Positions 1-50,850 of a DNA stretch of 50,850 nt are shown one piece after another. Numbering within the stretch: the stretch's first letter is position 1; the number at the start of each line of letters is the position of its first letter. Origin of the DNA: Lachnospiraceae bacterium (lineage in GTDB: Bacteria; Bacillota; Clostridia; Lachnospirales; Lachnospiraceae); assembly GCA_017408025.1 (NCBI GenBank), contig JAFQVJ010000070.1:1-50850 (forward strand), given 5' to 3'. The notes beneath the pieces were generated by a model. It did no database searches. It was not told the origin of the DNA and saw only the letters and a list, made by a program, of their open reading frames with translations. Both the position numbers and the translations under genes were made by a program.

Positions 1-145
1 AAATATGATTTCGGAAGAAAAATATAGTATTATTCTACCACCACTTATGGATTTTGTAATAAAAAACTTTTAAATAATTTACATTTTTCACTCTATGGTG
101 GAATTTAATCTTTCATACGGAATTTAGTTTTACAATTCAGCCAAG

Positions 146-400
146 ATGGCTATTTATATTGAGGAAAAAACAAAATTTGGACAAGTTGTACTTGGAAGAC
201 TAAAAGAATTAGGCAGAACACAGGTATGGTTATCAAAAGAAACAGGCTTAACTAAAGTATACATATCGCAGATGTGTAGTGATATAACTAAAAGACCATC
301 ATTTGATGCGATATTTAGGATATCAACAGCATTAGATATTGAACCATCATCACTTACTACAGCCGTATTAGAAGACCAGAAAAATAAAAGGGAGTGGTAA
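146..400 (+). CDS. XRE-family HTH regulator of the Mu-like element
   Basis: An 84-residue protein that is almost entirely one helix-turn-helix domain of the Cro/cI type (about residues 10-70, with the pattern RLKELGRTQVWLSKETGL). It is the first gene of the Mu-like module, and the transposase GTG start lies inside its last codons (7-bp overlap), so the two are translationally coupled. By analogy with Mu, a small DNA-binding protein ahead of the transposase would be a repressor or a Ner-like regulator; that role is inferred. The ribosome binding site before ATG 146 is weak. The 145 bases upstream are AT-rich and hold no gene. Confidence 0.75.
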   Translation: MAIYIEEKTKFGQVVLGRLKELGRTQVWLSKETGLTKVYISQMCSDITKRPSFDAIFRISTALDIEPSSLTTAVLEDQKNKREW

Positions 401-2247
401 AATTGGAAAAAATATGGTTGTCAGTAAAAGAATGTAAAGACTTATTATCTTGTAGCTATCCGACAATATATAGAAAAATATATAATAATAAAGTTGAGTA
501 TAGATACATTGACGGAGTAGGTAAAGGTGGAAATCAAATACAGGTTTTATTATCATCTCTTCCGACTGCTGCCCAAGACAAGTTTAATAATGTTAATCAG
601 GACAAAATCAACCTGCAACATATGTTAGAAAACTACACAGGAAAGGAGCGCGAAAAGGCAGATTTTAAGTTAAGAGCTGTTATAGAGTATAAACACTCTC
701 CACTTCCAATAAGTGAGTTTTTACAGGAATTTAATGAAAATTATGATTCTGATGTAACAAGGTCACAGCTCTTAAGGTGGCAACGAAAATTTAAAGAAGG
801 AGGCTTTGAAAGACTTATAGACACAAGAGGAAAAAACAGTCATCAATCAACCATATCTGATGAAGCATGGGAATTCTTCAAAGATTTGTACTTAAACCAA
901 AATCAAAGAAGTGTGCAGATTTGCTATGATTACACAAAAAAGCGTTTTAATGACATACCAAGTGTATCAGCATTTAGAAGAAGGGTTAAAACAATACCAA
1001 AGAATGTACTCATATATTGCAGAGACGGAGAAAAAGCCTTCAATGACAAATGTATACCCGATATGTCAAGAGATGTTACGACTATTTCATCAAATGAGAT
1101 ATGGTGTTCAGACCATCACCGTATAGATGTATTTACAAAGGATGCGACAGGTCAGAAGATAACAAGAATGTGGCTCACTATCTTTCAAGATGTAAGGTCA
1201 ATGAAAATCGTTGGAGCTATCTGCAGAGATGCAGAACCGAACGCAACAGTTATAAAGATGTGTTTAAAACAAGCTATCGAAAAATATGGTATACCCGAAC
1301 GTGTATACTTCGATAATGGTAAGGATTACCGAAGTAAATACTTTAGTAAGGACTTCCCTTTGTCACTGGTTAATCAGTTAGGTATTAAAAGTATGTATGC
1401 ACAGAAATATCATGGACAGTCTAAGATATGCGAAAGAACGTTTAGAACATTTGAAGACAGATTCGGTAAGATGTTCAATACATACACAGGAAGAGATGCA
1501 AAGAAACGACCAGAGCGTATGCAGATACCAAACAAGGATATATTAAAACTTGCCCCTGATATGGATGTTTTTATAAAGCTCTTGTATGAGTGGATAGATG
1601 ACTTTAATAACAGAGCAAGCAAAGGAAAGACTTGTCAGGGTAAAACTCCAAATCAAGTGTATTATGAAAATTTACATACTAAGACAGTACTACACGACAA
1701 CAGCATATTAAATATATTATGTGGTACATTTGAGGAAAGAACTATTACAAAGAATGGTATTAGCTTTATGACTAGACAATTCACACATGAAGCACTTTTA
1801 AGCCACATAGGCGAAAAGGTTATAATAAATTATAGCCCTGAGAACGTTGATAAGCTTAATGTTTTTGATATGGATGTTAATGCTATATGTGTAGCAATTC
1901 CAAAGGTTGTAACACCATATGGAAATGCTACTGATGAAGACTTTAAGCGTGCTAATGCCAAGAAGAAAAAGGCAAGGAAACTTGTAAGAGAAATGAAGCC
2001 TATAAGAGATAAGGATATAATGAGTCTTGTTGCAGAAGAACAGTTTGAAAGATTGCAATACCAGAAGTCAAAAGATAACGCAGATGTATTAGCGGTGACT
2101 GATAGCGATAATGATACAACTGATGTTGCAATAAAGATTAATCCTGTGATGAGTAAACAAAACGAGATTTTAAATGCTTCTGAGAACCACAGGAAAGAAG
2201 ATACCATTACAGATAGACTTATAAAAAAATGGGCATTAGGAGGTTAA
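394..2247 (+). CDS. Mu-type DDE transposase (MuA-like)
   Basis: This 617-residue protein has the architecture of Mu A transposases. The N-terminus carries a Mu-type DNA-binding HTH (VKECKDLLSCSYPTIYRKI), followed by helical DNA-binding regions to about residue 200. The integrase core has visible acidic residues: Asp near 240 (WCSDHH), Asp near 307 (VYFDNGKDY) and Glu near 345 (KICERTF). A basic Mu-C-like tail follows. It would cut and join element ends during replicative transposition. The GTG start overlaps the upstream regulator, and the next gene starts 2 bases after the stop. Length and all three catalytic acids look intact, so the enzyme could be functional even though the element is not a full phage. 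Confidence 0.9.
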   Translation: MVKLEKIWLSVKECKDLLSCSYPTIYRKIYNNKVEYRYIDGVGKGGNQIQVLLSSLPTAAQDKFNNVNQDKINLQHMLENYTGKEREKADFKLRAVIEYKHSPLPISEFLQEFNENYDSDVTRSQLLRWQRKFKEGGFERLIDTRGKNSHQSTISDEAWEFFKDLYLNQNQRSVQICYDYTKKRFNDIPSVSAFRRRVKTIPKNVLIYCRDGEKAFNDKCIPDMSRDVTTISSNEIWCSDHHRIDVFTKDATGQKITRMWLTIFQDVRSMKIVGAICRDAEPNATVIKMCLKQAIEKYGIPERVYFDNGKDYRSKYFSKDFPLSLVNQLGIKSMYAQKYHGQSKICERTFRTFEDRFGKMFNTYTGRDAKKRPERMQIPNKDILKLAPDMDVFIKLLYEWIDDFNNRASKGKTCQGKTPNQVYYENLHTKTVLHDNSILNILCGTFEERTITKNGISFMTRQFTHEALLSHIGEKVIINYSPENVDKLNVFDMDVNAICVAIPKVVTPYGNATDEDFKRANAKKKKARKLVREMKPIRDKDIMSLVAEEQFERLQYQKSKDNADVLAVTDSDNDTTDVAIKINPVMSKQNEILNASENHRKEDTITDRLIKKWALGG

Positions 2248-2249
2248 AG

Positions 2250-3143
2250 ATGTACAAGCAGACAATACAGAGATTAACCGATTACATGGAGATATCGGGC
2301 AAAACACAAAAACAGGTATCTAAGGAAACAGACCTTTCAACCGCTGTTATATCACAGTTTATCAAAGGTACATATAAGGGGAATAATGAGGAAATAGACA
2401 GGGTTCTTAACAAGTATCTTGAATTGGTTGAAAGAAGAAAATTTAATATTGAGTGTGTCAGATTTTATGAGGGACTACAAAACACCACTATAACAAATTT
2501 TGTATGTTCATACGCACATAGAAATAATGATATAGCTCTTGTATGTGGTGATGCAGGAGCTGGAAAGACTACGGCACTTGAACGATACAAAGAAAACAAT
2601 GTTGGTGTTGTAATGATAACAGCAAATTCTTGCACCACCTCTGCTGTTGCCATCTTAAAGCTAATATCGCAAAAGATAGGTAAGAGCATGAACAACAGAA
2701 AAGATTTGCTAATGACGGAGCTAGTCAACTATTTTAAGGATACCAACAGACTTATAATAGTTGATGAAGCTGACCATCTGACAATGGCAGCAGTCCAAGC
2801 ATTACGAAATCTTAATGATGAAGCTCATGTGGGTATTGTCTTATCAGGTAATGACAAGATATATAATCAGATGGTGTCGGGTGCAAAGAGTTCAGAGCTT
2901 CAACAGCTAAGAAGCCGTATTCTTGTACGAAGACGAGTTACAAATGAATATACCTTAGAAGAATTTAAAAACATATTCCCTGATGTGAACAACGAGTGTT
3001 TGGGATATCTGATACAGCTTGCGAGAAAAGAAAGCCTAAGAACTGCAATAAAGCTGTTAAGAATAACCTATGATTATAACCCCTCGGTTTCACTTAGTAC
3101 ACTCAAAGAGGTTCAAAGGGAACTTGCCGAGGGGCTATGCTGA
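2250..3143 (+). CDS. MuB-like AAA ATPase, transposition target selector
   Basis: A 297-residue AAA+ ATPase. An N-terminal XRE-like HTH (residues 8-45, GKTQKQVSKETDLSTAVISQ) precedes the nucleotide-binding domain, which has Walker A GDAGAGKTT near residue 100 and Walker B LIIVDEADH near 169. Mu B proteins have the same layout: HTH, then AAA ATPase that coats target DNA and activates the transposase. An upstream in-frame ATG (2229) exists, but ATG 2250 has AGGAGG at 2238-2243 with good spacing, so it is preferred. It directly follows the transposase as in Mu-like phages. Confidence 0.88.
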   Translation: MYKQTIQRLTDYMEISGKTQKQVSKETDLSTAVISQFIKGTYKGNNEEIDRVLNKYLELVERRKFNIECVRFYEGLQNTTITNFVCSYAHRNNDIALVCGDAGAGKTTALERYKENNVGVVMITANSCTTSAVAILKLISQKIGKSMNNRKDLLMTELVNYFKDTNRLIIVDEADHLTMAAVQALRNLNDEAHVGIVLSGNDKIYNQMVSGAKSSELQQLRSRILVRRRVTNEYTLEEFKNIFPDVNNECLGYLIQLARKESLRTAIKLLRITYDYNPSVSLSTLKEVQRELAEGLC

Positions 3144-3146
3144 TAG

Positions 3147-3223
3147 ATAGTTGCGGGAACAACTATTTATCAAAGATGGGTAACCATCTAAAAACACAAA
3201 ATGATTTTAACATCATGTTTTTT
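3147..3223 (+). terminator. Three consecutive small hairpins after the MuB-like gene
   Basis: Right after the MuB-like stop there are three short inverted repeats. The first is ATAGTTG/CAACTAT (3147-3166), the second AGATGG/CCATCT with a GTAA loop (3174-3189), and the third ATGAT/ATCAT followed by a T run (3201-3223). The last is terminator-like. They could end the early transcript or structure the leader of the next gene. The remaining bases to 3369 hold no gene. Confidence 0.45.
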
Positions 3224-3369
3224 AAATAGCAAGTAAAAATAAAGCTCAAATTTGCCCCTTATTTCGATTTTAAGTATTTATGGCATAATTCATAGGTCAA
3301 AAATAGTTGAACGAATTTAAAGGGTGGTTAAACGGAATTTTAACGCATATCAGAAAGGAGAACATATAT

Positions 3370-3690
3370 ATGACGATAGATATTAGTAATATAGGCACAC
3401 TTTTAGAAAAGATGATAGAGGTTCGTGCTGATGAGGTGGAACAGGAACTAAGACAAGACCAAACTATCAACTATGAATGTAATTTAATCAAGGCGGATAC
3501 TATACATGGTTACTTGAAAAGTGTGGATAGTGACAACTATAAGCATTACCAACAGTTGGAGGAGCTACACAATGAGAATGTTGGAACACTTACAGAGAAG
3601 ACATATATACAAGGTTTTAAAGATGGTTTAAGCCTGCTTATATTTGCATTAGGAAAGGATAAAGTAAGCGTGTTCGGAAAGGATATGTAA
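3370..3690 (+). CDS. Hypothetical protein of the Mu-like element
   Basis: A 106-residue soluble, acidic protein that I cannot assign. The chosen start is ATG 3370, because AGAAAGGAG lies at 3351-3359; an upstream in-frame TTG at 3307 has no such site. Sequence features are a helical N-terminus (LEKMIEVRADEVEQELRQ) and a C-terminal segment (YIQGFKDGLSLLIFALGKD) resembling small proteins common in Lachnospiraceae mobile elements. It ends 2 bases before the Mor-like gene, so both are probably in one operon. Gene position suggests a phage early or middle gene. Confidence 0.6.
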   Translation: MTIDISNIGTLLEKMIEVRADEVEQELRQDQTINYECNLIKADTIHGYLKSVDSDNYKHYQQLEELHNENVGTLTEKTYIQGFKDGLSLLIFALGKDKVSVFGKDM

Positions 3691-3692
3691 TT

Positions 3693-3983
3693 ATGACAGA
3701 TGAAGAAATGATTAGGGAACTGAAACCCTCTGATCTTTCACCACCTTACAACAAATATGCTGATTTGATAGGAATTGAGAATTTTATAAAACTATCGGAT
3801 GTTATAGGTGGCAATATTACATACTTCCCCACTCCTTCAAGCTTGCTTACAAGCTCCAAACGCAAAAGAATAGTTCAAGAGTATTTGGAAGGTGCTAGAG
3901 TTTCAGAACTATCAGAAAAATACCATATAACAGATAAGACAATATACAAGTATATACAACAATACCGAAAAGGCATAATATAA
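3693..3983 (+). CDS. Mor/C-type transcription activator
   Basis: A 96-residue protein matching the Mor family, the middle-operon activators of Mu-like phages. The N-terminal dimerisation part contains IGIENFIKLSDVIGGN, and the C-terminal HTH contains VSELSEKYHITDKTIYKYI. In Mu, Mor turns on the activator that drives late (structural) genes; here the scaffold and capsid genes follow 200 bases downstream, which fits. A strong terminator (3988-4027) immediately follows, so the capsid genes must have their own promoter, possibly the one this protein activates. A clear paralogue, interrupted by a stop, lies at 5567-5830. Confidence 0.85.
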   Translation: MTDEEMIRELKPSDLSPPYNKYADLIGIENFIKLSDVIGGNITYFPTPSSLLTSSKRKRIVQEYLEGARVSELSEKYHITDKTIYKYIQQYRKGII

Positions 3984-3987
3984 TAAA

Positions 3988-4027
3988 AAGAAGTTCACAG
4001 TTGCGTGCAAAACTGTGAACTTCTTTT
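3988..4027 (+). terminator. Rho-independent terminator after the Mor-like gene
   Basis: A perfect 15-bp stem (AAGAAGTTCACAGTT / AACTGTGAACTTCTT) with an 8-base loop, followed by a short T run. It separates the regulatory genes from the capsid genes. The stretch 4028-4188 holds no gene and should contain the late promoter. Confidence 0.85.
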
Positions 4028-4188
4028 CATTTACAAGGGGTTCCACAAAAAATGATAAAACATATTACCACAGTCCTATATTACTGTAGATAACATCAAA
4101 CAACAATATTTGTCGCAAAAATTAAAGATTATTACTCGTTACATGGTTATAGCTGTTTTGTAAAATGAAACTTAGGAGGTGGCTATAC

Positions 4189-4668
4189 ATGGAAAATGTT
4201 GAAAACATTGAAAATTTGCAACAAGATGTGGAGATGCAGCAAGAAGAAACTGCTACAGAAAATCAAGAGGTTGTTTCTGATGGAGAAGCACCGAAGCAAT
4301 ATTCACAGAATGAAGTTGATGAGCTTATAAAGCAAAGTCTAGTTGAAGAACAGCAGAAAAATGCAGAAAATTCAAAAACAGACCAGGCGAATCTTAAAAA
4401 GCAATACAATCAACTTGAGCAGGACAAGCTAAAATTTAAATATGAAAAAAAGCTATTTAAAGACGGATTGCCCGAGGAAATGTCAGAGTTCTTAGATTAT
4501 AGTACATCTGAAAAATGTGAGGAATCGTATCAAAAAATGATGAAGCTTATAGGTCAGATAGTAAATAATCAAATGGCTAAAGTTTCATATGGTGGCATTA
4601 TGAAGAAAGCACCTAATGATTTAGAAGCAGACGAAGACAGCACAATAAAAAAAGCCTTTGGCTTATAG
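4189..4668 (+). CDS. Phage capsid scaffolding protein (DUF4355/GP20-like)
   Basis: A 159-residue, very acidic, Gln/Glu-rich protein with a predicted coiled coil (about residues 45-95). It resembles the DUF4355/GP20 scaffolding proteins that sit just before the major capsid gene in siphophages and Mu-like phages of Firmicutes. Scaffolding proteins guide capsid assembly and are then lost. ATG 4189 is preferred over ATG 4165 because AGGAGG at 4174-4179 serves it. The capsid gene starts 12 bases downstream, so the pair forms a minimal capsid module. Confidence 0.75.
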   Translation: MENVENIENLQQDVEMQQEETATENQEVVSDGEAPKQYSQNEVDELIKQSLVEEQQKNAENSKTDQANLKKQYNQLEQDKLKFKYEKKLFKDGLPEEMSEFLDYSTSEKCEESYQKMMKLIGQIVNNQMAKVSYGGIMKKAPNDLEADEDSTIKKAFGL

Positions 4669-4680
4669 GAGGTATGAAAA

Positions 4681-5517
4681 ATGGCTATTGATTTAATTGA
4701 AAAGGTATTGCCATGTGTAGATGAGGTATTCACTACAACAAGCAAAAAGCAGATTATTACAAATAATGATTTTGAGTGGACTGGTGCACATTCTATTAAG
4801 GTGTACAAAATCACAACTGCGAGCATGAATGATTATGACAGAAACGGAACTGGAACAAATGCTTCAAGATATGGACAGGTTCAGAACTTGGATGCAGCGA
4901 CAGAAGAATTTATGTTGAGTAATGACAGAGCTTTTACATATGCAATTGATAAGCTTGATACAGACGAGACAGGTGGAACAATGGCAGCAGTCTCTACACT
5001 GTCAAGGCAGCAACGTGAAGTTATAGTTCCAGAAATAGACAGCTATATATATGCAACTATGTGTGAAGAAGCAGGAACAAAGCCAAAGGCTATAGAACTG
5101 ACAAAAGAAAACATATATAGTGAGATTGTGGCAGCTAATACAGTTCTTGACAATAACGAAGTTCCAGAAACAGAAAGATTTCTTATTGTATCGCCAGAAA
5201 TTTACTTATTAATGAAGCAATCTTCTGAAATCACACTTGATACAAATGTCGGTCAGGATATCAAGCTTAATGGTGTAATTTCAAATCTTGATGGCTTGAA
5301 TGTTATTAAGGTATCTAGCATGAGATTACCTGAAAACTTTGGCTTCTTAATTGGTCATAAGGTTGCAACTGTAGCACCTGTAAAACTTGAAGATTACAAG
5401 ATGCATGAAGACCCACCAGGGATAAACGGTGTACTTGTTGAAGGTCGTATATGTTATGATGCATTTGTTTTAGATAACAAGAAGATGGCACTTTATTATC
5501 AGGAAATAACAGCATAA
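4681..5517 (+). CDS. Phage major capsid protein
   Basis: A 278-residue protein with the size, composition and position of an HK97-fold major capsid protein. It follows the scaffold gene, has an AGGAGG site, and ends in a strand-rich C-terminus (GRICYDAFVLDNKKMALYY) typical of these shells. No portal, terminase, head-tail connector or tail gene is found on either side, so this capsid gene has lost its phage context unless the shell serves another purpose. Assignment rests on resemblance and context rather than a catalytic motif. Confidence 0.75.
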   Translation: MAIDLIEKVLPCVDEVFTTTSKKQIITNNDFEWTGAHSIKVYKITTASMNDYDRNGTGTNASRYGQVQNLDAATEEFMLSNDRAFTYAIDKLDTDETGGTMAAVSTLSRQQREVIVPEIDSYIYATMCEEAGTKPKAIELTKENIYSEIVAANTVLDNNEVPETERFLIVSPEIYLLMKQSSEITLDTNVGQDIKLNGVISNLDGLNVIKVSSMRLPENFGFLIGHKVATVAPVKLEDYKMHEDPPGINGVLVEGRICYDAFVLDNKKMALYYQEITA

Positions 5518-5566
5518 ATAGTTACAAACATTCTTGATTATACTGCTATCAAATGAGGTGATATAA

Positions 5567-5830
5567 TTGAGTAGCAAGGGTATTTTGTTGGAAGATTTGC
5601 AAGAACAGCATAGAGAACTGGCGGAGGTTATAGGGATTGAAAATCTCATAAAACTTTCATCATATCTAGGTGGAACGCAAATATATATTCCTCGTAGAGA
5701 GCACATAATAAAAGCTGCTAAATATCAAGCTATCAAGCGAGAGTTTGACGGAAACAATATAAAGCAGCTATCAAAAAAATATGGTGTATCATAATCGACT
5801 GTATATCGTATAATCAGACAACAAAAATAG
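5567..5830 (+). pseudogene. Second Mor-like activator, interrupted by an in-frame stop
   Basis: From a TTG start (5567, with GAGGTGAT upstream) the protein reads through a Mor-like region (VIGIENLIKLSSYLGG) and the first half of the HTH (IKQLSKKYGVS). A TAA then interrupts it at 5792-5794. The same frame continues after the stop with STVYRIIRQQK and ends at TAG 5828-5830. The continuation lines up with the recognition helix of the intact paralogue at 3693-3983, so a nonsense mutation is the simplest reading. The short product would keep the dimerisation part and lose the DNA-reading helix, so it could act as a dominant-negative partner; that is speculation. Confidence 0.75.
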
Positions 5831-5837
5831 ATTATTT

Positions 5838-5887
5838 AACCCCTGTTTTATCTACCTTAAAAAGTGGTTGAACAGGGGTTGAATTTT
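5838..5887 (+). terminator. Terminator at the end of the Mu-like gene block
   Basis: Perfect 10-bp stem AACCCCTGTT / AACAGGGGTT with a 23-base loop and a GAATTTT tail, placed just after the broken Mor-like gene. Confidence 0.6.
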
Positions 5888-5920
5888 AAATATAATTCGA
5901 GATTTTGCATGAATAATTAT

Positions 5921-6012
5921 AATTCATTCGGGTTTATTCGGTTTTATTCGGTTTTATTCACAGTTACATTTTAGGCATAAAAAGTTACATTTTTAAAGTC
6001 AGCCTACATTTG
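5921..6012 (+). repeat. Helically phased repeats, possible right end of the Mu-like element
   Basis: Three 10-bp units (G[G/T]TTTATTCG, the last ending in A) run from 5931 to 5960 with a degenerate fourth copy before them. They are followed by three copies of a TTACATTT-like motif starting near 5963, 5984 and 6004, about 20-21 bp apart. Repeats spaced by whole helical turns are typical of multi-subunit protein binding, such as transposase sites at phage ends. A related TTTACATTTTT occurs near the left side (78-88). The exact element ends were not determined. Confidence 0.4.
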
Positions 6013-6103
6013 TTTTTGATTTATATATATTATAAGTCTATGTGAATATGGAATATATTTACAGTTAGTATAACGTTTGCACTAAAGAAAGGTGGACAAA
6101 AGA

Positions 6104-6313
6104 ATGAAGAAGTTTAAGTTAGTAGCTCTTGTTGGAGCAGCAGTTATGGCAACAATGATGTTTGCTGGATGTAGCAAGGAAGTAAAATGTGAGTTATGTG
6201 GACAGACAAAGGATGGCGATACATACGAGATCGACGGTCAGGATGTTGATCTTTGTGATGAGTGCCATGAGCTCTATGAAGGTCTTTCATCACTCAGCGG
6301 TCTTGTGAAGTAA
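6104..6313 (+). CDS. Small zinc-ribbon lipoprotein
   Basis: A 69-residue lipoprotein. A Lys-rich start and hydrophobic stretch lead to a lipobox (FAGC), so the mature protein would begin at Cys about residue 22 and be anchored to the outer face of the membrane. The mature part has two CxxC pairs (CELCG and CDECH), a layout typical of a zinc ribbon. ATG 6104 is preferred over GTG 6092, which sits within the ribosome binding site AAAGGTGG. It is followed by a strong terminator, so it is probably transcribed alone. The function is unknown. Confidence 0.75.
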   Translation: MKKFKLVALVGAAVMATMMFAGCSKEVKCELCGQTKDGDTYEIDGQDVDLCDECHELYEGLSSLSGLVK

Positions 6314-6346
6314 TTTAAGAAATAGAATAGTTTTTTAAGTCAAGGG

Positions 6347-6390
6347 GCTGTTGCACAATTATAAAATAATTGTGCAACAGCTTCTTTATT
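6347..6390 (+). terminator. Strong Rho-independent terminator
   Basis: A 16-bp perfect stem (GCTGTTGCACAATTAT and its complement) with a 3-base AAA loop, followed by TTCTTT. It ends the lipoprotein transcript. Confidence 0.9.
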
Positions 6391-6428
6391 GTTGTATAGG
6401 AAAGTTCTCAAAAATTTCCCATACAAAA
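6389..6428. repeat. Copy of a dispersed GTATAGGAAAG repeat
   Basis: TTGTATAGGAAAGT ... TTTCCCATACAA forms an imperfect inverted repeat directly after the terminator. Related copies starting with GTATAGGAAAG occur at 25415-25425 (inside the T-box leader), 25653-25690 and 44221-44232, and a degenerate one at 47748-47806. Confidence 0.5.
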
Positions 6429-6436
6429 AAAAGTAC

Positions 6437-6486
6437 TTTACAAACAGATGTTCGAATGGTAAAATACATACAAGAACAAATGTTTG
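6437..6486 (+). promoter_or_regulatory. SigA promoter flanked by two LexA-like (SOS) boxes
   Basis: TTTACA (6437-6442) and TAAAAT (6460-6465) are separated by 17 bases, a good housekeeping promoter. Two 14-mers of the form CGAAC-N4-GTTCG frame it. CAAACAGATGTTCG (6441-6454) overlaps the -35, and AGAACAAATGTTTG (6473-6486) lies at the start of the transcript. Their centres are 32 bp apart, about three helical turns. Each differs from the Bacillus/Clostridium LexA consensus at one or two outer positions. The downstream genes belong to DNA-repair-linked families, so SOS control is plausible. Confidence 0.65.
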
Positions 6487-6498
6487 GAAGTGATTTAT

Positions 6499-8025
6499 AT
6501 GAATATTATTAGAATAGACAATGACATACAGCAGGATTTTACTGGGGAAAACGGCATAATTGAGCAACATAAAAGAGTACCTTATGAGGATGCCACAGCC
6601 ATAAGAGATATTTCTTGGAAACTAAAAATCCTAACAGACGCAGCAAAATATGATGTTGCTTGTACTAGCAGCGGTGTTGAGAGAAAGGGCAATGGCCGCG
6701 ATATGGGTAATGCTGCGGCCTGTGGTATATGCCATGCATTTGCTGCAGATGGCAGATGCATTTCACTTCTTAAGATACTTATGTCTAACGAGTGTGTTTT
6801 TGATTGCAAATATTGTATAAATCGTAAGTCCAATGATGTGCCACGAGCTACATTTACACCGGACGAGATATGCAAGCTTACCATGGAGTTCTATAGAAGA
6901 AATTATATTGAAGGCCTCTTTCTAAGCTCTGGAGTTGTGGAAAATCCAAATCACACTATGGAGCAGATGTATGAGGCTATTAGAAAGTTAAGAGTGGAAT
7001 GTAGGTTCAATGGATATATTCACGTGAAGGCTATACCTGGTGCGGCGCCAGAATTAGTGGAGGCCATAGGATACTTAACTGACAGAATGAGCATCAATCT
7101 GGAGCTACCTACAGGCGATGGACTAAAAGCTATGGCACCCCACAAAACGAGAAATACTATACTTAAGCCTATGAGAGAGATACAGGTAGGCATACATAAT
7201 AACCGAATCACACACGGACTGACAGACAAGCGTATCCCTATGCAGATAAGAAACTGTACGGCTAAGATGTATAAAGAAAGCATGGCGTTACCAAGGAAGG
7301 ATATTCTTTTATCAGATAAATCTACAAATTGCGTGGCAGAGTCGAAACAAGATTATATAGTAGGTACAAAGGGAAAATATTTTGTTCCAGCTGGTCAGAG
7401 TACGCAGATGATTATAGGTGCAACACCTGAGAGTGATTATCATATTATGAATGTAGCACAGGCATTGTATGACAATTATGATTTAAAAAGAGTATTTTAC
7501 TCTGCATACATCCCTATAAATGAGGATTCGAAACTCCCATCCCTGGATACAAAACCGCCACTTTTGAGAGAACATAGATTGTATCAGGCTGATTGGTTAC
7601 TTAGATTTTATGGCTTTAAGGCAGAGGAATTGTTGTCGGAGGAGAGACCTTTTTTTAATGAGAAGATAGACCCGAAATGTGACTGGGCAGTGCGCCATTT
7701 AGAACAGTTTCCAGTTGAGATAAACACAGCTGATTTGTCAGTTTTACTTAGAGTGCCGGGTATAGGAGTAAAGAGTGCAAGACGTATTGTTATGGCAAGA
7801 AAACACGGAAACATTGATTTTCATGATTTGAAAAATATGGGAGTAGTGTTAAAGCGTGCTCTCTATTTTATAACATGCAAGGGCAAGATGATGTATAGTA
7901 CGAAAATAGAAGAAAACTATATTGTCAATCATCTTGTGTATAATGAGCCACCAGAGAAGATATTTAAAACGGAGAATACAGGTTATCATCAGTTGAGCTT
8001 GTTTGATATTGGAATGGTGAGGTGA
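6499..8025 (+). CDS. Radical SAM protein, DNA modification/repair type
   Basis: A 508-residue radical SAM enzyme with the cluster motif CVFDCKYC (CxxxCxxC, about residues 97-104) and a C-terminal helix-hairpin-helix (LLRVPGIGVKSARRIV, about 415-430) of the kind that binds DNA. This combination, next to the following gene, matches the family annotated as putative DNA modification/repair radical SAM protein, which is genomically linked to a uracil-DNA-glycosylase-like partner. Its reaction is not known to me. ATG 6499 is chosen because GGAAGTG lies just before it. It is co-transcribed with the next gene and sits behind LexA-like boxes, supporting a damage-related role. Confidence 0.85.
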   Translation: MNIIRIDNDIQQDFTGENGIIEQHKRVPYEDATAIRDISWKLKILTDAAKYDVACTSSGVERKGNGRDMGNAAACGICHAFAADGRCISLLKILMSNECVFDCKYCINRKSNDVPRATFTPDEICKLTMEFYRRNYIEGLFLSSGVVENPNHTMEQMYEAIRKLRVECRFNGYIHVKAIPGAAPELVEAIGYLTDRMSINLELPTGDGLKAMAPHKTRNTILKPMREIQVGIHNNRITHGLTDKRIPMQIRNCTAKMYKESMALPRKDILLSDKSTNCVAESKQDYIVGTKGKYFVPAGQSTQMIIGATPESDYHIMNVAQALYDNYDLKRVFYSAYIPINEDSKLPSLDTKPPLLREHRLYQADWLLRFYGFKAEELLSEERPFFNEKIDPKCDWAVRHLEQFPVEINTADLSVLLRVPGIGVKSARRIVMARKHGNIDFHDLKNMGVVLKRALYFITCKGKMMYSTKIEENYIVNHLVYNEPPEKIFKTENTGYHQLSLFDIGMVR

Positions 8026-8030
8026 TACAG

Positions 8031-8801
8031 ATGATTACAACAGTTATGTTACATGATGGTACCCTGGATGGCATTTTTACAGCTGTATATGACGGTTTTG
8101 TGTTAAAAAATAAAAGATATAAGGATTGTTATGATGACAATATTTCATTAGAGAATATTAATAGCTATGAACCACAGTTTTTTAGAGAGTATATCATTGT
8201 GGAAACAGACAGTTATAAAGTAGCTAAGACTGTGGATAGTATTGTCAGAAAAATGGGTTACAGTGGATATGATGTAGCTATGGGTGTTGCATGTAATTTT
8301 GATGAAAAAGCAGGTGAGATTCTATTTGGTTATCTTGTGAGAGGCTTCAAGGTGGGGAAGGCAATCGTTAATATGTTTACAGACAGCTATGCTATGCGAG
8401 CATTTGAGCTTAGCAGAAAAACATATAACGAATCCCATTTATTTAGGGAGTTTGTCAGATTTACGGATGTCAGAGGCAGACTATATTCTAAAATAGAACC
8501 AAAGTGCAACATACTCCATATGATATGTGGACACTTTGCAGACAGATTCCCGGCTGAAAACTGGATTATATATGATGCAGTCCATCATGTGGCAGCAGTA
8601 CATCCCCAGTATGGACAATGGTTTTTAACTGACGATGAAGATGCGGATTTTGATAGAATAGAAGCAATGTCGCAGGATGAGTATGTAGACTTGTGGAAAT
8701 TGTTCGTAGACACCATAGCTATAGAGCAGAGAAAAAATGAGCGATGTCAGAACAATCATCTGCCAAGATGGTACAGAAAAAACATGACAGAGTGGAAGTA
8801 G
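8031..8801 (+). CDS. Radical-SAM-linked DNA metabolism protein
   Basis: A 256-residue partner of the preceding radical SAM protein. It resembles the conserved family (probable DNA metabolism protein) found beside, and sometimes fused to, a uracil-DNA-glycosylase domain. Visible signatures are the N-terminal YDGTLDGI-like segment (HDGTLDGIFTAVYDGF) and a C-terminal LPRWYRKNMTEW. No glycosylase domain is fused here, and none follows nearby. ATG 8031 is preferred over GTG 8022, because GAGGTGAT lies at 8019-8026. This start lies 6 bases past the upstream stop, so the two genes are tightly coupled. Confidence 0.8.
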   Translation: MITTVMLHDGTLDGIFTAVYDGFVLKNKRYKDCYDDNISLENINSYEPQFFREYIIVETDSYKVAKTVDSIVRKMGYSGYDVAMGVACNFDEKAGEILFGYLVRGFKVGKAIVNMFTDSYAMRAFELSRKTYNESHLFREFVRFTDVRGRLYSKIEPKCNILHMICGHFADRFPAENWIIYDAVHHVAAVHPQYGQWFLTDDEDADFDRIEAMSQDEYVDLWKLFVDTIAIEQRKNERCQNNHLPRWYRKNMTEWK

Positions 8802-8913
8802 GCAAAGTGAAATCCTTTAAAATTGGATTGACGGATTTCATTATAATCTGTAGAATTAAAAAGCTAAACAACATAATAAGATGGAAGTTTCTTATTAAAA
8901 AAGGAGGATGTGA

Positions 8914-9322
8914 GATGAGTGGGGAAAATGTACGCATAACTTTCGACAGCTATATGTATGATACAGATGAGCATATTCAAGTTTCTGCAACAGGTGTACA
9001 TTCAATAAAAGATGGAATGCATTATGTAATATATACAGAGCAGGTTGAAGGTGGACAGTCGGTTAGAAATATACTTAAATTTGACGGAGAAGCATTGGAA
9101 GTATCAAAGATAGGGACAACCAGAACGAATATGTATTATAAACCAGGGCACAAGCATACAGATGTGTATCGTACACCCTTGGGAGAATATGATATGTGTA
9201 TAGATACAGAAAAATATATATTGGTTGTATCTGAGCAGAGATATAAGCTGGTGACAGAATATAAGTTGGAGCTTGGTGGCGTTCATGTATCAAAATGTAA
9301 GGTAGAAATATCTATAGAGTAA
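8914..9322 (+). CDS. DUF1934 family beta-barrel protein
   Basis: A 135-residue protein of the DUF1934 (YwiB-like) family, which are small calycin-like beta barrels. The strands alternate polar and hydrophobic residues, and the order of segments (VRITFDSYMYDTDE, HYVIYTEQ, GEYDMCIDTEKY) fits the family. An ORF opens further upstream, but AAAGGAGG at 8900-8907 supports ATG 8914. It lies 112 bases after the radical SAM partner gene and may or may not share its transcript. No biochemical role is known to me. Confidence 0.8.
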
Positions 9323-9331
9323 AAAAAGGTG

Positions 9332-9366
9332 TATAGGATTAGGGGGTCAAAAGCCCTAATCCTATA
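9332..9366. terminator. Terminator between convergent DUF1934 and pncB genes
   Basis: A perfect 13-bp stem (TATAGGATTAGGG and its complement) with a 9-base loop GGTCAAAAG. Read on the minus strand it is followed by CACC and a T run, so it is best placed to end the pncB transcript; it may work both ways. A degenerate relative sharing GTCAAAAGCCTTAATC lies at 45124-45140. Confidence 0.75.
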
Positions 9367-9393
9367 GTAAAACCCTCCAAACTTCCATATACA

Positions 9394-10845
9394 TTATCGG
9401 CTATATTCTGAAAGTAAACCTTTCTTCATATCAAAGAGCTTGTCGGATAAATCTACATAAACCTTATGAGGATTTACAAGTCGACGAGTTTCATCCCACA
9501 GTGTTTTCTGTTCATTCTTGCAGTATTCAGTGATTTCTTTGACCGAAGGAGATTGATATACACAGATACCGTTTTTAAATACAGGAACTGGTAGCTCGCG
9601 TACAGTAAAAGTGCCTGCCTCAAAAGTTGTCTTTTTCCATGTTTCGATAGGGTCGAAGATGGTCAAGTCTTTGTCCTCATAGAAAGCTTCACCTGTAAGG
9701 GCGATAATATCTGCACGAAGCATTCCAGTTTCTTTATCGTATAGACGGAATACTGTTTTATTGCCCGGATTAGTGATTTTAACACTGTTTTCTGAGAGCT
9801 TGATCTTAGGCTCGTAGCAGTCCTTATCTTCATTCCATATAGCAGCTAATTTGTATACTCCACCGAAGGCAGGGCAATCTTTAGAGGTGATAAGGTTTGT
9901 ACCCACACCCCATGATGTAATCTTAGCGCCTTGAGCTTTTAAGCTGTCAATAAGATATTCATCTAGATCACTTGAGGCAGAGATAATGGCATCTGTAAAG
10001 CCTGCCTGGTCAAGGAGTACGCGAGCCTTCTTTGAAAGATATGCAAGGTCACCACTGTCCAGTCTTATACCATAGTTCCTTAACTCAATTCCTGAAGCTT
10101 TCATTTCTTTGAATACGCGTATAGCGTTTGGTACGCCTGAGTGAAGAGTGTCATAGGTGTCAACCAGCAATATACACGCTGTAGGATAGAGCTCGGCATA
10201 TGTCTTGAAGGCTGTGTATTCATCAGGGAAACTCATTATCCAGCTGTGTGCGTGGGTGCCCTTGATAGGAATATCCCACATCTCCCCAGTGAGAACATTG
10301 GAAGTACCCACACATCCAGCGATAACAGCGGCACGGGCACCATATATACCTGCATCAGGTCCTTGGGCCCTCCTTAAGCCAAATTCCATAACACCATCGC
10401 CCTTTGCTGCATAGCATACTCTTGCCGCTTTTGTAGCGATAAGGCTCTGGTGATTTATAATATTGAGGAGAGCGGTTTCTATAAGCTGGGCCTCCATGAT
10501 AGGAGCGATAACCTTAACCAGCGGTTCCATAGGGAATACGACAGTTCCCTCTGGAATGGCATAAATGTCACCTGAGAAATGGAAGGAGCTCAAATAAGAT
10601 AGAAAGTCCTCATCAAATATTTTTAATCCACGTAAATACTCGATATCTTCATAGGAAAATCTCAAATTTTTGATGTAATCAATAACCTGCTCCAGACCGC
10701 AGGCAATAGCGTAACCACCATCACTTGGATTCTTACGGTAGAACATATCAAATATAACACGCTTATTATTTTTACTTTTAAAATAGCCCTGCATCATAGT
10801 TAATTGGTATAAATCTGTCAATAATGTAAGATTTCTTTCACCCAT
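9394..10845 (-). CDS. pncB: Nicotinate phosphoribosyltransferase
   Basis: A 483-residue enzyme converting nicotinate and PRPP to nicotinate mononucleotide in the NAD salvage pathway. Family hallmarks are the N-terminal LLTDLYQLTMMQGY, the active-site region GTHAHSWIMSFPDE with the histidine phosphorylated during ATP-coupled turnover, and LVDTYDTLHSGVPNAI. Length is normal for the bacterial form. The start has AAGGAGG close upstream. It is transcribed alone on the minus strand, divergent from the unknown cluster at 11117, with which it shares a 270-base upstream region. Confidence 0.95.
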   Translation of the reverse strand: MGERNLTLLTDLYQLTMMQGYFKSKNNKRVIFDMFYRKNPSDGGYAIACGLEQVIDYIKNLRFSYEDIEYLRGLKIFDEDFLSYLSSFHFSGDIYAIPEGTVVFPMEPLVKVIAPIMEAQLIETALLNIINHQSLIATKAARVCYAAKGDGVMEFGLRRAQGPDAGIYGARAAVIAGCVGTSNVLTGEMWDIPIKGTHAHSWIMSFPDEYTAFKTYAELYPTACILLVDTYDTLHSGVPNAIRVFKEMKASGIELRNYGIRLDSGDLAYLSKKARVLLDQAGFTDAIISASSDLDEYLIDSLKAQGAKITSWGVGTNLITSKDCPAFGGVYKLAAIWNEDKDCYEPKIKLSENSVKITNPGNKTVFRLYDKETGMLRADIIALTGEAFYEDKDLTIFDPIETWKKTTFEAGTFTVRELPVPVFKNGICVYQSPSVKEITEYCKNEQKTLWDETRRLVNPHKVYVDLSDKLFDMKKGLLSEYSR

Positions 10846-10877
10846 ATAATCCTCCTTGTTAAAAAACGTATATAGTG

Positions 10878-11097
10878 TGTATGATTACCTAATTTTATCA
10901 TGAACAGAATACTTTGTGTAAAAAATATAATGTTTAAAATAGTATTTTTTAGCTTTTCCTATTTGGCTTTTTTCAATGTATCAATAAAATGTGTAAAAGA
11001 TGCGCAAAATGACGAAAAGTGTCTGAAAATTGTACATGCTTTTTCTCGAATTTGCTGTTGATTTAGTTTACTTTAGTAACAGAGAGGTAATCATACA
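10878..11097. repeat. Inverted 13-bp repeat in the pncB/cluster intergenic region
   Basis: TGTATGATTACCT (10878-10890) and its exact reverse complement (11085-11097) lie near the starts of the two divergent transcription units, about 195 bases apart. Each copy is 20-35 bases upstream of a start codon, which would suit a shared regulator acting symmetrically or an RNA-level site. The rest of 10846-11116 holds no gene. Confidence 0.5.
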
Positions 11098-11116
11098 TAA
11101 AAAGTAAGGAGGAAGT

Positions 11117-11482
11117 ATGAAGAAGGAGAGTTCGATTATCAAAAGATGGGAAAATGCGAAAGTTATAACAGGGGTAGTCACATCGGCGATGCTTAGCTTT
11201 ATATCGTTAGCGGTATGCATGGTGATTTCGTTTTTGGGAATGTTATTTGAAAGTGGTGCAGATGGAAAGCGAACATGCTTTTTTGATACATTATACTTTG
11301 AGTCCGTAACAGGAAGCGACGGGGCAGTCACCATGTCCATGGGGTTTACAGGAACAGTATTTCCTATTTTAGTCTGGCTTATAGTAGTATTTTTGTTTTG
11401 CTTTATTTCATTTTATTTTGCAAAAAGGATTCTTATATACAGACAAAGATTGATAGAGGAGATGAATGAAGCGAACATATAG
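11117..11482 (+). CDS. Two-TM membrane protein, first gene of unknown cluster
   Basis: A 121-residue membrane protein I do not recognise. It has a basic N-terminus, a first membrane segment (about residues 18-45), an extracytoplasmic loop of about 35 residues rich in Gly, Ser and Asp, and a second segment (about 80-103), ending in a charged cytoplasmic tail. The start has AAGGAGG eight bases upstream. It overlaps the M50-like gene by 17 bases if that gene starts at ATG 11466. It opens a seven- to eight-gene run in the same direction, so it is likely a structural or accessory part of the same system. Confidence 0.7.
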   Translation: MKKESSIIKRWENAKVITGVVTSAMLSFISLAVCMVISFLGMLFESGADGKRTCFFDTLYFESVTGSDGAVTMSMGFTGTVFPILVWLIVVFLFCFISFYFAKRILIYRQRLIEEMNEANI

Positions 11483-11954
11483 AATAGAGGAGGTCAGCTT
11501 GTGGCTGATATTTATGACTATGGCAAAACAGCTCAAATGGCTAACTATTATAGTAGCATTAGAGGCGGTGGTATTAGCTTGTGTCGGAGCATTCACAGAG
11601 GCAATATATTTTAGCTTAATTTTTTTTGTAGGAGTGATTGGCTCATATTCAATACACGAGTATGTACATATATTACTGTTAAGGAGAAATGGTGTATCGC
11701 AGGTAAATGTAGGAAGCTCCTTTCTAAAGTTTTCGATTATACCAGATAAACAATTAAGAGGAAAAGAACTGATTATTGTAGCGGTATCCGGACCGATTGT
11801 ATGCGGTTTAATTGGTGGCATATCTGCAATAATAGCTTTGTTGTCTGGAAGCTTGTTTCTTAAGATATTGGCAATGATTTATAGTTTTCATTTAATAAAT
11901 TTGATTCCAGTATTTGGAGATGGGAAAATGTTTATTAAAGGTTTGTTTACATAA
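11466..11954 (+). CDS. Small M50-like intramembrane zinc metalloprotease
   Basis: A 162-residue, very hydrophobic protein with the site-2 protease signature: HEYVH (HExxH, about residues 64-68) within a membrane segment, and a distal INLIPVFGDGK (about 144-155) matching the N-P-x-x-D-G motif that supplies the third zinc ligand. M50 enzymes cut within or next to the membrane. The gene directly before a small membrane peptide makes that peptide, or its leader, an obvious candidate substrate; this is inference. Two starts are possible. ATG 11466 has AGAGGAG, and TTG 11499 has GAGGAGG and would remove the overlap with the previous gene. Confidence 0.75.
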   Translation: MKRTYRIEEVSLWLIFMTMAKQLKWLTIIVALEAVVLACVGAFTEAIYFSLIFFVGVIGSYSIHEYVHILLLRRNGVSQVNVGSSFLKFSIIPDKQLRGKELIIVAVSGPIVCGLIGGISAIIALLSGSLFLKILAMIYSFHLINLIPVFGDGKMFIKGLFT

Positions 11955-11993
11955 CTACTTTAATAAAAATCTATGGGAAAGGAGGAAAAAGCT

Positions 11994-12233
11994 ATGTTGT
12001 TGGCATTAGAAAACAAAATGATTAATGTATTAGCATGTATCAAGAATAAGTTTGACAATATGCTTGTTGAGTGCAATGCATGGTATGTAGTTTTGTTAGC
12101 TGTATTACTTTGTCTGGCATTTACAATAGTTTCTGGACTTGTAATCTGGTGTGTAGTGTACAAGGGAAAATCGTTTACAGGCGATTGGAAATGGGAGCTT
12201 AGTGGAGTATCTGTAAAAGCCGAATGTAAGTAA
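11994..12233 (+). CDS. Small Cys-containing membrane peptide, candidate precursor
   Basis: A 79-residue peptide with an amphipathic N-terminus containing two Cys (MLLALENKMINVLACIKNKF, then VECNAW), one membrane segment with two more Cys (about residues 33-56), and a short C-terminal tail rich in Trp, Gly and Ser that ends in a Cys-Lys. ATG 11994 is chosen because AAAGGAGG at 11978-11985 precedes it at ideal distance. ATG 11973 lies upstream of that site. It sits between a membrane protease gene and a thiol-disulfide protein gene and is followed by a stable hairpin, the arrangement seen for peptide precursors. I know no family for it. Confidence 0.65.
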   Translation: MLLALENKMINVLACIKNKFDNMLVECNAWYVVLLAVLLCLAFTIVSGLVIWCVVYKGKSFTGDWKWELSGVSVKAECK

Positions 12234-12240
12234 TGAGGGG

Positions 12241-12274
12241 AGGGTTGTATCGGATGAAAATCTGATGCAATCCT
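12241..12274 (+). other. GNRA-capped hairpin between peptide gene and downstream genes
   Basis: A 15-bp stem including four G-U pairs (AGGGTTGTATCGGAT with ATCTGATGCAATCCT), closed by a GAAA tetraloop. It begins 7 bases after the peptide stop. No proper T run follows, so it is more likely a 3'-end stabiliser or partial terminator. Such hairpins let a small first gene be made in excess over the genes behind it. Confidence 0.7.
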
Positions 12275-12296
12275 TTACCTGGTAGAGGAAATATTT

Positions 12297-13781
12297 ATGA
12301 AGGATATTGTAAGGAAAATAGTAGGGGTACTGATTTTTGTAGTAATCGTCGTTGGAATTATCTATCTGAATAATAGGCAGGCTGATGAAGAGGGGATATA
12401 TAAAGAAACGACCATAGCAGATTTAAAAAATATTGATGATAAAGAATATTATGTTGTCTATTATAGCTCTAGCTGTGCCTCATGTATGAAGTTTGACGAG
12501 GATGTATCAGAAGTAAGAGATGAATATGTCCGCATGAAGGACAAGATAATTTATGGAGTGAATGTTGACTCAGACGAAGCGTTTACAGATGAAGTGATGG
12601 AGTCGTTCGGAGTTGAAGGCGTACCATTTGTAGTCAGATATGTCAATGGAATGCAGGAGGACATACTGTATGAGGATATTAAAAAGGATGAGATAATCCA
12701 TTTTTTTGATGTGGGTGCAAAATCATCTCTTGTGTATTTTTTTTCGCCTACATGTGTCAGCTGCCATAAGGTTGAGGAATACTGTTTGGATATAATAGAG
12801 CAATATGAGGATATAGAGATTTATAAGTATTCAATAGCAGAACCTGCCAATAAGGGGTTATTGAATAAATATTGTAATGCATATAGCGTATCAAAGGATG
12901 AAATAGGTACAGTTCCTATTATATTTGTCAGGGATACATATCTGTATGGAGAAGACAATATAGAGGAAAAGCTTGAAAAAATTATCACTTCAACTGACAG
13001 GGGAAATACATTGATTATAGAAGCAGATGAGAATGATATTTCGAAAGAATACCAGTCATTTAAGGCTATGGATTTATTAAAGGTGTGTGGAGCAGCACTC
13101 ATTAATGGATTAAATCCCTGTTCTCTCTCAATGATTTTCTTCCTGTGTATGCTACTTGAATGTAAGAAGGACAAGCTACTGAAAATGGGAATATTTTTCT
13201 CGCTCGGAAAATGCGTAGCATTTATTTTGCTGGGAACTATATTTTATAAGATGCTACATATCATCAACGGTAGCTATATTGCAAGAATTATCAACGTGAT
13301 AATGCTGATACTTGTACTTATATGTATGGTGTTAAACATAAATGATTATATAGCAATAAAAAGGGACAGGCTAAGCGACATGCGTGCCCAGCTACCGTCA
13401 AAGGTACGTAGCTTCAATTTTGATTTGATAAAAAAATGGGGTATGCGATGTATTGAATCAAGATATGTTTTGATATTTGCGTTGCTCCTTGGAATGATTA
13501 TAGCTATGACGGAATTTTTGTGTTCCGGTCAGATATATTTATCGACTATAGTTACGATTATTCAGGTTCACGATGATATCAATGTATTAGCAGTACTGTA
13601 TCTTGTATTATATAGCGTGATATATTCACTGCCTACATTTATTATTGCAACATTTATCGCTGTTGGAAGGAATGTGTTTGACGTATCGAATATGTATACC
13701 AAGCATATTCATCAGATAAAGCTGATATATGCAACATTTTTTGCTGTAGTCGCAGCGTATCTGATAATTCAGATAGTGTAA
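12297..13781 (+). CDS. Double-thioredoxin / CcdA-DsbD-like membrane fusion
   Basis: A 494-residue protein with three parts. After an N-terminal membrane anchor (about residues 5-24) come two extracytoplasmic thioredoxin-like domains with active sites CASC (about 60-63) and CVSC (about 153-156). The C-terminal half has about six membrane segments with the paired cysteines of CcdA/DsbD proteins, in LNPCSLS (about 273) and FLCSGQ (about 408). DsbD-like proteins carry electrons across the membrane to reduce or rearrange disulfides outside. Having both thioredoxin domains fused on the N-side of the channel is unusual. Here the natural substrate would be a Cys-containing exported peptide. Its start has AGAGG upstream and follows the hairpin by 22 bases. 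Confidence 0.8.
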   Translation: MKDIVRKIVGVLIFVVIVVGIIYLNNRQADEEGIYKETTIADLKNIDDKEYYVVYYSSSCASCMKFDEDVSEVRDEYVRMKDKIIYGVNVDSDEAFTDEVMESFGVEGVPFVVRYVNGMQEDILYEDIKKDEIIHFFDVGAKSSLVYFFSPTCVSCHKVEEYCLDIIEQYEDIEIYKYSIAEPANKGLLNKYCNAYSVSKDEIGTVPIIFVRDTYLYGEDNIEEKLEKIITSTDRGNTLIIEADENDISKEYQSFKAMDLLKVCGAALINGLNPCSLSMIFFLCMLLECKKDKLLKMGIFFSLGKCVAFILLGTIFYKMLHIINGSYIARIINVIMLILVLICMVLNINDYIAIKRDRLSDMRAQLPSKVRSFNFDLIKKWGMRCIESRYVLIFALLLGMIIAMTEFLCSGQIYLSTIVTIIQVHDDINVLAVLYLVLYSVIYSLPTFIIATFIAVGRNVFDVSNMYTKHIHQIKLIYATFFAVVAAYLIIQIV

Positions 13782-13847
13782 GGAATGCAGATAGTATAAA
13801 AAGATAATAAAAGGAATGGATATAGTATGAGGATGGGGATTTGATAT

Positions 13848-14174
13848 ATGAAAAAAAGACAAAAAGAATGTGGGATAAGCATCTACTTTTTAGATGGCAG
13901 TAAAAATGTCGTCCATGGTGGAGGGCTGGCGGATATAAGAATAAAGGAAACATACATATTAGCTAAGAGCAGTCAACTTTATCAGAATGATGCTCCGTGC
14001 ATTATTATTAGAACTAAGATAATGAATCGTGTATATGAAGAGTTAAGAACATTTATCAAAGAAAAGATAAATGGTGGGAATAAGCAGTTATTTTGCACTG
14101 ATGATTTGCCAGAAGAATTCAGGGAAGCACTGGATTTAGAGGATGCAGCATATGTAATGGCAGAGGTTACATAG
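13848..14174 (+). CDS. Unknown small soluble protein of the cluster
   Basis: A 108-residue soluble protein I cannot assign. It has three Cys (ECG near residue 8, APC near 50 and LFC near 83), a Gly-rich turn (VVHGGG), and an alternating strand/helix pattern ending in acidic helices (DDLPEEFREALDLED). It follows the thioredoxin fusion by 66 bases and precedes the cysteine desulfurase by 13, so it probably works with them. It may be a sulfur acceptor or scaffold for the desulfurase, but no SufU or IscU zinc or cluster motif is visible. A weak site (GGGGATTTG) precedes ATG 13848. Confidence 0.55.
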   Translation: MKKRQKECGISIYFLDGSKNVVHGGGLADIRIKETYILAKSSQLYQNDAPCIIIRTKIMNRVYEELRTFIKEKINGGNKQLFCTDDLPEEFREALDLEDAAYVMAEVT

Positions 14175-14187
14175 AGAGGAGAGAAAT

Positions 14188-15327
14188 ATGATTTATCTGG
14201 ATAACGCAGCCACAACAAGGATGACGAACAATGCTATCAGGCAAATGTATAAAATTATGAACGAAGATTATGGAAATCCCTCCAGCATATACGAATATGG
14301 AATTGCCAGTAGAGGAAGAATTGAAAACGCAAGGAATGTGATAGCATCAACGCTACAGGTACTGCCCGAGGAAATATATTTTACATCTGGTGGGACGGAA
14401 GCTAATAACTGGGCTATTGTGGGAACTGCATTTTCAAAAAGAGATAAAGGCAGTCACATTATTACATCAAGGGTGGAGCATAAATCAGTTATAAAAACCT
14501 GTGAATTCCTAGAGAGGCTAGGTTACGAGATAAGTTATATCGATGTAAACGAAGCGGGGGTAATAGATGTAGGGCAGTTGGAAAAAGCCATACGTCCAGA
14601 TACCATATTGATAAGTGTTATGTGTATCAATAATGAGGTTGGTTCAGTTATGCCATTGAAGGAAATAGGAGAGCTTGCAGCATCAAGGAATGTATTGTTT
14701 CATACTGATGCAGTTCAGGCATATGGTCATATACCTATAGAGTGCCATGAATGGCATATTGATATGTTAAGTGTAAGTGCACACAAATTTCACGGTCCCA
14801 AGGGGGTTGGATTTCTGTATATAAGGAATGGAACGAATATTTACCCACTGATAAATGGAGGCAATCAGGAGAGGGGTATGCGTTCAGGTACAGAAAATGT
14901 GGCAGGAATTGTTGGGATGGCAGAGGCTGCAAGGGAAATGTATGAAAACATGGATGAAGAGATGATGAAAATAAAAGAGCTTAAGAATTTGTTATATAGG
15001 GAGCTGCACAATAGAGTAGAAGGAATACACGCCCATGGTGATTATATAGAGGGCGCCTCAAATATATTAAGCGTTGTAGTTGATGGTGTGGATGCGGTTT
15101 GTCTGGTGGATAGTCTAGGGCAAAATGAAGTGTGTGTGTCAGCAGGTTCAGCTTGCAATTCCAGGGAAATTCAATCCTCTCATGTGTTAAAGGCTATGGG
15201 AGTTGGTGAGATGGCAGCTAGGTCAACCATAAGGTTGTCATTATCTAAATATAATAACAGAGAAGAAATTCTTAAGGTGGCGGAAATATTTGAGGAGACA
15301 GTAAATCATTTAAGAGAGATATATTAG
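14188..15327 (+). CDS. Cysteine desulfurase (NifS/IscS family)
   Basis: A 379-residue PLP enzyme that removes sulfur from cysteine and holds it as a persulfide. Visible hallmarks are the N-terminal IYLDNAATTRM, the PLP lysine in SAHKFHGPKG (about residues 197-206), the HTDAVQA cofactor region, and the catalytic cysteine loop SAGSACNS (about 317-324). The GAGAGGAGAG site sits just before the ATG. Its position in this cluster is the odd part. No IscU, SufB or tRNA-thiolation gene is near, so it may supply sulfur to a local modification, or simply be a neighbour. The class is clear from the motifs; the acceptor is unknown. Confidence 0.9.
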   Translation: MIYLDNAATTRMTNNAIRQMYKIMNEDYGNPSSIYEYGIASRGRIENARNVIASTLQVLPEEIYFTSGGTEANNWAIVGTAFSKRDKGSHIITSRVEHKSVIKTCEFLERLGYEISYIDVNEAGVIDVGQLEKAIRPDTILISVMCINNEVGSVMPLKEIGELAASRNVLFHTDAVQAYGHIPIECHEWHIDMLSVSAHKFHGPKGVGFLYIRNGTNIYPLINGGNQERGMRSGTENVAGIVGMAEAAREMYENMDEEMMKIKELKNLLYRELHNRVEGIHAHGDYIEGASNILSVVVDGVDAVCLVDSLGQNEVCVSAGSACNSREIQSSHVLKAMGVGEMAARSTIRLSLSKYNNREEILKVAEIFEETVNHLREIY

Positions 15328-15392
15328 GAATAAGGTAAGTTACAATGACAAGGCGAAAGCGTAATGTAATCAGCATAGAAAAGGAGAATGTG

Positions 15393-16124
15393 ATGGGTGA
15401 TAAAAAAATACTGGAAGTAAAAGATGTATCATTTGGATATGATAAGGTGGATGTGCTGAAAAATGTATCGTTTGTGGGAAATTTGGGAGAGGTTTTGGTA
15501 TTGGCAGGTCCAAATGGAAGTGGTAAAACTACGTTGATCAAGCTTATTTTTGATCTGTTGGAAAGAAAAAGAGGGGAGATATATTTAGGGAGCGAGGATG
15601 TTAGAAATATATCGGCTAAGAGCAAGATAATGTATCTTCAAAGCGATAATATGATACCACAGTTTCTCACAGGTGATGAGTATGTAAAGCTTATGTGTAA
15701 GATGTACAACACACAGATGAACGAGGAATTATATGGGAAATTAGTGAAGTATTATGAGATGGACGAGCATATAGACAGCCTTATTGAAAGCTATTCACAT
15801 GGAATGGTAAAAAAGATTCAATTGATTATGGCATTTCTTATCCAAAGTGACATTACAGTTATAGACGAAACCCTCAATGGTATTGACATTAAGGCAAAGG
15901 AGATAAGCTCCGTCTTGATTAAGAGGATGGTGGAGAAAAATAAGCTTATCATCTTATGTACTCACGATTTGCTGTTAGCGGAAAAAATCGGTGACAGAGT
16001 AGAGCTGATGCATAATGGCAGGATTTTTGCTGATGTGCCACTTCCGTTAAATGATGATGATAAATCTCTTGTAAGTGTGTTTAAAAGGATGATTGGTTTT
16101 GAGGAGTCAGAGTATGAGTTATAG
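15393..16124 (+). CDS. ABC transporter ATP-binding protein (cluster 11117-17540)
   Basis: A 243-residue ABC ATPase. Walker A GPNGSGKT lies near residues 40-47, a signature-like SYSHGMVKK near 134, and Walker B ITVIDETLNG near 155, followed by an H-loop (CTHDLL). The signature is LSGGQ-poor, as in exporters that couple to ABC-2-type permeases. ATG 15393 is preferred over the upstream ATG 15345 because AAGGAG lies at 15381-15386. The permease ORF begins inside its last codons, so both are made together. It likely powers export of the cluster's product; the substrate is inferred. Confidence 0.85.
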   Translation: MGDKKILEVKDVSFGYDKVDVLKNVSFVGNLGEVLVLAGPNGSGKTTLIKLIFDLLERKRGEIYLGSEDVRNISAKSKIMYLQSDNMIPQFLTGDEYVKLMCKMYNTQMNEELYGKLVKYYEMDEHIDSLIESYSHGMVKKIQLIMAFLIQSDITVIDETLNGIDIKAKEISSVLIKRMVEKNKLIILCTHDLLLAEKIGDRVELMHNGRIFADVPLPLNDDDKSLVSVFKRMIGFEESEYEL

Positions 16125-16716
16125 TAGAATTGTCTGTTTGGTAAAAATGTTTTTCCTGTTTTTTTACCGGAACATATTGTGCTTTGGTATGCTTAGAAGC
16201 AAAATCTTTAGAGTCTTGGCAGGGACGGTAATGGTAGGGCTTGTAGCACTGGTTGCAGTTGTAATGACTCTTTTCTTCCACAATGTGGACAGCTCGTTGC
16301 AACAGACGTCTATTGTGTTGGATACATACTGCTGCTCCGTTATAATGTTGACATTTGTAGTATTTGTATTTATGAAGGTACTATTTATGAAAAAGGGCAT
16401 ATTCCTAAATATCACGCAACAAATGCCTGTAACCCGTCGGGAGCTAAATATATCAATGCTTATATATGAGGTTGTTATAACTATAAGTGCGATAGTAATT
16501 CTGTCCACGTCAATGTCTGTTGCGGTACTTATAGACAGCGGTATGAAACTGTTTACAAGAGTTATATGTAATATAGTATTTACCTCCATAACCGCGTATT
16601 TTATTTTGGAATTTTTGTTTGTCTTACAGCACTTATACGATTTTTTAGATTGGATAAGATCAAAAATATTCTTCTTTTATGCACCATGGCCACACTACTT
16701 TACAATGTATACATAG
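16114..16716 (+). CDS. ABC permease, N-terminal part (possible frameshift product)
   Basis: A 200-residue membrane protein with about four to five membrane segments. ATG 16114 has GAGGAG before it and overlaps the ABC ATPase gene by 11 bases. The next ORF overlaps it by 67 bases in another frame. A run of six T (16641-16646) sits just before the point where the downstream frame takes over. Hydrophobic patterns of the two ORFs join smoothly there, suggesting one permease of about 480 residues. The C-terminal 15 or so residues of this ORF (after YDFLDW) would then be out-of-frame sequence. Confidence 0.65.
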   Translation: MSYSRIVCLVKMFFLFFYRNILCFGMLRSKIFRVLAGTVMVGLVALVAVVMTLFFHNVDSSLQQTSIVLDTYCCSVIMLTFVVFVFMKVLFMKKGIFLNITQQMPVTRRELNISMLIYEVVITISAIVILSTSMSVAVLIDSGMKLFTRVICNIVFTSITAYFILEFLFVLQHLYDFLDWIRSKIFFFYAPWPHYFTMYT

Positions 16717-17540
16717 TATTCCTGCCAACTATGCTACAGGAAATTTTGTTTGCATATACTGATAATGAGGGGACAAGCCCGTATGCCACATATTCATTTA
16801 TAGCTGATAAGATAGGATTTTTAGGAGCAGCAGGTGTATTTTTTGTTATCTGTGCCATATTGGCTTCTCTAATATTGATGTTGCAGACGGATATGTATGA
16901 GAGACAAAATACTTATATCCAGATATTTAAGAGAATGGGTAGAGTTTCTGTTTTAGGAGCATATATCAAGGCGTTTAGACGACATGTGGACGTGTATAGC
17001 TATTTTATTATTGCAATGTACATATATGTCGTACTAAAGGGGCAGGATGTTCAGATGGCGTGGTGCACAATATTGTTACTGACCTTTGAGGGCACATATG
17101 CGTATAACCAGTCAGAGGAGCTACGAGGAATTCTTGTGCAAAAAAAATATTCTGTGTGGAGAGATTATGTATATCTGATAAGCTCGCAGTTTGTGTATAT
17201 CAGTGTATTTTCAATTCCCATTCTAGCTATTGAGGTAGCTACAGGTACAACTATATGGAAAATACTATTGATGTATCTGTCGATTTTAGCATCGGTTATT
17301 GTATTTACAACTATCGGCATTATGTTTCCGTCTAAGCAAGAGAATCCTTTTTCGGCTTTTATAGGAACAGTCATAATTATTCTGTGGCTTGTGTGCATTA
17401 TTGTGGCATATATATTGATAAATAAAGAGGTGGCACTTTACATAATGCTTGCAGCATCCATAGTGCTGGCTATCAGGCTTGCTGTTGTGGGAATGGATAA
17501 ATTGCTTAAAATCAAAAGGTGTTCTTGTAATAATTCCTAA
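16650..17540 (+). CDS. ABC permease, C-terminal part (possible frameshift product)
   Basis: A 296-residue, strongly hydrophobic ORF with about seven membrane segments and a basic, Cys-containing end (KRCSCNNS). The only early start is a TTG at 16650 with no convincing ribosome binding site, and it lies 67 bases inside the previous ORF. That argues that it is the second half of a single ABC-2-type permease. The alternative is two separately translated permease subunits. A true frameshift would inactivate transport unless ribosomes slip at the T run. Confidence 0.6.
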   Translation: MDKIKNILLLCTMATLLYNVYIVFLPTMLQEILFAYTDNEGTSPYATYSFIADKIGFLGAAGVFFVICAILASLILMLQTDMYERQNTYIQIFKRMGRVSVLGAYIKAFRRHVDVYSYFIIAMYIYVVLKGQDVQMAWCTILLLTFEGTYAYNQSEELRGILVQKKYSVWRDYVYLISSQFVYISVFSIPILAIEVATGTTIWKILLMYLSILASVIVFTTIGIMFPSKQENPFSAFIGTVIIILWLVCIIVAYILINKEVALYIMLAASIVLAIRLAVVGMDKLLKIKRCSCNNS

Positions 17541-17626
17541 AATTGTGTATACTTTATTTTATTGGATAAAAATGCTTAAACCATGTACATAATGTGGATT
17601 ATCGCGGGGAAATGGAGGACTAACTT

Positions 17627-18361
17627 ATGATAAGATTTATACTAATAGTATTGTTTTTAGGTGTATTTTTTATATCAAGCCTACCCATATTCCCAGTTAT
17701 ATTGCTGGTGGGATTGTTTGATAGAAGGCTGCGAGACAGAATGAGTTATGCTATAGTTTCATGGGCATTTGGATTTATTGTCCGTATAGCAGGAACTAAG
17801 GTGGATATTATCGGTTTCGATAATGTTCCTAAGGACGAAGCAGTTCTTTATGTTGGAAATCACAGAAGTATGTTTGATATAGCTATAAACTATTCAGTAT
17901 TGCCACCACTTATGGGCTTTGTATCTAAGAAGGAGATGAAGAAATTTCCAATTCTTTCATGGTGGATGGTTTTAGTCAATTGCCTTTTCTTGGACAGAGA
18001 GAATATCAAGGAAGGTATGAAGACAATTATAGCAGGCACAGAGAAGCTTAAGAATGGCATATCAATATTTATATTTCCAGAGGGAACAAGAAGTAAGAAG
18101 GAAAGTGAGATGCTGGAGTTTAAGGAAGGAAGCTTGAAGATGGCAGAGAAGGCGGGAAGCTATATAATTCCTGTAGCTATCACAAATACAAGTGCATGCT
18201 TCGAAGATCATTTTCCTAAGATTAAAAAACAGCATGTGATAATCGAGTATGGCAAACCTATAGATTTGTCAGCTATGGATAAAGAAGAGAGAAAACATGC
18301 GGGAGCGTATACAAGAAATATAATTCAGGGAATGGTAAACAGAAACAGAGAGCTTATCTAA
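17627..18361 (+). CDS. plsC: 1-acyl-sn-glycerol-3-phosphate acyltransferase
   Basis: A 244-residue membrane-associated acyltransferase making phosphatidic acid for phospholipid synthesis. The acyltransferase motifs are clear: NHRSMFD (HX4D, about residues 78-84), the LFLDRE block, FPEGTRSKKE (about 148-157) and a VPVAI-like IIPVAITNT. An N-terminal membrane segment anchors it. ATG 17627 follows a GGAGG site. It lies 86 bases after the permease ORF and may start its own transcript. Confidence 0.92.
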   Translation: MIRFILIVLFLGVFFISSLPIFPVILLVGLFDRRLRDRMSYAIVSWAFGFIVRIAGTKVDIIGFDNVPKDEAVLYVGNHRSMFDIAINYSVLPPLMGFVSKKEMKKFPILSWWMVLVNCLFLDRENIKEGMKTIIAGTEKLKNGISIFIFPEGTRSKKESEMLEFKEGSLKMAEKAGSYIIPVAITNTSACFEDHFPKIKKQHVIIEYGKPIDLSAMDKEERKHAGAYTRNIIQGMVNRNRELI

Positions 18362-18472
18362 CCCTTTTTAACTAAAAATGTGTTGTAAAATAAGCATTCA
18401 GATGGTAGAATATGTCTAATTGTTAAATTACCAACAAGATAAAACAAATACATATATAAATTGGAGGGAAAC

Positions 18473-18958
18473 ATGAATACATTTTGGATAGTATTATTGA
18501 TAATCCTTGCAGTTGTAGTGGTAGCATTTATTGCGCTCTACTTTGTAGGCAAACGTTTACAGAAGAAGCAGGATGCAAGTCAGGCACAGATTGATGCAGC
18601 TGCACAGACGATGACATTTTTCGTTATTGACAAAAAGAAGACGAAGCTTACAGAAGCAGGTTTGCCTAAGGTGGTTACAGAGCAGACACCGAAGTATCTT
18701 CGTCGTGCTAAGCTACCTATTATCAAGGTTAAGGTTGGACCAAGAGTTATGTCGCTTATCTGCGATGCAAAGGTATATGAGACCCTTGCTCCAAAGCAGG
18801 AGGTTAAGGCTACAGTAAGTGGCATCTACGTAACTAGTGCAAAGAGACTTAGAGGTCCAATCGTTGAGAGCGACCCTAAGAAGCGTAAGGCACAGGAAAA
18901 GGCTGAAAAGAAGGCTGCTAAGGAGGCAGAAAAGGCTAAGAAGAAAGCAGCAAAATAA
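18473..18958 (+). CDS. Membrane-anchored Lys/Ala-rich hypothetical protein
   Basis: A 161-residue protein with one N-terminal membrane segment (about residues 4-25), a soluble domain of about 95 residues (TMTFFVIDKKKTKLTEAG to SAKRLRGPIV), and a highly charged tail of Lys, Ala and Glu repeats (about 140-161). ATG 18473 has GGAGGG upstream. The topology suggests a cytoplasmic domain facing ribosomes or nucleic acid with a basic tail. I recognise no family. A strong terminator follows. Confidence 0.7.
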   Translation: MNTFWIVLLIILAVVVVAFIALYFVGKRLQKKQDASQAQIDAAAQTMTFFVIDKKKTKLTEAGLPKVVTEQTPKYLRRAKLPIIKVKVGPRVMSLICDAKVYETLAPKQEVKATVSGIYVTSAKRLRGPIVESDPKKRKAQEKAEKKAAKEAEKAKKKAAK

Positions 18959-18966
18959 ATGAACAT

Positions 18967-19006
18967 AAAGCTGGGAGAGCTTAAGTGGAAGGCTCCCAGC
19001 TTTTTT
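18967..19006 (+). terminator. Rho-independent terminator
   Basis: Ten-base stem AAGCTGGGAG / CTCCCAGCTT with a run of six T, directly after the Lys-rich protein gene. Confidence 0.9.
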
Positions 19007-19098
19007 GTACCTTAATTTCTAATGGCGTTTGTGGCAAATATTTGGTAAAATATATGTATATGCAAGGCTAGAGGTGTACATAAAAAGGTGGGATCGAG

Positions 19099-20988
19099 AT
19101 GGATGATAAATTATTGGAAATGCTAGGAACAGCAAGAAAAGAGCAAAATATAGCATCTAAGTTGTTATGTGAAGGCATATGTACAGAAGATATGTATAAT
19201 AAGGTGGAACGTGGAGAAAGAGTCTTAGATAGAATGGCAATAAAACGTTTATTGTCGAGATTAGGGGTTGATAATGGCAGCTATGAAAATTATCTGGAAT
19301 ATGCTGACTATATAGAATGGAAAACCCGAATGGACATTGTCAATGCAATTGAAAAGCAGGAATTGGCAAAAGCAGAGAGGCTTTTAGAGAAATATTTCTT
19401 ATCAGATAAAGATGCTAGAAACAGCAGCAGAGATAATATTCAACAGCAGTTTTATATTTTTATGAAGCTACAGATAATACGCCATAAAAATAGAGAAGAA
19501 TATGAGAAAAAGGCTTGCGGAATGTATGAAGAGGCTTTGAAAAAGACAGTTCCCAATATTGATAAAAGCCATATAAATAATGTGCTGTTATCACCAGTAG
19601 AATTTATAATGGCAGTCGAATATAAGAGAAGAAAGAAACCTTACGAATCGGTTGAAGCCATACTGAAAATGTATAAGGAATTCTTTGAGTATATGGAGAA
19701 GGCACCCTTTGGAAAATTGTCAAAGACAAAGGTATATCCAAAATTGGTGACATGCTTGTATGAGGATATAAGCAGTAGATTGATGATTGATACCTCAGAT
19801 AATAATAGGGAAATATGCGAAAGGCTATTAAAGTTATGTGATAGGTCATTGTTAATAATAAAAGAAAGAAAACATATGTACTATCTTATAGAGCTGCTGA
19901 AAATTAGTATTGAATTAAGAAAATTTTTAATAAAATATCTGAATGATGTCAACAGAAAGAAAAAGTATGCTGATATTATTGCAGAAACAGAATTACAGGT
20001 AAAAACAATGAAAGACTTGTATGAGGAAAATAATGTATCAGCTTATATGCTAGATGATTGTTATATGTACAGAGAAAGCAGTGTATATTGTATACCTGAT
20101 GTGATTAAAACACGAAGAAAAATGATGCATATGACACAAAAAGAATTATCTGATGGTTTATGCGATGTTAAGACCTTGTCACGGGAAGAAAATGGACAAG
20201 TCGCCATACAAAAGTACATATTTAAAGAGGTTTTTAAGAGATTGGGTCTATATCCTGATTATATAAATATGGGCATAGTCACAGGAGAGAAAGATGTAGT
20301 AGAGTTATATGAAGAAATTCGCTTTGCATCAAACGGATTTAAATATGACGATGTTGATAAGCTTTTATTAGAATTAAAGAGAAAGCTTAAAGATGATAAG
20401 CATCCAATTAATAATCAGGTCATAGCAGCAATAGAAAGCAGAAACAAGTGGCAAACTAGGCGGATAGAGGTGGAAGAATGTATAAATACATTGAAAGTGG
20501 CGCTAGACGGGACTGTAAATTTGAAAGATATATTTGAAGGTGACAATCAAATATTTTTGACCACAAGAGAAGTTACACTTGTATATCAGATGTCATTAGT
20601 GTATAAAGAAAATGGTCAATACACTGAGGCATACAATTATATCAAAAGAATATGGGATTATTGTGAAAATTGGGAGAAACAAGGTATAGAGGATGGAAGA
20701 ATAGCAATATACGAAATGTTAATGGGATATATGTCAAATTTACTTGGTGACTTGGGAAGATACCATGAAGCCAATGACATAGCAGATAAATCAATAAGAT
20801 TAGCCCTCAGATTGAGAAGAGGTATGGTAATTCACCAAAGTCTCTACGATAAAGCATGGAATAATAATGAGAGTAAAAAACAAGGCTTTGATTATAAAAA
20901 CGAGTTGGAGCGGTGCATTTGTATAGCCCGACTCATGGGGGATATAAATGATGAGCTATTCTATAAAGATGAGATGGCTAATCTATAG
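19099..20988 (+). CDS. Double HTH-TPR regulator (PlcR/Rgg-like, RRNPP type)
   Basis: A 629-residue protein built of two similar halves. Residues 1-60 form an XRE-type HTH (LLCEGICTEDMYNKVERGER) followed by about 270 residues of helical repeats. A second HTH starts near 335 (VIKTRRKMMHMTQKELSDGL and KTLSREENG) and is followed by another helical region to the end. One HTH plus TPR repeats is the layout of PlcR, Rgg and similar regulators that bind short secreted peptides; two in tandem is unusual. Directly convergent with it, overlapping by 11 bases, is a 49-residue secreted pre-peptide gene. That is strong context for a peptide-sensing regulator. Start ATG 19099 follows a GGTGGGATC site. Confidence 0.8.
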   Translation: MDDKLLEMLGTARKEQNIASKLLCEGICTEDMYNKVERGERVLDRMAIKRLLSRLGVDNGSYENYLEYADYIEWKTRMDIVNAIEKQELAKAERLLEKYFLSDKDARNSSRDNIQQQFYIFMKLQIIRHKNREEYEKKACGMYEEALKKTVPNIDKSHINNVLLSPVEFIMAVEYKRRKKPYESVEAILKMYKEFFEYMEKAPFGKLSKTKVYPKLVTCLYEDISSRLMIDTSDNNREICERLLKLCDRSLLIIKERKHMYYLIELLKISIELRKFLIKYLNDVNRKKKYADIIAETELQVKTMKDLYEENNVSAYMLDDCYMYRESSVYCIPDVIKTRRKMMHMTQKELSDGLCDVKTLSREENGQVAIQKYIFKEVFKRLGLYPDYINMGIVTGEKDVVELYEEIRFASNGFKYDDVDKLLLELKRKLKDDKHPINNQVIAAIESRNKWQTRRIEVEECINTLKVALDGTVNLKDIFEGDNQIFLTTREVTLVYQMSLVYKENGQYTEAYNYIKRIWDYCENWEKQGIEDGRIAIYEMLMGYMSNLLGDLGRYHEANDIADKSIRLALRLRRGMVIHQSLYDKAWNNNESKKQGFDYKNELERCICIARLMGDINDELFYKDEMANL

Positions 20989-21127
20989 AAGTATGACCAT
21001 TGCCACTGCGCTTGCTATATGTGCTAATGCTTGAAGTTGAGTTTGTTGAATTGCTCTCATAGCAAAACGAGCTTGCAATAATAATAACAAGAGTTGCAGC
21101 TAATAAGTTCCTTAAAAATTTTTTCAT
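20978..21127 (-). CDS. Small secreted pre-peptide, candidate signalling peptide
   Basis: A 49-residue peptide starting with a classical signal sequence (MKKFLRN then LLAATLVIIIASS), followed by a Ser/Thr-rich, hydrophilic tail of about 28 residues with Gly, His, Lys and Arg near the end. AAAGGATT lies just before ATG 21127. Upstream in-frame starts lack a site. It is convergent with the double HTH-TPR regulator and overlaps its last 11 bases. Signal peptide plus short tail beside an RRNPP-type regulator is the usual layout of a PapR- or Phr-like precursor. Which residues form the mature signal cannot be told. Confidence 0.7.
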   Translation of the reverse strand: MKKFLRNLLAATLVIIIASSFCYESNSTNSTSSISTYSKRSGNGHTSID

Positions 21128-21140
21128 AAGTAATCCTTTC

Positions 21141-21156
21141 TGCATTTCGAAATGCA
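21141..21156. promoter_or_regulatory. 16-bp perfect palindrome before the pre-peptide gene
   Basis: TGCATTTCGAAATGCA is a perfect palindrome 13 bases upstream of the pre-peptide start codon and downstream of its predicted promoter. It could be an operator for an HTH dimer or a short mRNA hairpin next to the ribosome binding site. Confidence 0.55.
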
Positions 21157-21191
21157 ATCTAAATAATGATTGGCACATGATTATATTAAAT

Positions 21192-21297
21192 ATTATAAGC
21201 GTAAAACAGAGAAAAGCAATGGACAGAATAGTCTTCTTATTGGGTGTAAAAGAAGACTATTCTGTCCATTGAAAAGGTATACGTAAAGTGGTATATA
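21192..21297. promoter_or_regulatory. Divergent promoters joined by a 22-bp-arm inverted repeat
   Basis: Arms of 22 bases (21217-21238 and 21250-21271), perfectly complementary, surround an 11-base centre. The outer ends CAATGG and CCATTG each supply the TTG of a -35 element. On the plus strand TTGAAA (21269-21274) is 17 bases from TATATA (21292-21297). On the minus strand TTGCTT (21219-21214) is 16 bases from TATAAT (21197-21192). The plus promoter would serve the secreted-protein/ABC operon and the minus promoter the pre-peptide. The layout suggests one operator controlling both. Confidence 0.65.
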
Positions 21298-21426
21298 AAA
21301 TGTATATCTATAGTGTGCACATTGGGATAAAGATAATGTTAAAAGTAAAATGGAGGTAGATGTAAAGACATAACTACTCGAATCTTACGAAAAGATAGCA
21401 AATAAAAAATAGAGGAGGTACTTTAG

Positions 21427-21852
21427 ATGAAAGTATTAAAAAGGGTTACAACCTTGATGTTAGCGATGGTGATGGCATTTATGATGGTGGAGAGTGTTTC
21501 AGCAGAAACATATCCATGGACATCAGTTAAAACTCCAGGAAATACGGGATGTATGGTTAGGGATGTAAAGATACCTGCATATACAGGAAAAATGACCTTT
21601 AAAGTGACAACTTTAAGTGGAAACTGCAGTTATCTTCTAGGTAAAGTGGTATCGACCTATGGCTGTAAATATTATATTAGTAATTCGTCAAAGAGTGTAA
21701 TGATTACCAAGGTTAATGGAGAGCAGTCGTTTTATATGAAGTTTATTGATTTCAATATTCTCACAGAGCAGTATATGTATTTACGTTGCTCTGTAGAGCA
21801 TAATGCAAGCATAGGCGAAACTGTCTATGCATCAGGAATAATATATAACTAA
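21427..21852 (+). CDS. Secreted Cys-containing protein, first gene of ABC operon
   Basis: A 141-residue protein with a clear signal peptide (hydrophobic 8-22, cleavage after VSA about residue 26). The mature part of about 115 residues is beta-rich, with four Cys (NTGCMV, GNCSY, YGCKY, LRCSV) that could form two disulfides. ATG 21427 has AGAGGAGG before it. It could be an exported effector, toxin or peptide-like product handled by the following genes; I know no family. Its promoter overlaps the inverted repeat at 21217-21271. Confidence 0.7.
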   Translation: MKVLKRVTTLMLAMVMAFMMVESVSAETYPWTSVKTPGNTGCMVRDVKIPAYTGKMTFKVTTLSGNCSYLLGKVVSTYGCKYYISNSSKSVMITKVNGEQSFYMKFIDFNILTEQYMYLRCSVEHNASIGETVYASGIIYN

Positions 21853-21871
21853 GATAAAGGTGTTGGTAAAT

Positions 21872-23095
21872 ATGAAAAAGAAGAAAATCATAATAGGAGC
21901 GGGGGCGCTTGTTTGTGTTGTGATTATAGCAATCGTATTGTTTTCAACTTTTAATGATGAAAAGCCAAGCGACGGCTCTCAGAGGCTTGTATCTACAGAA
22001 GTTGCAATTGAGTCCTATGCAGAGTCTATAAAAAATGCACAGTACACAAATCTGATATTTCATGATTTTGAAGCATCTATAGATGAGGTGGAAGATGTAC
22101 ATAATATCAAGATAATGGCAAATAGAGATTATCTTGACAGAACTTTTTTGGAGAATTTTTCTATAATGAGTCAGGTTATCGACGACTTCTTTATGGAGGA
22201 TTTTGATAAGTCATATATAGAAGCATCTTTTTATATGGCAGAAGGAGATGATATAAGGGTACCGTATGATGATATAGAGAAGCAATGCATTGGTAAAACA
22301 TATGATGAGACAAATTTGGCTGTATTATTCGGAAATAACACATCAGAAGGTGGGTACATGGTTCAGGTAGATGAAGGTCATGGTATCACTTGGTTTTCTA
22401 GAAATGGCTTTGGCTCAATACATCCATCTATGAAGGAATACAAGGAGATATACAGATATATATCTTGTAAAAGGCAGATTGATGATGTTGATATCAAACT
22501 TAAGGATGGAAGCATCAAATTATCAGAGTTGGAAGAAAAGGTTTTATCGTACCTTAATGAGAACTTTCCATTGGAGGTTGCGGAGAATATTACATTCGGT
22601 ATTGGTGATGCCAGAGTGATCGATCTTGGAGAATATGAAGGTGTATGCTTTAAAGCAAGACGTATTTACAAAGGAATACCTTTCGAGTATGGTTCCAATG
22701 CTTCTTCTGGCATGTATATAGATGAATATGATAGTGATGGTGGGGAGATTGATTATGTAGAAAGCATACGTCCAGACACGATGCTTTCTTTCGGACAGGT
22801 AAATGGAACTGTTGTGGAAACAGAGACAATTACCGAGATGCTCCCAGTAGATAAGGCATTGGGGCTTCTATCTGAAAAGATTGGTGATAATTCTGTTTAT
22901 GATGTCTATGGGGTTGAGTTAGTATACAGAGAGTGTGTTAAAACTGATGACATAGAAGAAGAAGATGTCGTGGCAGTTTTAAGACCAATGTGGAAGATTA
23001 TTACCATCAATCAGAATGATGATAAATACACGTTGTTTTATGTCGATGTAGTAACAGGTGATATCACAGAAAGATTTGAGTATTATTATGAGTAG
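21872..23095 (+). CDS. Membrane-anchored extracytoplasmic protein
   Basis: A 407-residue protein with one N-terminal membrane anchor (about residues 5-24) and a large acidic extracytoplasmic domain of about 380 residues. The middle and C-terminal parts, rich in strands and ending in YTLFYVDVVTGDI, resemble the repeated domains of two-component regulatory YycH/PepSY-like proteins, but I cannot confirm this. ATG 21872 is preferred to an upstream TTG; the site before it (AAAGGTG) is moderate. Its stop codon overlaps the ATG of the next permease gene, so translation is coupled. It may present or hold the substrate of the transporter, or protect the cell from it. Confidence 0.65.
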   Translation: MKKKKIIIGAGALVCVVIIAIVLFSTFNDEKPSDGSQRLVSTEVAIESYAESIKNAQYTNLIFHDFEASIDEVEDVHNIKIMANRDYLDRTFLENFSIMSQVIDDFFMEDFDKSYIEASFYMAEGDDIRVPYDDIEKQCIGKTYDETNLAVLFGNNTSEGGYMVQVDEGHGITWFSRNGFGSIHPSMKEYKEIYRYISCKRQIDDVDIKLKDGSIKLSELEEKVLSYLNENFPLEVAENITFGIGDARVIDLGEYEGVCFKARRIYKGIPFEYGSNASSGMYIDEYDSDGGEIDYVESIRPDTMLSFGQVNGTVVETETITEMLPVDKALGLLSEKIGDNSVYDVYGVELVYRECVKTDDIEEEDVVAVLRPMWKIITINQNDDKYTLFYVDVVTGDITERFEYYYE

Positions 23096-23846
23096 TGTAC
23101 TGTTTTTGAAAAGAATATTTACCAGCAAAACATATTGGCTGTCAGTTATGGCAGCCATATTGCTGTTGCTATGTTCTATCATATATATAGACCCTCTCAC
23201 AGGAGAAAAATATACCTTTGTGTCGTTGTTTAATAATGCTACGGTAAAGGAAGCTTTAGAGAGTGGCAGTATATCTATGAGTAGCATTGTCCTGGGCTAT
23301 GATACCAGTTATCTTTGGATGTTTTGTCCGATTATAGTGGGCATACCATGTGTTATAGTAAATAAAACAGAAAGATTTGTTTTGTTTAGAACAAATAAGA
23401 ACAAATATTTGTTCTCTAAATATTTATCAAGCCTTTTTTCAAGTGGGCTCATAATTCTTTTAGCATATATAGTATTTGGAAGCTTAAGCATGGTGGTGGC
23501 AAATGAAAATATGTGGGATGAGTATTTTGCAAGAAAGCTGATGTCAGTATTTTGTCTGGGAGTTATATCTGCCCTTCCAAGTATGGCTTTGTCAGAGTTT
23601 GTACACAATAAATATTTGATACTATGTATTCCGTTTGTTTTGAATTATTTTATGTATACCTTCCTTGGCAATATTATTTCCTATGACATGAACAAATACA
23701 TTAATCCAGGTACTTATCAGATATTATTCTTGTATGACAAAGATATGGTTATTCCATGTTCGGTTATTCTACTTATATTGGTAGTGGCATGCGGTTTATT
23801 AAAGAAGCTACTAATGGAAAGAAGGTGCGATTGTGGGCAACAGTAA
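23088..23846 (+). CDS. ABC-type membrane protein (permease 1)
   Basis: A 252-residue membrane protein with about six membrane segments and no obvious soluble domain. ATG 23088 overlaps the upstream stop codon (ATGAGTAG), so it is translationally coupled. It overlaps the following permease gene by 14 bases. Both permeases precede a single ATPase gene, fitting an ABC-2-type transporter with two different membrane subunits. Confidence 0.7.
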   Translation: MSSVLFLKRIFTSKTYWLSVMAAILLLLCSIIYIDPLTGEKYTFVSLFNNATVKEALESGSISMSSIVLGYDTSYLWMFCPIIVGIPCVIVNKTERFVLFRTNKNKYLFSKYLSSLFSSGLIILLAYIVFGSLSMVVANENMWDEYFARKLMSVFCLGVISALPSMALSEFVHNKYLILCIPFVLNYFMYTFLGNIISYDMNKYINPGTYQILFLYDKDMVIPCSVILLILVVACGLLKKLLMERRCDCGQQ

Positions 23847-24696
23847 AGTACTTCGAGTGGCGAAAAATGAATATATAAAATGGCTCCACAATCCTAAAAT
23901 GATTATTGTGTTGGTAATGTTTATATTTGCCTATGATTATGTAATCAATGAGCTGACAACAGCAGCAGATAAGATGGGAGAAGAATTGCAGATATTTGAA
24001 GGGTTTATCGGTATCTCTAATTCGCAGCTTCTGTTGATGATTATACCTATAGTTTTTGTGGGGCTTATGGGAGATTTTCCAAGAGTTGACGGAAATGCAG
24101 TGTTTTACATACATAGGGTTGGGAAGACAAATTGGTTAATGGGGCAGATGTTATTTGCAATAATGGCTTCGGCAACATACCTTGTAGCATTATTGGGCTT
24201 TAGTACTGTATCCCTTATTGGTAGAAGCTTTGTAAGCGATACATGGAGTCAGATTACAACGAAATACTATATCTTTGCACCAAACGACTATGCAAGTACA
24301 GTGGCAAATCTTACTACAGGACGCTTATATAATAATTTAACTCCAATAGATGCAACGTTGAATATCTTAGTGGTAATGTTCTTGTTCTTGGTATTGATTT
24401 CAATGATGCTTTTGGTTGGGTTCGTATGCAAGGCACGTATGGGTGGAATCGTGTTGACCACTGGAATCTTATGCGTGGGAAATGTGTTGGCGTATATGGA
24501 GAGTGGTGTCAGATGGATTTTTCCAACCAGTCATGCGATTATGGAAATTCATTATGATGAGATATACAGAGAGCCTATCATGGCTTTGGAATGGTCGTAT
24601 ATATACTATATAGTGCTGATATTTATATTGTTTATAGTGGCATTTCTTTGTATTGATAATTATGATTTTTCTAAGATACAGGAATTGGAGGAGTAA
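23833..24696 (+). CDS. ABC-type membrane protein (permease 2)
   Basis: A 287-residue protein with an amphipathic N-terminus (VLRVAKNEYIKWLHNPKM) typical of ABC-2 permeases and about six membrane segments. The GTG start at 23833 lies within the end of permease 1. The gene stops one base before the ATPase ATG at 24698. Together with permease 1 it would form the membrane channel. Confidence 0.75.
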   Translation: MGNSKVLRVAKNEYIKWLHNPKMIIVLVMFIFAYDYVINELTTAADKMGEELQIFEGFIGISNSQLLLMIIPIVFVGLMGDFPRVDGNAVFYIHRVGKTNWLMGQMLFAIMASATYLVALLGFSTVSLIGRSFVSDTWSQITTKYYIFAPNDYASTVANLTTGRLYNNLTPIDATLNILVVMFLFLVLISMMLLVGFVCKARMGGIVLTTGILCVGNVLAYMESGVRWIFPTSHAIMEIHYDEIYREPIMALEWSYIYYIVLIFILFIVAFLCIDNYDFSKIQELEE

Positions 24697-24697
24697 T

Positions 24698-25324
24698 ATG
24701 ATACATATTAATAATCTATCGTTAAAGATAAATAAAGACGTTATTTTATCGGACATAAACCTTCATATAAAGAAGGGGAAGATTACGGGACTTGTAGGTA
24801 GAAATGGATGTGGAAAAACTATGCTCATGAAATGTGTGACGGGTTTTGTTAAGCCTACAGAGGGAGAAGTGATTTTTGATGGTAAAAAAATCGGAAAGGA
24901 TGTAGATTTTCCAAGTGATACAGGAATTATTATTGAGACTCCTTCTTTTGTACCGTATTATTCAGGCATGAAAAATCTTATGGAGCTGGCTTCGCTTAAA
25001 AGAAAAATCGGGAAGAAGGAAGTTGAAGAAGTGCTCAAAAAGGTTGGACTATATGAAGCAAGAAATAAGCTGGTGAGAAAATATAGCCTTGGTATGCGAC
25101 AGAGGCTTGGTATTGCACAGGCATTGATGGAGAATCCGGAAACACTTATACTGGATGAACCTATGAACGGACTTGATAACGAATGTGTCAACTTGGTAAG
25201 AGGCATTTTGGCAGAATTGAAGAAACAGGGAAAAACGATTTTGCTGGTAAGTCATAATGCGGAGGACATTAAAGTTCTGTGTGATGAAATATATGAAATG
25301 GATAAAGGGAAGGTATGCGTATAA
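24698..25324 (+). CDS. ABC transporter ATP-binding protein (cluster 21427-25324)
   Basis: A 208-residue ABC ATPase of the short ABC-2 exporter/immunity type. Walker A GRNGCGKT lies near residues 34-41, signature KYSLGMRQR near 127-135, Walker B LILDEPMNGLDN near 150, and H-loop SHNAED. ATG 24698 follows GGAGGAG; an in-frame upstream start lies inside the permease gene and is less likely. ABC-2 ATPases of this size are common in bacteriocin immunity and lipid or peptide export. The T-box leader of ileS starts about 65 bases downstream. Confidence 0.88.
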   Translation: MIHINNLSLKINKDVILSDINLHIKKGKITGLVGRNGCGKTMLMKCVTGFVKPTEGEVIFDGKKIGKDVDFPSDTGIIIETPSFVPYYSGMKNLMELASLKRKIGKKEVEEVLKKVGLYEARNKLVRKYSLGMRQRLGIAQALMENPETLILDEPMNGLDNECVNLVRGILAELKKQGKTILLVSHNAEDIKVLCDEIYEMDKGKVCV

Positions 25325-25389
25325 GCATAAGATGCTTGACATATTCATATTTTTGGTTGTATAATCCAAAAATAGCTAAATAAAACCTT

Positions 25390-25652
25390 AAAAACTGTGA
25401 CGGAGACAGTAGTTTGTATAGGAAAGTCCAAGAGAGTCTGCGATGGTGGGATGCAGATACAAGTAAGATACATATGAATATCACTCCCGAGTTGCAAGTC
25501 GAAAGAGATTTGCCAATCATAAATTTCCAGTAGAATTTGCCGCAATTCCAGCGTTATGGGAAACTCGTATTAAATGCGTTGCAGGCGTACGATGTGTAAT
25601 AGGTGGTTAACGAGATAATGGCTCGTCCTTTTACAGGGCGAGCTTTTTGTTA
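25390..25652 (+). ncRNA. T-box riboswitch of ileS
   Basis: The leader begins with the typical GACGGAGACAGTAGTT of T-box stem I. It has a specifier-loop region with ATC (25480-25482, an Ile codon), the T-box sequence AGGTGGTTAACGAG (25601-25614), and a final terminator GCTCGTCC/GGGCGAGC plus T run (25621-25650). Uncharged isoleucine tRNA would base-pair with the specifier and T-box and stop termination, raising ileS expression. A GTATAGGAAAG motif of the dispersed repeat falls inside stem I. Confidence 0.92.
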
Positions 25653-25710
25653 TGTATAGGAAAGGTATTAAACTCTCCTATACAACAAAAATGCTCCGCG
25701 AGGATGCTCA
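25653..25710. repeat. Copy of the dispersed GTATAGGAAAG / ATGCTCCGC repeat
   Basis: GTATAGGAAAG (25653-25663) and its near-complement CTCTCCTATAC form a hairpin. It is followed by AACAAAAATGCTCCGCG, and the same AACAAAAATGCTCCGC text recurs at 47787-47802. It separates the T-box terminator from the ileS start region. Confidence 0.6.
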
Positions 25711-25731
25711 AAATTGGAAGGAGAACAAAAA

Positions 25732-28700
25732 ATGTACGACAAAGTATCGACCAACCTCAACTTTGTTGAGAGAGAAAAGAAAACAGAGCAGTTCTGGAAG
25801 GATAATGATATTTTCAGAAAATCTATGGAAAACAGAAAAGAGGGAGAGACATACACATTCTATGATGGACCTCCTACAGCTAACGGTAAGCCACATATCG
25901 GTCATGTGCTCACGCGTGTTATAAAGGATATGATACCAAGATACAGAACTATGAAGGGTTATATGGTTCCTAGAAAGGCTGGTTGGGACACACACGGTCT
26001 CCCAGTTGAGCTTGAGGTAGAAAAACTTCTTGGATTAGATGGTAAGGATCAGATTGAAGAATATGGTATGGAGCCTTTCATCGAGAAGTGTAAGGAAAGC
26101 GTTTGGAAATACAAGGGTATGTGGGAGGATTTCTCAGGTACAGTTGGTTTCTGGGCTGATATGGATAATCCATATGTAACATATGATAATGATTTTATCG
26201 AGTCTGAGTGGTGGGCTCTTAAAGAGATATGGAATAAGAAGTTATTATACAAAGGATTCAAGATTGTTCCATACTGCCCTCGTTGTGGTACACCTCTCTC
26301 AAGCCAGGAAGTGGCACAGGGATATAAGGATGTTAAGGAGCGTTCAGCAATAGCAAGATTCAAGGTTAAGGGCGAGGATGCGTATATTCTTGCATGGACA
26401 ACAACACCTTGGACACTTCCTTCAAACGTTGCTCTCTGTGTAAATCCTGTAGAGACTTACGTTAAGGTTAAGGCTGCTGACGGCTACACATATTACATGG
26501 CAGAAGCACTTCTTAACACAGTTCTCGGTAAGCTTCAGGTTAAGGCTGATCCAGAAAACGGTGTAGAGGCAAAGGCTGCCTATGAAATACTTGAGACATA
26601 CACAGGTAAGGAACTTGAGTATAAGGAGTACGAGCCATTATTTGATTTTGCCAATGAGACAATCGCAAAGCAGGGCAAGAAGGCTCACTTTGTAACATGC
26701 GATTCATACGTTACTCTCACAGACGGTACTGGTGTTGTTCATATCGCGCCTGCATTCGGTGAGGATGATGCCAAGGTTGGTAGAAATTATGACCTTCCAT
26801 TCGTTCAGCTTGTAAATGGTAAGGGAGAGATGACAGAGGAGACAGCATACGCAGGAGTATTCTGCAAGAAGGCTGACCCGATGGTATTAACAGACCTTGA
26901 AAAAGCAGGACTTTTATACGATGCTCCAAAGTTTGAGCACAGCTATCCTCATTGCTGGAGATGTGATACTCCACTTATCTACTATGCTAGAGAATCTTGG
27001 TTTATCAAGATGACAGCTGTGAAGGATGACTTAATTGCAAATAACAACACAATCAACTGGATACCAGAGTCTATCGGTACAGGCCGTTTCGGTAACTGGC
27101 TTGAGAACGTGCAGGACTGGGGTGTATCTCGTAACCGTTACTGGGGAACTCCAATGAATATCTGGGAGTGCTCTTGTGGACATCAGCATGCAGTTGGAAG
27201 CCGTGCAGAGCTTGCCGAGATGGCAGGAGATCCAAAGGCCGCAGAGGTAGAGCTTCACAGACCATATATTGATGAGGTTAAGATAAATTGTCCTAAGTGT
27301 GGTGGCAAGATGACTAGAATCCCTGAGGTTCTTGACTGTTGGTTTGACTCAGGAGCAATGCCATTTGCGCAGCATCATTATCCATTTGAGAATAAGGATT
27401 TATTCGAGCAACAGTTCCCTGCTGACTTTATATCAGAGGCAGTTGACCAGACAAGAGGTTGGTTCTATACACTTCTTGCAGAGTCTACATTGCTCTTCAA
27501 TAAGGCACCATACAAGAACGTAATCGTACTTGGTCACGTTCAGGATGAGAACGGACAGAAGATGAGCAAGTCTAAGGGTAATGCAGTAGACCCATTTGCA
27601 GCACTTGAGACGCATGGTGCAGATGCTATACGATGGTACTTCTACATCAATTCAGCTCCATGGCTTCCTAACAGATTCCATGATAAGGCTGTTACAGAGG
27701 GACAGAGAAAGTTCATGGGCACACTTTGGAATACTTACGCATTCTATGTACTCTATGCGGAGATTGATCAGTTTGATCCGAGCAAATATGAGCTTGATTA
27801 CGACAAGCTTCCTGTAATGGATAAGTGGCTTTTATCTAAGCTTAACACAGTAGTAGGTCAGGTTGATGACAACCTTGCAAACTACAGAATACCAGAGGCG
27901 GCTAGAGCATTGTCTGATTTCGTTGATGAGATGAGTAACTGGTATGTACGTCGTTCAAGAGACCGTTACTGGGCAAAGGGCATGGAGCAGGATAAGATTA
28001 ATGCTTACATGACACTTTATACAGCACTTGTGACGATCAGCAAGGCAGCAGCTCCTATGATTCCATTTATGACAGAGGATATCTATCAGAACCTTGTGAG
28101 AAATATAGATAAGAACGCTCCAGAAAGTATCCACCTTTGCGACTTCCCAGAAGTAAATGAGAAGTTTATCGACAAGGACTTGGAAGACCAGATGGAGAAA
28201 GTTCTCGATATCGTAGTTATGGGTCGTGCGGCTAGAAATGCTTCAAATATCAAGAATCGTCAGCCTATCGGACAGATGTATGTCAAGGCAGAGTTTGAGT
28301 TGTCAGAGTTCTATAAGGAGATTATAGAGGATGAGTTAAATGTGAAGAATGTGGCATTTACACAGGATGTAAGAAACTTTACAACATACACATTCAAGCC
28401 ACAGCTTAAGACAGTTGGACCAAAGTACGGTAAGCAGCTTGGCGGAATAAAGGAGCATTTATCTGCACTTGATGGAAATGCAGCTATGGATGAGCTTGAA
28501 TCAGCTGGTGCACTTAAGTTCACAGTTGGAGATGCTGAGGTAGAGCTTACAAAGGATGACCTTCTTATCGAAATGACTCAAATGGAAGGATATGTTTCTG
28601 AGAACGATAACAATATAACAGTTGTCCTTGATACCAACCTTACAGAAGAGCTTATCGAAGAGGGCTATGTAAGAGAGATTATCAGCAAGGTTCAGACTAT

Positions 28701-28911
28701 GAGAAAAGAAGCTGACTTTGAGGTTATGGATAAGATCAATATCTATATTGCGGAAAATGACAAGATTACTCAGATTATGGAAAAGAATAAAGATAAAATC
28801 ATGTCAGAAGTATTGGCAAATGATGTCATTTTTGGTAGAATAGATGGATATAATAAGCAGTGGAATATCAATGGTGAGGATGTAACTATTGGCGTGGAGA
28901 AAGTAAAATAA
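25732..28911 (+). CDS. ileS: Isoleucyl-tRNA synthetase, eukaryote-like (IleS2) type
   Basis: A 1059-residue class I synthetase charging tRNA-Ile. The HIGH motif region reads GPPTANGKPHIGHVLTR (about residues 43-59) and KMSKS lies near 611. An editing domain sits between them, and an anticodon-binding domain occupies the C-terminal third. The length of about 1060 and the ANGKPHIGH...RKAGWDTHGLP block fit the IleS2 group rather than the usual 920-residue IleS1. ATG 25732 follows GGAAGGAG and is preferred over an in-frame start at 25714. Regulation by the T-box leader is clear from the sequence. Confidence 0.95.
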   Translation: MYDKVSTNLNFVEREKKTEQFWKDNDIFRKSMENRKEGETYTFYDGPPTANGKPHIGHVLTRVIKDMIPRYRTMKGYMVPRKAGWDTHGLPVELEVEKLLGLDGKDQIEEYGMEPFIEKCKESVWKYKGMWEDFSGTVGFWADMDNPYVTYDNDFIESEWWALKEIWNKKLLYKGFKIVPYCPRCGTPLSSQEVAQGYKDVKERSAIARFKVKGEDAYILAWTTTPWTLPSNVALCVNPVETYVKVKAADGYTYYMAEALLNTVLGKLQVKADPENGVEAKAAYEILETYTGKELEYKEYEPLFDFANETIAKQGKKAHFVTCDSYVTLTDGTGVVHIAPAFGEDDAKVGRNYDLPFVQLVNGKGEMTEETAYAGVFCKKADPMVLTDLEKAGLLYDAPKFEHSYPHCWRCDTPLIYYARESWFIKMTAVKDDLIANNNTINWIPESIGTGRFGNWLENVQDWGVSRNRYWGTPMNIWECSCGHQHAVGSRAELAEMAGDPKAAEVELHRPYIDEVKINCPKCGGKMTRIPEVLDCWFDSGAMPFAQHHYPFENKDLFEQQFPADFISEAVDQTRGWFYTLLAESTLLFNKAPYKNVIVLGHVQDENGQKMSKSKGNAVDPFAALETHGADAIRWYFYINSAPWLPNRFHDKAVTEGQRKFMGTLWNTYAFYVLYAEIDQFDPSKYELDYDKLPVMDKWLLSKLNTVVGQVDDNLANYRIPEAARALSDFVDEMSNWYVRRSRDRYWAKGMEQDKINAYMTLYTALVTISKAAAPMIPFMTEDIYQNLVRNIDKNAPESIHLCDFPEVNEKFIDKDLEDQMEKVLDIVVMGRAARNASNIKNRQPIGQMYVKAEFELSEFYKEIIEDELNVKNVAFTQDVRNFTTYTFKPQLKTVGPKYGKQLGGIKEHLSALDGNAAMDELESAGALKFTVGDAEVELTKDDLLIEMTQMEGYVSENDNNITVVLDTNLTEELIEEGYVREIISKVQTMRKEADFEVMDKINIYIAENDKITQIMEKNKDKIMSEVLANDVIFGRIDGYNKQWNINGEDVTIGVEKVK

Positions 28912-29026
28912 AGATAACTTTTGTGCTGCTATGGTTTTGATAGAAAACCATGGTGGCAGGCCTATAAAAGTAAATTATTCTCATGGCATCATATGATATG
29001 GATGCGAAAACAGGAGGACAACAGTT

Positions 29027-31483
29027 ATGGAAAATAGGACATTTTCTAAAGAAGAATTCAAAAAGCAGGTCAAGGATTATGTAAAAATAGTATCCAGAAG
29101 GACTATCGAGGAGGCAACACAGCAGGACATTTATACAGCTGTTGCTTATGGTCTTAAGGATTACATCATAGATCAGTGGATTGCAACTCATAAGGAGTAC
29201 GAGAAGAAGGATGCGAAGACGGTTTACTATCTGTCAATGGAGTTCCTTACAGGTCGTGCACTTGGAAATATTATTATCAATCTGTCAGCAAGACAGGAGA
29301 TTAAGGAAGCCATAGAAGAGCTTGGTTTAGACTTAAATGCTATCGAGGATCAGGAGCCGGATGCTGCTCTTGGTAATGGAGGTCTTGGTCGTTTAGCAGC
29401 TTGTTTCCTTGATTCACTTGCTACACTTGGCTACCCGGCTTATGGATGTGGCATCAGATATAAGTATGGTATGTTTAAGCAACAGATAAGGGATGGTTAT
29501 CAAGTGGAAGTACCTGATAACTGGTTAAATAATGGTAATCCATTTGAGGTTCGCCGTGAGGAATATGCGTGTGAAGTTAGATTTGGCGGGTACACACGTT
29601 GGGAGAAGGGTCAAGATGGAAGAGAGAGAGTTGTGCAGGATGGCTTCAGAGCTGTCAGAGCTATTCCATATGACCTTCCAATTGTAGGTTATGGTAACAA
29701 TGTTGTTAATACCCTCAGAATATGGGATGCAGAGCCAACACAGCATTTCGTTCTCGATTCTTTCAACAAAGGCGATTACATTAAGGCTACGGAGGAAGAG
29801 AACCTTGCTAAAACTATAGTAGAGGTACTTTATCCTTGTGATGACCACTACGCTGGTAAGGAACTTAGATTAAAGCAGCAGTATTTCTTTGTATCAGCAA
29901 GTGTGCAGACAGCTATAAAGAAGTACATGGACAATCATGATGATATAAATAAGCTTTATGAGAAGGTTGTATTCCAGTTAAATGATACACATCCAACTAT
30001 CTGTGTAGCGGAGCTCATGAGACTTCTCATGGATGTGTATGATCTTACATGGGATGAGGCATGGGATGTGACAACAAAGGCTACAGCCTATACAAATCAT
30101 ACAATTATGGCAGAGGCACTTGAGAAGTGGCCAATCGAGTTATTCTCTAAGCTTCTTCCAAGATGTTATCAGATTATAGAAGAGATAAACCGTAGATTTG
30201 TATTGGAGATTCAGAACAAGTACCCAGGCAACAATGAGAAGGTTCAGAAGATGGCTATTATCTATGATGGACAGGTAAAGATGGCTAACCTTGCTATATG
30301 TGCAGGCTTTTCAGTAAACGGTGTTGCCAGACTTCATACAGAAATCTTAAAGAATCAGGAGCTGAAGGATTTCTATGAGATGATGCCAGAGAAGTTCAAT
30401 AACAAGACAAACGGTATCACACAGAGAAGATTCTTAAAGCATGGTAATCCATTACTTGCTGATTGGGTTTCAAGTAAAATTGGTGATGAGTGGGCTACAG
30501 ATCTTGCTCGTATCAAGAAGCTCGAAATATATGCAGATGATGAGAAGTGTCAGCAGGAGTTCATGAACATCAAGTATCAGAACAAGGTTAGATTAGCTAA
30601 GTATATCAAGGAACACAATGGTATCGATGTTGATCCACGTTCGATTTTTGATGTACAGGTAAAGAGACTTCATGAGTATAAGCGTCAGTTGCTTAACATA
30701 CTTCATGTAATGCATCTTTACAATACTATCAAAGAGCATCCAGAGATGGATTTCTATCCAAGAACATTTATCTTTGGTGCAAAGGCAGCAGCTGGTTATA
30801 GACGTGCGAAGCTTACAATCAAGCTTATCAACAGTGTTGCTGATGTTATCAACAATGATAAGTCAATAGATGGAAAGATTAAGGTTGTATTCATAGAGAA
30901 TTATCGTGTATCAAATGCTGAGTGGATTTTTGCTGCGGCAGATGTATCAGAGCAGATTTCTACAGCTTCAAAGGAAGCGTCTGGAACAGGTAACATGAAG
31001 TTTATGCTAAACGGTGCTCTTACACTTGGTACAATGGACGGTGCTAACGTAGAAATCGTTGAAGAAGTAGGCAAGGAGAATGCGTTTATCTTTGGTCTTT
31101 GTTCAGACGAGGTTATCCGTTACGAGCAGCAGGGCGGTTACAACCCAATGGATATCTTTAATGATGATATGGATGTGAGAAAGGTGCTTATGCAGCTTAT
31201 CAACGGAACATACGCTCCAGATGATTCTGAAAGATTTAGAGAGCTTTATGATGCGTTGCTCACTACTAAATATGGTAAGGCAGATCAGTATTTCATCCTT
31301 AAGGATTTCAAGTCATATGCTGATGCTCAGAAAAAGGTTGAGAAGGCGTACAAGGATGAGAAGGGCTGGGCTAAGTCAGCCATTTTAAACGTAGCCAATG
31401 TAGGTAAGTTCTCATCAGATAGAACCATTGAGGAGTACGTAAAAGATATATGGCATCTTGAGAAGGTTAAGGTAGAGATGTAA
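29027..31483 (+). CDS. glgP: Glycogen/maltodextrin phosphorylase
   Basis: An 818-residue enzyme that releases glucose 1-phosphate from alpha-1,4-glucans. The N-terminal half has YYLSMEFLTGRAL and the glycine-rich LGNGGLGRLAACFLDS. The PLP site reads EASGTGNMKFMLNGALTLGT, with the cofactor lysine near residue 655. Length is that of the typical bacterial family. AGGAGG lies nine bases before ATG 29027. The 115-base gap before it contains a small hairpin (TGGTTTT/AAAACCA, 28932-28950). In clostridial genomes it supports glycogen use, including during sporulation. Confidence 0.96.
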   Translation: MENRTFSKEEFKKQVKDYVKIVSRRTIEEATQQDIYTAVAYGLKDYIIDQWIATHKEYEKKDAKTVYYLSMEFLTGRALGNIIINLSARQEIKEAIEELGLDLNAIEDQEPDAALGNGGLGRLAACFLDSLATLGYPAYGCGIRYKYGMFKQQIRDGYQVEVPDNWLNNGNPFEVRREEYACEVRFGGYTRWEKGQDGRERVVQDGFRAVRAIPYDLPIVGYGNNVVNTLRIWDAEPTQHFVLDSFNKGDYIKATEEENLAKTIVEVLYPCDDHYAGKELRLKQQYFFVSASVQTAIKKYMDNHDDINKLYEKVVFQLNDTHPTICVAELMRLLMDVYDLTWDEAWDVTTKATAYTNHTIMAEALEKWPIELFSKLLPRCYQIIEEINRRFVLEIQNKYPGNNEKVQKMAIIYDGQVKMANLAICAGFSVNGVARLHTEILKNQELKDFYEMMPEKFNNKTNGITQRRFLKHGNPLLADWVSSKIGDEWATDLARIKKLEIYADDEKCQQEFMNIKYQNKVRLAKYIKEHNGIDVDPRSIFDVQVKRLHEYKRQLLNILHVMHLYNTIKEHPEMDFYPRTFIFGAKAAAGYRRAKLTIKLINSVADVINNDKSIDGKIKVVFIENYRVSNAEWIFAAADVSEQISTASKEASGTGNMKFMLNGALTLGTMDGANVEIVEEVGKENAFIFGLCSDEVIRYEQQGGYNPMDIFNDDMDVRKVLMQLINGTYAPDDSERFRELYDALLTTKYGKADQYFILKDFKSYADAQKKVEKAYKDEKGWAKSAILNVANVGKFSSDRTIEEYVKDIWHLEKVKVEM

Positions 31484-31501
31484 GGCTAGGATGAATTAAA
31501 T

Positions 31502-31569
31502 TATACTCCCTCACATATAATGGAATAAGTCAAATGGCTTGTTTCAATATGTGAGGGGGTATTTTTTTG
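31502..31569 (+). terminator. Terminator that overlaps the spoIID promoter and ribosome site
   Basis: A long stem (ATACTCCCTCACATAT with ATATGTGAGGGGGTAT) and T run end the glgP transcript. The 5' arm contains CATATAAT (31514-31521), which matches the sporulation SigE -10 consensus. The 3' arm holds GAGGGGG, the ribosome binding site of the TTG start at 31567. Read-through RNA from glgP would fold and hide the site; RNA started from the SigE-type promoter would lack the 5' arm. Confidence 0.75.
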
Positions 31570-32517
31570 TTAAAAAATAAGATAATAAAATATATAACCA
31601 AATATTTATTGCTGGCTCTGGCGGTTATGTGTTTTCCGTGGGCAGTAACTCTTGTTTTAGGTGGAGGCAATAGTGATTATATATATAATACATCAGACAG
31701 TGGCAGATATGTAACTACATCTCAGGGAAAGGTAGATGTAGAGGATTTTACAGCGTGTGTCCTTGCAACGCAAATGAGTATGGATTCGGAAGAAGAGGCG
31801 TTGAAGGCACAGGCAGTTATTATCAGGACATATTTATATCAGATGATGGAAAGTAGTGGAACAGATAATGTAAAGGCGGATGATACGGGATTTGCCTATA
31901 AAACATACGAGGAATTGGAGAAAATGTGGGGAGAAGAATTTCCAGAAAAGTACAATAAGCTAATGAAGGTTATGGATAATACTGCTCTTCAGATAATAAC
32001 TTATGAAGGCAAGGTCATAAAACCATATTTTCATAGTGTATCCAGTGGGTATACGAGAAATGGAAGCAAGCTATTCGAAGAGGAGATGCCATATCTTTTA
32101 TCTGTGCAGAGTAGTAAGGATGTAGAGTCAGAGAACTATCTTCAGGGAGTTATTATAGAGAAGAAGGATTTTGTGGCTAAGCTTCGGGGAGCGAAAAATG
32201 AGATATCCATATCAGATGAAAATCCTCTTGAAACTATGCAGATTATAAGTCGATGTGAGGCTGGGTATATAGCATCCTTGCAGATAGGAAATGTTGTCAT
32301 GACTGGTGATGAATTTGCTTACATATTTGAGATTAATTCCCCTAATTTTCAGGTGGAGGAGTACGAAGGAAACATACGTATAATTACGAAAGGTTTGGGT
32401 CATGGTTTGGGACTGAGCATGTACGGAGCGGCAGAGCTGGCAAAAAATGGAAAAAGCTATCAGGAGATACTGAAGCACTATTATACAGGAGTAGAAATTA
32501 TAGATTTAAGAGATTAA
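31567..32517 (+). CDS. spoIID: Stage II sporulation protein D (SpoIID/LytB)
   Basis: A 316-residue membrane-anchored lytic transglycosylase needed for forespore engulfment. The N-terminal anchor (about residues 10-30) is followed by the SpoIID domain: SEEEALKAQAVIIRTYL, which carries the catalytic Glu in the family, the YFHSVSSG block, and the C-terminal GLGHGLGLSMYGA (about 278-290). The TTG start uses the GAGGGGG site in the hairpin described above. SpoIIQ follows, as in other Clostridia. Confidence 0.93.
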   Translation: MLKNKIIKYITKYLLLALAVMCFPWAVTLVLGGGNSDYIYNTSDSGRYVTTSQGKVDVEDFTACVLATQMSMDSEEEALKAQAVIIRTYLYQMMESSGTDNVKADDTGFAYKTYEELEKMWGEEFPEKYNKLMKVMDNTALQIITYEGKVIKPYFHSVSSGYTRNGSKLFEEEMPYLLSVQSSKDVESENYLQGVIIEKKDFVAKLRGAKNEISISDENPLETMQIISRCEAGYIASLQIGNVVMTGDEFAYIFEINSPNFQVEEYEGNIRIITKGLGHGLGLSMYGAAELAKNGKSYQEILKHYYTGVEIIDLRD

Positions 32518-32557
32518 AATAAAAAATAAATAAGCTTAACGCTTGTTGTATAAAAAA

Positions 32558-32586
32558 GTATAAAAGCCTCTTTTATGGGAAGAATA
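32558..32586 (+). promoter_or_regulatory. SigF/SigG-type promoter before spoIIQ
   Basis: GTATA (32558-32562), a 14-base spacer and GGGAAGAATA (32577-32586) match the forespore-factor promoter form. In Bacillus spoIIQ is transcribed by SigF in the forespore, so the match is in the expected place. It is 44 bases upstream of the ATG. Confidence 0.65.
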
Positions 32587-32629
32587 ACATCATCAAAATG
32601 ATATCTTTTTTAGATGTAAAGGAGGCACT

Positions 32630-33490
32630 ATGGGATATAAAAGAAAAATTTTTAATGATAAGTCAATAGTAGCTGCAGCAGCTGTGGGAGTTATGGCAGT
32701 GTCAGCTATTGTTGGAGGCGTTATGCTTGGAAGTTCAAATGACAAAAATAATAATGCTATTGTAGACCTTGATGAAGGCAATGACATCTTAGTTGAACAG
32801 GAATCTGACCGTGTTGTATCGGACGATAAGAATATTGTGGCTGAGAATGTAAACAATAGTGACGATGCGCAGAATGGCAATAATTCAGTTAATAATCAGG
32901 AGGGAGAGTCCTCATCCCAGCTGACAAATCAGTTAGATCCAGGCGACACTCATGTAGAAGACAGTGAGGGTCAGATGCAGGAGGATGATACATTGCTTAA
33001 GAATCAGGAGGGTGAATCTAGCGAGAACGCTGAAGATGCCAATGTATCAGATGGAATTCTTGGTTTAAATTTCAGTCCTCAAAGTACTCTTATATGGCCA
33101 GTTGAGGGAAATGTAATTATTGATTTTGATATGGAAAATACAGTATACTTTGCAACACTTGATCTTTATAAATGTTCTGATGCGGTATGCGTACAGTCAG
33201 CTGTAGACACACCAGTATATGCTGGTAGCGCATGCTCTATTGAGAGCGTCGAATATGATAGTGAAATAGGTAATAATGTAACAGTTTCTCTCGGTAATGG
33301 TTATATGCTCACATATGGACAGCTAAAGGATGTGCAGGTTGAATCTGGACAGGTTCTTGAAGAGGGTGACCTTATAGGTTATGTAGGTAATCCTACTAAG
33401 TATTATACAGTCGAAGGCTCCCACCTTTATATGAAGATGACACATGATGGAGTGGCAGTTGACCCGCTTGATTATTTGAATTATGAATAA
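32630..33490 (+). CDS. spoIIQ: SpoIIQ-like protein (degenerate M23 peptidase fold)
   Basis: A 286-residue protein with one N-terminal membrane segment (about residues 15-33), a low-complexity acidic linker rich in Asn, Glu and Ser (about 45-140), and a C-terminal LytM-like domain (about 155-285). The domain ends in GSHLYMKM, the remnant of the HxH zinc motif. The first zinc ligands are not apparent, so catalysis is doubtful. In the family this domain binds SpoIIIAH across the forespore membranes. Neighbour spoIID, the AAAGGAGG site and a SigF-type promoter support this identity. Confidence 0.85.
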   Translation: MGYKRKIFNDKSIVAAAAVGVMAVSAIVGGVMLGSSNDKNNNAIVDLDEGNDILVEQESDRVVSDDKNIVAENVNNSDDAQNGNNSVNNQEGESSSQLTNQLDPGDTHVEDSEGQMQEDDTLLKNQEGESSENAEDANVSDGILGLNFSPQSTLIWPVEGNVIIDFDMENTVYFATLDLYKCSDAVCVQSAVDTPVYAGSACSIESVEYDSEIGNNVTVSLGNGYMLTYGQLKDVQVESGQVLEEGDLIGYVGNPTKYYTVEGSHLYMKMTHDGVAVDPLDYLNYE

Positions 33491-33554
33491 ATGAATATCC
33501 AAAGCACAGTAACAAATTTGCATTATTCGCATACCTTATAGTATGAAAGGTCGC

Positions 33555-33682
33555 AAACAGACTCTTCTACAACGTCGGATCGTTTGATAACCTTTTAAAG
33601 TCTGTTGCTTTAGATAGATGCTGATCGTAATTATTTGTTTTACGATTAGAAAAGCGTGCAATATACGTTTTATATCGCACGC
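33555..33682. terminator. Three hairpins between convergent spoIIQ and hlyIII genes
   Basis: Three hairpins lie in this gap. GCAAACAGACT pairs with AGTCTGTTGC (33555-33607, one bulge). CTGATCGTAA pairs with TTACGATTAG (33621-33649). GCGTGCAATAT pairs with ATATCGCACGC (33654-33682). On the minus strand the last is followed by TTTT, giving a terminator for hlyIII. The first may end spoIIQ. Nothing else is seen in the 240-base gap. Confidence 0.65.
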
Positions 33683-33732
33683 TCCTACATAGATTTGATT
33701 TTGTGTATCTATTTTTCGTCTTATTAGAAATA

Positions 33733-34419
33733 TTACATCTGTGTTACAAAACTATACATAAGTATAAAGTGACAAAGGCTACCAGCCATGACAAACAAAT
33801 GGAAGATTTCGTGACTTCCGAAGTACTTGTGGCGGTTGTTAAAGATTGGAAGCTTGAGTGCATAGATGATGCCGCCTACTGTGTAGATAATACCACCAGC
33901 GAGAAGCCATCCAAAAGCTGCACCTTTCAAGGTCTGGAAGATGTGACTGAAGGCTAATACGCAAGCCCAACCCATGGCAATATAAAGTAAAGATGAAAAC
34001 CATTTTGGACAATTAATCCAAACAGCTTTTACTATAATGCCACCAATAGCAATACCCCATGCCATTACCAGTAGTGGAATACCTACATCAGGTTCTAATG
34101 CGATAAGGCAGATAGGGGTGTAAGTTCCAGCTATAAGCACAAATATCATCATATGGTCAATTTTCTTAAATATACGATCACCTTTCTCGGATAACCTTAA
34201 TGAATGGTGAAGGGTGCTTGCAGCATATAGCAAAATCATGCTGAGGATAAAAACGCTTAATGATATGATATGAATCTTATCAGGATTTGAACCGCATTTT
34301 AATATAAGTGGAGTTGCAGCGAATATAGCCATAAGCATACCAATGAAGTGGGTTATAGCACTGCCTGGGTCTTTAAGCTTTCCTATAAAAATTTTAAGAG
34401 AATTGTTGTATTTTTTCAT
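33733..34419 (-). CDS. Hemolysin III family membrane protein
   Basis: A 228-residue protein with seven predicted membrane segments and the conserved residues of the HlyIII/PAQR family. These are SAITHFIG near the start, STLHHS (about residues 68-73) and FGSHEIFHLFVMAGSLCHF at the C-terminus, where His residues bind zinc in characterised relatives. Physiological role is unsettled; some homologues affect membrane or zinc homeostasis. AGGAGG lies just before the ATG. Confidence 0.9.
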   Translation of the reverse strand: MKKYNNSLKIFIGKLKDPGSAITHFIGMLMAIFAATPLILKCGSNPDKIHIISLSVFILSMILLYAASTLHHSLRLSEKGDRIFKKIDHMMIFVLIAGTYTPICLIALEPDVGIPLLVMAWGIAIGGIIVKAVWINCPKWFSSLLYIAMGWACVLAFSHIFQTLKGAAFGWLLAGGIIYTVGGIIYALKLPIFNNRHKYFGSHEIFHLFVMAGSLCHFILMYSFVTQM

Positions 34420-34596
34420 AATGTAAACCTCCTTAATATATTCTATTTATAATATGTACAGAATTGAAAACTTGATACCTAAAACTTGACACGTAGTATT
34501 AAAAACTACATCACATAACGTATGATATAACGTGAGGCGAAGAAAAGCAATAGTTTTTTGATAATCAAAATAAAATTATTACTAAAGTACTAATAG

Positions 34597-34640
34597 TTGA
34601 CATATTTATATATTATTGGTAAAATAAGAATGATTACTAA
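34597..34640 (+). promoter_or_regulatory. perR promoter with candidate PerR box
   Basis: TTGACA (34597-34602) and TAAAAT (34620-34625) are 17 bases apart. TAAGAATGATTACTAA (34625-34640) overlaps the start point and matches the TTATAATNATTATAA PerR box at about 10 of 14 defined positions. This suggests autoregulation. Confidence 0.6.
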
Positions 34641-34696
34641 TATGTTTTTGTGAATTTTATCGTCAAAATTGGCAATTATAAGAGGGAGGTACATTT

Positions 34697-35095
34697 ATGG
34701 CAGAAGCAAAAACTATGAAATACAGCAGACAGCGCGAGGCTATTTTGGCTTTCTTAAAAACCAGGAAGGACCATCCTACAGCCGAGGTTATCTATGAAAA
34801 CATCAGAAAGGAATATCCAAAGATAAGCTTAGGAACTATATATAGAAACCTGGCTCTACTGTCTGAAAATGGCATAATACTTAAGTTATCTTGCGATGAT
34901 GGTTTTGAACATTATGACGGATGTACAGATACCCATTATCATTTTGCTTGTCGCAGATGCAAGGCGTTAATTGATCTGGAAATGGATGATATATCATTCA
35001 TAAATACCCTTGCAGAGAAGAATTTTGGCGGTGATATAGATGGACATGTTGCTTATTTTTACGGTATTTGCGCTGAATGCAAAGGGGCGAAATAA
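34697..35095 (+). CDS. perR: Fur-family peroxide regulator
   Basis: A 132-residue Fur-family regulator. The winged-helix half contains RQREAILAFLKTRKDHPTAE and ISLGTIYRNLALLSE. The regulatory metal site shows HYD, HYHFACRRC (about residues 80-88) and the acidic DLEMDD. A CAECK pair closes the structural zinc site. The residue set fits PerR better than Zur. Adjacent rubrerythrin and the palindromic TAATNATTA box in front of both genes support peroxide sensing. GGGAGG precedes the ATG. Confidence 0.85.
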   Translation: MAEAKTMKYSRQREAILAFLKTRKDHPTAEVIYENIRKEYPKISLGTIYRNLALLSENGIILKLSCDDGFEHYDGCTDTHYHFACRRCKALIDLEMDDISFINTLAEKNFGGDIDGHVAYFYGICAECKGAK

Positions 35096-35123
35096 AAAAA
35101 ATAAAACTTATTGAGAAAAATTA

Positions 35124-35171
35124 TTGACAAGATAAAAAACCTATGCTATATTAAAACAGTAATCATTACTG
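35124..35171 (+). promoter_or_regulatory. Rubrerythrin promoter with palindromic PerR-like box
   Basis: TTGACA (35124-35129) and TATATT (35147-35152) are exactly 17 bases apart. CAGTAATCATTACTG (35157-35171) is a perfect palindrome with an odd centre over the likely start point. It contains the TAATNATTA core of PerR boxes. Confidence 0.7.
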
Positions 35172-35243
35172 ATTTAGAAATCAGCAGACACAATCAATTA
35201 GAAAATTTAAGACTTATATTGTGAATCGAAAGGAGAAACTATT

Positions 35244-35792
35244 ATGGCAAAGTATGTATGTAAGGTATGTGGATATGTTCATGAGGGAGATGCAGCACCA
35301 GAGGCTTGTCCAGTATGTAAAGCACCAGCAGATAAATTTGAACTTCAGGCAGAAGAGAAGACATGGGCAGCAGAGCACGTTGTAGGTGTGGCACAGGCAC
35401 CAGAAGTAAGCGAGGACATTAAGGAAGATCTTAGAGCAAACTTCATGGGCGAGTGTACAGAGGTAGGTATGTATCTTGCAATGGCTAGAGTAGCACATAG
35501 AGAAGGTTACCCAGAGATCGGTCTTTACTACGAGAAGGCGGCTTATGAAGAAGCAGAGCATGCAGCTAAGTTCGCAGAGCTTCTTGGTGAAGTAGTAACA
35601 ACAAGCACAAAGAAGAACTTAGAGTTAAGAGTTGATGCAGAGAATGGAGCTACAGCAGGTAAGTTTGACCTTGCATTAAGAGCAAAGCAGGCTAACCTTG
35701 ATGCTATCCATGATACAGTTCATGAGATGGCTAGAGACGAAGCTAGACACGGTAAGGCATTCGAGGGCTTACTCAAGAGATATTTTAACTAA
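35244..35792 (+). CDS. Reverse rubrerythrin (peroxide reductase), 3' end supplied by mobile element
   Basis: A 182-residue peroxide-scavenging protein. A rubredoxin domain comes first ([11 protein letters not shown] and CPVCKAP, about residues 5-30), followed by the di-iron four-helix domain with its Glu/His ligands ([34 protein letters not shown]). Having rubredoxin first is the reverse order of classical rubrerythrin and is typical of Clostridia. The last 40-bp att sequence and everything after it come from the integrative element. The gene therefore stays in frame, with a C-terminus LLKRYFN instead of the displaced LLNRYFG at 44137. Confidence 0.92.
35710..35749 (+). other. Left attachment site (attL), 40-bp core
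   Basis: Identical to 44055-44094. It starts at ATGATACAGTTCATGAGATG and ends at AGCTAGACA, coding for [13 protein letters not shown] of the rubrerythrin helix. Beyond the core the two copies diverge at the DNA level but still encode nearly the same amino acids. Confidence 0.85.
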
Positions 35793-35828
35793 TGAAAAGC
35801 CTTTAAAATAGGTACTTTTATAAATACA

Positions 35829-35864
35829 AGAGGATAGGTTAGAAATGACCTATTCTCTTTTTTT
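35829..35864 (+). terminator. Element-borne terminator for rubrerythrin
   Basis: AGAGGATAGGT pairs with ACCTATTCTCT and is followed by seven or more T. It lies 37 bases after the rebuilt stop codon, so the element restores the gene end and also its transcription stop. Confidence 0.85.
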
Positions 35865-35876
35865 ACCCTGCTGCCT

Positions 35877-36089
35877 TTGACCTTTGATTGACCTTGTCAA
35901 AAATTTTCTTTCCGTTCATATTATAAATTGACTTTTTTACAAGTTGACCTTTTTACAATCTGATTTTACCCCATAAATATGGCATTTGCAAGGTATTTTT
36001 CTTTATCATCTTATAACAACTTCTATCAACTTATCTTGATACATACCAACTTTTTATATTTTTACAAGAGTTAGGACAAGTTATAACAA
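35877..36089 (+). other. Left integrase arm-site region
   Basis: TTGACC/TTGACT motifs start at 35877, 35888, 35928 and 35944, all in the same direction. TTATAACAACTTCT (36011-36024) recurs inverted at 43962-43975, and TTATAACAA recurs again at 36081. The right end has the same four-motif pattern. The whole gap 35793-36136 holds no gene. Confidence 0.6.
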
Positions 36090-36136
36090 TTATCATACAA
36101 CCATTTTCAAGTAACTCTGGAAGGAGTGAAAAAGAA

Positions 36137-36586
36137 ATGGTTAGTAAATCGGTTAAAAGAAAACTGCTGTTGTTTTGGGAAGATAAGTGTGCTGTCTGCG
36201 GTAAGCAGGACTATTTAGAATTTCATCATCTTATTGCAAAAGAGAAGGGCGGAACAGATGAATATGATAATTTGATTGTATTATGCGGCTGCTGCCATGC
36301 TGCGGTGCATGGTAGAAAGTATAATGAGAACAAGCCAAATTGCAATACTTCGATAAGTTATGAAGAAGCAAAGCCCATATTAGAAGAATACTTTGCAAAC
36401 AAAATCGGTGCAAAGGAAACAAAAGACAGATTGAAGCTGTCACAGAAAACCCATTTATCAGAAAGTGCCTTGTATAAAAGGTACAAGAGAGAACACAGTA
36501 TCAAAGACTTTTATAACAATGTTGATTTAATCAGCAGCAAAAGGAGAAACCATGTACCAGATACTACGGATGTTATTATTGAATAG
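36137..36586 (+). CDS. HNH endonuclease-domain protein
   Basis: A 149-residue protein. The N-terminal 65 residues form a zinc-bound HNH fold: CAVCG (17-21), EFHHLI (28-33), NLIVLCGCCHAAVHG (about 45-59). The C-terminal half is helical with a resolvase- or HTH-like end (LSQKTHLSESALYKRYKRE). HNH proteins in mobile elements range from nicking or packaging enzymes to restriction activities, so the function is open. GGAAGGAG precedes the ATG. It is the first gene at the left end of the element. Confidence 0.8.
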   Translation: MVSKSVKRKLLLFWEDKCAVCGKQDYLEFHHLIAKEKGGTDEYDNLIVLCGCCHAAVHGRKYNENKPNCNTSISYEEAKPILEEYFANKIGAKETKDRLKLSQKTHLSESALYKRYKREHSIKDFYNNVDLISSKRRNHVPDTTDVIIE

Positions 36587-36747
36587 AACAATAGAAAAGA
36601 GGATAGAGCTGCTAGTACAGCTATATGAGTGCGGCTGCTGCCACAATTAACCCCTAAAGTCACTCTTATTTCATATATTGAGGTAAGGGTGCTTTTTTTA
36701 TTTTATATAAAAATTATGATAAAATTATTATAGAAAGGATAAAAGAG

Positions 36748-36918
36748 ATGAACCGACAAAGCCTTTGTGAATATAAGGAAAACTATGATTGTAAGGATGA
36801 AAATATTGTCCTTTACCGCAGACAGCACAAGGATATATTACAGAGCCTTGCAGAACAAAAGGAAGTGGATGAAGTGGCTGCTGCCATTGTAGAAAAAATA
36901 CATAAGCTACTTGAATAA
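36748..36918 (+). CDS. Small acidic hypothetical protein (56 aa)
   Basis: A 56-residue ORF beginning MNRQSLCEYKENYDCK, mostly helical, with AGAAAGG before its ATG (36748). It lies 23 bases before the next gene, so they are probably co-transcribed. It is short but has a good ribosome site and a consistent position. I recognise no family. Confidence 0.5.
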   Translation: MNRQSLCEYKENYDCKDENIVLYRRQHKDILQSLAEQKEVDEVAAAIVEKIHKLLE

Positions 36919-36940
36919 CAAGAGAAAGGAGATTTTGCTT

Positions 36941-37480
36941 ATGCCCGTACCAAATCAAAATATAATAGTTATACATAGAGATATGCCTAAAAAGGACTTC
37001 TTGCAGATAAAAAATGAACATTGGCAAGACTTGATTAAAAGCACAGGTGACCCCTACGCATTAGCATTATATCTATATTTTGCAAGCAATGCCGATAACT
37101 ATAGATTGGAAATATCGCCACAAGCTATTGAGAATGCTATAGGTATGCCGAGAAGTACATATTATAAAAAATTTTCCCTTTTACAAGAGAAAGGGTATAT
37201 AATAAAGAGAGGAAATAATTTGTACGAGTTCTTCGAGGTGGCACAAGAGCAAACAAAAAACTGCGGCTGTCCACCTACGAAACAGCAAAATCTCCCAGAG
37301 AGAAAAGGCAGTTTACAAGATGAACAATCAAATCTCTGCGAGAGATTTTTCAGTTCTTCGCAGGAACAAAATCGTTCCGCAGACAATATAGAAATAAATA
37401 ATAGATACATAGATAAGATAGATATAATAAATAGTGACAGAAAAGAACAACAGCCAGATAGTATAGGGTTTAAGTTCTAG
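36941..37480 (+). CDS. Winged-helix protein, possible replication initiator
   Basis: A 179-residue protein with a helical, HTH-like region (about residues 15-80: LALYLYFASNADNYRLEIS and AIGMPRSTYYKKFSLLQEKGYI), then a low-complexity hydrophilic tail rich in Gln, Asn and Glu. This layout resembles the N-terminal winged-helix domains of plasmid/ICE replication or DnaD-like proteins, but I cannot confirm it. ATG 36941 follows GAAAGGAG, so the upstream in-frame start at 36911 is disfavoured. Confidence 0.55.
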   Translation: MPVPNQNIIVIHRDMPKKDFLQIKNEHWQDLIKSTGDPYALALYLYFASNADNYRLEISPQAIENAIGMPRSTYYKKFSLLQEKGYIIKRGNNLYEFFEVAQEQTKNCGCPPTKQQNLPERKGSLQDEQSNLCERFFSSSQEQNRSADNIEINNRYIDKIDIINSDRKEQQPDSIGFKF

Positions 37481-37493
37481 CATAAGGAGAAGT

Positions 37494-38480
37494 ATGGGAA
37501 AATCATCAGACAGCAAGAAATTAACATTAGTATATTTGCAGCATTTGTTTTTAGAGAGAACAGATAAAACACACTTTGTAAGAATGCCTGACATTTTGGG
37601 CTATTTAGCGGATAAGGATGTATTTGTTGACAGAAGAACAATATATACAGATATAAAGTTATTAAACTATGCAGGATTTGAAATAGTTGGTGTGCAGGAG
37701 AAAGGCGGATATAAGTATCATCATCCTGCCAGACTATTTACAGACAATGAATTGAAGTTTTTGATTGATTCGGTTGCTGCTTCAAAGTTCTTGACGGAAA
37801 CAAAGTCAAAAGACCTTATAAGCAAGATAAAGACACTTGGCAGCGGCTTTGGTAGTGATTCGCTTAACAGACCGCTTCTCTTGGGAAAAAGAGTAAAGAG
37901 CATGAGAGATATTGTGTTTAAAAATCTTGATGTACTGTATCGTGCTATGACGAACAACAGCCAGATAGAATTTGATTATATCAAGGAGAACTTTAAGCAG
38001 GAGCAACAGAGCCACAAAATAAGTATAAGTCCTTGTGCGGTTTCTCTTAATGAAGAAAATTATTATCTGATTGCCTATGATAAAAATGAGGATATATTAA
38101 AGCATTACCGGGTGGACAAAATGAAAAATATTATTGCTACACATGAAGCCAGAGAAGGTAAGGAAATCTTTAAAAATTTTGATGTTGTAGACCATACAAA
38201 CAAGACCTTTGGTATGTTCGGCGGTAAAGAGGTAACTGTTAAAATAGAAGCTGATAATAACCTAATAGGAGTGTTTAAAGATAGATTTGGGGATAGTGCC
38301 AATATAAGACCGAGTTTTAATAACCCTAACGCATTTGTGGCAAGACCAACAGTATACATAAGCCAACAATTTTATGGTTGGCTATTTGGTCTGGGTAATG
38401 ATGTTAAACTATTAGAACCAGAGGAAGTAAGGGAAGATTATCTAAACAAATTAAAAGAAACGGTAGACCGTTATAAATAG
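37494..38480 (+). CDS. WYL-domain transcriptional regulator
   Basis: A 328-residue regulator. The N-terminal winged helix (about residues 5-65, RTDKTHFVRMPDILGYLADK) precedes a WYL domain (about 140-215, IEFDYIKE ... VSLNEENYYLIAYDK) and a C-terminal extension (WLFGLGNDVKLLEPEEV). WYL proteins sense nucleic acids or nucleotides and often control DNA-repair or phage-defence loci. Here it faces three small unknown genes on the other strand. AAGGAG lies six bases before ATG 37494, which is 13 bases after the previous stop. Confidence 0.88.
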   Translation: MGKSSDSKKLTLVYLQHLFLERTDKTHFVRMPDILGYLADKDVFVDRRTIYTDIKLLNYAGFEIVGVQEKGGYKYHHPARLFTDNELKFLIDSVAASKFLTETKSKDLISKIKTLGSGFGSDSLNRPLLLGKRVKSMRDIVFKNLDVLYRAMTNNSQIEFDYIKENFKQEQQSHKISISPCAVSLNEENYYLIAYDKNEDILKHYRVDKMKNIIATHEAREGKEIFKNFDVVDHTNKTFGMFGGKEVTVKIEADNNLIGVFKDRFGDSANIRPSFNNPNAFVARPTVYISQQFYGWLFGLGNDVKLLEPEEVREDYLNKLKETVDRYK

Positions 38481-38499
38481 TAAATCTCCGTAAATGACG

Positions 38500-38534
38500 A
38501 AATTCTCCTTTCGCTGTTGTGAAAAGAGAATTTT
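38500..38534 (+). terminator. Terminator after the WYL regulator
   Basis: AAATTCTC pairs with GAGAATTT, followed by a TTTT run. The following 130 bases to 38661 hold a GGGGG/CCCCC pair and a small TTGAAA/TTTCAA hairpin, and no gene. Confidence 0.6.
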
Positions 38535-38661
38535 AATGCTTGATATAAAAAATTACTAAAAGGAAAGCGGTAAAACTAACCTATATTAAAAGGGGGAGTA
38601 ACCCACGCATAATTGAAAATTTAATTTCAAATTATTATTTTCACGAAATATAGCCCCCACC

Positions 38662-39090
38662 TTATGCCGCAGGCGGTAAACTGCTGCCATGAATTGAAAC
38701 TATATTATTGTCTAATTCTGGTGCGGTAGAGATAATTAACTCTCTGTAATCTGGATAATGTGCGATAAACCAATCACGCACTTGTGTATATACAAGGGTT
38801 TTGTTATCTGTAAATGTTTCAAAGTGCATAACAGCTTCTTGAAATTTGCAAAGGTTTGGCTCATCCATTGCCTTTATGTAGTTTCGCATGAACTTATATG
38901 TAAGACCTTTGTATGGGTTCTCGATGTTCCTGCGTTGAAGATTTCTGGTAGCAATACGCATATTAGGAAATTCTCGCTGCAAGTTCTGTAAAGTAATACT
39001 TTCTTCTGAATAAGGTGTTGAAGCAGCTTCTAAAAATACCTTTGTTACAATAATTGTGTTTGATACATAGTCAATTTTTATATCTCTCAT
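38662..39090 (-). CDS. Hypothetical protein, paralogue of the next gene (A)
   Basis: A 142-residue protein with no family I know. It shares a colinear pattern with the protein of 39111-39530: a start of the form I-x-NTI-x-x-TK-x-F, PE/PY-S-EE, L-x-x-FP, a YKGLTYKFM block and a long helical C-terminus ending in a Tyr/Asp-rich region. Tandem position and likeness imply duplication. AAGGAG precedes the ATG. It is probably expressed with the two neighbouring minus-strand genes. Confidence 0.6.
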   Translation of the reverse strand: MRDIKIDYVSNTIIVTKVFLEAASTPYSEESITLQNLQREFPNMRIATRNLQRRNIENPYKGLTYKFMRNYIKAMDEPNLCKFQEAVMHFETFTDNKTLVYTQVRDWFIAHYPDYRELIISTAPELDNNIVSIHGSSLPPAA

Positions 39091-39110
39091 ACAGTAATTC
39101 TCCTTTCGTC

Positions 39111-39530
39111 TTACGCAGCCTTTGCCTTGTTCTTTAAGTCAACTGCTAATCTGTCAATCTCAATAATATCATCATTTTCAAGTGAATTATATTCTTCCTT
39201 GTATTCATTCAAGAAGGCTCTCTTAATAGTTGCATACTTGCCTTTTTCGTTCTTGTAAACTGATACAAAAGACTTGAATTTTTCTAATTCTTCTGGACTT
39301 CTCTTGATTGTGATAAATGCTTCCATTTTGTGAAGTGTTAAGCCTTCATATTTAGTCTTATTTTCCTTCTTTTCAATTTCCTTATACTTTATAGCATAAT
39401 CTGGATAAGCTGCTCTTAATGATAACATTTCAGCAAATTCTGGTGTTCCTACTTTGCTTGCGGCTGCCGCAAACTTCTTTGTAAGTTCGATTGTTCCGTT
39501 TTCAAAATTGATTTCATAGTTCTTCTTCAT
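39111..39530 (-). CDS. Hypothetical protein, paralogue of the previous gene (B)
   Basis: A 139-residue protein with the same block order as the 142-residue protein beside it: NGTIELTKKFAAAAS, LRAAYPDYAIKYKEI, then KYEGLTLHKMEAFI. It is more Lys-rich and is preceded by AAAGGAG. Both belong to a three-gene minus-strand run. Confidence 0.6.
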   Translation of the reverse strand: MKKNYEINFENGTIELTKKFAAAASKVGTPEFAEMLSLRAAYPDYAIKYKEIEKKENKTKYEGLTLHKMEAFITIKRSPEELEKFKSFVSVYKNEKGKYATIKRAFLNEYKEEYNSLENDDIIEIDRLAVDLKNKAKAA

Positions 39531-39574
39531 AGTTTTAAATCTCCTTTTCTTAAATAAAATATTGTTGTGTGTTA

Positions 39575-39856
39575 TTAAACAGATAAATCAAATTTGTTTG
39601 ATTCTTCCATGATTTCTTCAAGAGGTGTATCGTTTAAAGTGCATATCATTGAATAAATCAAATCGGATAATTCTGTTTCTGTAAGTTTGTTTTTAATTTT
39701 TGGATGTATTTCCAGAGCCTTTGCAAGTGTTCCGACAGCCATTTGAGAAACAATGTGTTCATCATGTCTGTTGATGTAGTTTGTATCTTTGATTGTTTCT
39801 TCAAAGTTGTCTGTAAAGATTGATTTGTTGTAAATGTTCTTAATAGTTGTTGTCAT
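39575..39856 (-). CDS. Small hypothetical protein, first of the minus-strand run
   Basis: A 93-residue helical protein with several acidic clusters (LTETELSDLIYSMI and EEIMEESNKFDLSV). It starts after AAAGGAAGG and is divergent from the serine recombinase gene with a 256-base control region between them. I recognise no family. Size, charge and location would suit an antitoxin or anti-defence protein, but nothing in the sequence proves that. Confidence 0.55.
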   Translation of the reverse strand: MTTTIKNIYNKSIFTDNFEETIKDTNYINRHDEHIVSQMAVGTLAKALEIHPKIKNKLTETELSDLIYSMICTLNDTPLEEIMEESNKFDLSV

Positions 39857-39987
39857 GTTGTTTAGTTCCTTCCTTTCTTTGTTTTTGTTTTGTTCTTATG
39901 TACTCATTATAATGTATAAGGTGTACAAAATTTATGACTCCGATAATTTGTTTTCAAAAAAAGTTTTTAAATTATTTTTTATCTTTT

Positions 39988-40070
39988 AGTACCAAAATAA
40001 AGGTGTGTAAAAATAGTACCAAAATTATTGACAATCAGTAACAAATTTGGTAAAATAAAAGTACCAAAAT
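39988..40070 (+). promoter_or_regulatory. Serine-recombinase promoter with three AGTACCAAAAT repeats
   Basis: TTGACA (40028-40033) and TAAAAT (40051-40056) are 17 bases apart. The 11-mer AGTACCAAAAT occurs three times, starting at 39988, 40015 and 40060, around this promoter and in the same orientation. They look like operator sites for a repressor. Confidence 0.6.
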
Positions 40071-40112
40071 AATGGTTCGTTTAAAATGGTATCGAAAGGA
40101 GATAAAACAACT

Positions 40113-40823
40113 ATGAACAAGATATATGGATATTGTAGAATTTCTACACCACAACAGAACATAGACAGACAAGAAAGAAACATATTAGAAGTATTTGCAA
40201 ATGCTCACATTGTAAAGGAAGTATATACTGGCACAAAGACAGAAGGAAGAAAGGAATGGAACAAGCTATACAAGGTAGTGAAACAAGAAGCTGCTGCCGC
40301 AAATGATGTTACTATTGTTTTTGATTCAGTTTCCAGAATGTCCAGAAATGCGGAAGAAGGCTTTAATTTATATGAAGAACTGTATAACATGGGTATTAAC
40401 CTTGTGTTCCTTAAAGAGCCACACATAAACACAGACACATATAAAAATGCTATCAGTACAAAAGTACAGATGACAGGCACAAATGCTGATATATTATTAA
40501 AGGCTATCAATGAATATCTTATGACACTTGCAAAAGAGCAGATTAGAATTGCATTTGAGCAGGCAGAGAAAGAAGTATTAGATTTACACCAGAGAACTTC
40601 GGAAGGTATGAAAACTGCAAAATTAAATGGTAAGCAGATAGGAAGAATAAAAGGTAATAAATACACTTCAAAGAAGGAAATTGCGGCAAAGGAAATCATA
40701 TTGAAGAATAGCAAGGACTTCAATGGTACAAATTCAGATTCAGAAGTGATAAAGATTGCAGGAATATCAAGAAATTCATATTACAAATATAAAGCAGAAT
40801 TAAGAGAAGCAGCAGGGAACTAA
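40113..40823 (+). CDS. Serine recombinase (resolvase/invertase family)
   Basis: A 236-residue recombinase. The catalytic Ser is in YGYCRISTPQQN (Ser about residue 10), followed by VFDSVSRMSRNAEEGF and the region around RTSEGMKTAKLNGKQIGR that leads to the C-terminal HTH (about 200-236). It may resolve multimers or invert a segment. ATG 40113 follows CGAAAGGAG. The element therefore has both a serine and a tyrosine recombinase. Confidence 0.9.
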   Translation: MNKIYGYCRISTPQQNIDRQERNILEVFANAHIVKEVYTGTKTEGRKEWNKLYKVVKQEAAAANDVTIVFDSVSRMSRNAEEGFNLYEELYNMGINLVFLKEPHINTDTYKNAISTKVQMTGTNADILLKAINEYLMTLAKEQIRIAFEQAEKEVLDLHQRTSEGMKTAKLNGKQIGRIKGNKYTSKKEIAAKEIILKNSKDFNGTNSDSEVIKIAGISRNSYYKYKAELREAAGN

Positions 40824-40852
40824 AGCCCTGCTGCCTTTGATTATTTTTATAA

Positions 40853-42133
40853 TTACCATTTATAACCACATGAAGAACATTCCATTGTTTTTCCTAAATT
40901 ACTGCTAAATAATCCAAAAAAGGCAAAGGAAGTAGCCTTCTTTCCAGTTGTTATCTTTCTTACAGAAGCTTTTCCGCAAGTTGGACAAGTAGCACCTACC
41001 ACTTGGTTTGGTACATAAAGTGGTGTTGATAAAACTTGTGAAGCTTGTGATATACTATTGTTATATGAGGTACTATAAGGATTATAGGAAGTTAAACCTG
41101 TTCTTTTATAGTATTCCAATACTTCTTTTTCACTTTCAAGGGTGGATTGGAATTCTGATTCATCTACATCATCTGTAATTATATCCAAGTCCATACCCAT
41201 AATGGTACATTTTTTGTATTGTTCAATATAGTTCTTTTCTTCTAAAGAAAATCTAAAATCTTTATTTTTTAATTCATAAAAGTATTTATACATTCTATCA
41301 CAATAGAGAATTCTAGTTACATTCAAAATATTATCATTAACAAGCCTTGTAAGTGTTGTATTCAAATTTCCGTAAGATAAAAAATGTTTATTATTATATT
41401 TGTTGGCAGATGAAACAAGAATTTGATATTTGCCCAAAATAGAATTATTTTTTAATGCAGAAAGAACGATGTATTTTCTAAACAATCTTTCTAACTCAAA
41501 ATGATTGATACCAGCTGATTCCGCATCTTCCTCTATTTTATCTTTTAGTTGATAATAGTCAAGTTCTGGATTGTTAATATTATTTTTAAAACTATAAATA
41601 GCATCTATTTCTATTAGATGTTTTTCTTCAATATCAATACCAAGATGATAATAACTATCAAAAGATTCTCCATTATTTAGTAATTGCAATTGATAGCTTA
41701 CTTCTATGTATTTTTTATATTTGTTAAATATAGCTTCGTTAATTATAGGAAAATTTTTATAGTCCACGTTATCAATGGATTGAAATATGCTGATACCTTG
41801 AGCATCATATACAAGATTTAACATGTTATATTTAGACTGTAATTTAAATAATACAGTATCAATAGTAATATCGCTAAAAACATATAAATCTTGTTCTTTA
41901 TTGTATGAGGATAAAGCAATCGAATAAGGACCACCATACTCATTGTTAAGAAAATGACTTATAACTAAATAAACAGCACATTCATATTCAATGCTAAGAA
42001 GAGCATCTTCTTCGCTACTCCAATCAATATCCTCGGAGAACAAAGTTGTTTTTTGGGAACCACATACCTGCTTTGCAGAGTTAATAACTTCTGCTTTTAA
42101 ACTTTCAACTTTCTTTTTTAATTCTAAACTCAT
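40853..42133 (-). CDS. 426-residue cargo protein with C-terminal zinc ribbon
   Basis: A hydrophilic, Asn/Tyr/Glu-rich protein of unknown family. Its last 45 residues form a zinc ribbon with two CxxC pairs (CPTCGKAS and CSSCGYKW) around a short hydrophobic insert. The first 340 residues are predicted mainly helical with no catalytic motif I can name. It is the largest unassigned gene of the element, sits beside small HTH genes, and is a good candidate for a defence or host-interaction function, which is inference. GAAAGGAAAC precedes the ATG. Confidence 0.6.
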   Translation of the reverse strand: MSLELKKKVESLKAEVINSAKQVCGSQKTTLFSEDIDWSSEEDALLSIEYECAVYLVISHFLNNEYGGPYSIALSSYNKEQDLYVFSDITIDTVLFKLQSKYNMLNLVYDAQGISIFQSIDNVDYKNFPIINEAIFNKYKKYIEVSYQLQLLNNGESFDSYYHLGIDIEEKHLIEIDAIYSFKNNINNPELDYYQLKDKIEEDAESAGINHFELERLFRKYIVLSALKNNSILGKYQILVSSANKYNNKHFLSYGNLNTTLTRLVNDNILNVTRILYCDRMYKYFYELKNKDFRFSLEEKNYIEQYKKCTIMGMDLDIITDDVDESEFQSTLESEKEVLEYYKRTGLTSYNPYSTSYNNSISQASQVLSTPLYVPNQVVGATCPTCGKASVRKITTGKKATSFAFFGLFSSNLGKTMECSSCGYKW

Positions 42134-42157
42134 TTTATTTGTTTCCTTTCATTTGTT

Positions 42158-42316
42158 TTATTTTGGTCTTTTTGCGTCTTTAGGTATTCTCCATGGACTG
42201 CCTTTGAAATCTTGTTCAGCACCTTCGATTTTACCTTCTCTACACCATTTGCTGACAGTAGCTTGTGTCACGCCCCACATACTTGCTGCTTCTTTAGAAC
42301 CTATACAATCAGCCAT
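42158..42316 (-). CDS. Small MerR-like HTH protein, possible excisionase
   Basis: A 52-residue protein that reads as one helix-turn-helix unit of the MerR/excisionase type (KEAASMWGVTQATVSKWCRE, then PWRIPKDAKRP). It is divergent from the XRE gene at 42440, with a wide palindrome between. Small proteins like this often direct excision by the integrase; this fits its place near the integrase. Confidence 0.7.
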   Translation of the reverse strand: MADCIGSKEAASMWGVTQATVSKWCREGKIEGAEQDFKGSPWRIPKDAKRPK

Positions 42317-42357
42317 TTTAATACCTCACTTTCACGATAATTGTTAGATATAATTAT

Positions 42358-42391
42358 AGCCCATATACGGACAATTGTCAATTATTGGGCT
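42358..42391. promoter_or_regulatory. Imperfect 34-bp palindrome between two HTH genes
   Basis: AGCCCATATA ... TATTGGGCT arms surround a perfect GACAATTGTC centre (42370-42379). It lies between divergent small HTH genes and is a likely operator for one of them. Confidence 0.6.
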
Positions 42392-42439
42392 ACTTTGTAT
42401 GATTAATATATAAGAATGAAAGAAGGTGTATAAAAACTT

Positions 42440-42646
42440 ATGATTTCTTTTGATAAATTGTGGGTAACATTGAAAGAAAAGAACATTTCTCAATACAAAT
42501 TGATTAAAGAGTATAAAGTTAGTACGGGGCAGTTAGATAGATTGCGTAAGAACGGAAATGTAAATACATATACATTAGACCAATTATGCAAGATACTAAA
42601 CTGTAAGCTTGAAGATATAGCAGAATTTATAGAAGATGAAGCATAG
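42440..42646 (+). CDS. Small XRE-family regulator
   Basis: A 68-residue HTH protein with the pattern NISQYKLIKEYKVSTGQLDR and LCKILNCKLEDIAEF, typical of the small YozG-like Cro/C1 family. It is divergent from the excisionase-like gene and convergent with the integrase gene. It is likely an autoregulator of the integration module. Confidence 0.85.
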   Translation: MISFDKLWVTLKEKNISQYKLIKEYKVSTGQLDRLRKNGNVNTYTLDQLCKILNCKLEDIAEFIEDEA

Positions 42647-42697
42647 AAACTTTTGATTATGATTGATACAAAGTTTCTATGCTTTTATTAGTTTGTA

Positions 42698-43915
42698 TTA
42701 CATTTTATCCAAATTATTCAACAGTTCTTCAATACCCCTATCCGAGATAGCAAGATAATATCTATGTGTGACCGCACTACTTGCATGACCCATTTGATTG
42801 CATAATAAGTGTTCTGGTGTGTTTAAGACTGCAAGGGTAGTTCCGTAAGTGTGCCTTAAATAATGGTATTTAAACATTATATTATGTTCATGCTGCAAGG
42901 TTCTGGAATGATACTTCATAGAGTTTACTGTTTGTATCTTTCCGTTAGACAATGAATTGACAAGTTCCAAAGATGATATTGTTTGTCCGTCTATGTCTTG
43001 TATAAATGTTTGATTCTGCTGCCTTTGTGCCGATAATTCCATTTCATCCTTTTCCTGCTGCCTTTTTAGCTTTTTGAAGTATTTCTTTAGCTTCTCGCAC
43101 AGATATACTTTTCTTTTTGCATTTCTGGTCTTTAAAGGCACTAATTTAATCAAGCCTTCTTGATATTGCATTTGTCTGTCTATTGTTATACAACCATTCT
43201 TTAAATCGACATTCTTCCATTTAAGTCCATAACATTCATTGATTCTTAAACCACAGTATTTTCCTAATAGATATGCGGTTTCCGCATTTGAACCTTTAAA
43301 ATAATTATCCAATTTAACAAGAGTATCAGTATCAAAGTATACTATATCAGTATCTTCATCTATTTTCATTTGCGGCATATGTATTTTAGTGTCTTTATTT
43401 ACACATAGTTTATTGTAATCATCTACAGACAAATAGTTTCTGGAATAAGCCTGACCGAATATGAGATAAAACATTTTTAAGAATGATTCGGTGTATGTAT
43501 AGGCTCTGTCATCTATATAATACAGTTCATCCAGATAATCTTGAATTTGTGCTACAGTAATATCATCAATATACTTGCTGCCAAATCTCTTTTTCAAATG
43601 GTTGTTCCATAAGCTGTCCTGCTTCTTGATAGTTCCGTAGGCTTTGCCGCTTCTACCTTTTTCACAATATTCCTCATACACTTCCTTTACAGTTTTTCTT
43701 ATTACTTCCTTTTGTTGCGGCAGCAGGGCTTTTGCCTGCTCTTGTGCTATGGCTAATGCTCTTGCCTTCGCCGCTTGTTTTGCGGTCTTGAATGGATTTC
43801 CTGCTTCATTCTTGGTTCTTCTCTGGATTTTATTCTCTCCATTTACTTTAATGATAAAGCGGTAAGCCCAAAAACCATTTTTTAATTGATATACTCCAAC
43901 TTCTTGATTTTCCAT
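42698..43915 (-). CDS. Tyrosine recombinase (integrase) of the element
   Basis: A 405-residue integrase of the Tn916/phage group. An N-terminal arm-binding domain (about residues 1-60) and a core-binding SAM-like domain (about 65-165) precede the catalytic domain: Arg in CGLRINECYG (about 219), HYLRHTYGT (about 347), GHASSAVTHRYY (Tyr about 385). The gene starts about 140 bases from the right attachment core and is read inward. This is the usual placement for the enzyme that inserted the element in rubrerythrin. AAGGAGTG precedes ATG. Confidence 0.95.
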   Translation of the reverse strand: MENQEVGVYQLKNGFWAYRFIIKVNGENKIQRRTKNEAGNPFKTAKQAAKARALAIAQEQAKALLPQQKEVIRKTVKEVYEEYCEKGRSGKAYGTIKKQDSLWNNHLKKRFGSKYIDDITVAQIQDYLDELYYIDDRAYTYTESFLKMFYLIFGQAYSRNYLSVDDYNKLCVNKDTKIHMPQMKIDEDTDIVYFDTDTLVKLDNYFKGSNAETAYLLGKYCGLRINECYGLKWKNVDLKNGCITIDRQMQYQEGLIKLVPLKTRNAKRKVYLCEKLKKYFKKLKRQQEKDEMELSAQRQQNQTFIQDIDGQTISSLELVNSLSNGKIQTVNSMKYHSRTLQHEHNIMFKYHYLRHTYGTTLAVLNTPEHLLCNQMGHASSAVTHRYYLAISDRGIEELLNNLDKM

Positions 43916-43935
43916 AAATAAACACTCCTTATAAG

Positions 43936-44000
43936 TTGACTTTTTGTTGACCTAACTTGCAAGAAGTTGTTATAATATGTACGGAAATTGACCTTTGACC
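43936..44000. other. Right integrase arm-site region
   Basis: TTGACT/TTGACC motifs start at 43936, 43947, 43988 and 43995. The first two are 11 bases apart and the third is 41 bases further on, close to the left-end spacing (11 and 40). The 12-mer TTTGACCTTTGA is shared with the left end, and a 14-bp inverted match to 36011-36024 lies at 43962-43975. Confidence 0.6.
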
Positions 44001-44054
44001 TTTGAAAGATGTTAAGAGTTGATAAGAGTTGCAGAAGTTTCTCTTGCGATTCCA

Positions 44055-44137
44055 ATGATACAGTTCATGAGATGGCTAGAGACGAAGCTAGACATGGAAA
44101 AGCGTTTGAAGGTCTCTTAAACAGATACTTCGGTTAA
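44055..44137 (+). pseudogene. Displaced 3' end of the rubrerythrin gene, with right attachment core
   Basis: The 40-bp core 44055-44094 plus 43 more bases encode the last 27 or so residues of rubrerythrin, ending in RYFG and TAA. It has no start of its own. This is the original chromosomal gene end, pushed aside by the integration. Its terminator follows at 44174. Confidence 0.85.
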
Positions 44138-44173
44138 TAAAATAACTTAGTAAAATAATTTAATAAATAGTTT

Positions 44174-44218
44174 AAAGGGATTTGACGATGGTATTGTTGT
44201 TCATCAGATAATCCCTTT
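44174..44218 (+). terminator. Original rubrerythrin terminator
   Basis: AAAGGGATT pairs with AATCCCTTT, then a short T run; it follows the displaced gene end by about 37 bases. Confidence 0.75.
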
Positions 44219-44248
44219 TGTTGTATAGGAAAGTCACGATAATGTTTT

Positions 44249-44440
44249 CTGCCCATAAGAGGAAAAATGTATCGCATGGTTGGAAGAATTTACAATAAAA
44301 TATAATATTCTCTGCCCATAGGAGAAAAAATGTATCGTATGGTTGGAAGAATTTACAATAAAATATAATATTCTCTGCCCATAGGAGGAAAAATGTATCG
44401 TATGGTTGGAAGAATTTATGATAAAATATAATTTTTTCTG
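44249..44440. repeat. 62/63-bp tandem repeat, three units each with a 12-codon ORF
   Basis: Units start with TCTGCCCATA at 44249, 44311 and 44374, and a degraded fourth starts near 44437. Each contains a purine-rich ribosome-site-like stretch (AGAGG, GGAG or AGGAGG), then ATG and a 12-codon reading frame ending in TAA: 44267-44305, 44330-44368 and 44393-44431. The peptides are MYRMVGRIYNKI twice and MYRMVGRIYDKI once. On the minus strand the repeat is open as a 21-residue repeat, which may be incidental. No CRISPR-like spacers are present. The flanking stretch to 44649 holds no gene. Confidence 0.75.
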
Positions 44441-44649
44441 ACCATGAGTGTTGTAAAACTGCTCTATGGGAAGAAAAAGTAAGTACAATACTTAAAAAAA
44501 TCTAACCATACAAGGCAAAAGGTGTTATGTGGGTAGAAAAACTTCCGAGATTGAGGCAAAGTTTCTTACCATGAATAATAAAAAATACACAATATTGTCT
44601 CTTTGTATGATATAATATATCCACTGTATTTAGCGAGTGGAGAGGAGAG

Positions 44650-45078
44650 ATGGTTAATATGGGATTTGGAACAGATGATTTTTCAAGAATTGATACAGGT
44701 TTTACAATTTTTATGATCTTGTTTGCTCTAATGTTTGTTGCTATTATTGGTGTTTTTATTGTGGTCGCCGTAAAAGGAATAGGGACATGGAACAAGAATA
44801 ATAAATCACCTAGATTGACGGTACATGCGACAGTTATCTCTAAGAGAACTATGGCACATCACCGCGACTCTGGTGTGCATGGAACTGGAATGCATGGTGG
44901 ATATTCTACCATGTATTTTGTAGCATTTCAGGTAGATAGCGGAGATAGAATGGAGCTACAGGTAGAAGGTAGTGAATTCGGTATACTGGTAGAAGGTGAC
45001 AATGGATATCTGACATTTCAAGGGACTAGGTATTTAGGGTTCCAACGTCGGCTGCAAAGTGGAGCAAGTTCCTCATGA
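44650..45078 (+). CDS. DUF2500 family membrane protein
   Basis: A 142-residue protein of the DUF2500 family. One membrane segment (about residues 20-43) is followed by a soluble beta domain (LTVHATVISKRT, MYFVAFQVDSGDRMELQV, GDNGYLTFQGTRYLGF). Function is unknown to me. The His/Gly-rich loop (HHRDSGVHGTGMHGG) is typical of the family insertion. GAGAGGAGAG precedes ATG 44650; ATG 44659 is also possible. Confidence 0.85.
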   Translation: MVNMGFGTDDFSRIDTGFTIFMILFALMFVAIIGVFIVVAVKGIGTWNKNNKSPRLTVHATVISKRTMAHHRDSGVHGTGMHGGYSTMYFVAFQVDSGDRMELQVEGSEFGILVEGDNGYLTFQGTRYLGFQRRLQSGASSS

Positions 45079-45165
45079 ATGAGGGATTATGGGAGTTAAA
45101 GTGGACTTGTAATAGGCTTAGAGTGTCAAAAGCCTTAATCTTAATAGGAAATTCTGTAAATAGAG

Positions 45166-45194
45166 ACAGCCCTGTCCAATTTGGACAGGGCTGT
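45166..45194. terminator. Bidirectional terminator between convergent genes
   Basis: ACAGCCCTGTCC pairs perfectly with GGACAGGGCTGT around a 5-base loop. It lies between DUF2500 (plus) and the esterase (minus). A degenerate copy of the 9332-9366 sequence precedes it (45124-45140). Confidence 0.8.
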
Positions 45195-45234
45195 ATTAAT
45201 GTAATGTGCTTATCCTATACTAGTAGTATAAAAA

Positions 45235-46140
45235 TTATTTACACAATCTTCTGATAAATCTTTCTTCTATATCCAATACTTCCTTTGACCAGAATTCTCT
45301 TCCGCCGTGATGAGCGCCTAATACCTGATAGAATGTTGCGTCTTTTTCAGCTTTTCTCAAGGCATCATATAATTCACAGGCTTGTCCGAACGGAACCAGC
45401 TCATCATTTGTTCCATGGAACATAAGAATCGGTGGAAGAACTCTATCCTTGCTGACATAATTGGCAACGATAGTTGGCTTAACCAACTCTGGATGCTCAA
45501 GTACAGGTACGCCACCTATTTCCAGACCTTCAGGGCTGTCAGGTGTGCGATGATCCTGTGAGGAAGGTTCGTCATTCATGGTAAGGAAATTTGTTGGTCC
45601 ATAATGGTCGATAACACCACTTACAATAGGTTTATGGCTTCGTCTGCCATCCTCCTCTAAATCTTCTATTCCATACGAGAATGATGCAATCATAGCAGTG
45701 TGTGCACCAGATGAATCACCCATCAGAAATATATTTTCGGGATTAACGTTATAATCTTCAGCATGTTCACGCATAAAGTGAACACCAGCCTTGGCATCAA
45801 GAGCCTGTGCTGGGAAAATGGCACATTCTGAACCTCGATATTCAAGTGCTGCAACAACAAACCCTCTCATGGCAAGATGGCTTAACCCAGGTACACGTCC
45901 TTTTACGTATTGCTCATGAAAAGCAGAACCAGGTATAAATACTATACAAGGCAATTTATCCCCTGCATTGATTGGTCTTATAATCTGCAAATGTAATTGT
46001 CTGTCGCCACGTTTGATGTAGGGAACATCCTCGCTATAATGAATCTCGTAGTTGTCCATATGAGGCTGCATTGGTATCATCCCCTCTGCGGAGGCTGTGC
46101 TCATAGGGAAATCTTCCCTGCTTATATTAAGTGGTTCCAT
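45235..46140 (-). CDS. Alpha/beta-hydrolase, carboxylesterase-like
   Basis: A 301-residue alpha/beta hydrolase. The nucleophile elbow is GDSSGAH (Ser about residue 144). The oxyanion-side segment is IVFIPGSAFHEQY, the acid lies in MFHGTNDELVPFGQ, and the catalytic His is in LGAHHGG near the C-terminus. This resembles feruloyl/acetyl xylan esterase-like (BD-FAE) enzymes used on plant polysaccharides. No signal peptide is seen. AAAGGAG precedes the ATG. Confidence 0.88.
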   Translation of the reverse strand: MEPLNISREDFPMSTASAEGMIPMQPHMDNYEIHYSEDVPYIKRGDRQLHLQIIRPINAGDKLPCIVFIPGSAFHEQYVKGRVPGLSHLAMRGFVVAALEYRGSECAIFPAQALDAKAGVHFMREHAEDYNVNPENIFLMGDSSGAHTAMIASFSYGIEDLEEDGRRSHKPIVSGVIDHYGPTNFLTMNDEPSSQDHRTPDSPEGLEIGGVPVLEHPELVKPTIVANYVSKDRVLPPILMFHGTNDELVPFGQACELYDALRKAEKDATFYQVLGAHHGGREFWSKEVLDIEERFIRRLCK

Positions 46141-46237
46141 TGTATGCTCCTTTCTGTATTAAGAGATAAATTTTTAAGGTTGCTAATAAACTTCAAACTA
46201 TAAGCTAGTATATCACATAAATATTGAATAGCATATT

Positions 46238-46825
46238 TTAAAATACGCCTGTTACAAATATTTCGATTCCGATGAAGATAAGAATAGCACCGCCAAGGAA
46301 ACAAGCTTTATTTGATAACCATGTACCAAACTTCTTACCGATTACAACGCCGGCAAAGCATATTATAAAAGTGACAGCTGCAATAATAAGTGAGCACACA
46401 AGTGCCATAATCCAGTTATAATGAGATATTGTGAAACCAACAGATAGTGCATCTATGGATGTGGCAATTCCCTGTAATAATAATGCCTTAAGACCAAGCT
46501 TTGTAGAAGTCTCATTCTCGTCACTATCCTTTTTAAAAGCATCCATTATCATTCCGCTTCCTATATAAACTAAAAGCAAAAGGGCAATCCATGGAATCAT
46601 TTTTTCAAATGTCTTGAAATATTGTGCGATAGTGTGTACGCACACCCATCCAGTCATAGGCATCAATGCCTGAAAGAATGCAAAAGCACCTGCGATTATG
46701 CAAGTTTTTCTTCTTCGCATTTTTGGCTCGTTTAAGCCGTTTGCAAGAGACACAGAAAAGGCATCCATAGCCAGACCTATGCCTAGTAAAATGCTTTGCG
46801 CCACAAAGCCGAAGCTCCAATTCAT
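46238..46825 (-). CDS. mntP: Manganese efflux pump MntP
   Basis: A 195-residue membrane protein with six membrane segments and two inverted repeats containing the acidic motifs GLAMDAFSVSLANG and GIATSIDALSVGF, which line the ion path in this family. The Mn riboswitch upstream supports the substrate. ATG 46825 is favoured by AGGAGG; the longer reading frame further upstream would enter the riboswitch. Confidence 0.93.
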   Translation of the reverse strand: MNWSFGFVAQSILLGIGLAMDAFSVSLANGLNEPKMRRRKTCIIAGAFAFFQALMPMTGWVCVHTIAQYFKTFEKMIPWIALLLLVYIGSGMIMDAFKKDSDENETSTKLGLKALLLQGIATSIDALSVGFTISHYNWIMALVCSLIIAAVTFIICFAGVVIGKKFGTWLSNKACFLGGAILIFIGIEIFVTGVF

Positions 46826-46865
46826 AATAAGTCCTCCTAGGTGTGAAAAATAGTGTAGAAATAAA

Positions 46866-47070
46866 AACATCCAAGTATATCATATGCTATACTTGGAACT
46901 CACAAAACAATATAATACGGCCCATGTATAGTCATAATGATACACATGAGTCTCGCAATTTAAAATAAGCCAGAATTGACCCAATCAGTCTTTTCAGTAT
47001 GTTGACTTATTACGTTCGAAGCCTTGGTATATGATGCCAGTGCGTGAACGCTCGCTACTCCCTCACAGGA
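46866..47070 (-). ncRNA. yybP-ykoY manganese riboswitch of mntP
   Basis: Read on the minus strand the leader starts with GAGGGAGTAGCG (near 47066) and contains AAGTCAACAT and GCGAGACTCATG, the conserved loop elements of the yybP-ykoY aptamer. It ends with a CCAAGTATA/TATACTTGG hairpin and T-rich tail (46869-46895), the likely expression-platform terminator. Mn would stabilise the aptamer and permit transcription into mntP. Confidence 0.85.
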
Positions 47071-47083
47071 ATTTATTGAAAAT

Positions 47084-47112
47084 AGTTTATCAATAAAGAG
47101 AAGGCTTGTCAA
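47084..47112 (-). promoter_or_regulatory. Promoter of the mntP riboswitch transcript
   Basis: On the minus strand TTGACA (47112-47107) and TAAACT (47089-47084) are 17 bases apart, about 18 bases upstream of the aptamer. Upstream lie two direct copies of GAACCATCATG (47133-47154) of unknown meaning. Confidence 0.65.
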
Positions 47113-47268
47113 CGAAAAAATTTGAACCATCATGGAACCATCATGGAAAAATAGAAAAAATAAAAATAGTACTAAAGTTCTAAAAAAATATGCCGATATA
47201 TATAGTGACAGTAGTAAACAGGTGATGTAGTTTTTTTCAAGGAGGAGATTACCGCAGAAGCTTTAGCT

Positions 47269-47550
47269 ATGATGTCAAGGATGTCGCAGACAGAAATGAT
47301 TGCAAATGTACAAGGTTCAAGTCGCGTTCGCGGAAATTACAAGGATAACACTGGTAAAGGAAGTACTTTCGCGCAGCTGTTTGAGCAGGAACAAAACAAA
47401 TTACGTCAGCAGGAATTCAATGGAGTGAGCGAAACTGACCAAGCAGATATGGTTGACAATAGGATGGATGGAAAAGTTCATGTATATGACAACCACGGCA
47501 TGCTAAATTATTTCAGAATGACGATGTCAATGACAGATTTAAAAGGATGA
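47269..47550 (+). CDS. Hypothetical protein (93 aa)
   Basis: A 93-residue soluble protein, Gln-, Asn- and Met-rich, with no motif I know. A strong AAGGAGGAG site (47239-47247) lies 21 bases before the first ATG, too far for ATG 47269. The in-frame codon at ideal position is not a usual start, so the real start is uncertain (ATG 47269, 47272 or 47281). A long terminator hairpin follows, so it is transcribed alone. It might be a small regulatory or flagellar-export-related protein; nothing proves this. Confidence 0.5.
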   Translation: MMSRMSQTEMIANVQGSSRVRGNYKDNTGKGSTFAQLFEQEQNKLRQQEFNGVSETDQADMVDNRMDGKVHVYDNHGMLNYFRMTMSMTDLKG

Positions 47551-47579
47551 AACACAGATGAAAAGCACAACTAACAGGG

Positions 47580-47640
47580 ATATCCTCGGTTGAAGTGATT
47601 ATATTTTAGAAATCACAGAATCAGCCGAGGGTATTTCTTA
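47580..47640 (+). terminator. Long terminator hairpin
   Basis: ATATCCTCGGTT pairs with AGCCGAGGGTAT (with wobble) around an inner GTGATT/AATCAC hairpin, followed by TTTCTTATT. Confidence 0.75.
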
Positions 47641-47747
47641 TTCTTGTCATTGCCAAAAAGTGTTGACATTTCATACAAATAAAGGTATATTTTTATTAGT
47701 TTAATAACATAAATATTTGTCCTATCCACTATGATAGGACATTTTTA

Positions 47748-47806
47748 CTTGTTGTATTAGTAAATTTCTCAAAACTTTTCTATACAACAAAAATGCTCCG
47801 CTAGGG
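47748..47806. repeat. Degenerate copy of the dispersed repeat
   Basis: TTGTTGTATTAGTAAATT ... CTATACAACAAAAATGCTCCGC, sharing the AACAAAAATGCTCCGC text with 25684-25699. It precedes trpB2 here and ileS there. Confidence 0.55.
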
Positions 47807-47878
47807 ATTGAGATAATCGTGTACTTTTTTTGGGGTTGCGATTTGGTCTGTGGCGGACAAGAAAGAGAGGAAAATGTA

Positions 47879-49252
47879 GTGGAAACAAAAATCCCTTACA
47901 AAATTTATCTTGAAGAGCACGAGATGCCAAAACAGTGGTACAATGTTCGTGCAGATATGAAGAAGAAGCCAGCTCCTATTTTAAATCCGGTCACATTGAA
48001 CCCGGTTACAGTAGAAGAATTATCAGCTATTTTCTGTGAAGAGCTTGCAAAGCAGGAGCTTGACGAAAATACAGCTTATTTCGATATACCAGAAGAAATC
48101 AGAAATTTCTACAAGATGTATAGACCATCTCCACTTGTCAGAGCGTATTGCCTTGAAGAAAAGCTTGGCACACCAGCTCATATCTATTATAAGTTTGAGG
48201 GAAATAATACATCAGGAAGTCACAAGCTTAATTCTGCTATCGCGCAGGCATATTATGCTAAGAAGCAGGGACTTAAGGGAGTGACGACAGAGACTGGCGC
48301 AGGTCAGTGGGGAACAGCCCTTTCTATGGCGTGTTCATACTTTGACATGGATTGTCAGGTGTATATGGTTAAATGTTCTTATGAACAGAAGCCATTTAGG
48401 CGAGAGGTAATGCGTACATATGGTGCACAGGTTACACCTTCACCATCCATGACTACAAATATAGGCAGAAAGATTAATGAGGAATTCCCGGGAACAACAG
48501 GAAGCCTTGGCTGTGCTATTTCGGAGGCAGTAGAAGCTGCTCAGTCACAGGATGGTTACAGATATGTATTAGGTTCAGTGCTCACACAGGTGCTTCTTCA
48601 TCAGTCGATTATCGGTCTTGAAACAAAGGCAGCTTTGGATAAGTATGGTGTTAAGGCAGATATGATTATCGGTTGTGCAGGCGGTGGTTCAAACCTTGGT
48701 GGACTTATCTCTCCATTTGCAGGTGAGATGTTAAGAGGTGAAGGGGATTATAAGCTTATAGCTGTTGAGCCATCCTCATGTCCAAGTCTTACAAGAGGTA
48801 AGTATGCTTATGATTACTGCGATACAGGAAAGGTTTGTCCGCTTCAGAAAATGTATACTCTTGGAAGTGGATATATTCCATCGGCGAGTCATGCAGGTGG
48901 TCTCCGTTATCATGGAATGAGCTCCGTTGTTTCAGAGCTTTACGATCAGGGATTGATGGAGGCAAGAAGTGTTAAGCAGACAGATGTATTCCAGGCAGCA
49001 GTTGATTTTGCGAGAGTTGAAGGAATACTTCCAGCACCAGAGAGCAGTCATGCTATCAAGGTTGCTATTGATGAGGCACTCAAATGTAAGGAAACTGGTG
49101 AGGCTAAGAATATTGTATTCGGTCTTACTGGAACAGGCTACTTTGATATGTATGCATATCAGAAGCATAATGATGGTATTATGGAGGATTATATCCCTAC
49201 AGATGAGGAAATTGCAAAGGCACTTGCAAAGCTTCCCAAGGTTGATATGTAG
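47879..49252 (+). CDS. trpB: Tryptophan synthase beta-like protein (TrpB2)
   Basis: A 457-residue PLP enzyme of the TrpB2 subgroup, which joins indole (or a related partner) and serine. The PLP lysine lies in SGSHKLNSAIAQ (about residue 115), the phosphate-binding loop is GCAGGGSNLGG, and the substrate loop is ETGAGQWGTAL. Extra N-terminal segment and overall length fit TrpB2 rather than the 400-residue TrpB1. No trpA or other trp genes are next to it, so it probably salvages free indole. GTG 47879 with GAGAGG at 47865-47870 is preferred over the upstream in-frame start at 47819. Confidence 0.88.
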   Translation: METKIPYKIYLEEHEMPKQWYNVRADMKKKPAPILNPVTLNPVTVEELSAIFCEELAKQELDENTAYFDIPEEIRNFYKMYRPSPLVRAYCLEEKLGTPAHIYYKFEGNNTSGSHKLNSAIAQAYYAKKQGLKGVTTETGAGQWGTALSMACSYFDMDCQVYMVKCSYEQKPFRREVMRTYGAQVTPSPSMTTNIGRKINEEFPGTTGSLGCAISEAVEAAQSQDGYRYVLGSVLTQVLLHQSIIGLETKAALDKYGVKADMIIGCAGGGSNLGGLISPFAGEMLRGEGDYKLIAVEPSSCPSLTRGKYAYDYCDTGKVCPLQKMYTLGSGYIPSASHAGGLRYHGMSSVVSELYDQGLMEARSVKQTDVFQAAVDFARVEGILPAPESSHAIKVAIDEALKCKETGEAKNIVFGLTGTGYFDMYAYQKHNDGIMEDYIPTDEEIAKALAKLPKVDM

Positions 49253-49373
49253 TAAATTTACCAATAATAAAAAATTTAGTAAAACTTCTTGTGTATATAT
49301 TAAAAACCATGTATTATTAATGTGCTTTGGATATTTATATGACAAGATAATGATAATAAAAAGACATATACCA

Positions 49374-49416
49374 AAGCTCATGAATTTCTACAAAGGTGTA
49401 GAGGTCATGGGCTTTT
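49374..49416 (+). terminator. Terminator after trpB2
   Basis: AGCTCATGA pairs with TCATGGGCT (one wobble), with an inner TCTACA/TGTAGA hairpin, followed by TTTT. An alternative pairing GCTTTGG/CCAAAGC begins 50 bases upstream. Confidence 0.75.
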
Positions 49417-49444
49417 GAGTATTAGTGTAGGAAGTGAGGAAAAT

Positions 49445-50850
49445 ATGAGCGGCTTTTTCGGAGTAGCATCAAAAGAAGATTGCGTATTTGATTTGTTTTT
49501 TGGTATTGATTACCACTCACATCTTGGTACAAGACGTGGCGGTATGGTGGTTTATGGTGAGGATGGTTTTGACAGAGCTATCCACAACATTGAAAATGCT
49601 CCATTCAGAACAAAGTTTGACAGAGATATTCAGGAGATGAAGGGCTATTACGGTATAGGATGCATATCAGATTATGAACCACAGCCACTTATAGTACGTT
49701 CACATCATGGCACATATGCCCTTACTACCGTGTGTAAAATAAATAATACGGACGAGCTTACAAAAATGCTTTTTGACAATGGTCATTCACATTTTCTTGA
49801 GATGAGTGGTGGCGATATAAACCCAACAGAGCTTATAGCATCACTTATTAATCAGAAGGAAAATCTTATCGAGGGTATTACATATGCTCTTGAGCAGGTT
49901 GATGGCTCAGCATCTATTCTCCTTATGAATCAGGCAGGTGTATATGCTGCCAGAGATAAGCATGGTAGAACTCCAATTGTTATAGGCAAAAAGGAGAATG
50001 CGTTCTGTGCATCATTTGAGAATTATGCATACAAGAATCTTGGCTACAAGGATTACAAGGAGCTTGGTCCAGGAGAGGTTGTAGTATTGACAGATAAGTC
50101 TTGTACAACACTTGTTAATCCAGGTAAGGACATGAAGATATGTACATTCCTCTGGGTGTACTACGGATATCCAGCAAGCTCATACGAGGGAATAAGTGTT
50201 GAGAAGATGAGATATCAGTGTGGTGCAAATATGGCAAAGCGTGACAATGTTAAGCCTGATATCGTAGCAGGTGTACCTGATTCAGGTATTGCCCATGCAG
50301 TAGGCTATGCAAATGAGTCGGGAGTTCCATTCTCAAGACCGTTTATCAAGTACACACCTACATGGCCACGCTCGTTTATGCCAACCATTCAGAGTCAGAG
50401 AAATCTTATCGCTAAGATGAAACTGTTGGCAGTTGAAGATTTAATAAAGGATAAGAGTCTTCTTCTTATAGATGATTCTATCGTTAGAGGAACCCAGCTT
50501 GGTGAAACAACAGAGTTCCTTTACCAGAGTGGTGCTAAGGAGGTTCACATCAGACCAGCATGCCCACCGTTGTTGTATGGTTGTAAGTACCTTAATTTTT
50601 CACGTTCCAACTCAGAGATGGATTTGATAACACGTAGAGTTATAGCTAAGCTTGAGGGCGATAATGTGACAGATGAGGTTCTTAAGAAATACGCTGACCC
50701 AGAGACAGAAGAATATGCAAATATGGTAGAGGAGATTCGCAAGGAGCTCAACTTCACATCATTGCAGTTCAGTCGTCTAGATGACATGCTTGATGCAGTA
50801 GGTATAGATAAGTGCAAGCTTTGTACATACTGCTGGAATGGAGAAGAGTA
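49445..50850 (+). CDS. PurF-like amidophosphoribosyltransferase lacking the glutaminase cysteine
   Basis: At least 468 residues; the window ends two bases into the next codon (TA), most likely the stop. The PRPP-binding motif LLLIDDSIVRG (about residues 339-349) and GVPDSG are intact. C-terminal cysteines (CKLCTYC) and an upstream Cys in MKICTF resemble the iron-sulfur ligands of Firmicute PurF. The N-terminus reads MSGFFGVA, where active enzymes have MCGI: the nucleophilic Cys2 is Ser. A glutamine amidotransferase activity is therefore unlikely. It may use ammonia or do something else. GGAAGTGAGGAAAAT precedes the ATG. Confidence 0.85.
   Translation, partial: MSGFFGVASKEDCVFDLFFGIDYHSHLGTRRGGMVVYGEDGFDRAIHNIENAPFRTKFDRDIQEMKGYYGIGCISDYEPQPLIVRSHHGTYALTTVCKINNTDELTKMLFDNGHSHFLEMSGGDINPTELIASLINQKENLIEGITYALEQVDGSASILLMNQAGVYAARDKHGRTPIVIGKKENAFCASFENYAYKNLGYKDYKELGPGEVVVLTDKSCTTLVNPGKDMKICTFLWVYYGYPASSYEGISVEKMRYQCGANMAKRDNVKPDIVAGVPDSGIAHAVGYANESGVPFSRPFIKYTPTWPRSFMPTIQSQRNLIAKMKLLAVEDLIKDKSLLLIDDSIVRGTQLGETTEFLYQSGAKEVHIRPACPPLLYGCKYLNFSRSNSEMDLITRRVIAKLEGDNVTDEVLKKYADPETEEYANMVEEIRKELNFTSLQFSRLDDMLDAVGIDKCKLCTYCWNGEE

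Follow-up and report, generated by a model that had tools for sequence, protein, structure and literature searches.

A candidate cassette for the biosynthesis and export of a two-cysteine peptide, probably a bacteriocin, in a Lachnospiraceae genome and in other Clostridia and Bacilli

We identified eight genes at positions 11117-17540 on the forward strand of the window, the 50,850-nucleotide stretch of Lachnospiraceae DNA analyzed here, in the order 2-TM protein, M50 protease, 79-aa peptide, Trx-Trx-CcdA fusion, 108-aa protein, cysteine desulfurase, ABC ATPase, and ABC permease (Table 1). Overlaps or short gaps were found throughout, and Shine-Dalgarno-like sequences lie upstream of most gene starts. 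The co-directional arrangement described in the initial annotation was confirmed, every gene lying where it had been placed, apart from a split in the permease and the start of the ATPase. The permease is spread over 2 ORFs (16114-16716 and 16650-17540) that overlap and differ in frame, giving nine ORFs for eight genes. Both align to a single 472-aa Roseburia permease, and the window copy, being frame-disrupted, may not work; on one Paraclostridium plasmid, the permease likewise matches in 2 pieces. The ATPase is 56% identical to that of Roseburia, and its start is more likely at 15393, which has a better ribosome-binding site than 15345. Its top NCBIfam match was of the DrrA type, followed by the PSM exporter PmtA, both under cut-off.

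Table 1. Features of the peptide cluster and its upstream region in the window
Feature	Position	Strand	Evidence
Upstream region between perfect 13-nt inverted repeats	10878..11097	.	Repeat search; repeat arms 10878-10890 and 11085-11097
2-TM protein, 121 aa	11117..11482	+	Two TM segments; homologue in 23/25 peptide loci
Minimal M50/site-2-type membrane protease, 162 aa	11466..11954	+	HEYVH and NLIPVFGDG motifs
Precursor peptide, 79 aa	11994..12233	+	Alignments; leader/core boundary from conservation
Strong RNA hairpin	12234..12282	+	Directly after the peptide stop codon, before the Trx-Trx-CcdA gene
Trx-Trx-CcdA fusion, 494 aa	12297..13781	+	Pfam thioredoxin over cut-off; three redox cysteine pairs
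108-aa soluble protein	13848..14174	+	One invariant Cys (PC-I motif) in an alignment of 7 sequences
NifS/IscS-like cysteine desulfurase	14188..15327	+	TIGR03402 at 441.6 bits against a cut-off of 530.75, which places it in the desulfurase superfamily and not as a NifS equivalog
ABC exporter ATPase	15345..16124	+	ABC_tran (Pfam) over cut-off
ABC permease, frame-disrupted	16114..17540	+	Both frames hit by tblastn with the Roseburia permease

The 281-nt region upstream of the operon contains the inverted repeat, a possible regulatory or invertible segment; an inverted repeat of 13-nt length was obtained in 5 of 1000 dinucleotide shuffles of this region. The cluster fills 6.8 kb between 2 genes that are 119-312 bp apart in 5 of the 7 congeners. 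It was absent from the matching site in congeners: of the 7, 5 had the flanking genes directly adjacent, 1 had other small genes there, and 1 could not be judged. Within the window genus, the peptide cluster is a clean insertion, and the gene set is compact and horizontally acquired, its host being a gut-type bacterium. Outside the inserted segment, an ORF at 6484-8025 was recognized by reading as radical-SAM-like.

The window precursor has cysteines at positions 15, 27, 40, 53, and 78 and a single hydrophobic segment (33-51), and its likely division is into a 28-aa leader and a 51-aa core (A29-K79), with C53 and C78 invariant in the family. The calculated average mass of this core with one disulfide is 5678.8 Da, or 18 Da less if cyclised. 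In Clostridia and Bacilli, 25 loci together encode 26 peptides of this family. Each has a variable leader of 19-48 aa and a 50-52-aa core in which residues 25 and 49/50 are cysteines; the residue preceding the core is N, Q, or H. Locus counts are not independent, since Bacillus and Metabacillus account for 15 of the 25, and conservation at core residues -1 to 9 is partly imposed by the pattern that fixes these residues and retrieved 19 of the loci. Across 13 representative peptides, mean pairwise identity was 54.5% in the core and 21.5% in the leader. The pN/pS of the peptide was 0.19 and 0.10 in two Bacillus groups, and these relatives are under purifying selection. The peptide also has a Roseburia homologue with 54% identity; together with this selection and the absence of the cluster from the congener site, this speaks for more than a chance arrangement. 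That the peptide might not be conserved while its neighbors are is excluded, and the peptide is the best candidate substrate, as initially proposed. No Pfam or NCBIfam match to the window peptide was found at E up to 10, no model in Pfam, NCBIfam, or PHROGs (where a cut-off exists) exceeded its cut-off for the family, and searches of the family libraries and the PDB gave no link of the core to a known bacteriocin and, in the PDB, no clear relative. Judging by literature text searches, the family is apparently undescribed in print.

The hairpin that follows the peptide gene has a folding energy of -26.9 kcal/mol (z -6.25), equalled by 0 of 200 shuffles, and three other operon gaps and the gap downstream of the operon gave z from -0.85 to 0.95. 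A post-peptide hairpin with z < -2 was found in 17 of the 25 loci and was absent or unremarkable in 8, including all four Paraclostridium loci. A hairpin at this place is consistent with over-expression of the precursor.

Within 7 kb of the peptide, the permease was identified in 24, the 2-TM protein in 23, the ATPase in 23, and the M50 protease in 22 of the 25 loci. The peptide, M50 protease, 2-TM protein, and ABC transporter are a conserved unit over these loci, the core genes accompanying the peptide in Lachnospiraceae, Staphylococcus, Paraclostridium, Bacillus, and Metabacillus. On plasmids, permease matches were confined to records also holding the peptide (2/2 and 3/3). The Kandleria locus had the peptide and 2-TM genes only, and a search run without a positive control gave no permease match in that genome. 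The earlier proposal of eight genes as one unit stands for this core, and the Trx-Trx-CcdA/108-aa pair and the desulfurase fall outside it: homologues occur mostly apart for these accessory genes and not for the core genes. Conserved co-occurrence of the desulfurase with the peptide and M50, proposed earlier as a check, was not found, since the desulfurase, together with the 108-aa protein, is present at only 2 of the 25 peptide loci (window and Roseburia).

The window protease has HEYVH at residue 64, NLIPVFGDG at residue 145, and four hydrophobic segments; it carries the signature of an M50/site-2-type enzyme (HExxH plus xxPxxxDG in membrane segments), with a Pfam M50 score of 9.8 bits, below the cut-off of 27.2. 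It is homologous to the Roseburia, S. epidermidis, and Paraclostridium PqqD-M50 proteins (E 2.5e-5 for Paraclostridium), with both motifs aligning across lineages, and the Roseburia protein matches PF11667 and PF02163 just under their cut-offs. HExxH was present in all 22 cluster M50 ORFs and the N..P...DG pattern in 7, three aligned Bacillus/Metabacillus proteins having Y for N. The 2-TM protein, 44% identical to its Roseburia counterpart and encoded with a 17-nt overlap with the M50 gene, is a candidate M50 partner or immunity protein.

In Bacillus, Metabacillus, and Paraclostridium, the M50 protease is fused to a PqqD (RRE-like) domain. PqqD homology was identified in 19 of the 25 loci (only a 40-aa fragment in Peribacillus), the B. 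haynesii domain scored over the Pfam cut-off, and the domain was not found in the window cluster. A leader YxxP is present in all peptides of 20 loci, 19 with PqqD homology and the 20th cut by a contig end, and in none of the 5 loci lacking PqqD (window, Roseburia, Kandleria, and two Staphylococcus peptides). The RRE-binding leader consensus [Y/W]xxPx[L/V/I/A/F/Y], as given in the source (PMC13381572), fits 19 of these 20 loci; L029 has M at the last position. A single evolutionary event may account for the YxxP/PqqD association.

The Trx-Trx-CcdA protein has CASC, CVSC, NPC, and EFLC motifs, and the two CxxC, NPC, and EFxC were kept in 8 of 8 aligned sequences. Like DsbD/CcdA relays, it joins two thioredoxin domains to a CcdA-like membrane part with three Cys pairs, and it has the features of a relay of this type, a redox Cys pair in the membrane part plus thioredoxin. 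No CcdA/DsbD Pfam model exceeded its cut-off (DsbD_2 only at E 9.4), so the CcdA assignment rests on motifs and hydropathy; a weak match to an ArsG-transporter model was also obtained. Unlike these relays, it is a single fusion, found in 7 of 299 genomes of the bacterial family, and exactly these 7 also encode the 108-aa protein, which belongs to no known family. The two proteins are partners and a module of their own, with the peptide absent from the six genomes other than that of the window. The redox protein beside the peptide takes two forms, Trx-Trx-CcdA in the window and Roseburia and a DsbA-like protein in 3 of 4 Paraclostridium loci, the fourth being cut by a contig end. Pairing of thioredoxin domains with the peptide, as initially suggested, holds as thiol-redox genes accompanying it in two clostridial lineages, and is not supported as proposed for the Trx-Trx-CcdA/108-aa pair, which also occurs apart from it.

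We consider the gene set to be, probably, a cassette that makes and exports a secreted peptide with two cysteines, for which a bacteriocin is the most likely identity. Because these genes co-occur over 25 loci and YxxP leaders are paired with PqqD-M50, an M50 protease that removes the leader and an ABC exporter very likely act on the peptide. The precursor would insert in the membrane N-in/C-out, and the M50 protease, possibly partnered by the 2-TM protein, would cut off the variable leader where conservation suggests the boundary, at (N/Q/H)-(A/G)-W. In Bacillus, Metabacillus, and Paraclostridium, the fused PqqD/RRE domain may hold the leader by the YxxP motif with which it is associated. The freed core of 50-52 aa, with its hydrophobic helix ahead of a polar tail, would be closed by a disulfide between its invariant C25 and C49/50 and exported by the ABC transporter, which may alternatively protect the producer. 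The cassette would bring its own thiol oxidoreductase in anaerobic Clostridia, that of the host perhaps serving elsewhere, and the product would kill or inhibit competing Gram-positive bacteria.

Among known systems, the epeXEPAB/yydFGHIJ operon of Bacillus subtilis likewise combines a small precursor with an M50 protease and an ABC transporter encoded by two genes (PMC5808125). The intramembrane M50 EpeP is reported as sufficient for EpeX production, yet its deletion did not fully abolish production (PMC10885120), and by analogy it offers a precedent for an M50 protease acting in antimicrobial peptide production. Unlike epeXEPAB, the cluster lacks a radical SAM epimerase (none among the listed Pfam/NCBIfam matches of the ten proteins at 11117-18358, and none annotated in the L016-L020 cluster genes), its precursor ends in a two-cysteine tail, and it has an extra 2-TM protein, a permease of 472-495 aa, and, in the window, thiol-redox genes. 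With lasso and LPP RiPPs that have discrete RREs, the Bacillus, Metabacillus, and Paraclostridium clusters share a PqqD domain and leaders with a motif of the YxxPx[LVIAFY] type, but here the RRE-like domain forms one protein with an M50 membrane protease, neither a lasso cyclase nor a kinase was seen, and both domain and motif are missing from the clusters of the window, Roseburia, Kandleria, and Staphylococcus. Beyond cleavage, the one modification predicted for the peptide is a disulfide. In pediocins the hydrophobic helix comes after the cysteine-closed part, whereas here it comes before. The cluster peptides, unlike pediocin-type class II bacteriocins, have no double-glycine leader (none of the leaders ends in GG), and no C39 peptidase match was found among the best 25 of 38 families for the 259-aa ATPase. 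A disulfide, predicted here, combined with a redox helper is common to the cluster and to the descriptions of pediocin PA-1/PedC, a class II bacteriocin with a thiol-disulfide oxidoreductase, and of EntV (PMC4919988, PMC6606811).

We weighed four other explanations. That the product, though processed in the same way, serves as a pheromone or stress signal rather than a weapon is unlikely. M50 proteases also make pheromones (Eep), but known pheromones are much smaller than the 51-residue core, which is strongly hydrophobic with two invariant cysteines. Several clusters are flanked by HTH genes that adjoin genes for membrane proteins (e.g., HTH_26 and DUF2975 in Roseburia), and the yyd/epe operon, with peptide, protease, and ABC genes, is described as first found as a LiaRS inducer (PMC5808125); the window cluster, however, holds no regulator, and a small mobilizable plasmid carrying little else would be typical of bacteriocins. 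We consider very unlikely a head-to-tail circular bacteriocin of the SpoIIM/DUF95 class with A29 joined to K79. Every circular cluster in the reports cited has a DUF95 (SpoIIM) protein, and none was found among the listed Pfam/NCBIfam matches of the ten window proteins at 11117-18358 or in the annotations of the L016-L020 cluster genes; the invariant Cys pair is a further difference. This outweighs the similar size, hydrophobic core, and ABC genes, the rare M50 genes of circular clusters, and the asparaginyl cleavage site reported for subgroup ii, which recalls the N, Q, or H before the core here (PMC8659200, PMC8534725).

Of the 25 peptide loci and six other Trx-Trx-CcdA loci, only the window and Roseburia clusters combine the desulfurase, 108-aa protein, and Trx-Trx-CcdA genes, the 108-aa protein has its single invariant Cys, and the window desulfurase is 52% identical to the Roseburia copy and 42-44% to four paralogues in its own genome, as a sulfur relay modifying the peptide cysteines (persulfide, trisulfide, or another sulfur group) might predict. 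Such a relay is nonetheless distinctly unlikely, as the cluster has no known sulfur-inserting enzyme, all three genes are missing from 23 of the 25 peptide loci, the six pairs found apart from the peptide had no desulfurase homologue in the 5-18 kb examined, and a NifS encoded elsewhere in the window genome is almost as similar (48%) to the Roseburia desulfurase. The suggestion that the desulfurase supplies sulfur for a modification was not supported: it is rare at peptide loci, its family is common (5 matches in the window genome), and nothing points to sulfur modification. Finally, that unrelated membrane genes merely came to form an operon by chance within a decaying island, a reading to which the broken permease frames in the window and on the Paraclostridium plasmid would lend themselves, is scarcely credible, being contradicted by the core genes recurring with the peptide across five groups and by purifying selection on the peptide in Bacillus.

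Returning to the bacteriocin reading, a homologue of the peptide was identified on the 9.3-kb mobilizable plasmid pHOB2 of S. epidermidis 14.1.R1. Loss of activity at 60 C in 10 min is unusual for a small bacteriocin. Strain 14.1.R1, a skin bacterium, is described as having exceptional, proteinase-K-sensitive, vessel-adsorbing activity against P. acnes, for which these accounts, as far as they go, prove no gene and the authors tentatively favored a type VII secretion system (PMC5347227; PMC4770681), and which was gone after 10 min at 60 C (PMC4770681). The activity counts as circumstantial support for a bacteriocin role. A bolder and unlikely version would make the family a new antibacterial peptide class across Clostridia and Bacilli, closed by a single disulfide and processed by an intramembrane M50 leader peptidase, RRE-guided in Bacillus-type loci. 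A dedicated thiol/sulfur relay carried along in strict anaerobes (CcdA, two thioredoxins, the desulfurase, and the 108-aa protein as carrier) would set the Cys bond or a sulfur bridge without oxygen, and the pHOB2 member would be the agent, or one agent, of the anti-Cutibacterium activity of 14.1.R1.

The analysis singled out Trx-Trx-CcdA and the 108-aa protein as a strict protein pair in the bacterial family of the window. If the proposed function is true, the peptides would form a set of candidate antimicrobials of about 5.2-6.0 kDa from gut, skin, and soil bacteria, would provide a concrete candidate gene for the antibacterial activity of S. epidermidis 14.1.R1, and would add RRE-guided leader removal by a membrane protease as a use of the RRE.

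Six of 72,556 plasmid records searched with tblastn carried a relative of the 79-residue window peptide at E ≤1, namely Roseburia sp. 831b (54% identity, E 4e-16), Peribacillus muralis (E 4e-6, gene unannotated), and three Paraclostridium bifermentans and the Staphylococcus epidermidis plasmid pHOB2 (E ~0.01-0.02). A profile from a five-peptide alignment, in which M1, W30, A36, V37, T44, W52, C53, F61, G63, G71, C78, and K79 are constant, identified 19 more loci in genome contigs, among them Kandleria vitulina, S. intermedius, two Paraclostridium, and fourteen Bacillus and Metabacillus. Because the scan pattern behind these 19 loci requires core residues -1 to 9, conservation there is partly imposed; the cysteines, W52, and F61-G63 lie outside the pattern and are not imposed. 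The refuting case of a peptide ORF that is not conserved is contradicted by these relatives and by purifying selection on the peptide (pN/pS 0.19 from 45 pairs in one Bacillus group and 0.10 from 6 pairs in another), and the peptide is real and conserved. The family is also rare: a better profile, run on genomes sampled from the order and from the phylum, found it in 1 of 344 and 3 of 398, respectively, the window's own genome counted in each, and three further matches, weak and partial (18-21 bits inside 378-381-aa frames), were discarded from the tally of 4 in 299 family genomes.

The window peptide had no match in Pfam, NCBIfam (E ≤10), PADLOC, or PHROG, and no relative was found in viral and phage collections; its relatives gave weak matches to family libraries, all below cut-offs, and the best hit of a PDB profile search (E 0.044) was taken as chance. 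No description of the peptide or the gene set was found in the literature searched, where most subscription papers and preprints fall outside. Two Bacillus safensis genomes (L030 and L038) carry the peptide; BAGEL4 and antiSMASH mining of another B. safensis strain lists other clusters and not this one, in the accessible part of the paper (PMC7617318).

All eight genes named in the initial annotation are present, with two corrections: the ATPase probably has another start (table), and the permease reading frame is disrupted, with two ORFs in different frames that match a single permease of Roseburia, the host of the best-conserved relative of the cluster. The window genome, probably that of a Lachnospiraceae member, comprises 2.35 Mb in 71 contigs. 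Neighbors were counted over 25 loci that are not independent (ten belong to the B. pumilus group and four each to the B. licheniformis group and Paraclostridium, the Bacillus group names being presumptive); the second Metabacillus peptide enters the peptide count and not the locus count, and phylum genomes G750 and G921 and plasmid NZ_CP079740, where peptide and permease are both present, stand outside. Within 7 kb of the peptide we identified the permease in 24 loci, the 2-TM protein in 23, the ATPase in 23, and the M50 protease in 22, with a thiol oxidoreductase in 5, the 108-aa protein in 2, and the desulfurase in 2. An ATPase match in Kandleria, a transporter 6 kb off, was taken as unrelated and excluded. 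The proposed co-occurrence with the peptide thus holds for the protease but not for the desulfurase. Of the two seeds proposed for neighborhood searches, the peptide was the right handle on the unit, but the thioredoxin-CcdA fusion (TrxCcdA) was a poor one, with relatives mostly elsewhere and no match in the scan of genome contigs.

The 2-TM gene adjoins the M50 gene in all 22 loci with both and is the sole companion of the peptide in Kandleria; its product may be purely an immunity protein. HExxH is present in 22 of 22 M50 ORFs, and the second M50 motif, xxPxxxDG, aligned in 7 of 7 sequences that cover all lineages; in Bacillus and Metabacillus a Y stands at the N position. On plasmids, the Roseburia/Staphylococcus-type permease occurs in two records and the Paraclostridium type in three, all with the peptide; among the 299 family genomes, the permease was found in the window genome only. 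Several clusters are bordered by a membrane-protein gene paired with a small HTH gene, possibly serving regulation or immunity.

Coordinates and gene content of features in the window and in the compared stretches (L numbers)
Stretch	Positions	Feature	Remark
Window	394-5517	Mu-like transposable phage look, by reading	integrase-type transposase, ATPase, capsid-like protein
Window	6484-8025	radical-SAM-like ORF, by reading	outside the inserted cluster
Window	9394-10845	gene 5' of cluster, NAPRT-like by reading	name presumptive
Window	10878-10890 / 11085-11097	perfect 13-nt inverted repeat upstream of cluster	194 nt apart
Window	11117-17540 (+)	eight-gene peptide cluster	
Window	12297-14174	TrxCcdA/108-aa pair	
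Window	15393	probable ATPase start	
Window	17627-18361	gene 3' of cluster, acyltransferase	
Window	19099-25324	629-aa HTH_3 regulator, small secreted-looking protein, 411-aa protein, two membrane proteins, ABC ATPase	perhaps another peptide or immunity system
Roseburia L016	8733-9458	membrane protein + HTH pair	DUF2975 + HTH_26; similar in Paraclostridium
Roseburia L016	14265-15596	IS110 transposase gene inside cluster	between desulfurase and ABC ATPase
Peribacillus L018		PqqD fragment only	
L019	3998-4654	membrane protein + HTH pair	other membrane proteins in Staphylococcus, Bacillus
Kandleria L021		peptide + 2-TM protein, nothing else of cluster	
L022		incomplete gene set	stretch starts inside permease
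L023	8754-9478	membrane protein + HTH pair	
L024	433-1634	membrane protein + HTH pair	
L024		incomplete gene set	stretch stops 2.3 kb past peptide
Metabacillus kandeliae L039	10013-10228 + 10298-10513	two near-identical tandem peptide genes	

Across all 26 peptides, the core from (A/G)W on spans 50-52 residues with cysteines at core positions 25 and 49 or 50, and the part before it 19-48 residues; mean pairwise identity among 13 representatives is 21.5% before the boundary versus 54.5% after it, and the residue preceding the boundary is N, Q, or H. Assuming one disulfide, the window core has a computed mass of 5678.8 Da and the B. haynesii core one of 5294.2 Da; the value computed for the S. 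epidermidis 14.1.R1 product is 5601.7 Da. In 18 loci (Bacillus, Metabacillus, and Paraclostridium) the M50 protease is fused to a PqqD domain, which in B. haynesii scores 30.6 bits (cut-off 23.4); the Staphylococcus loci are without PqqD. A leader YxxP occurs in all peptides of the 18 fusion loci, of Peribacillus with its PqqD fragment, and of L024, at a contig end, and is followed by any residue and then V, I, or A, except in the Paraclostridium locus L029, which has M there. It is absent in five loci without PqqD, namely the window, Roseburia, Kandleria, and two Staphylococcus. According to the accessible part of a 2026 paper (PMC13381572), most discrete lasso RREs bind the leader motif [Y/W]xxPx[L/V/I/A/F/Y], and in another Bacillota family binding depends strictly on YxxP. 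Together with this published motif, the shared pattern of YxxP and PqqD suggests that the N-terminal part acts as a leader and that the M50 protease is likely its peptidase, at least in the YxxP loci. The window M50 protein is homologous to the PqqD-M50 fusion (24%, E 2.5e-5), and we infer that the window peptide would be cut as in the fusion loci.

In five of seven congeners the genes flanking the cluster lie 119, 269, 225, 250, and 312 bp apart; in one congener the spacing is 1.5 kb, with other ORFs present, and in another the two genes are on separate contigs. No match to the window M50 protease was found in the seven congeners (E ≤0.01). The cluster is thus most simply explained as an insertion of just these genes. 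The inverted repeat upstream of the cluster, of a length reached in 5 of 1,000 shuffles of that region, could mark an invertible promoter; no recombinase was noticed next to it. In the window, a strong hairpin (z -6.25) lies directly behind the stop codon of the peptide gene; three further intergenic gaps within the operon, and the one that follows the operon, are without one. Hairpins with z < -2 follow the peptide in 17 of 25 loci, with sequences that differ between lineages, and are absent at that threshold in the other 8, including four Paraclostridium, Kandleria, and Metabacillus. Where a precursor is needed in excess, its gene is commonly followed by a partial terminator or stabilizer; the hairpin of the two Staphylococcus loci may be a plain terminator, since no further same-strand gene lies nearby.

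The gene set is best explained as a bacteriocin-like peptide cassette. The system that works most like it is the epipeptide operon, which shares a small precursor, an M50 protease, and an ABC transporter but has a radical SAM enzyme, of which there is none in the peptide cluster. Circular bacteriocins differ by gene content, no SpoIIM/DUF95 having been found, and the cluster is not of the double-glycine class II kind. The four middle proteins of the second gene group in the window, downstream of the cluster, had no Pfam match at E ≤0.01.

Besides replication and mobilization genes, the plasmid pHOB2 (9,323 bp) carries the peptide cassette, a small number of hypothetical genes, and an HTH gene. 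Its host, S. epidermidis 14.1.R1, is reported to have exceptional antimicrobial activity, for which a type VII system is the authors' tentative explanation (PMC5347227). According to the accessible part of PMC4770681, the agent is obtained from agar-grown cells only, is proteinase-K sensitive and acid stable, is lost at 60 C, and sticks to uncoated tubes; mass spectrometry there identified PSM-beta, EsxA, and an HU-like protein, with PSM-beta and EsxA thought unlikely causes by the authors. Neither PMC5347227 nor the accessible part of PMC4770681 discusses pHOB2 as a source of the activity. Tube adsorption fits a hydrophobic peptide and heat lability fits poorly; the link is purely correlative.

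The desulfurase, one of five matches in the window genome, scored as SspA/DndA in PADLOC; DNA phosphorothioation was rejected because no Dnd/Ssp partner was among the matches of the seven other cluster proteins scanned. The two CxxC, NPC, and EFxC cysteines of TrxCcdA are conserved in 8 of 8 sequences. PDB profile searches gave one weak thioredoxin for TrxCcdA and a best E of 0.3, taken as chance, for the 108-aa protein. Among the 299 family genomes, these two proteins occur in the same set of 7, encoded side by side in six and separated by ~2 kb in G260; six of those genomes are without the peptide and, in the stretch examined, without a desulfurase homologue. Several of these pairs, which lie in L009-L014 and the window, adjoin a sugar-ABC-like operon by reading, and no family name was found for the pair. 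The pair seems to be a module of its own, taken up by the peptide cassette. Thiol oxidoreductases beside the peptide are TrxCcdA in the window and Roseburia and a protein that we take to be DsbA-like in Paraclostridium L017, L020, and L029; the 7 kb around the peptide in the Bacillus, Metabacillus, Peribacillus, and Staphylococcus loci gave no homologue of these two. Different thiol oxidoreductases in two clostridial lineages, and neither in those other loci, suggest that the cysteine pair needs handling and that an extra gene would be dispensable in hosts equipped with Dsb/Bdb enzymes of their own.
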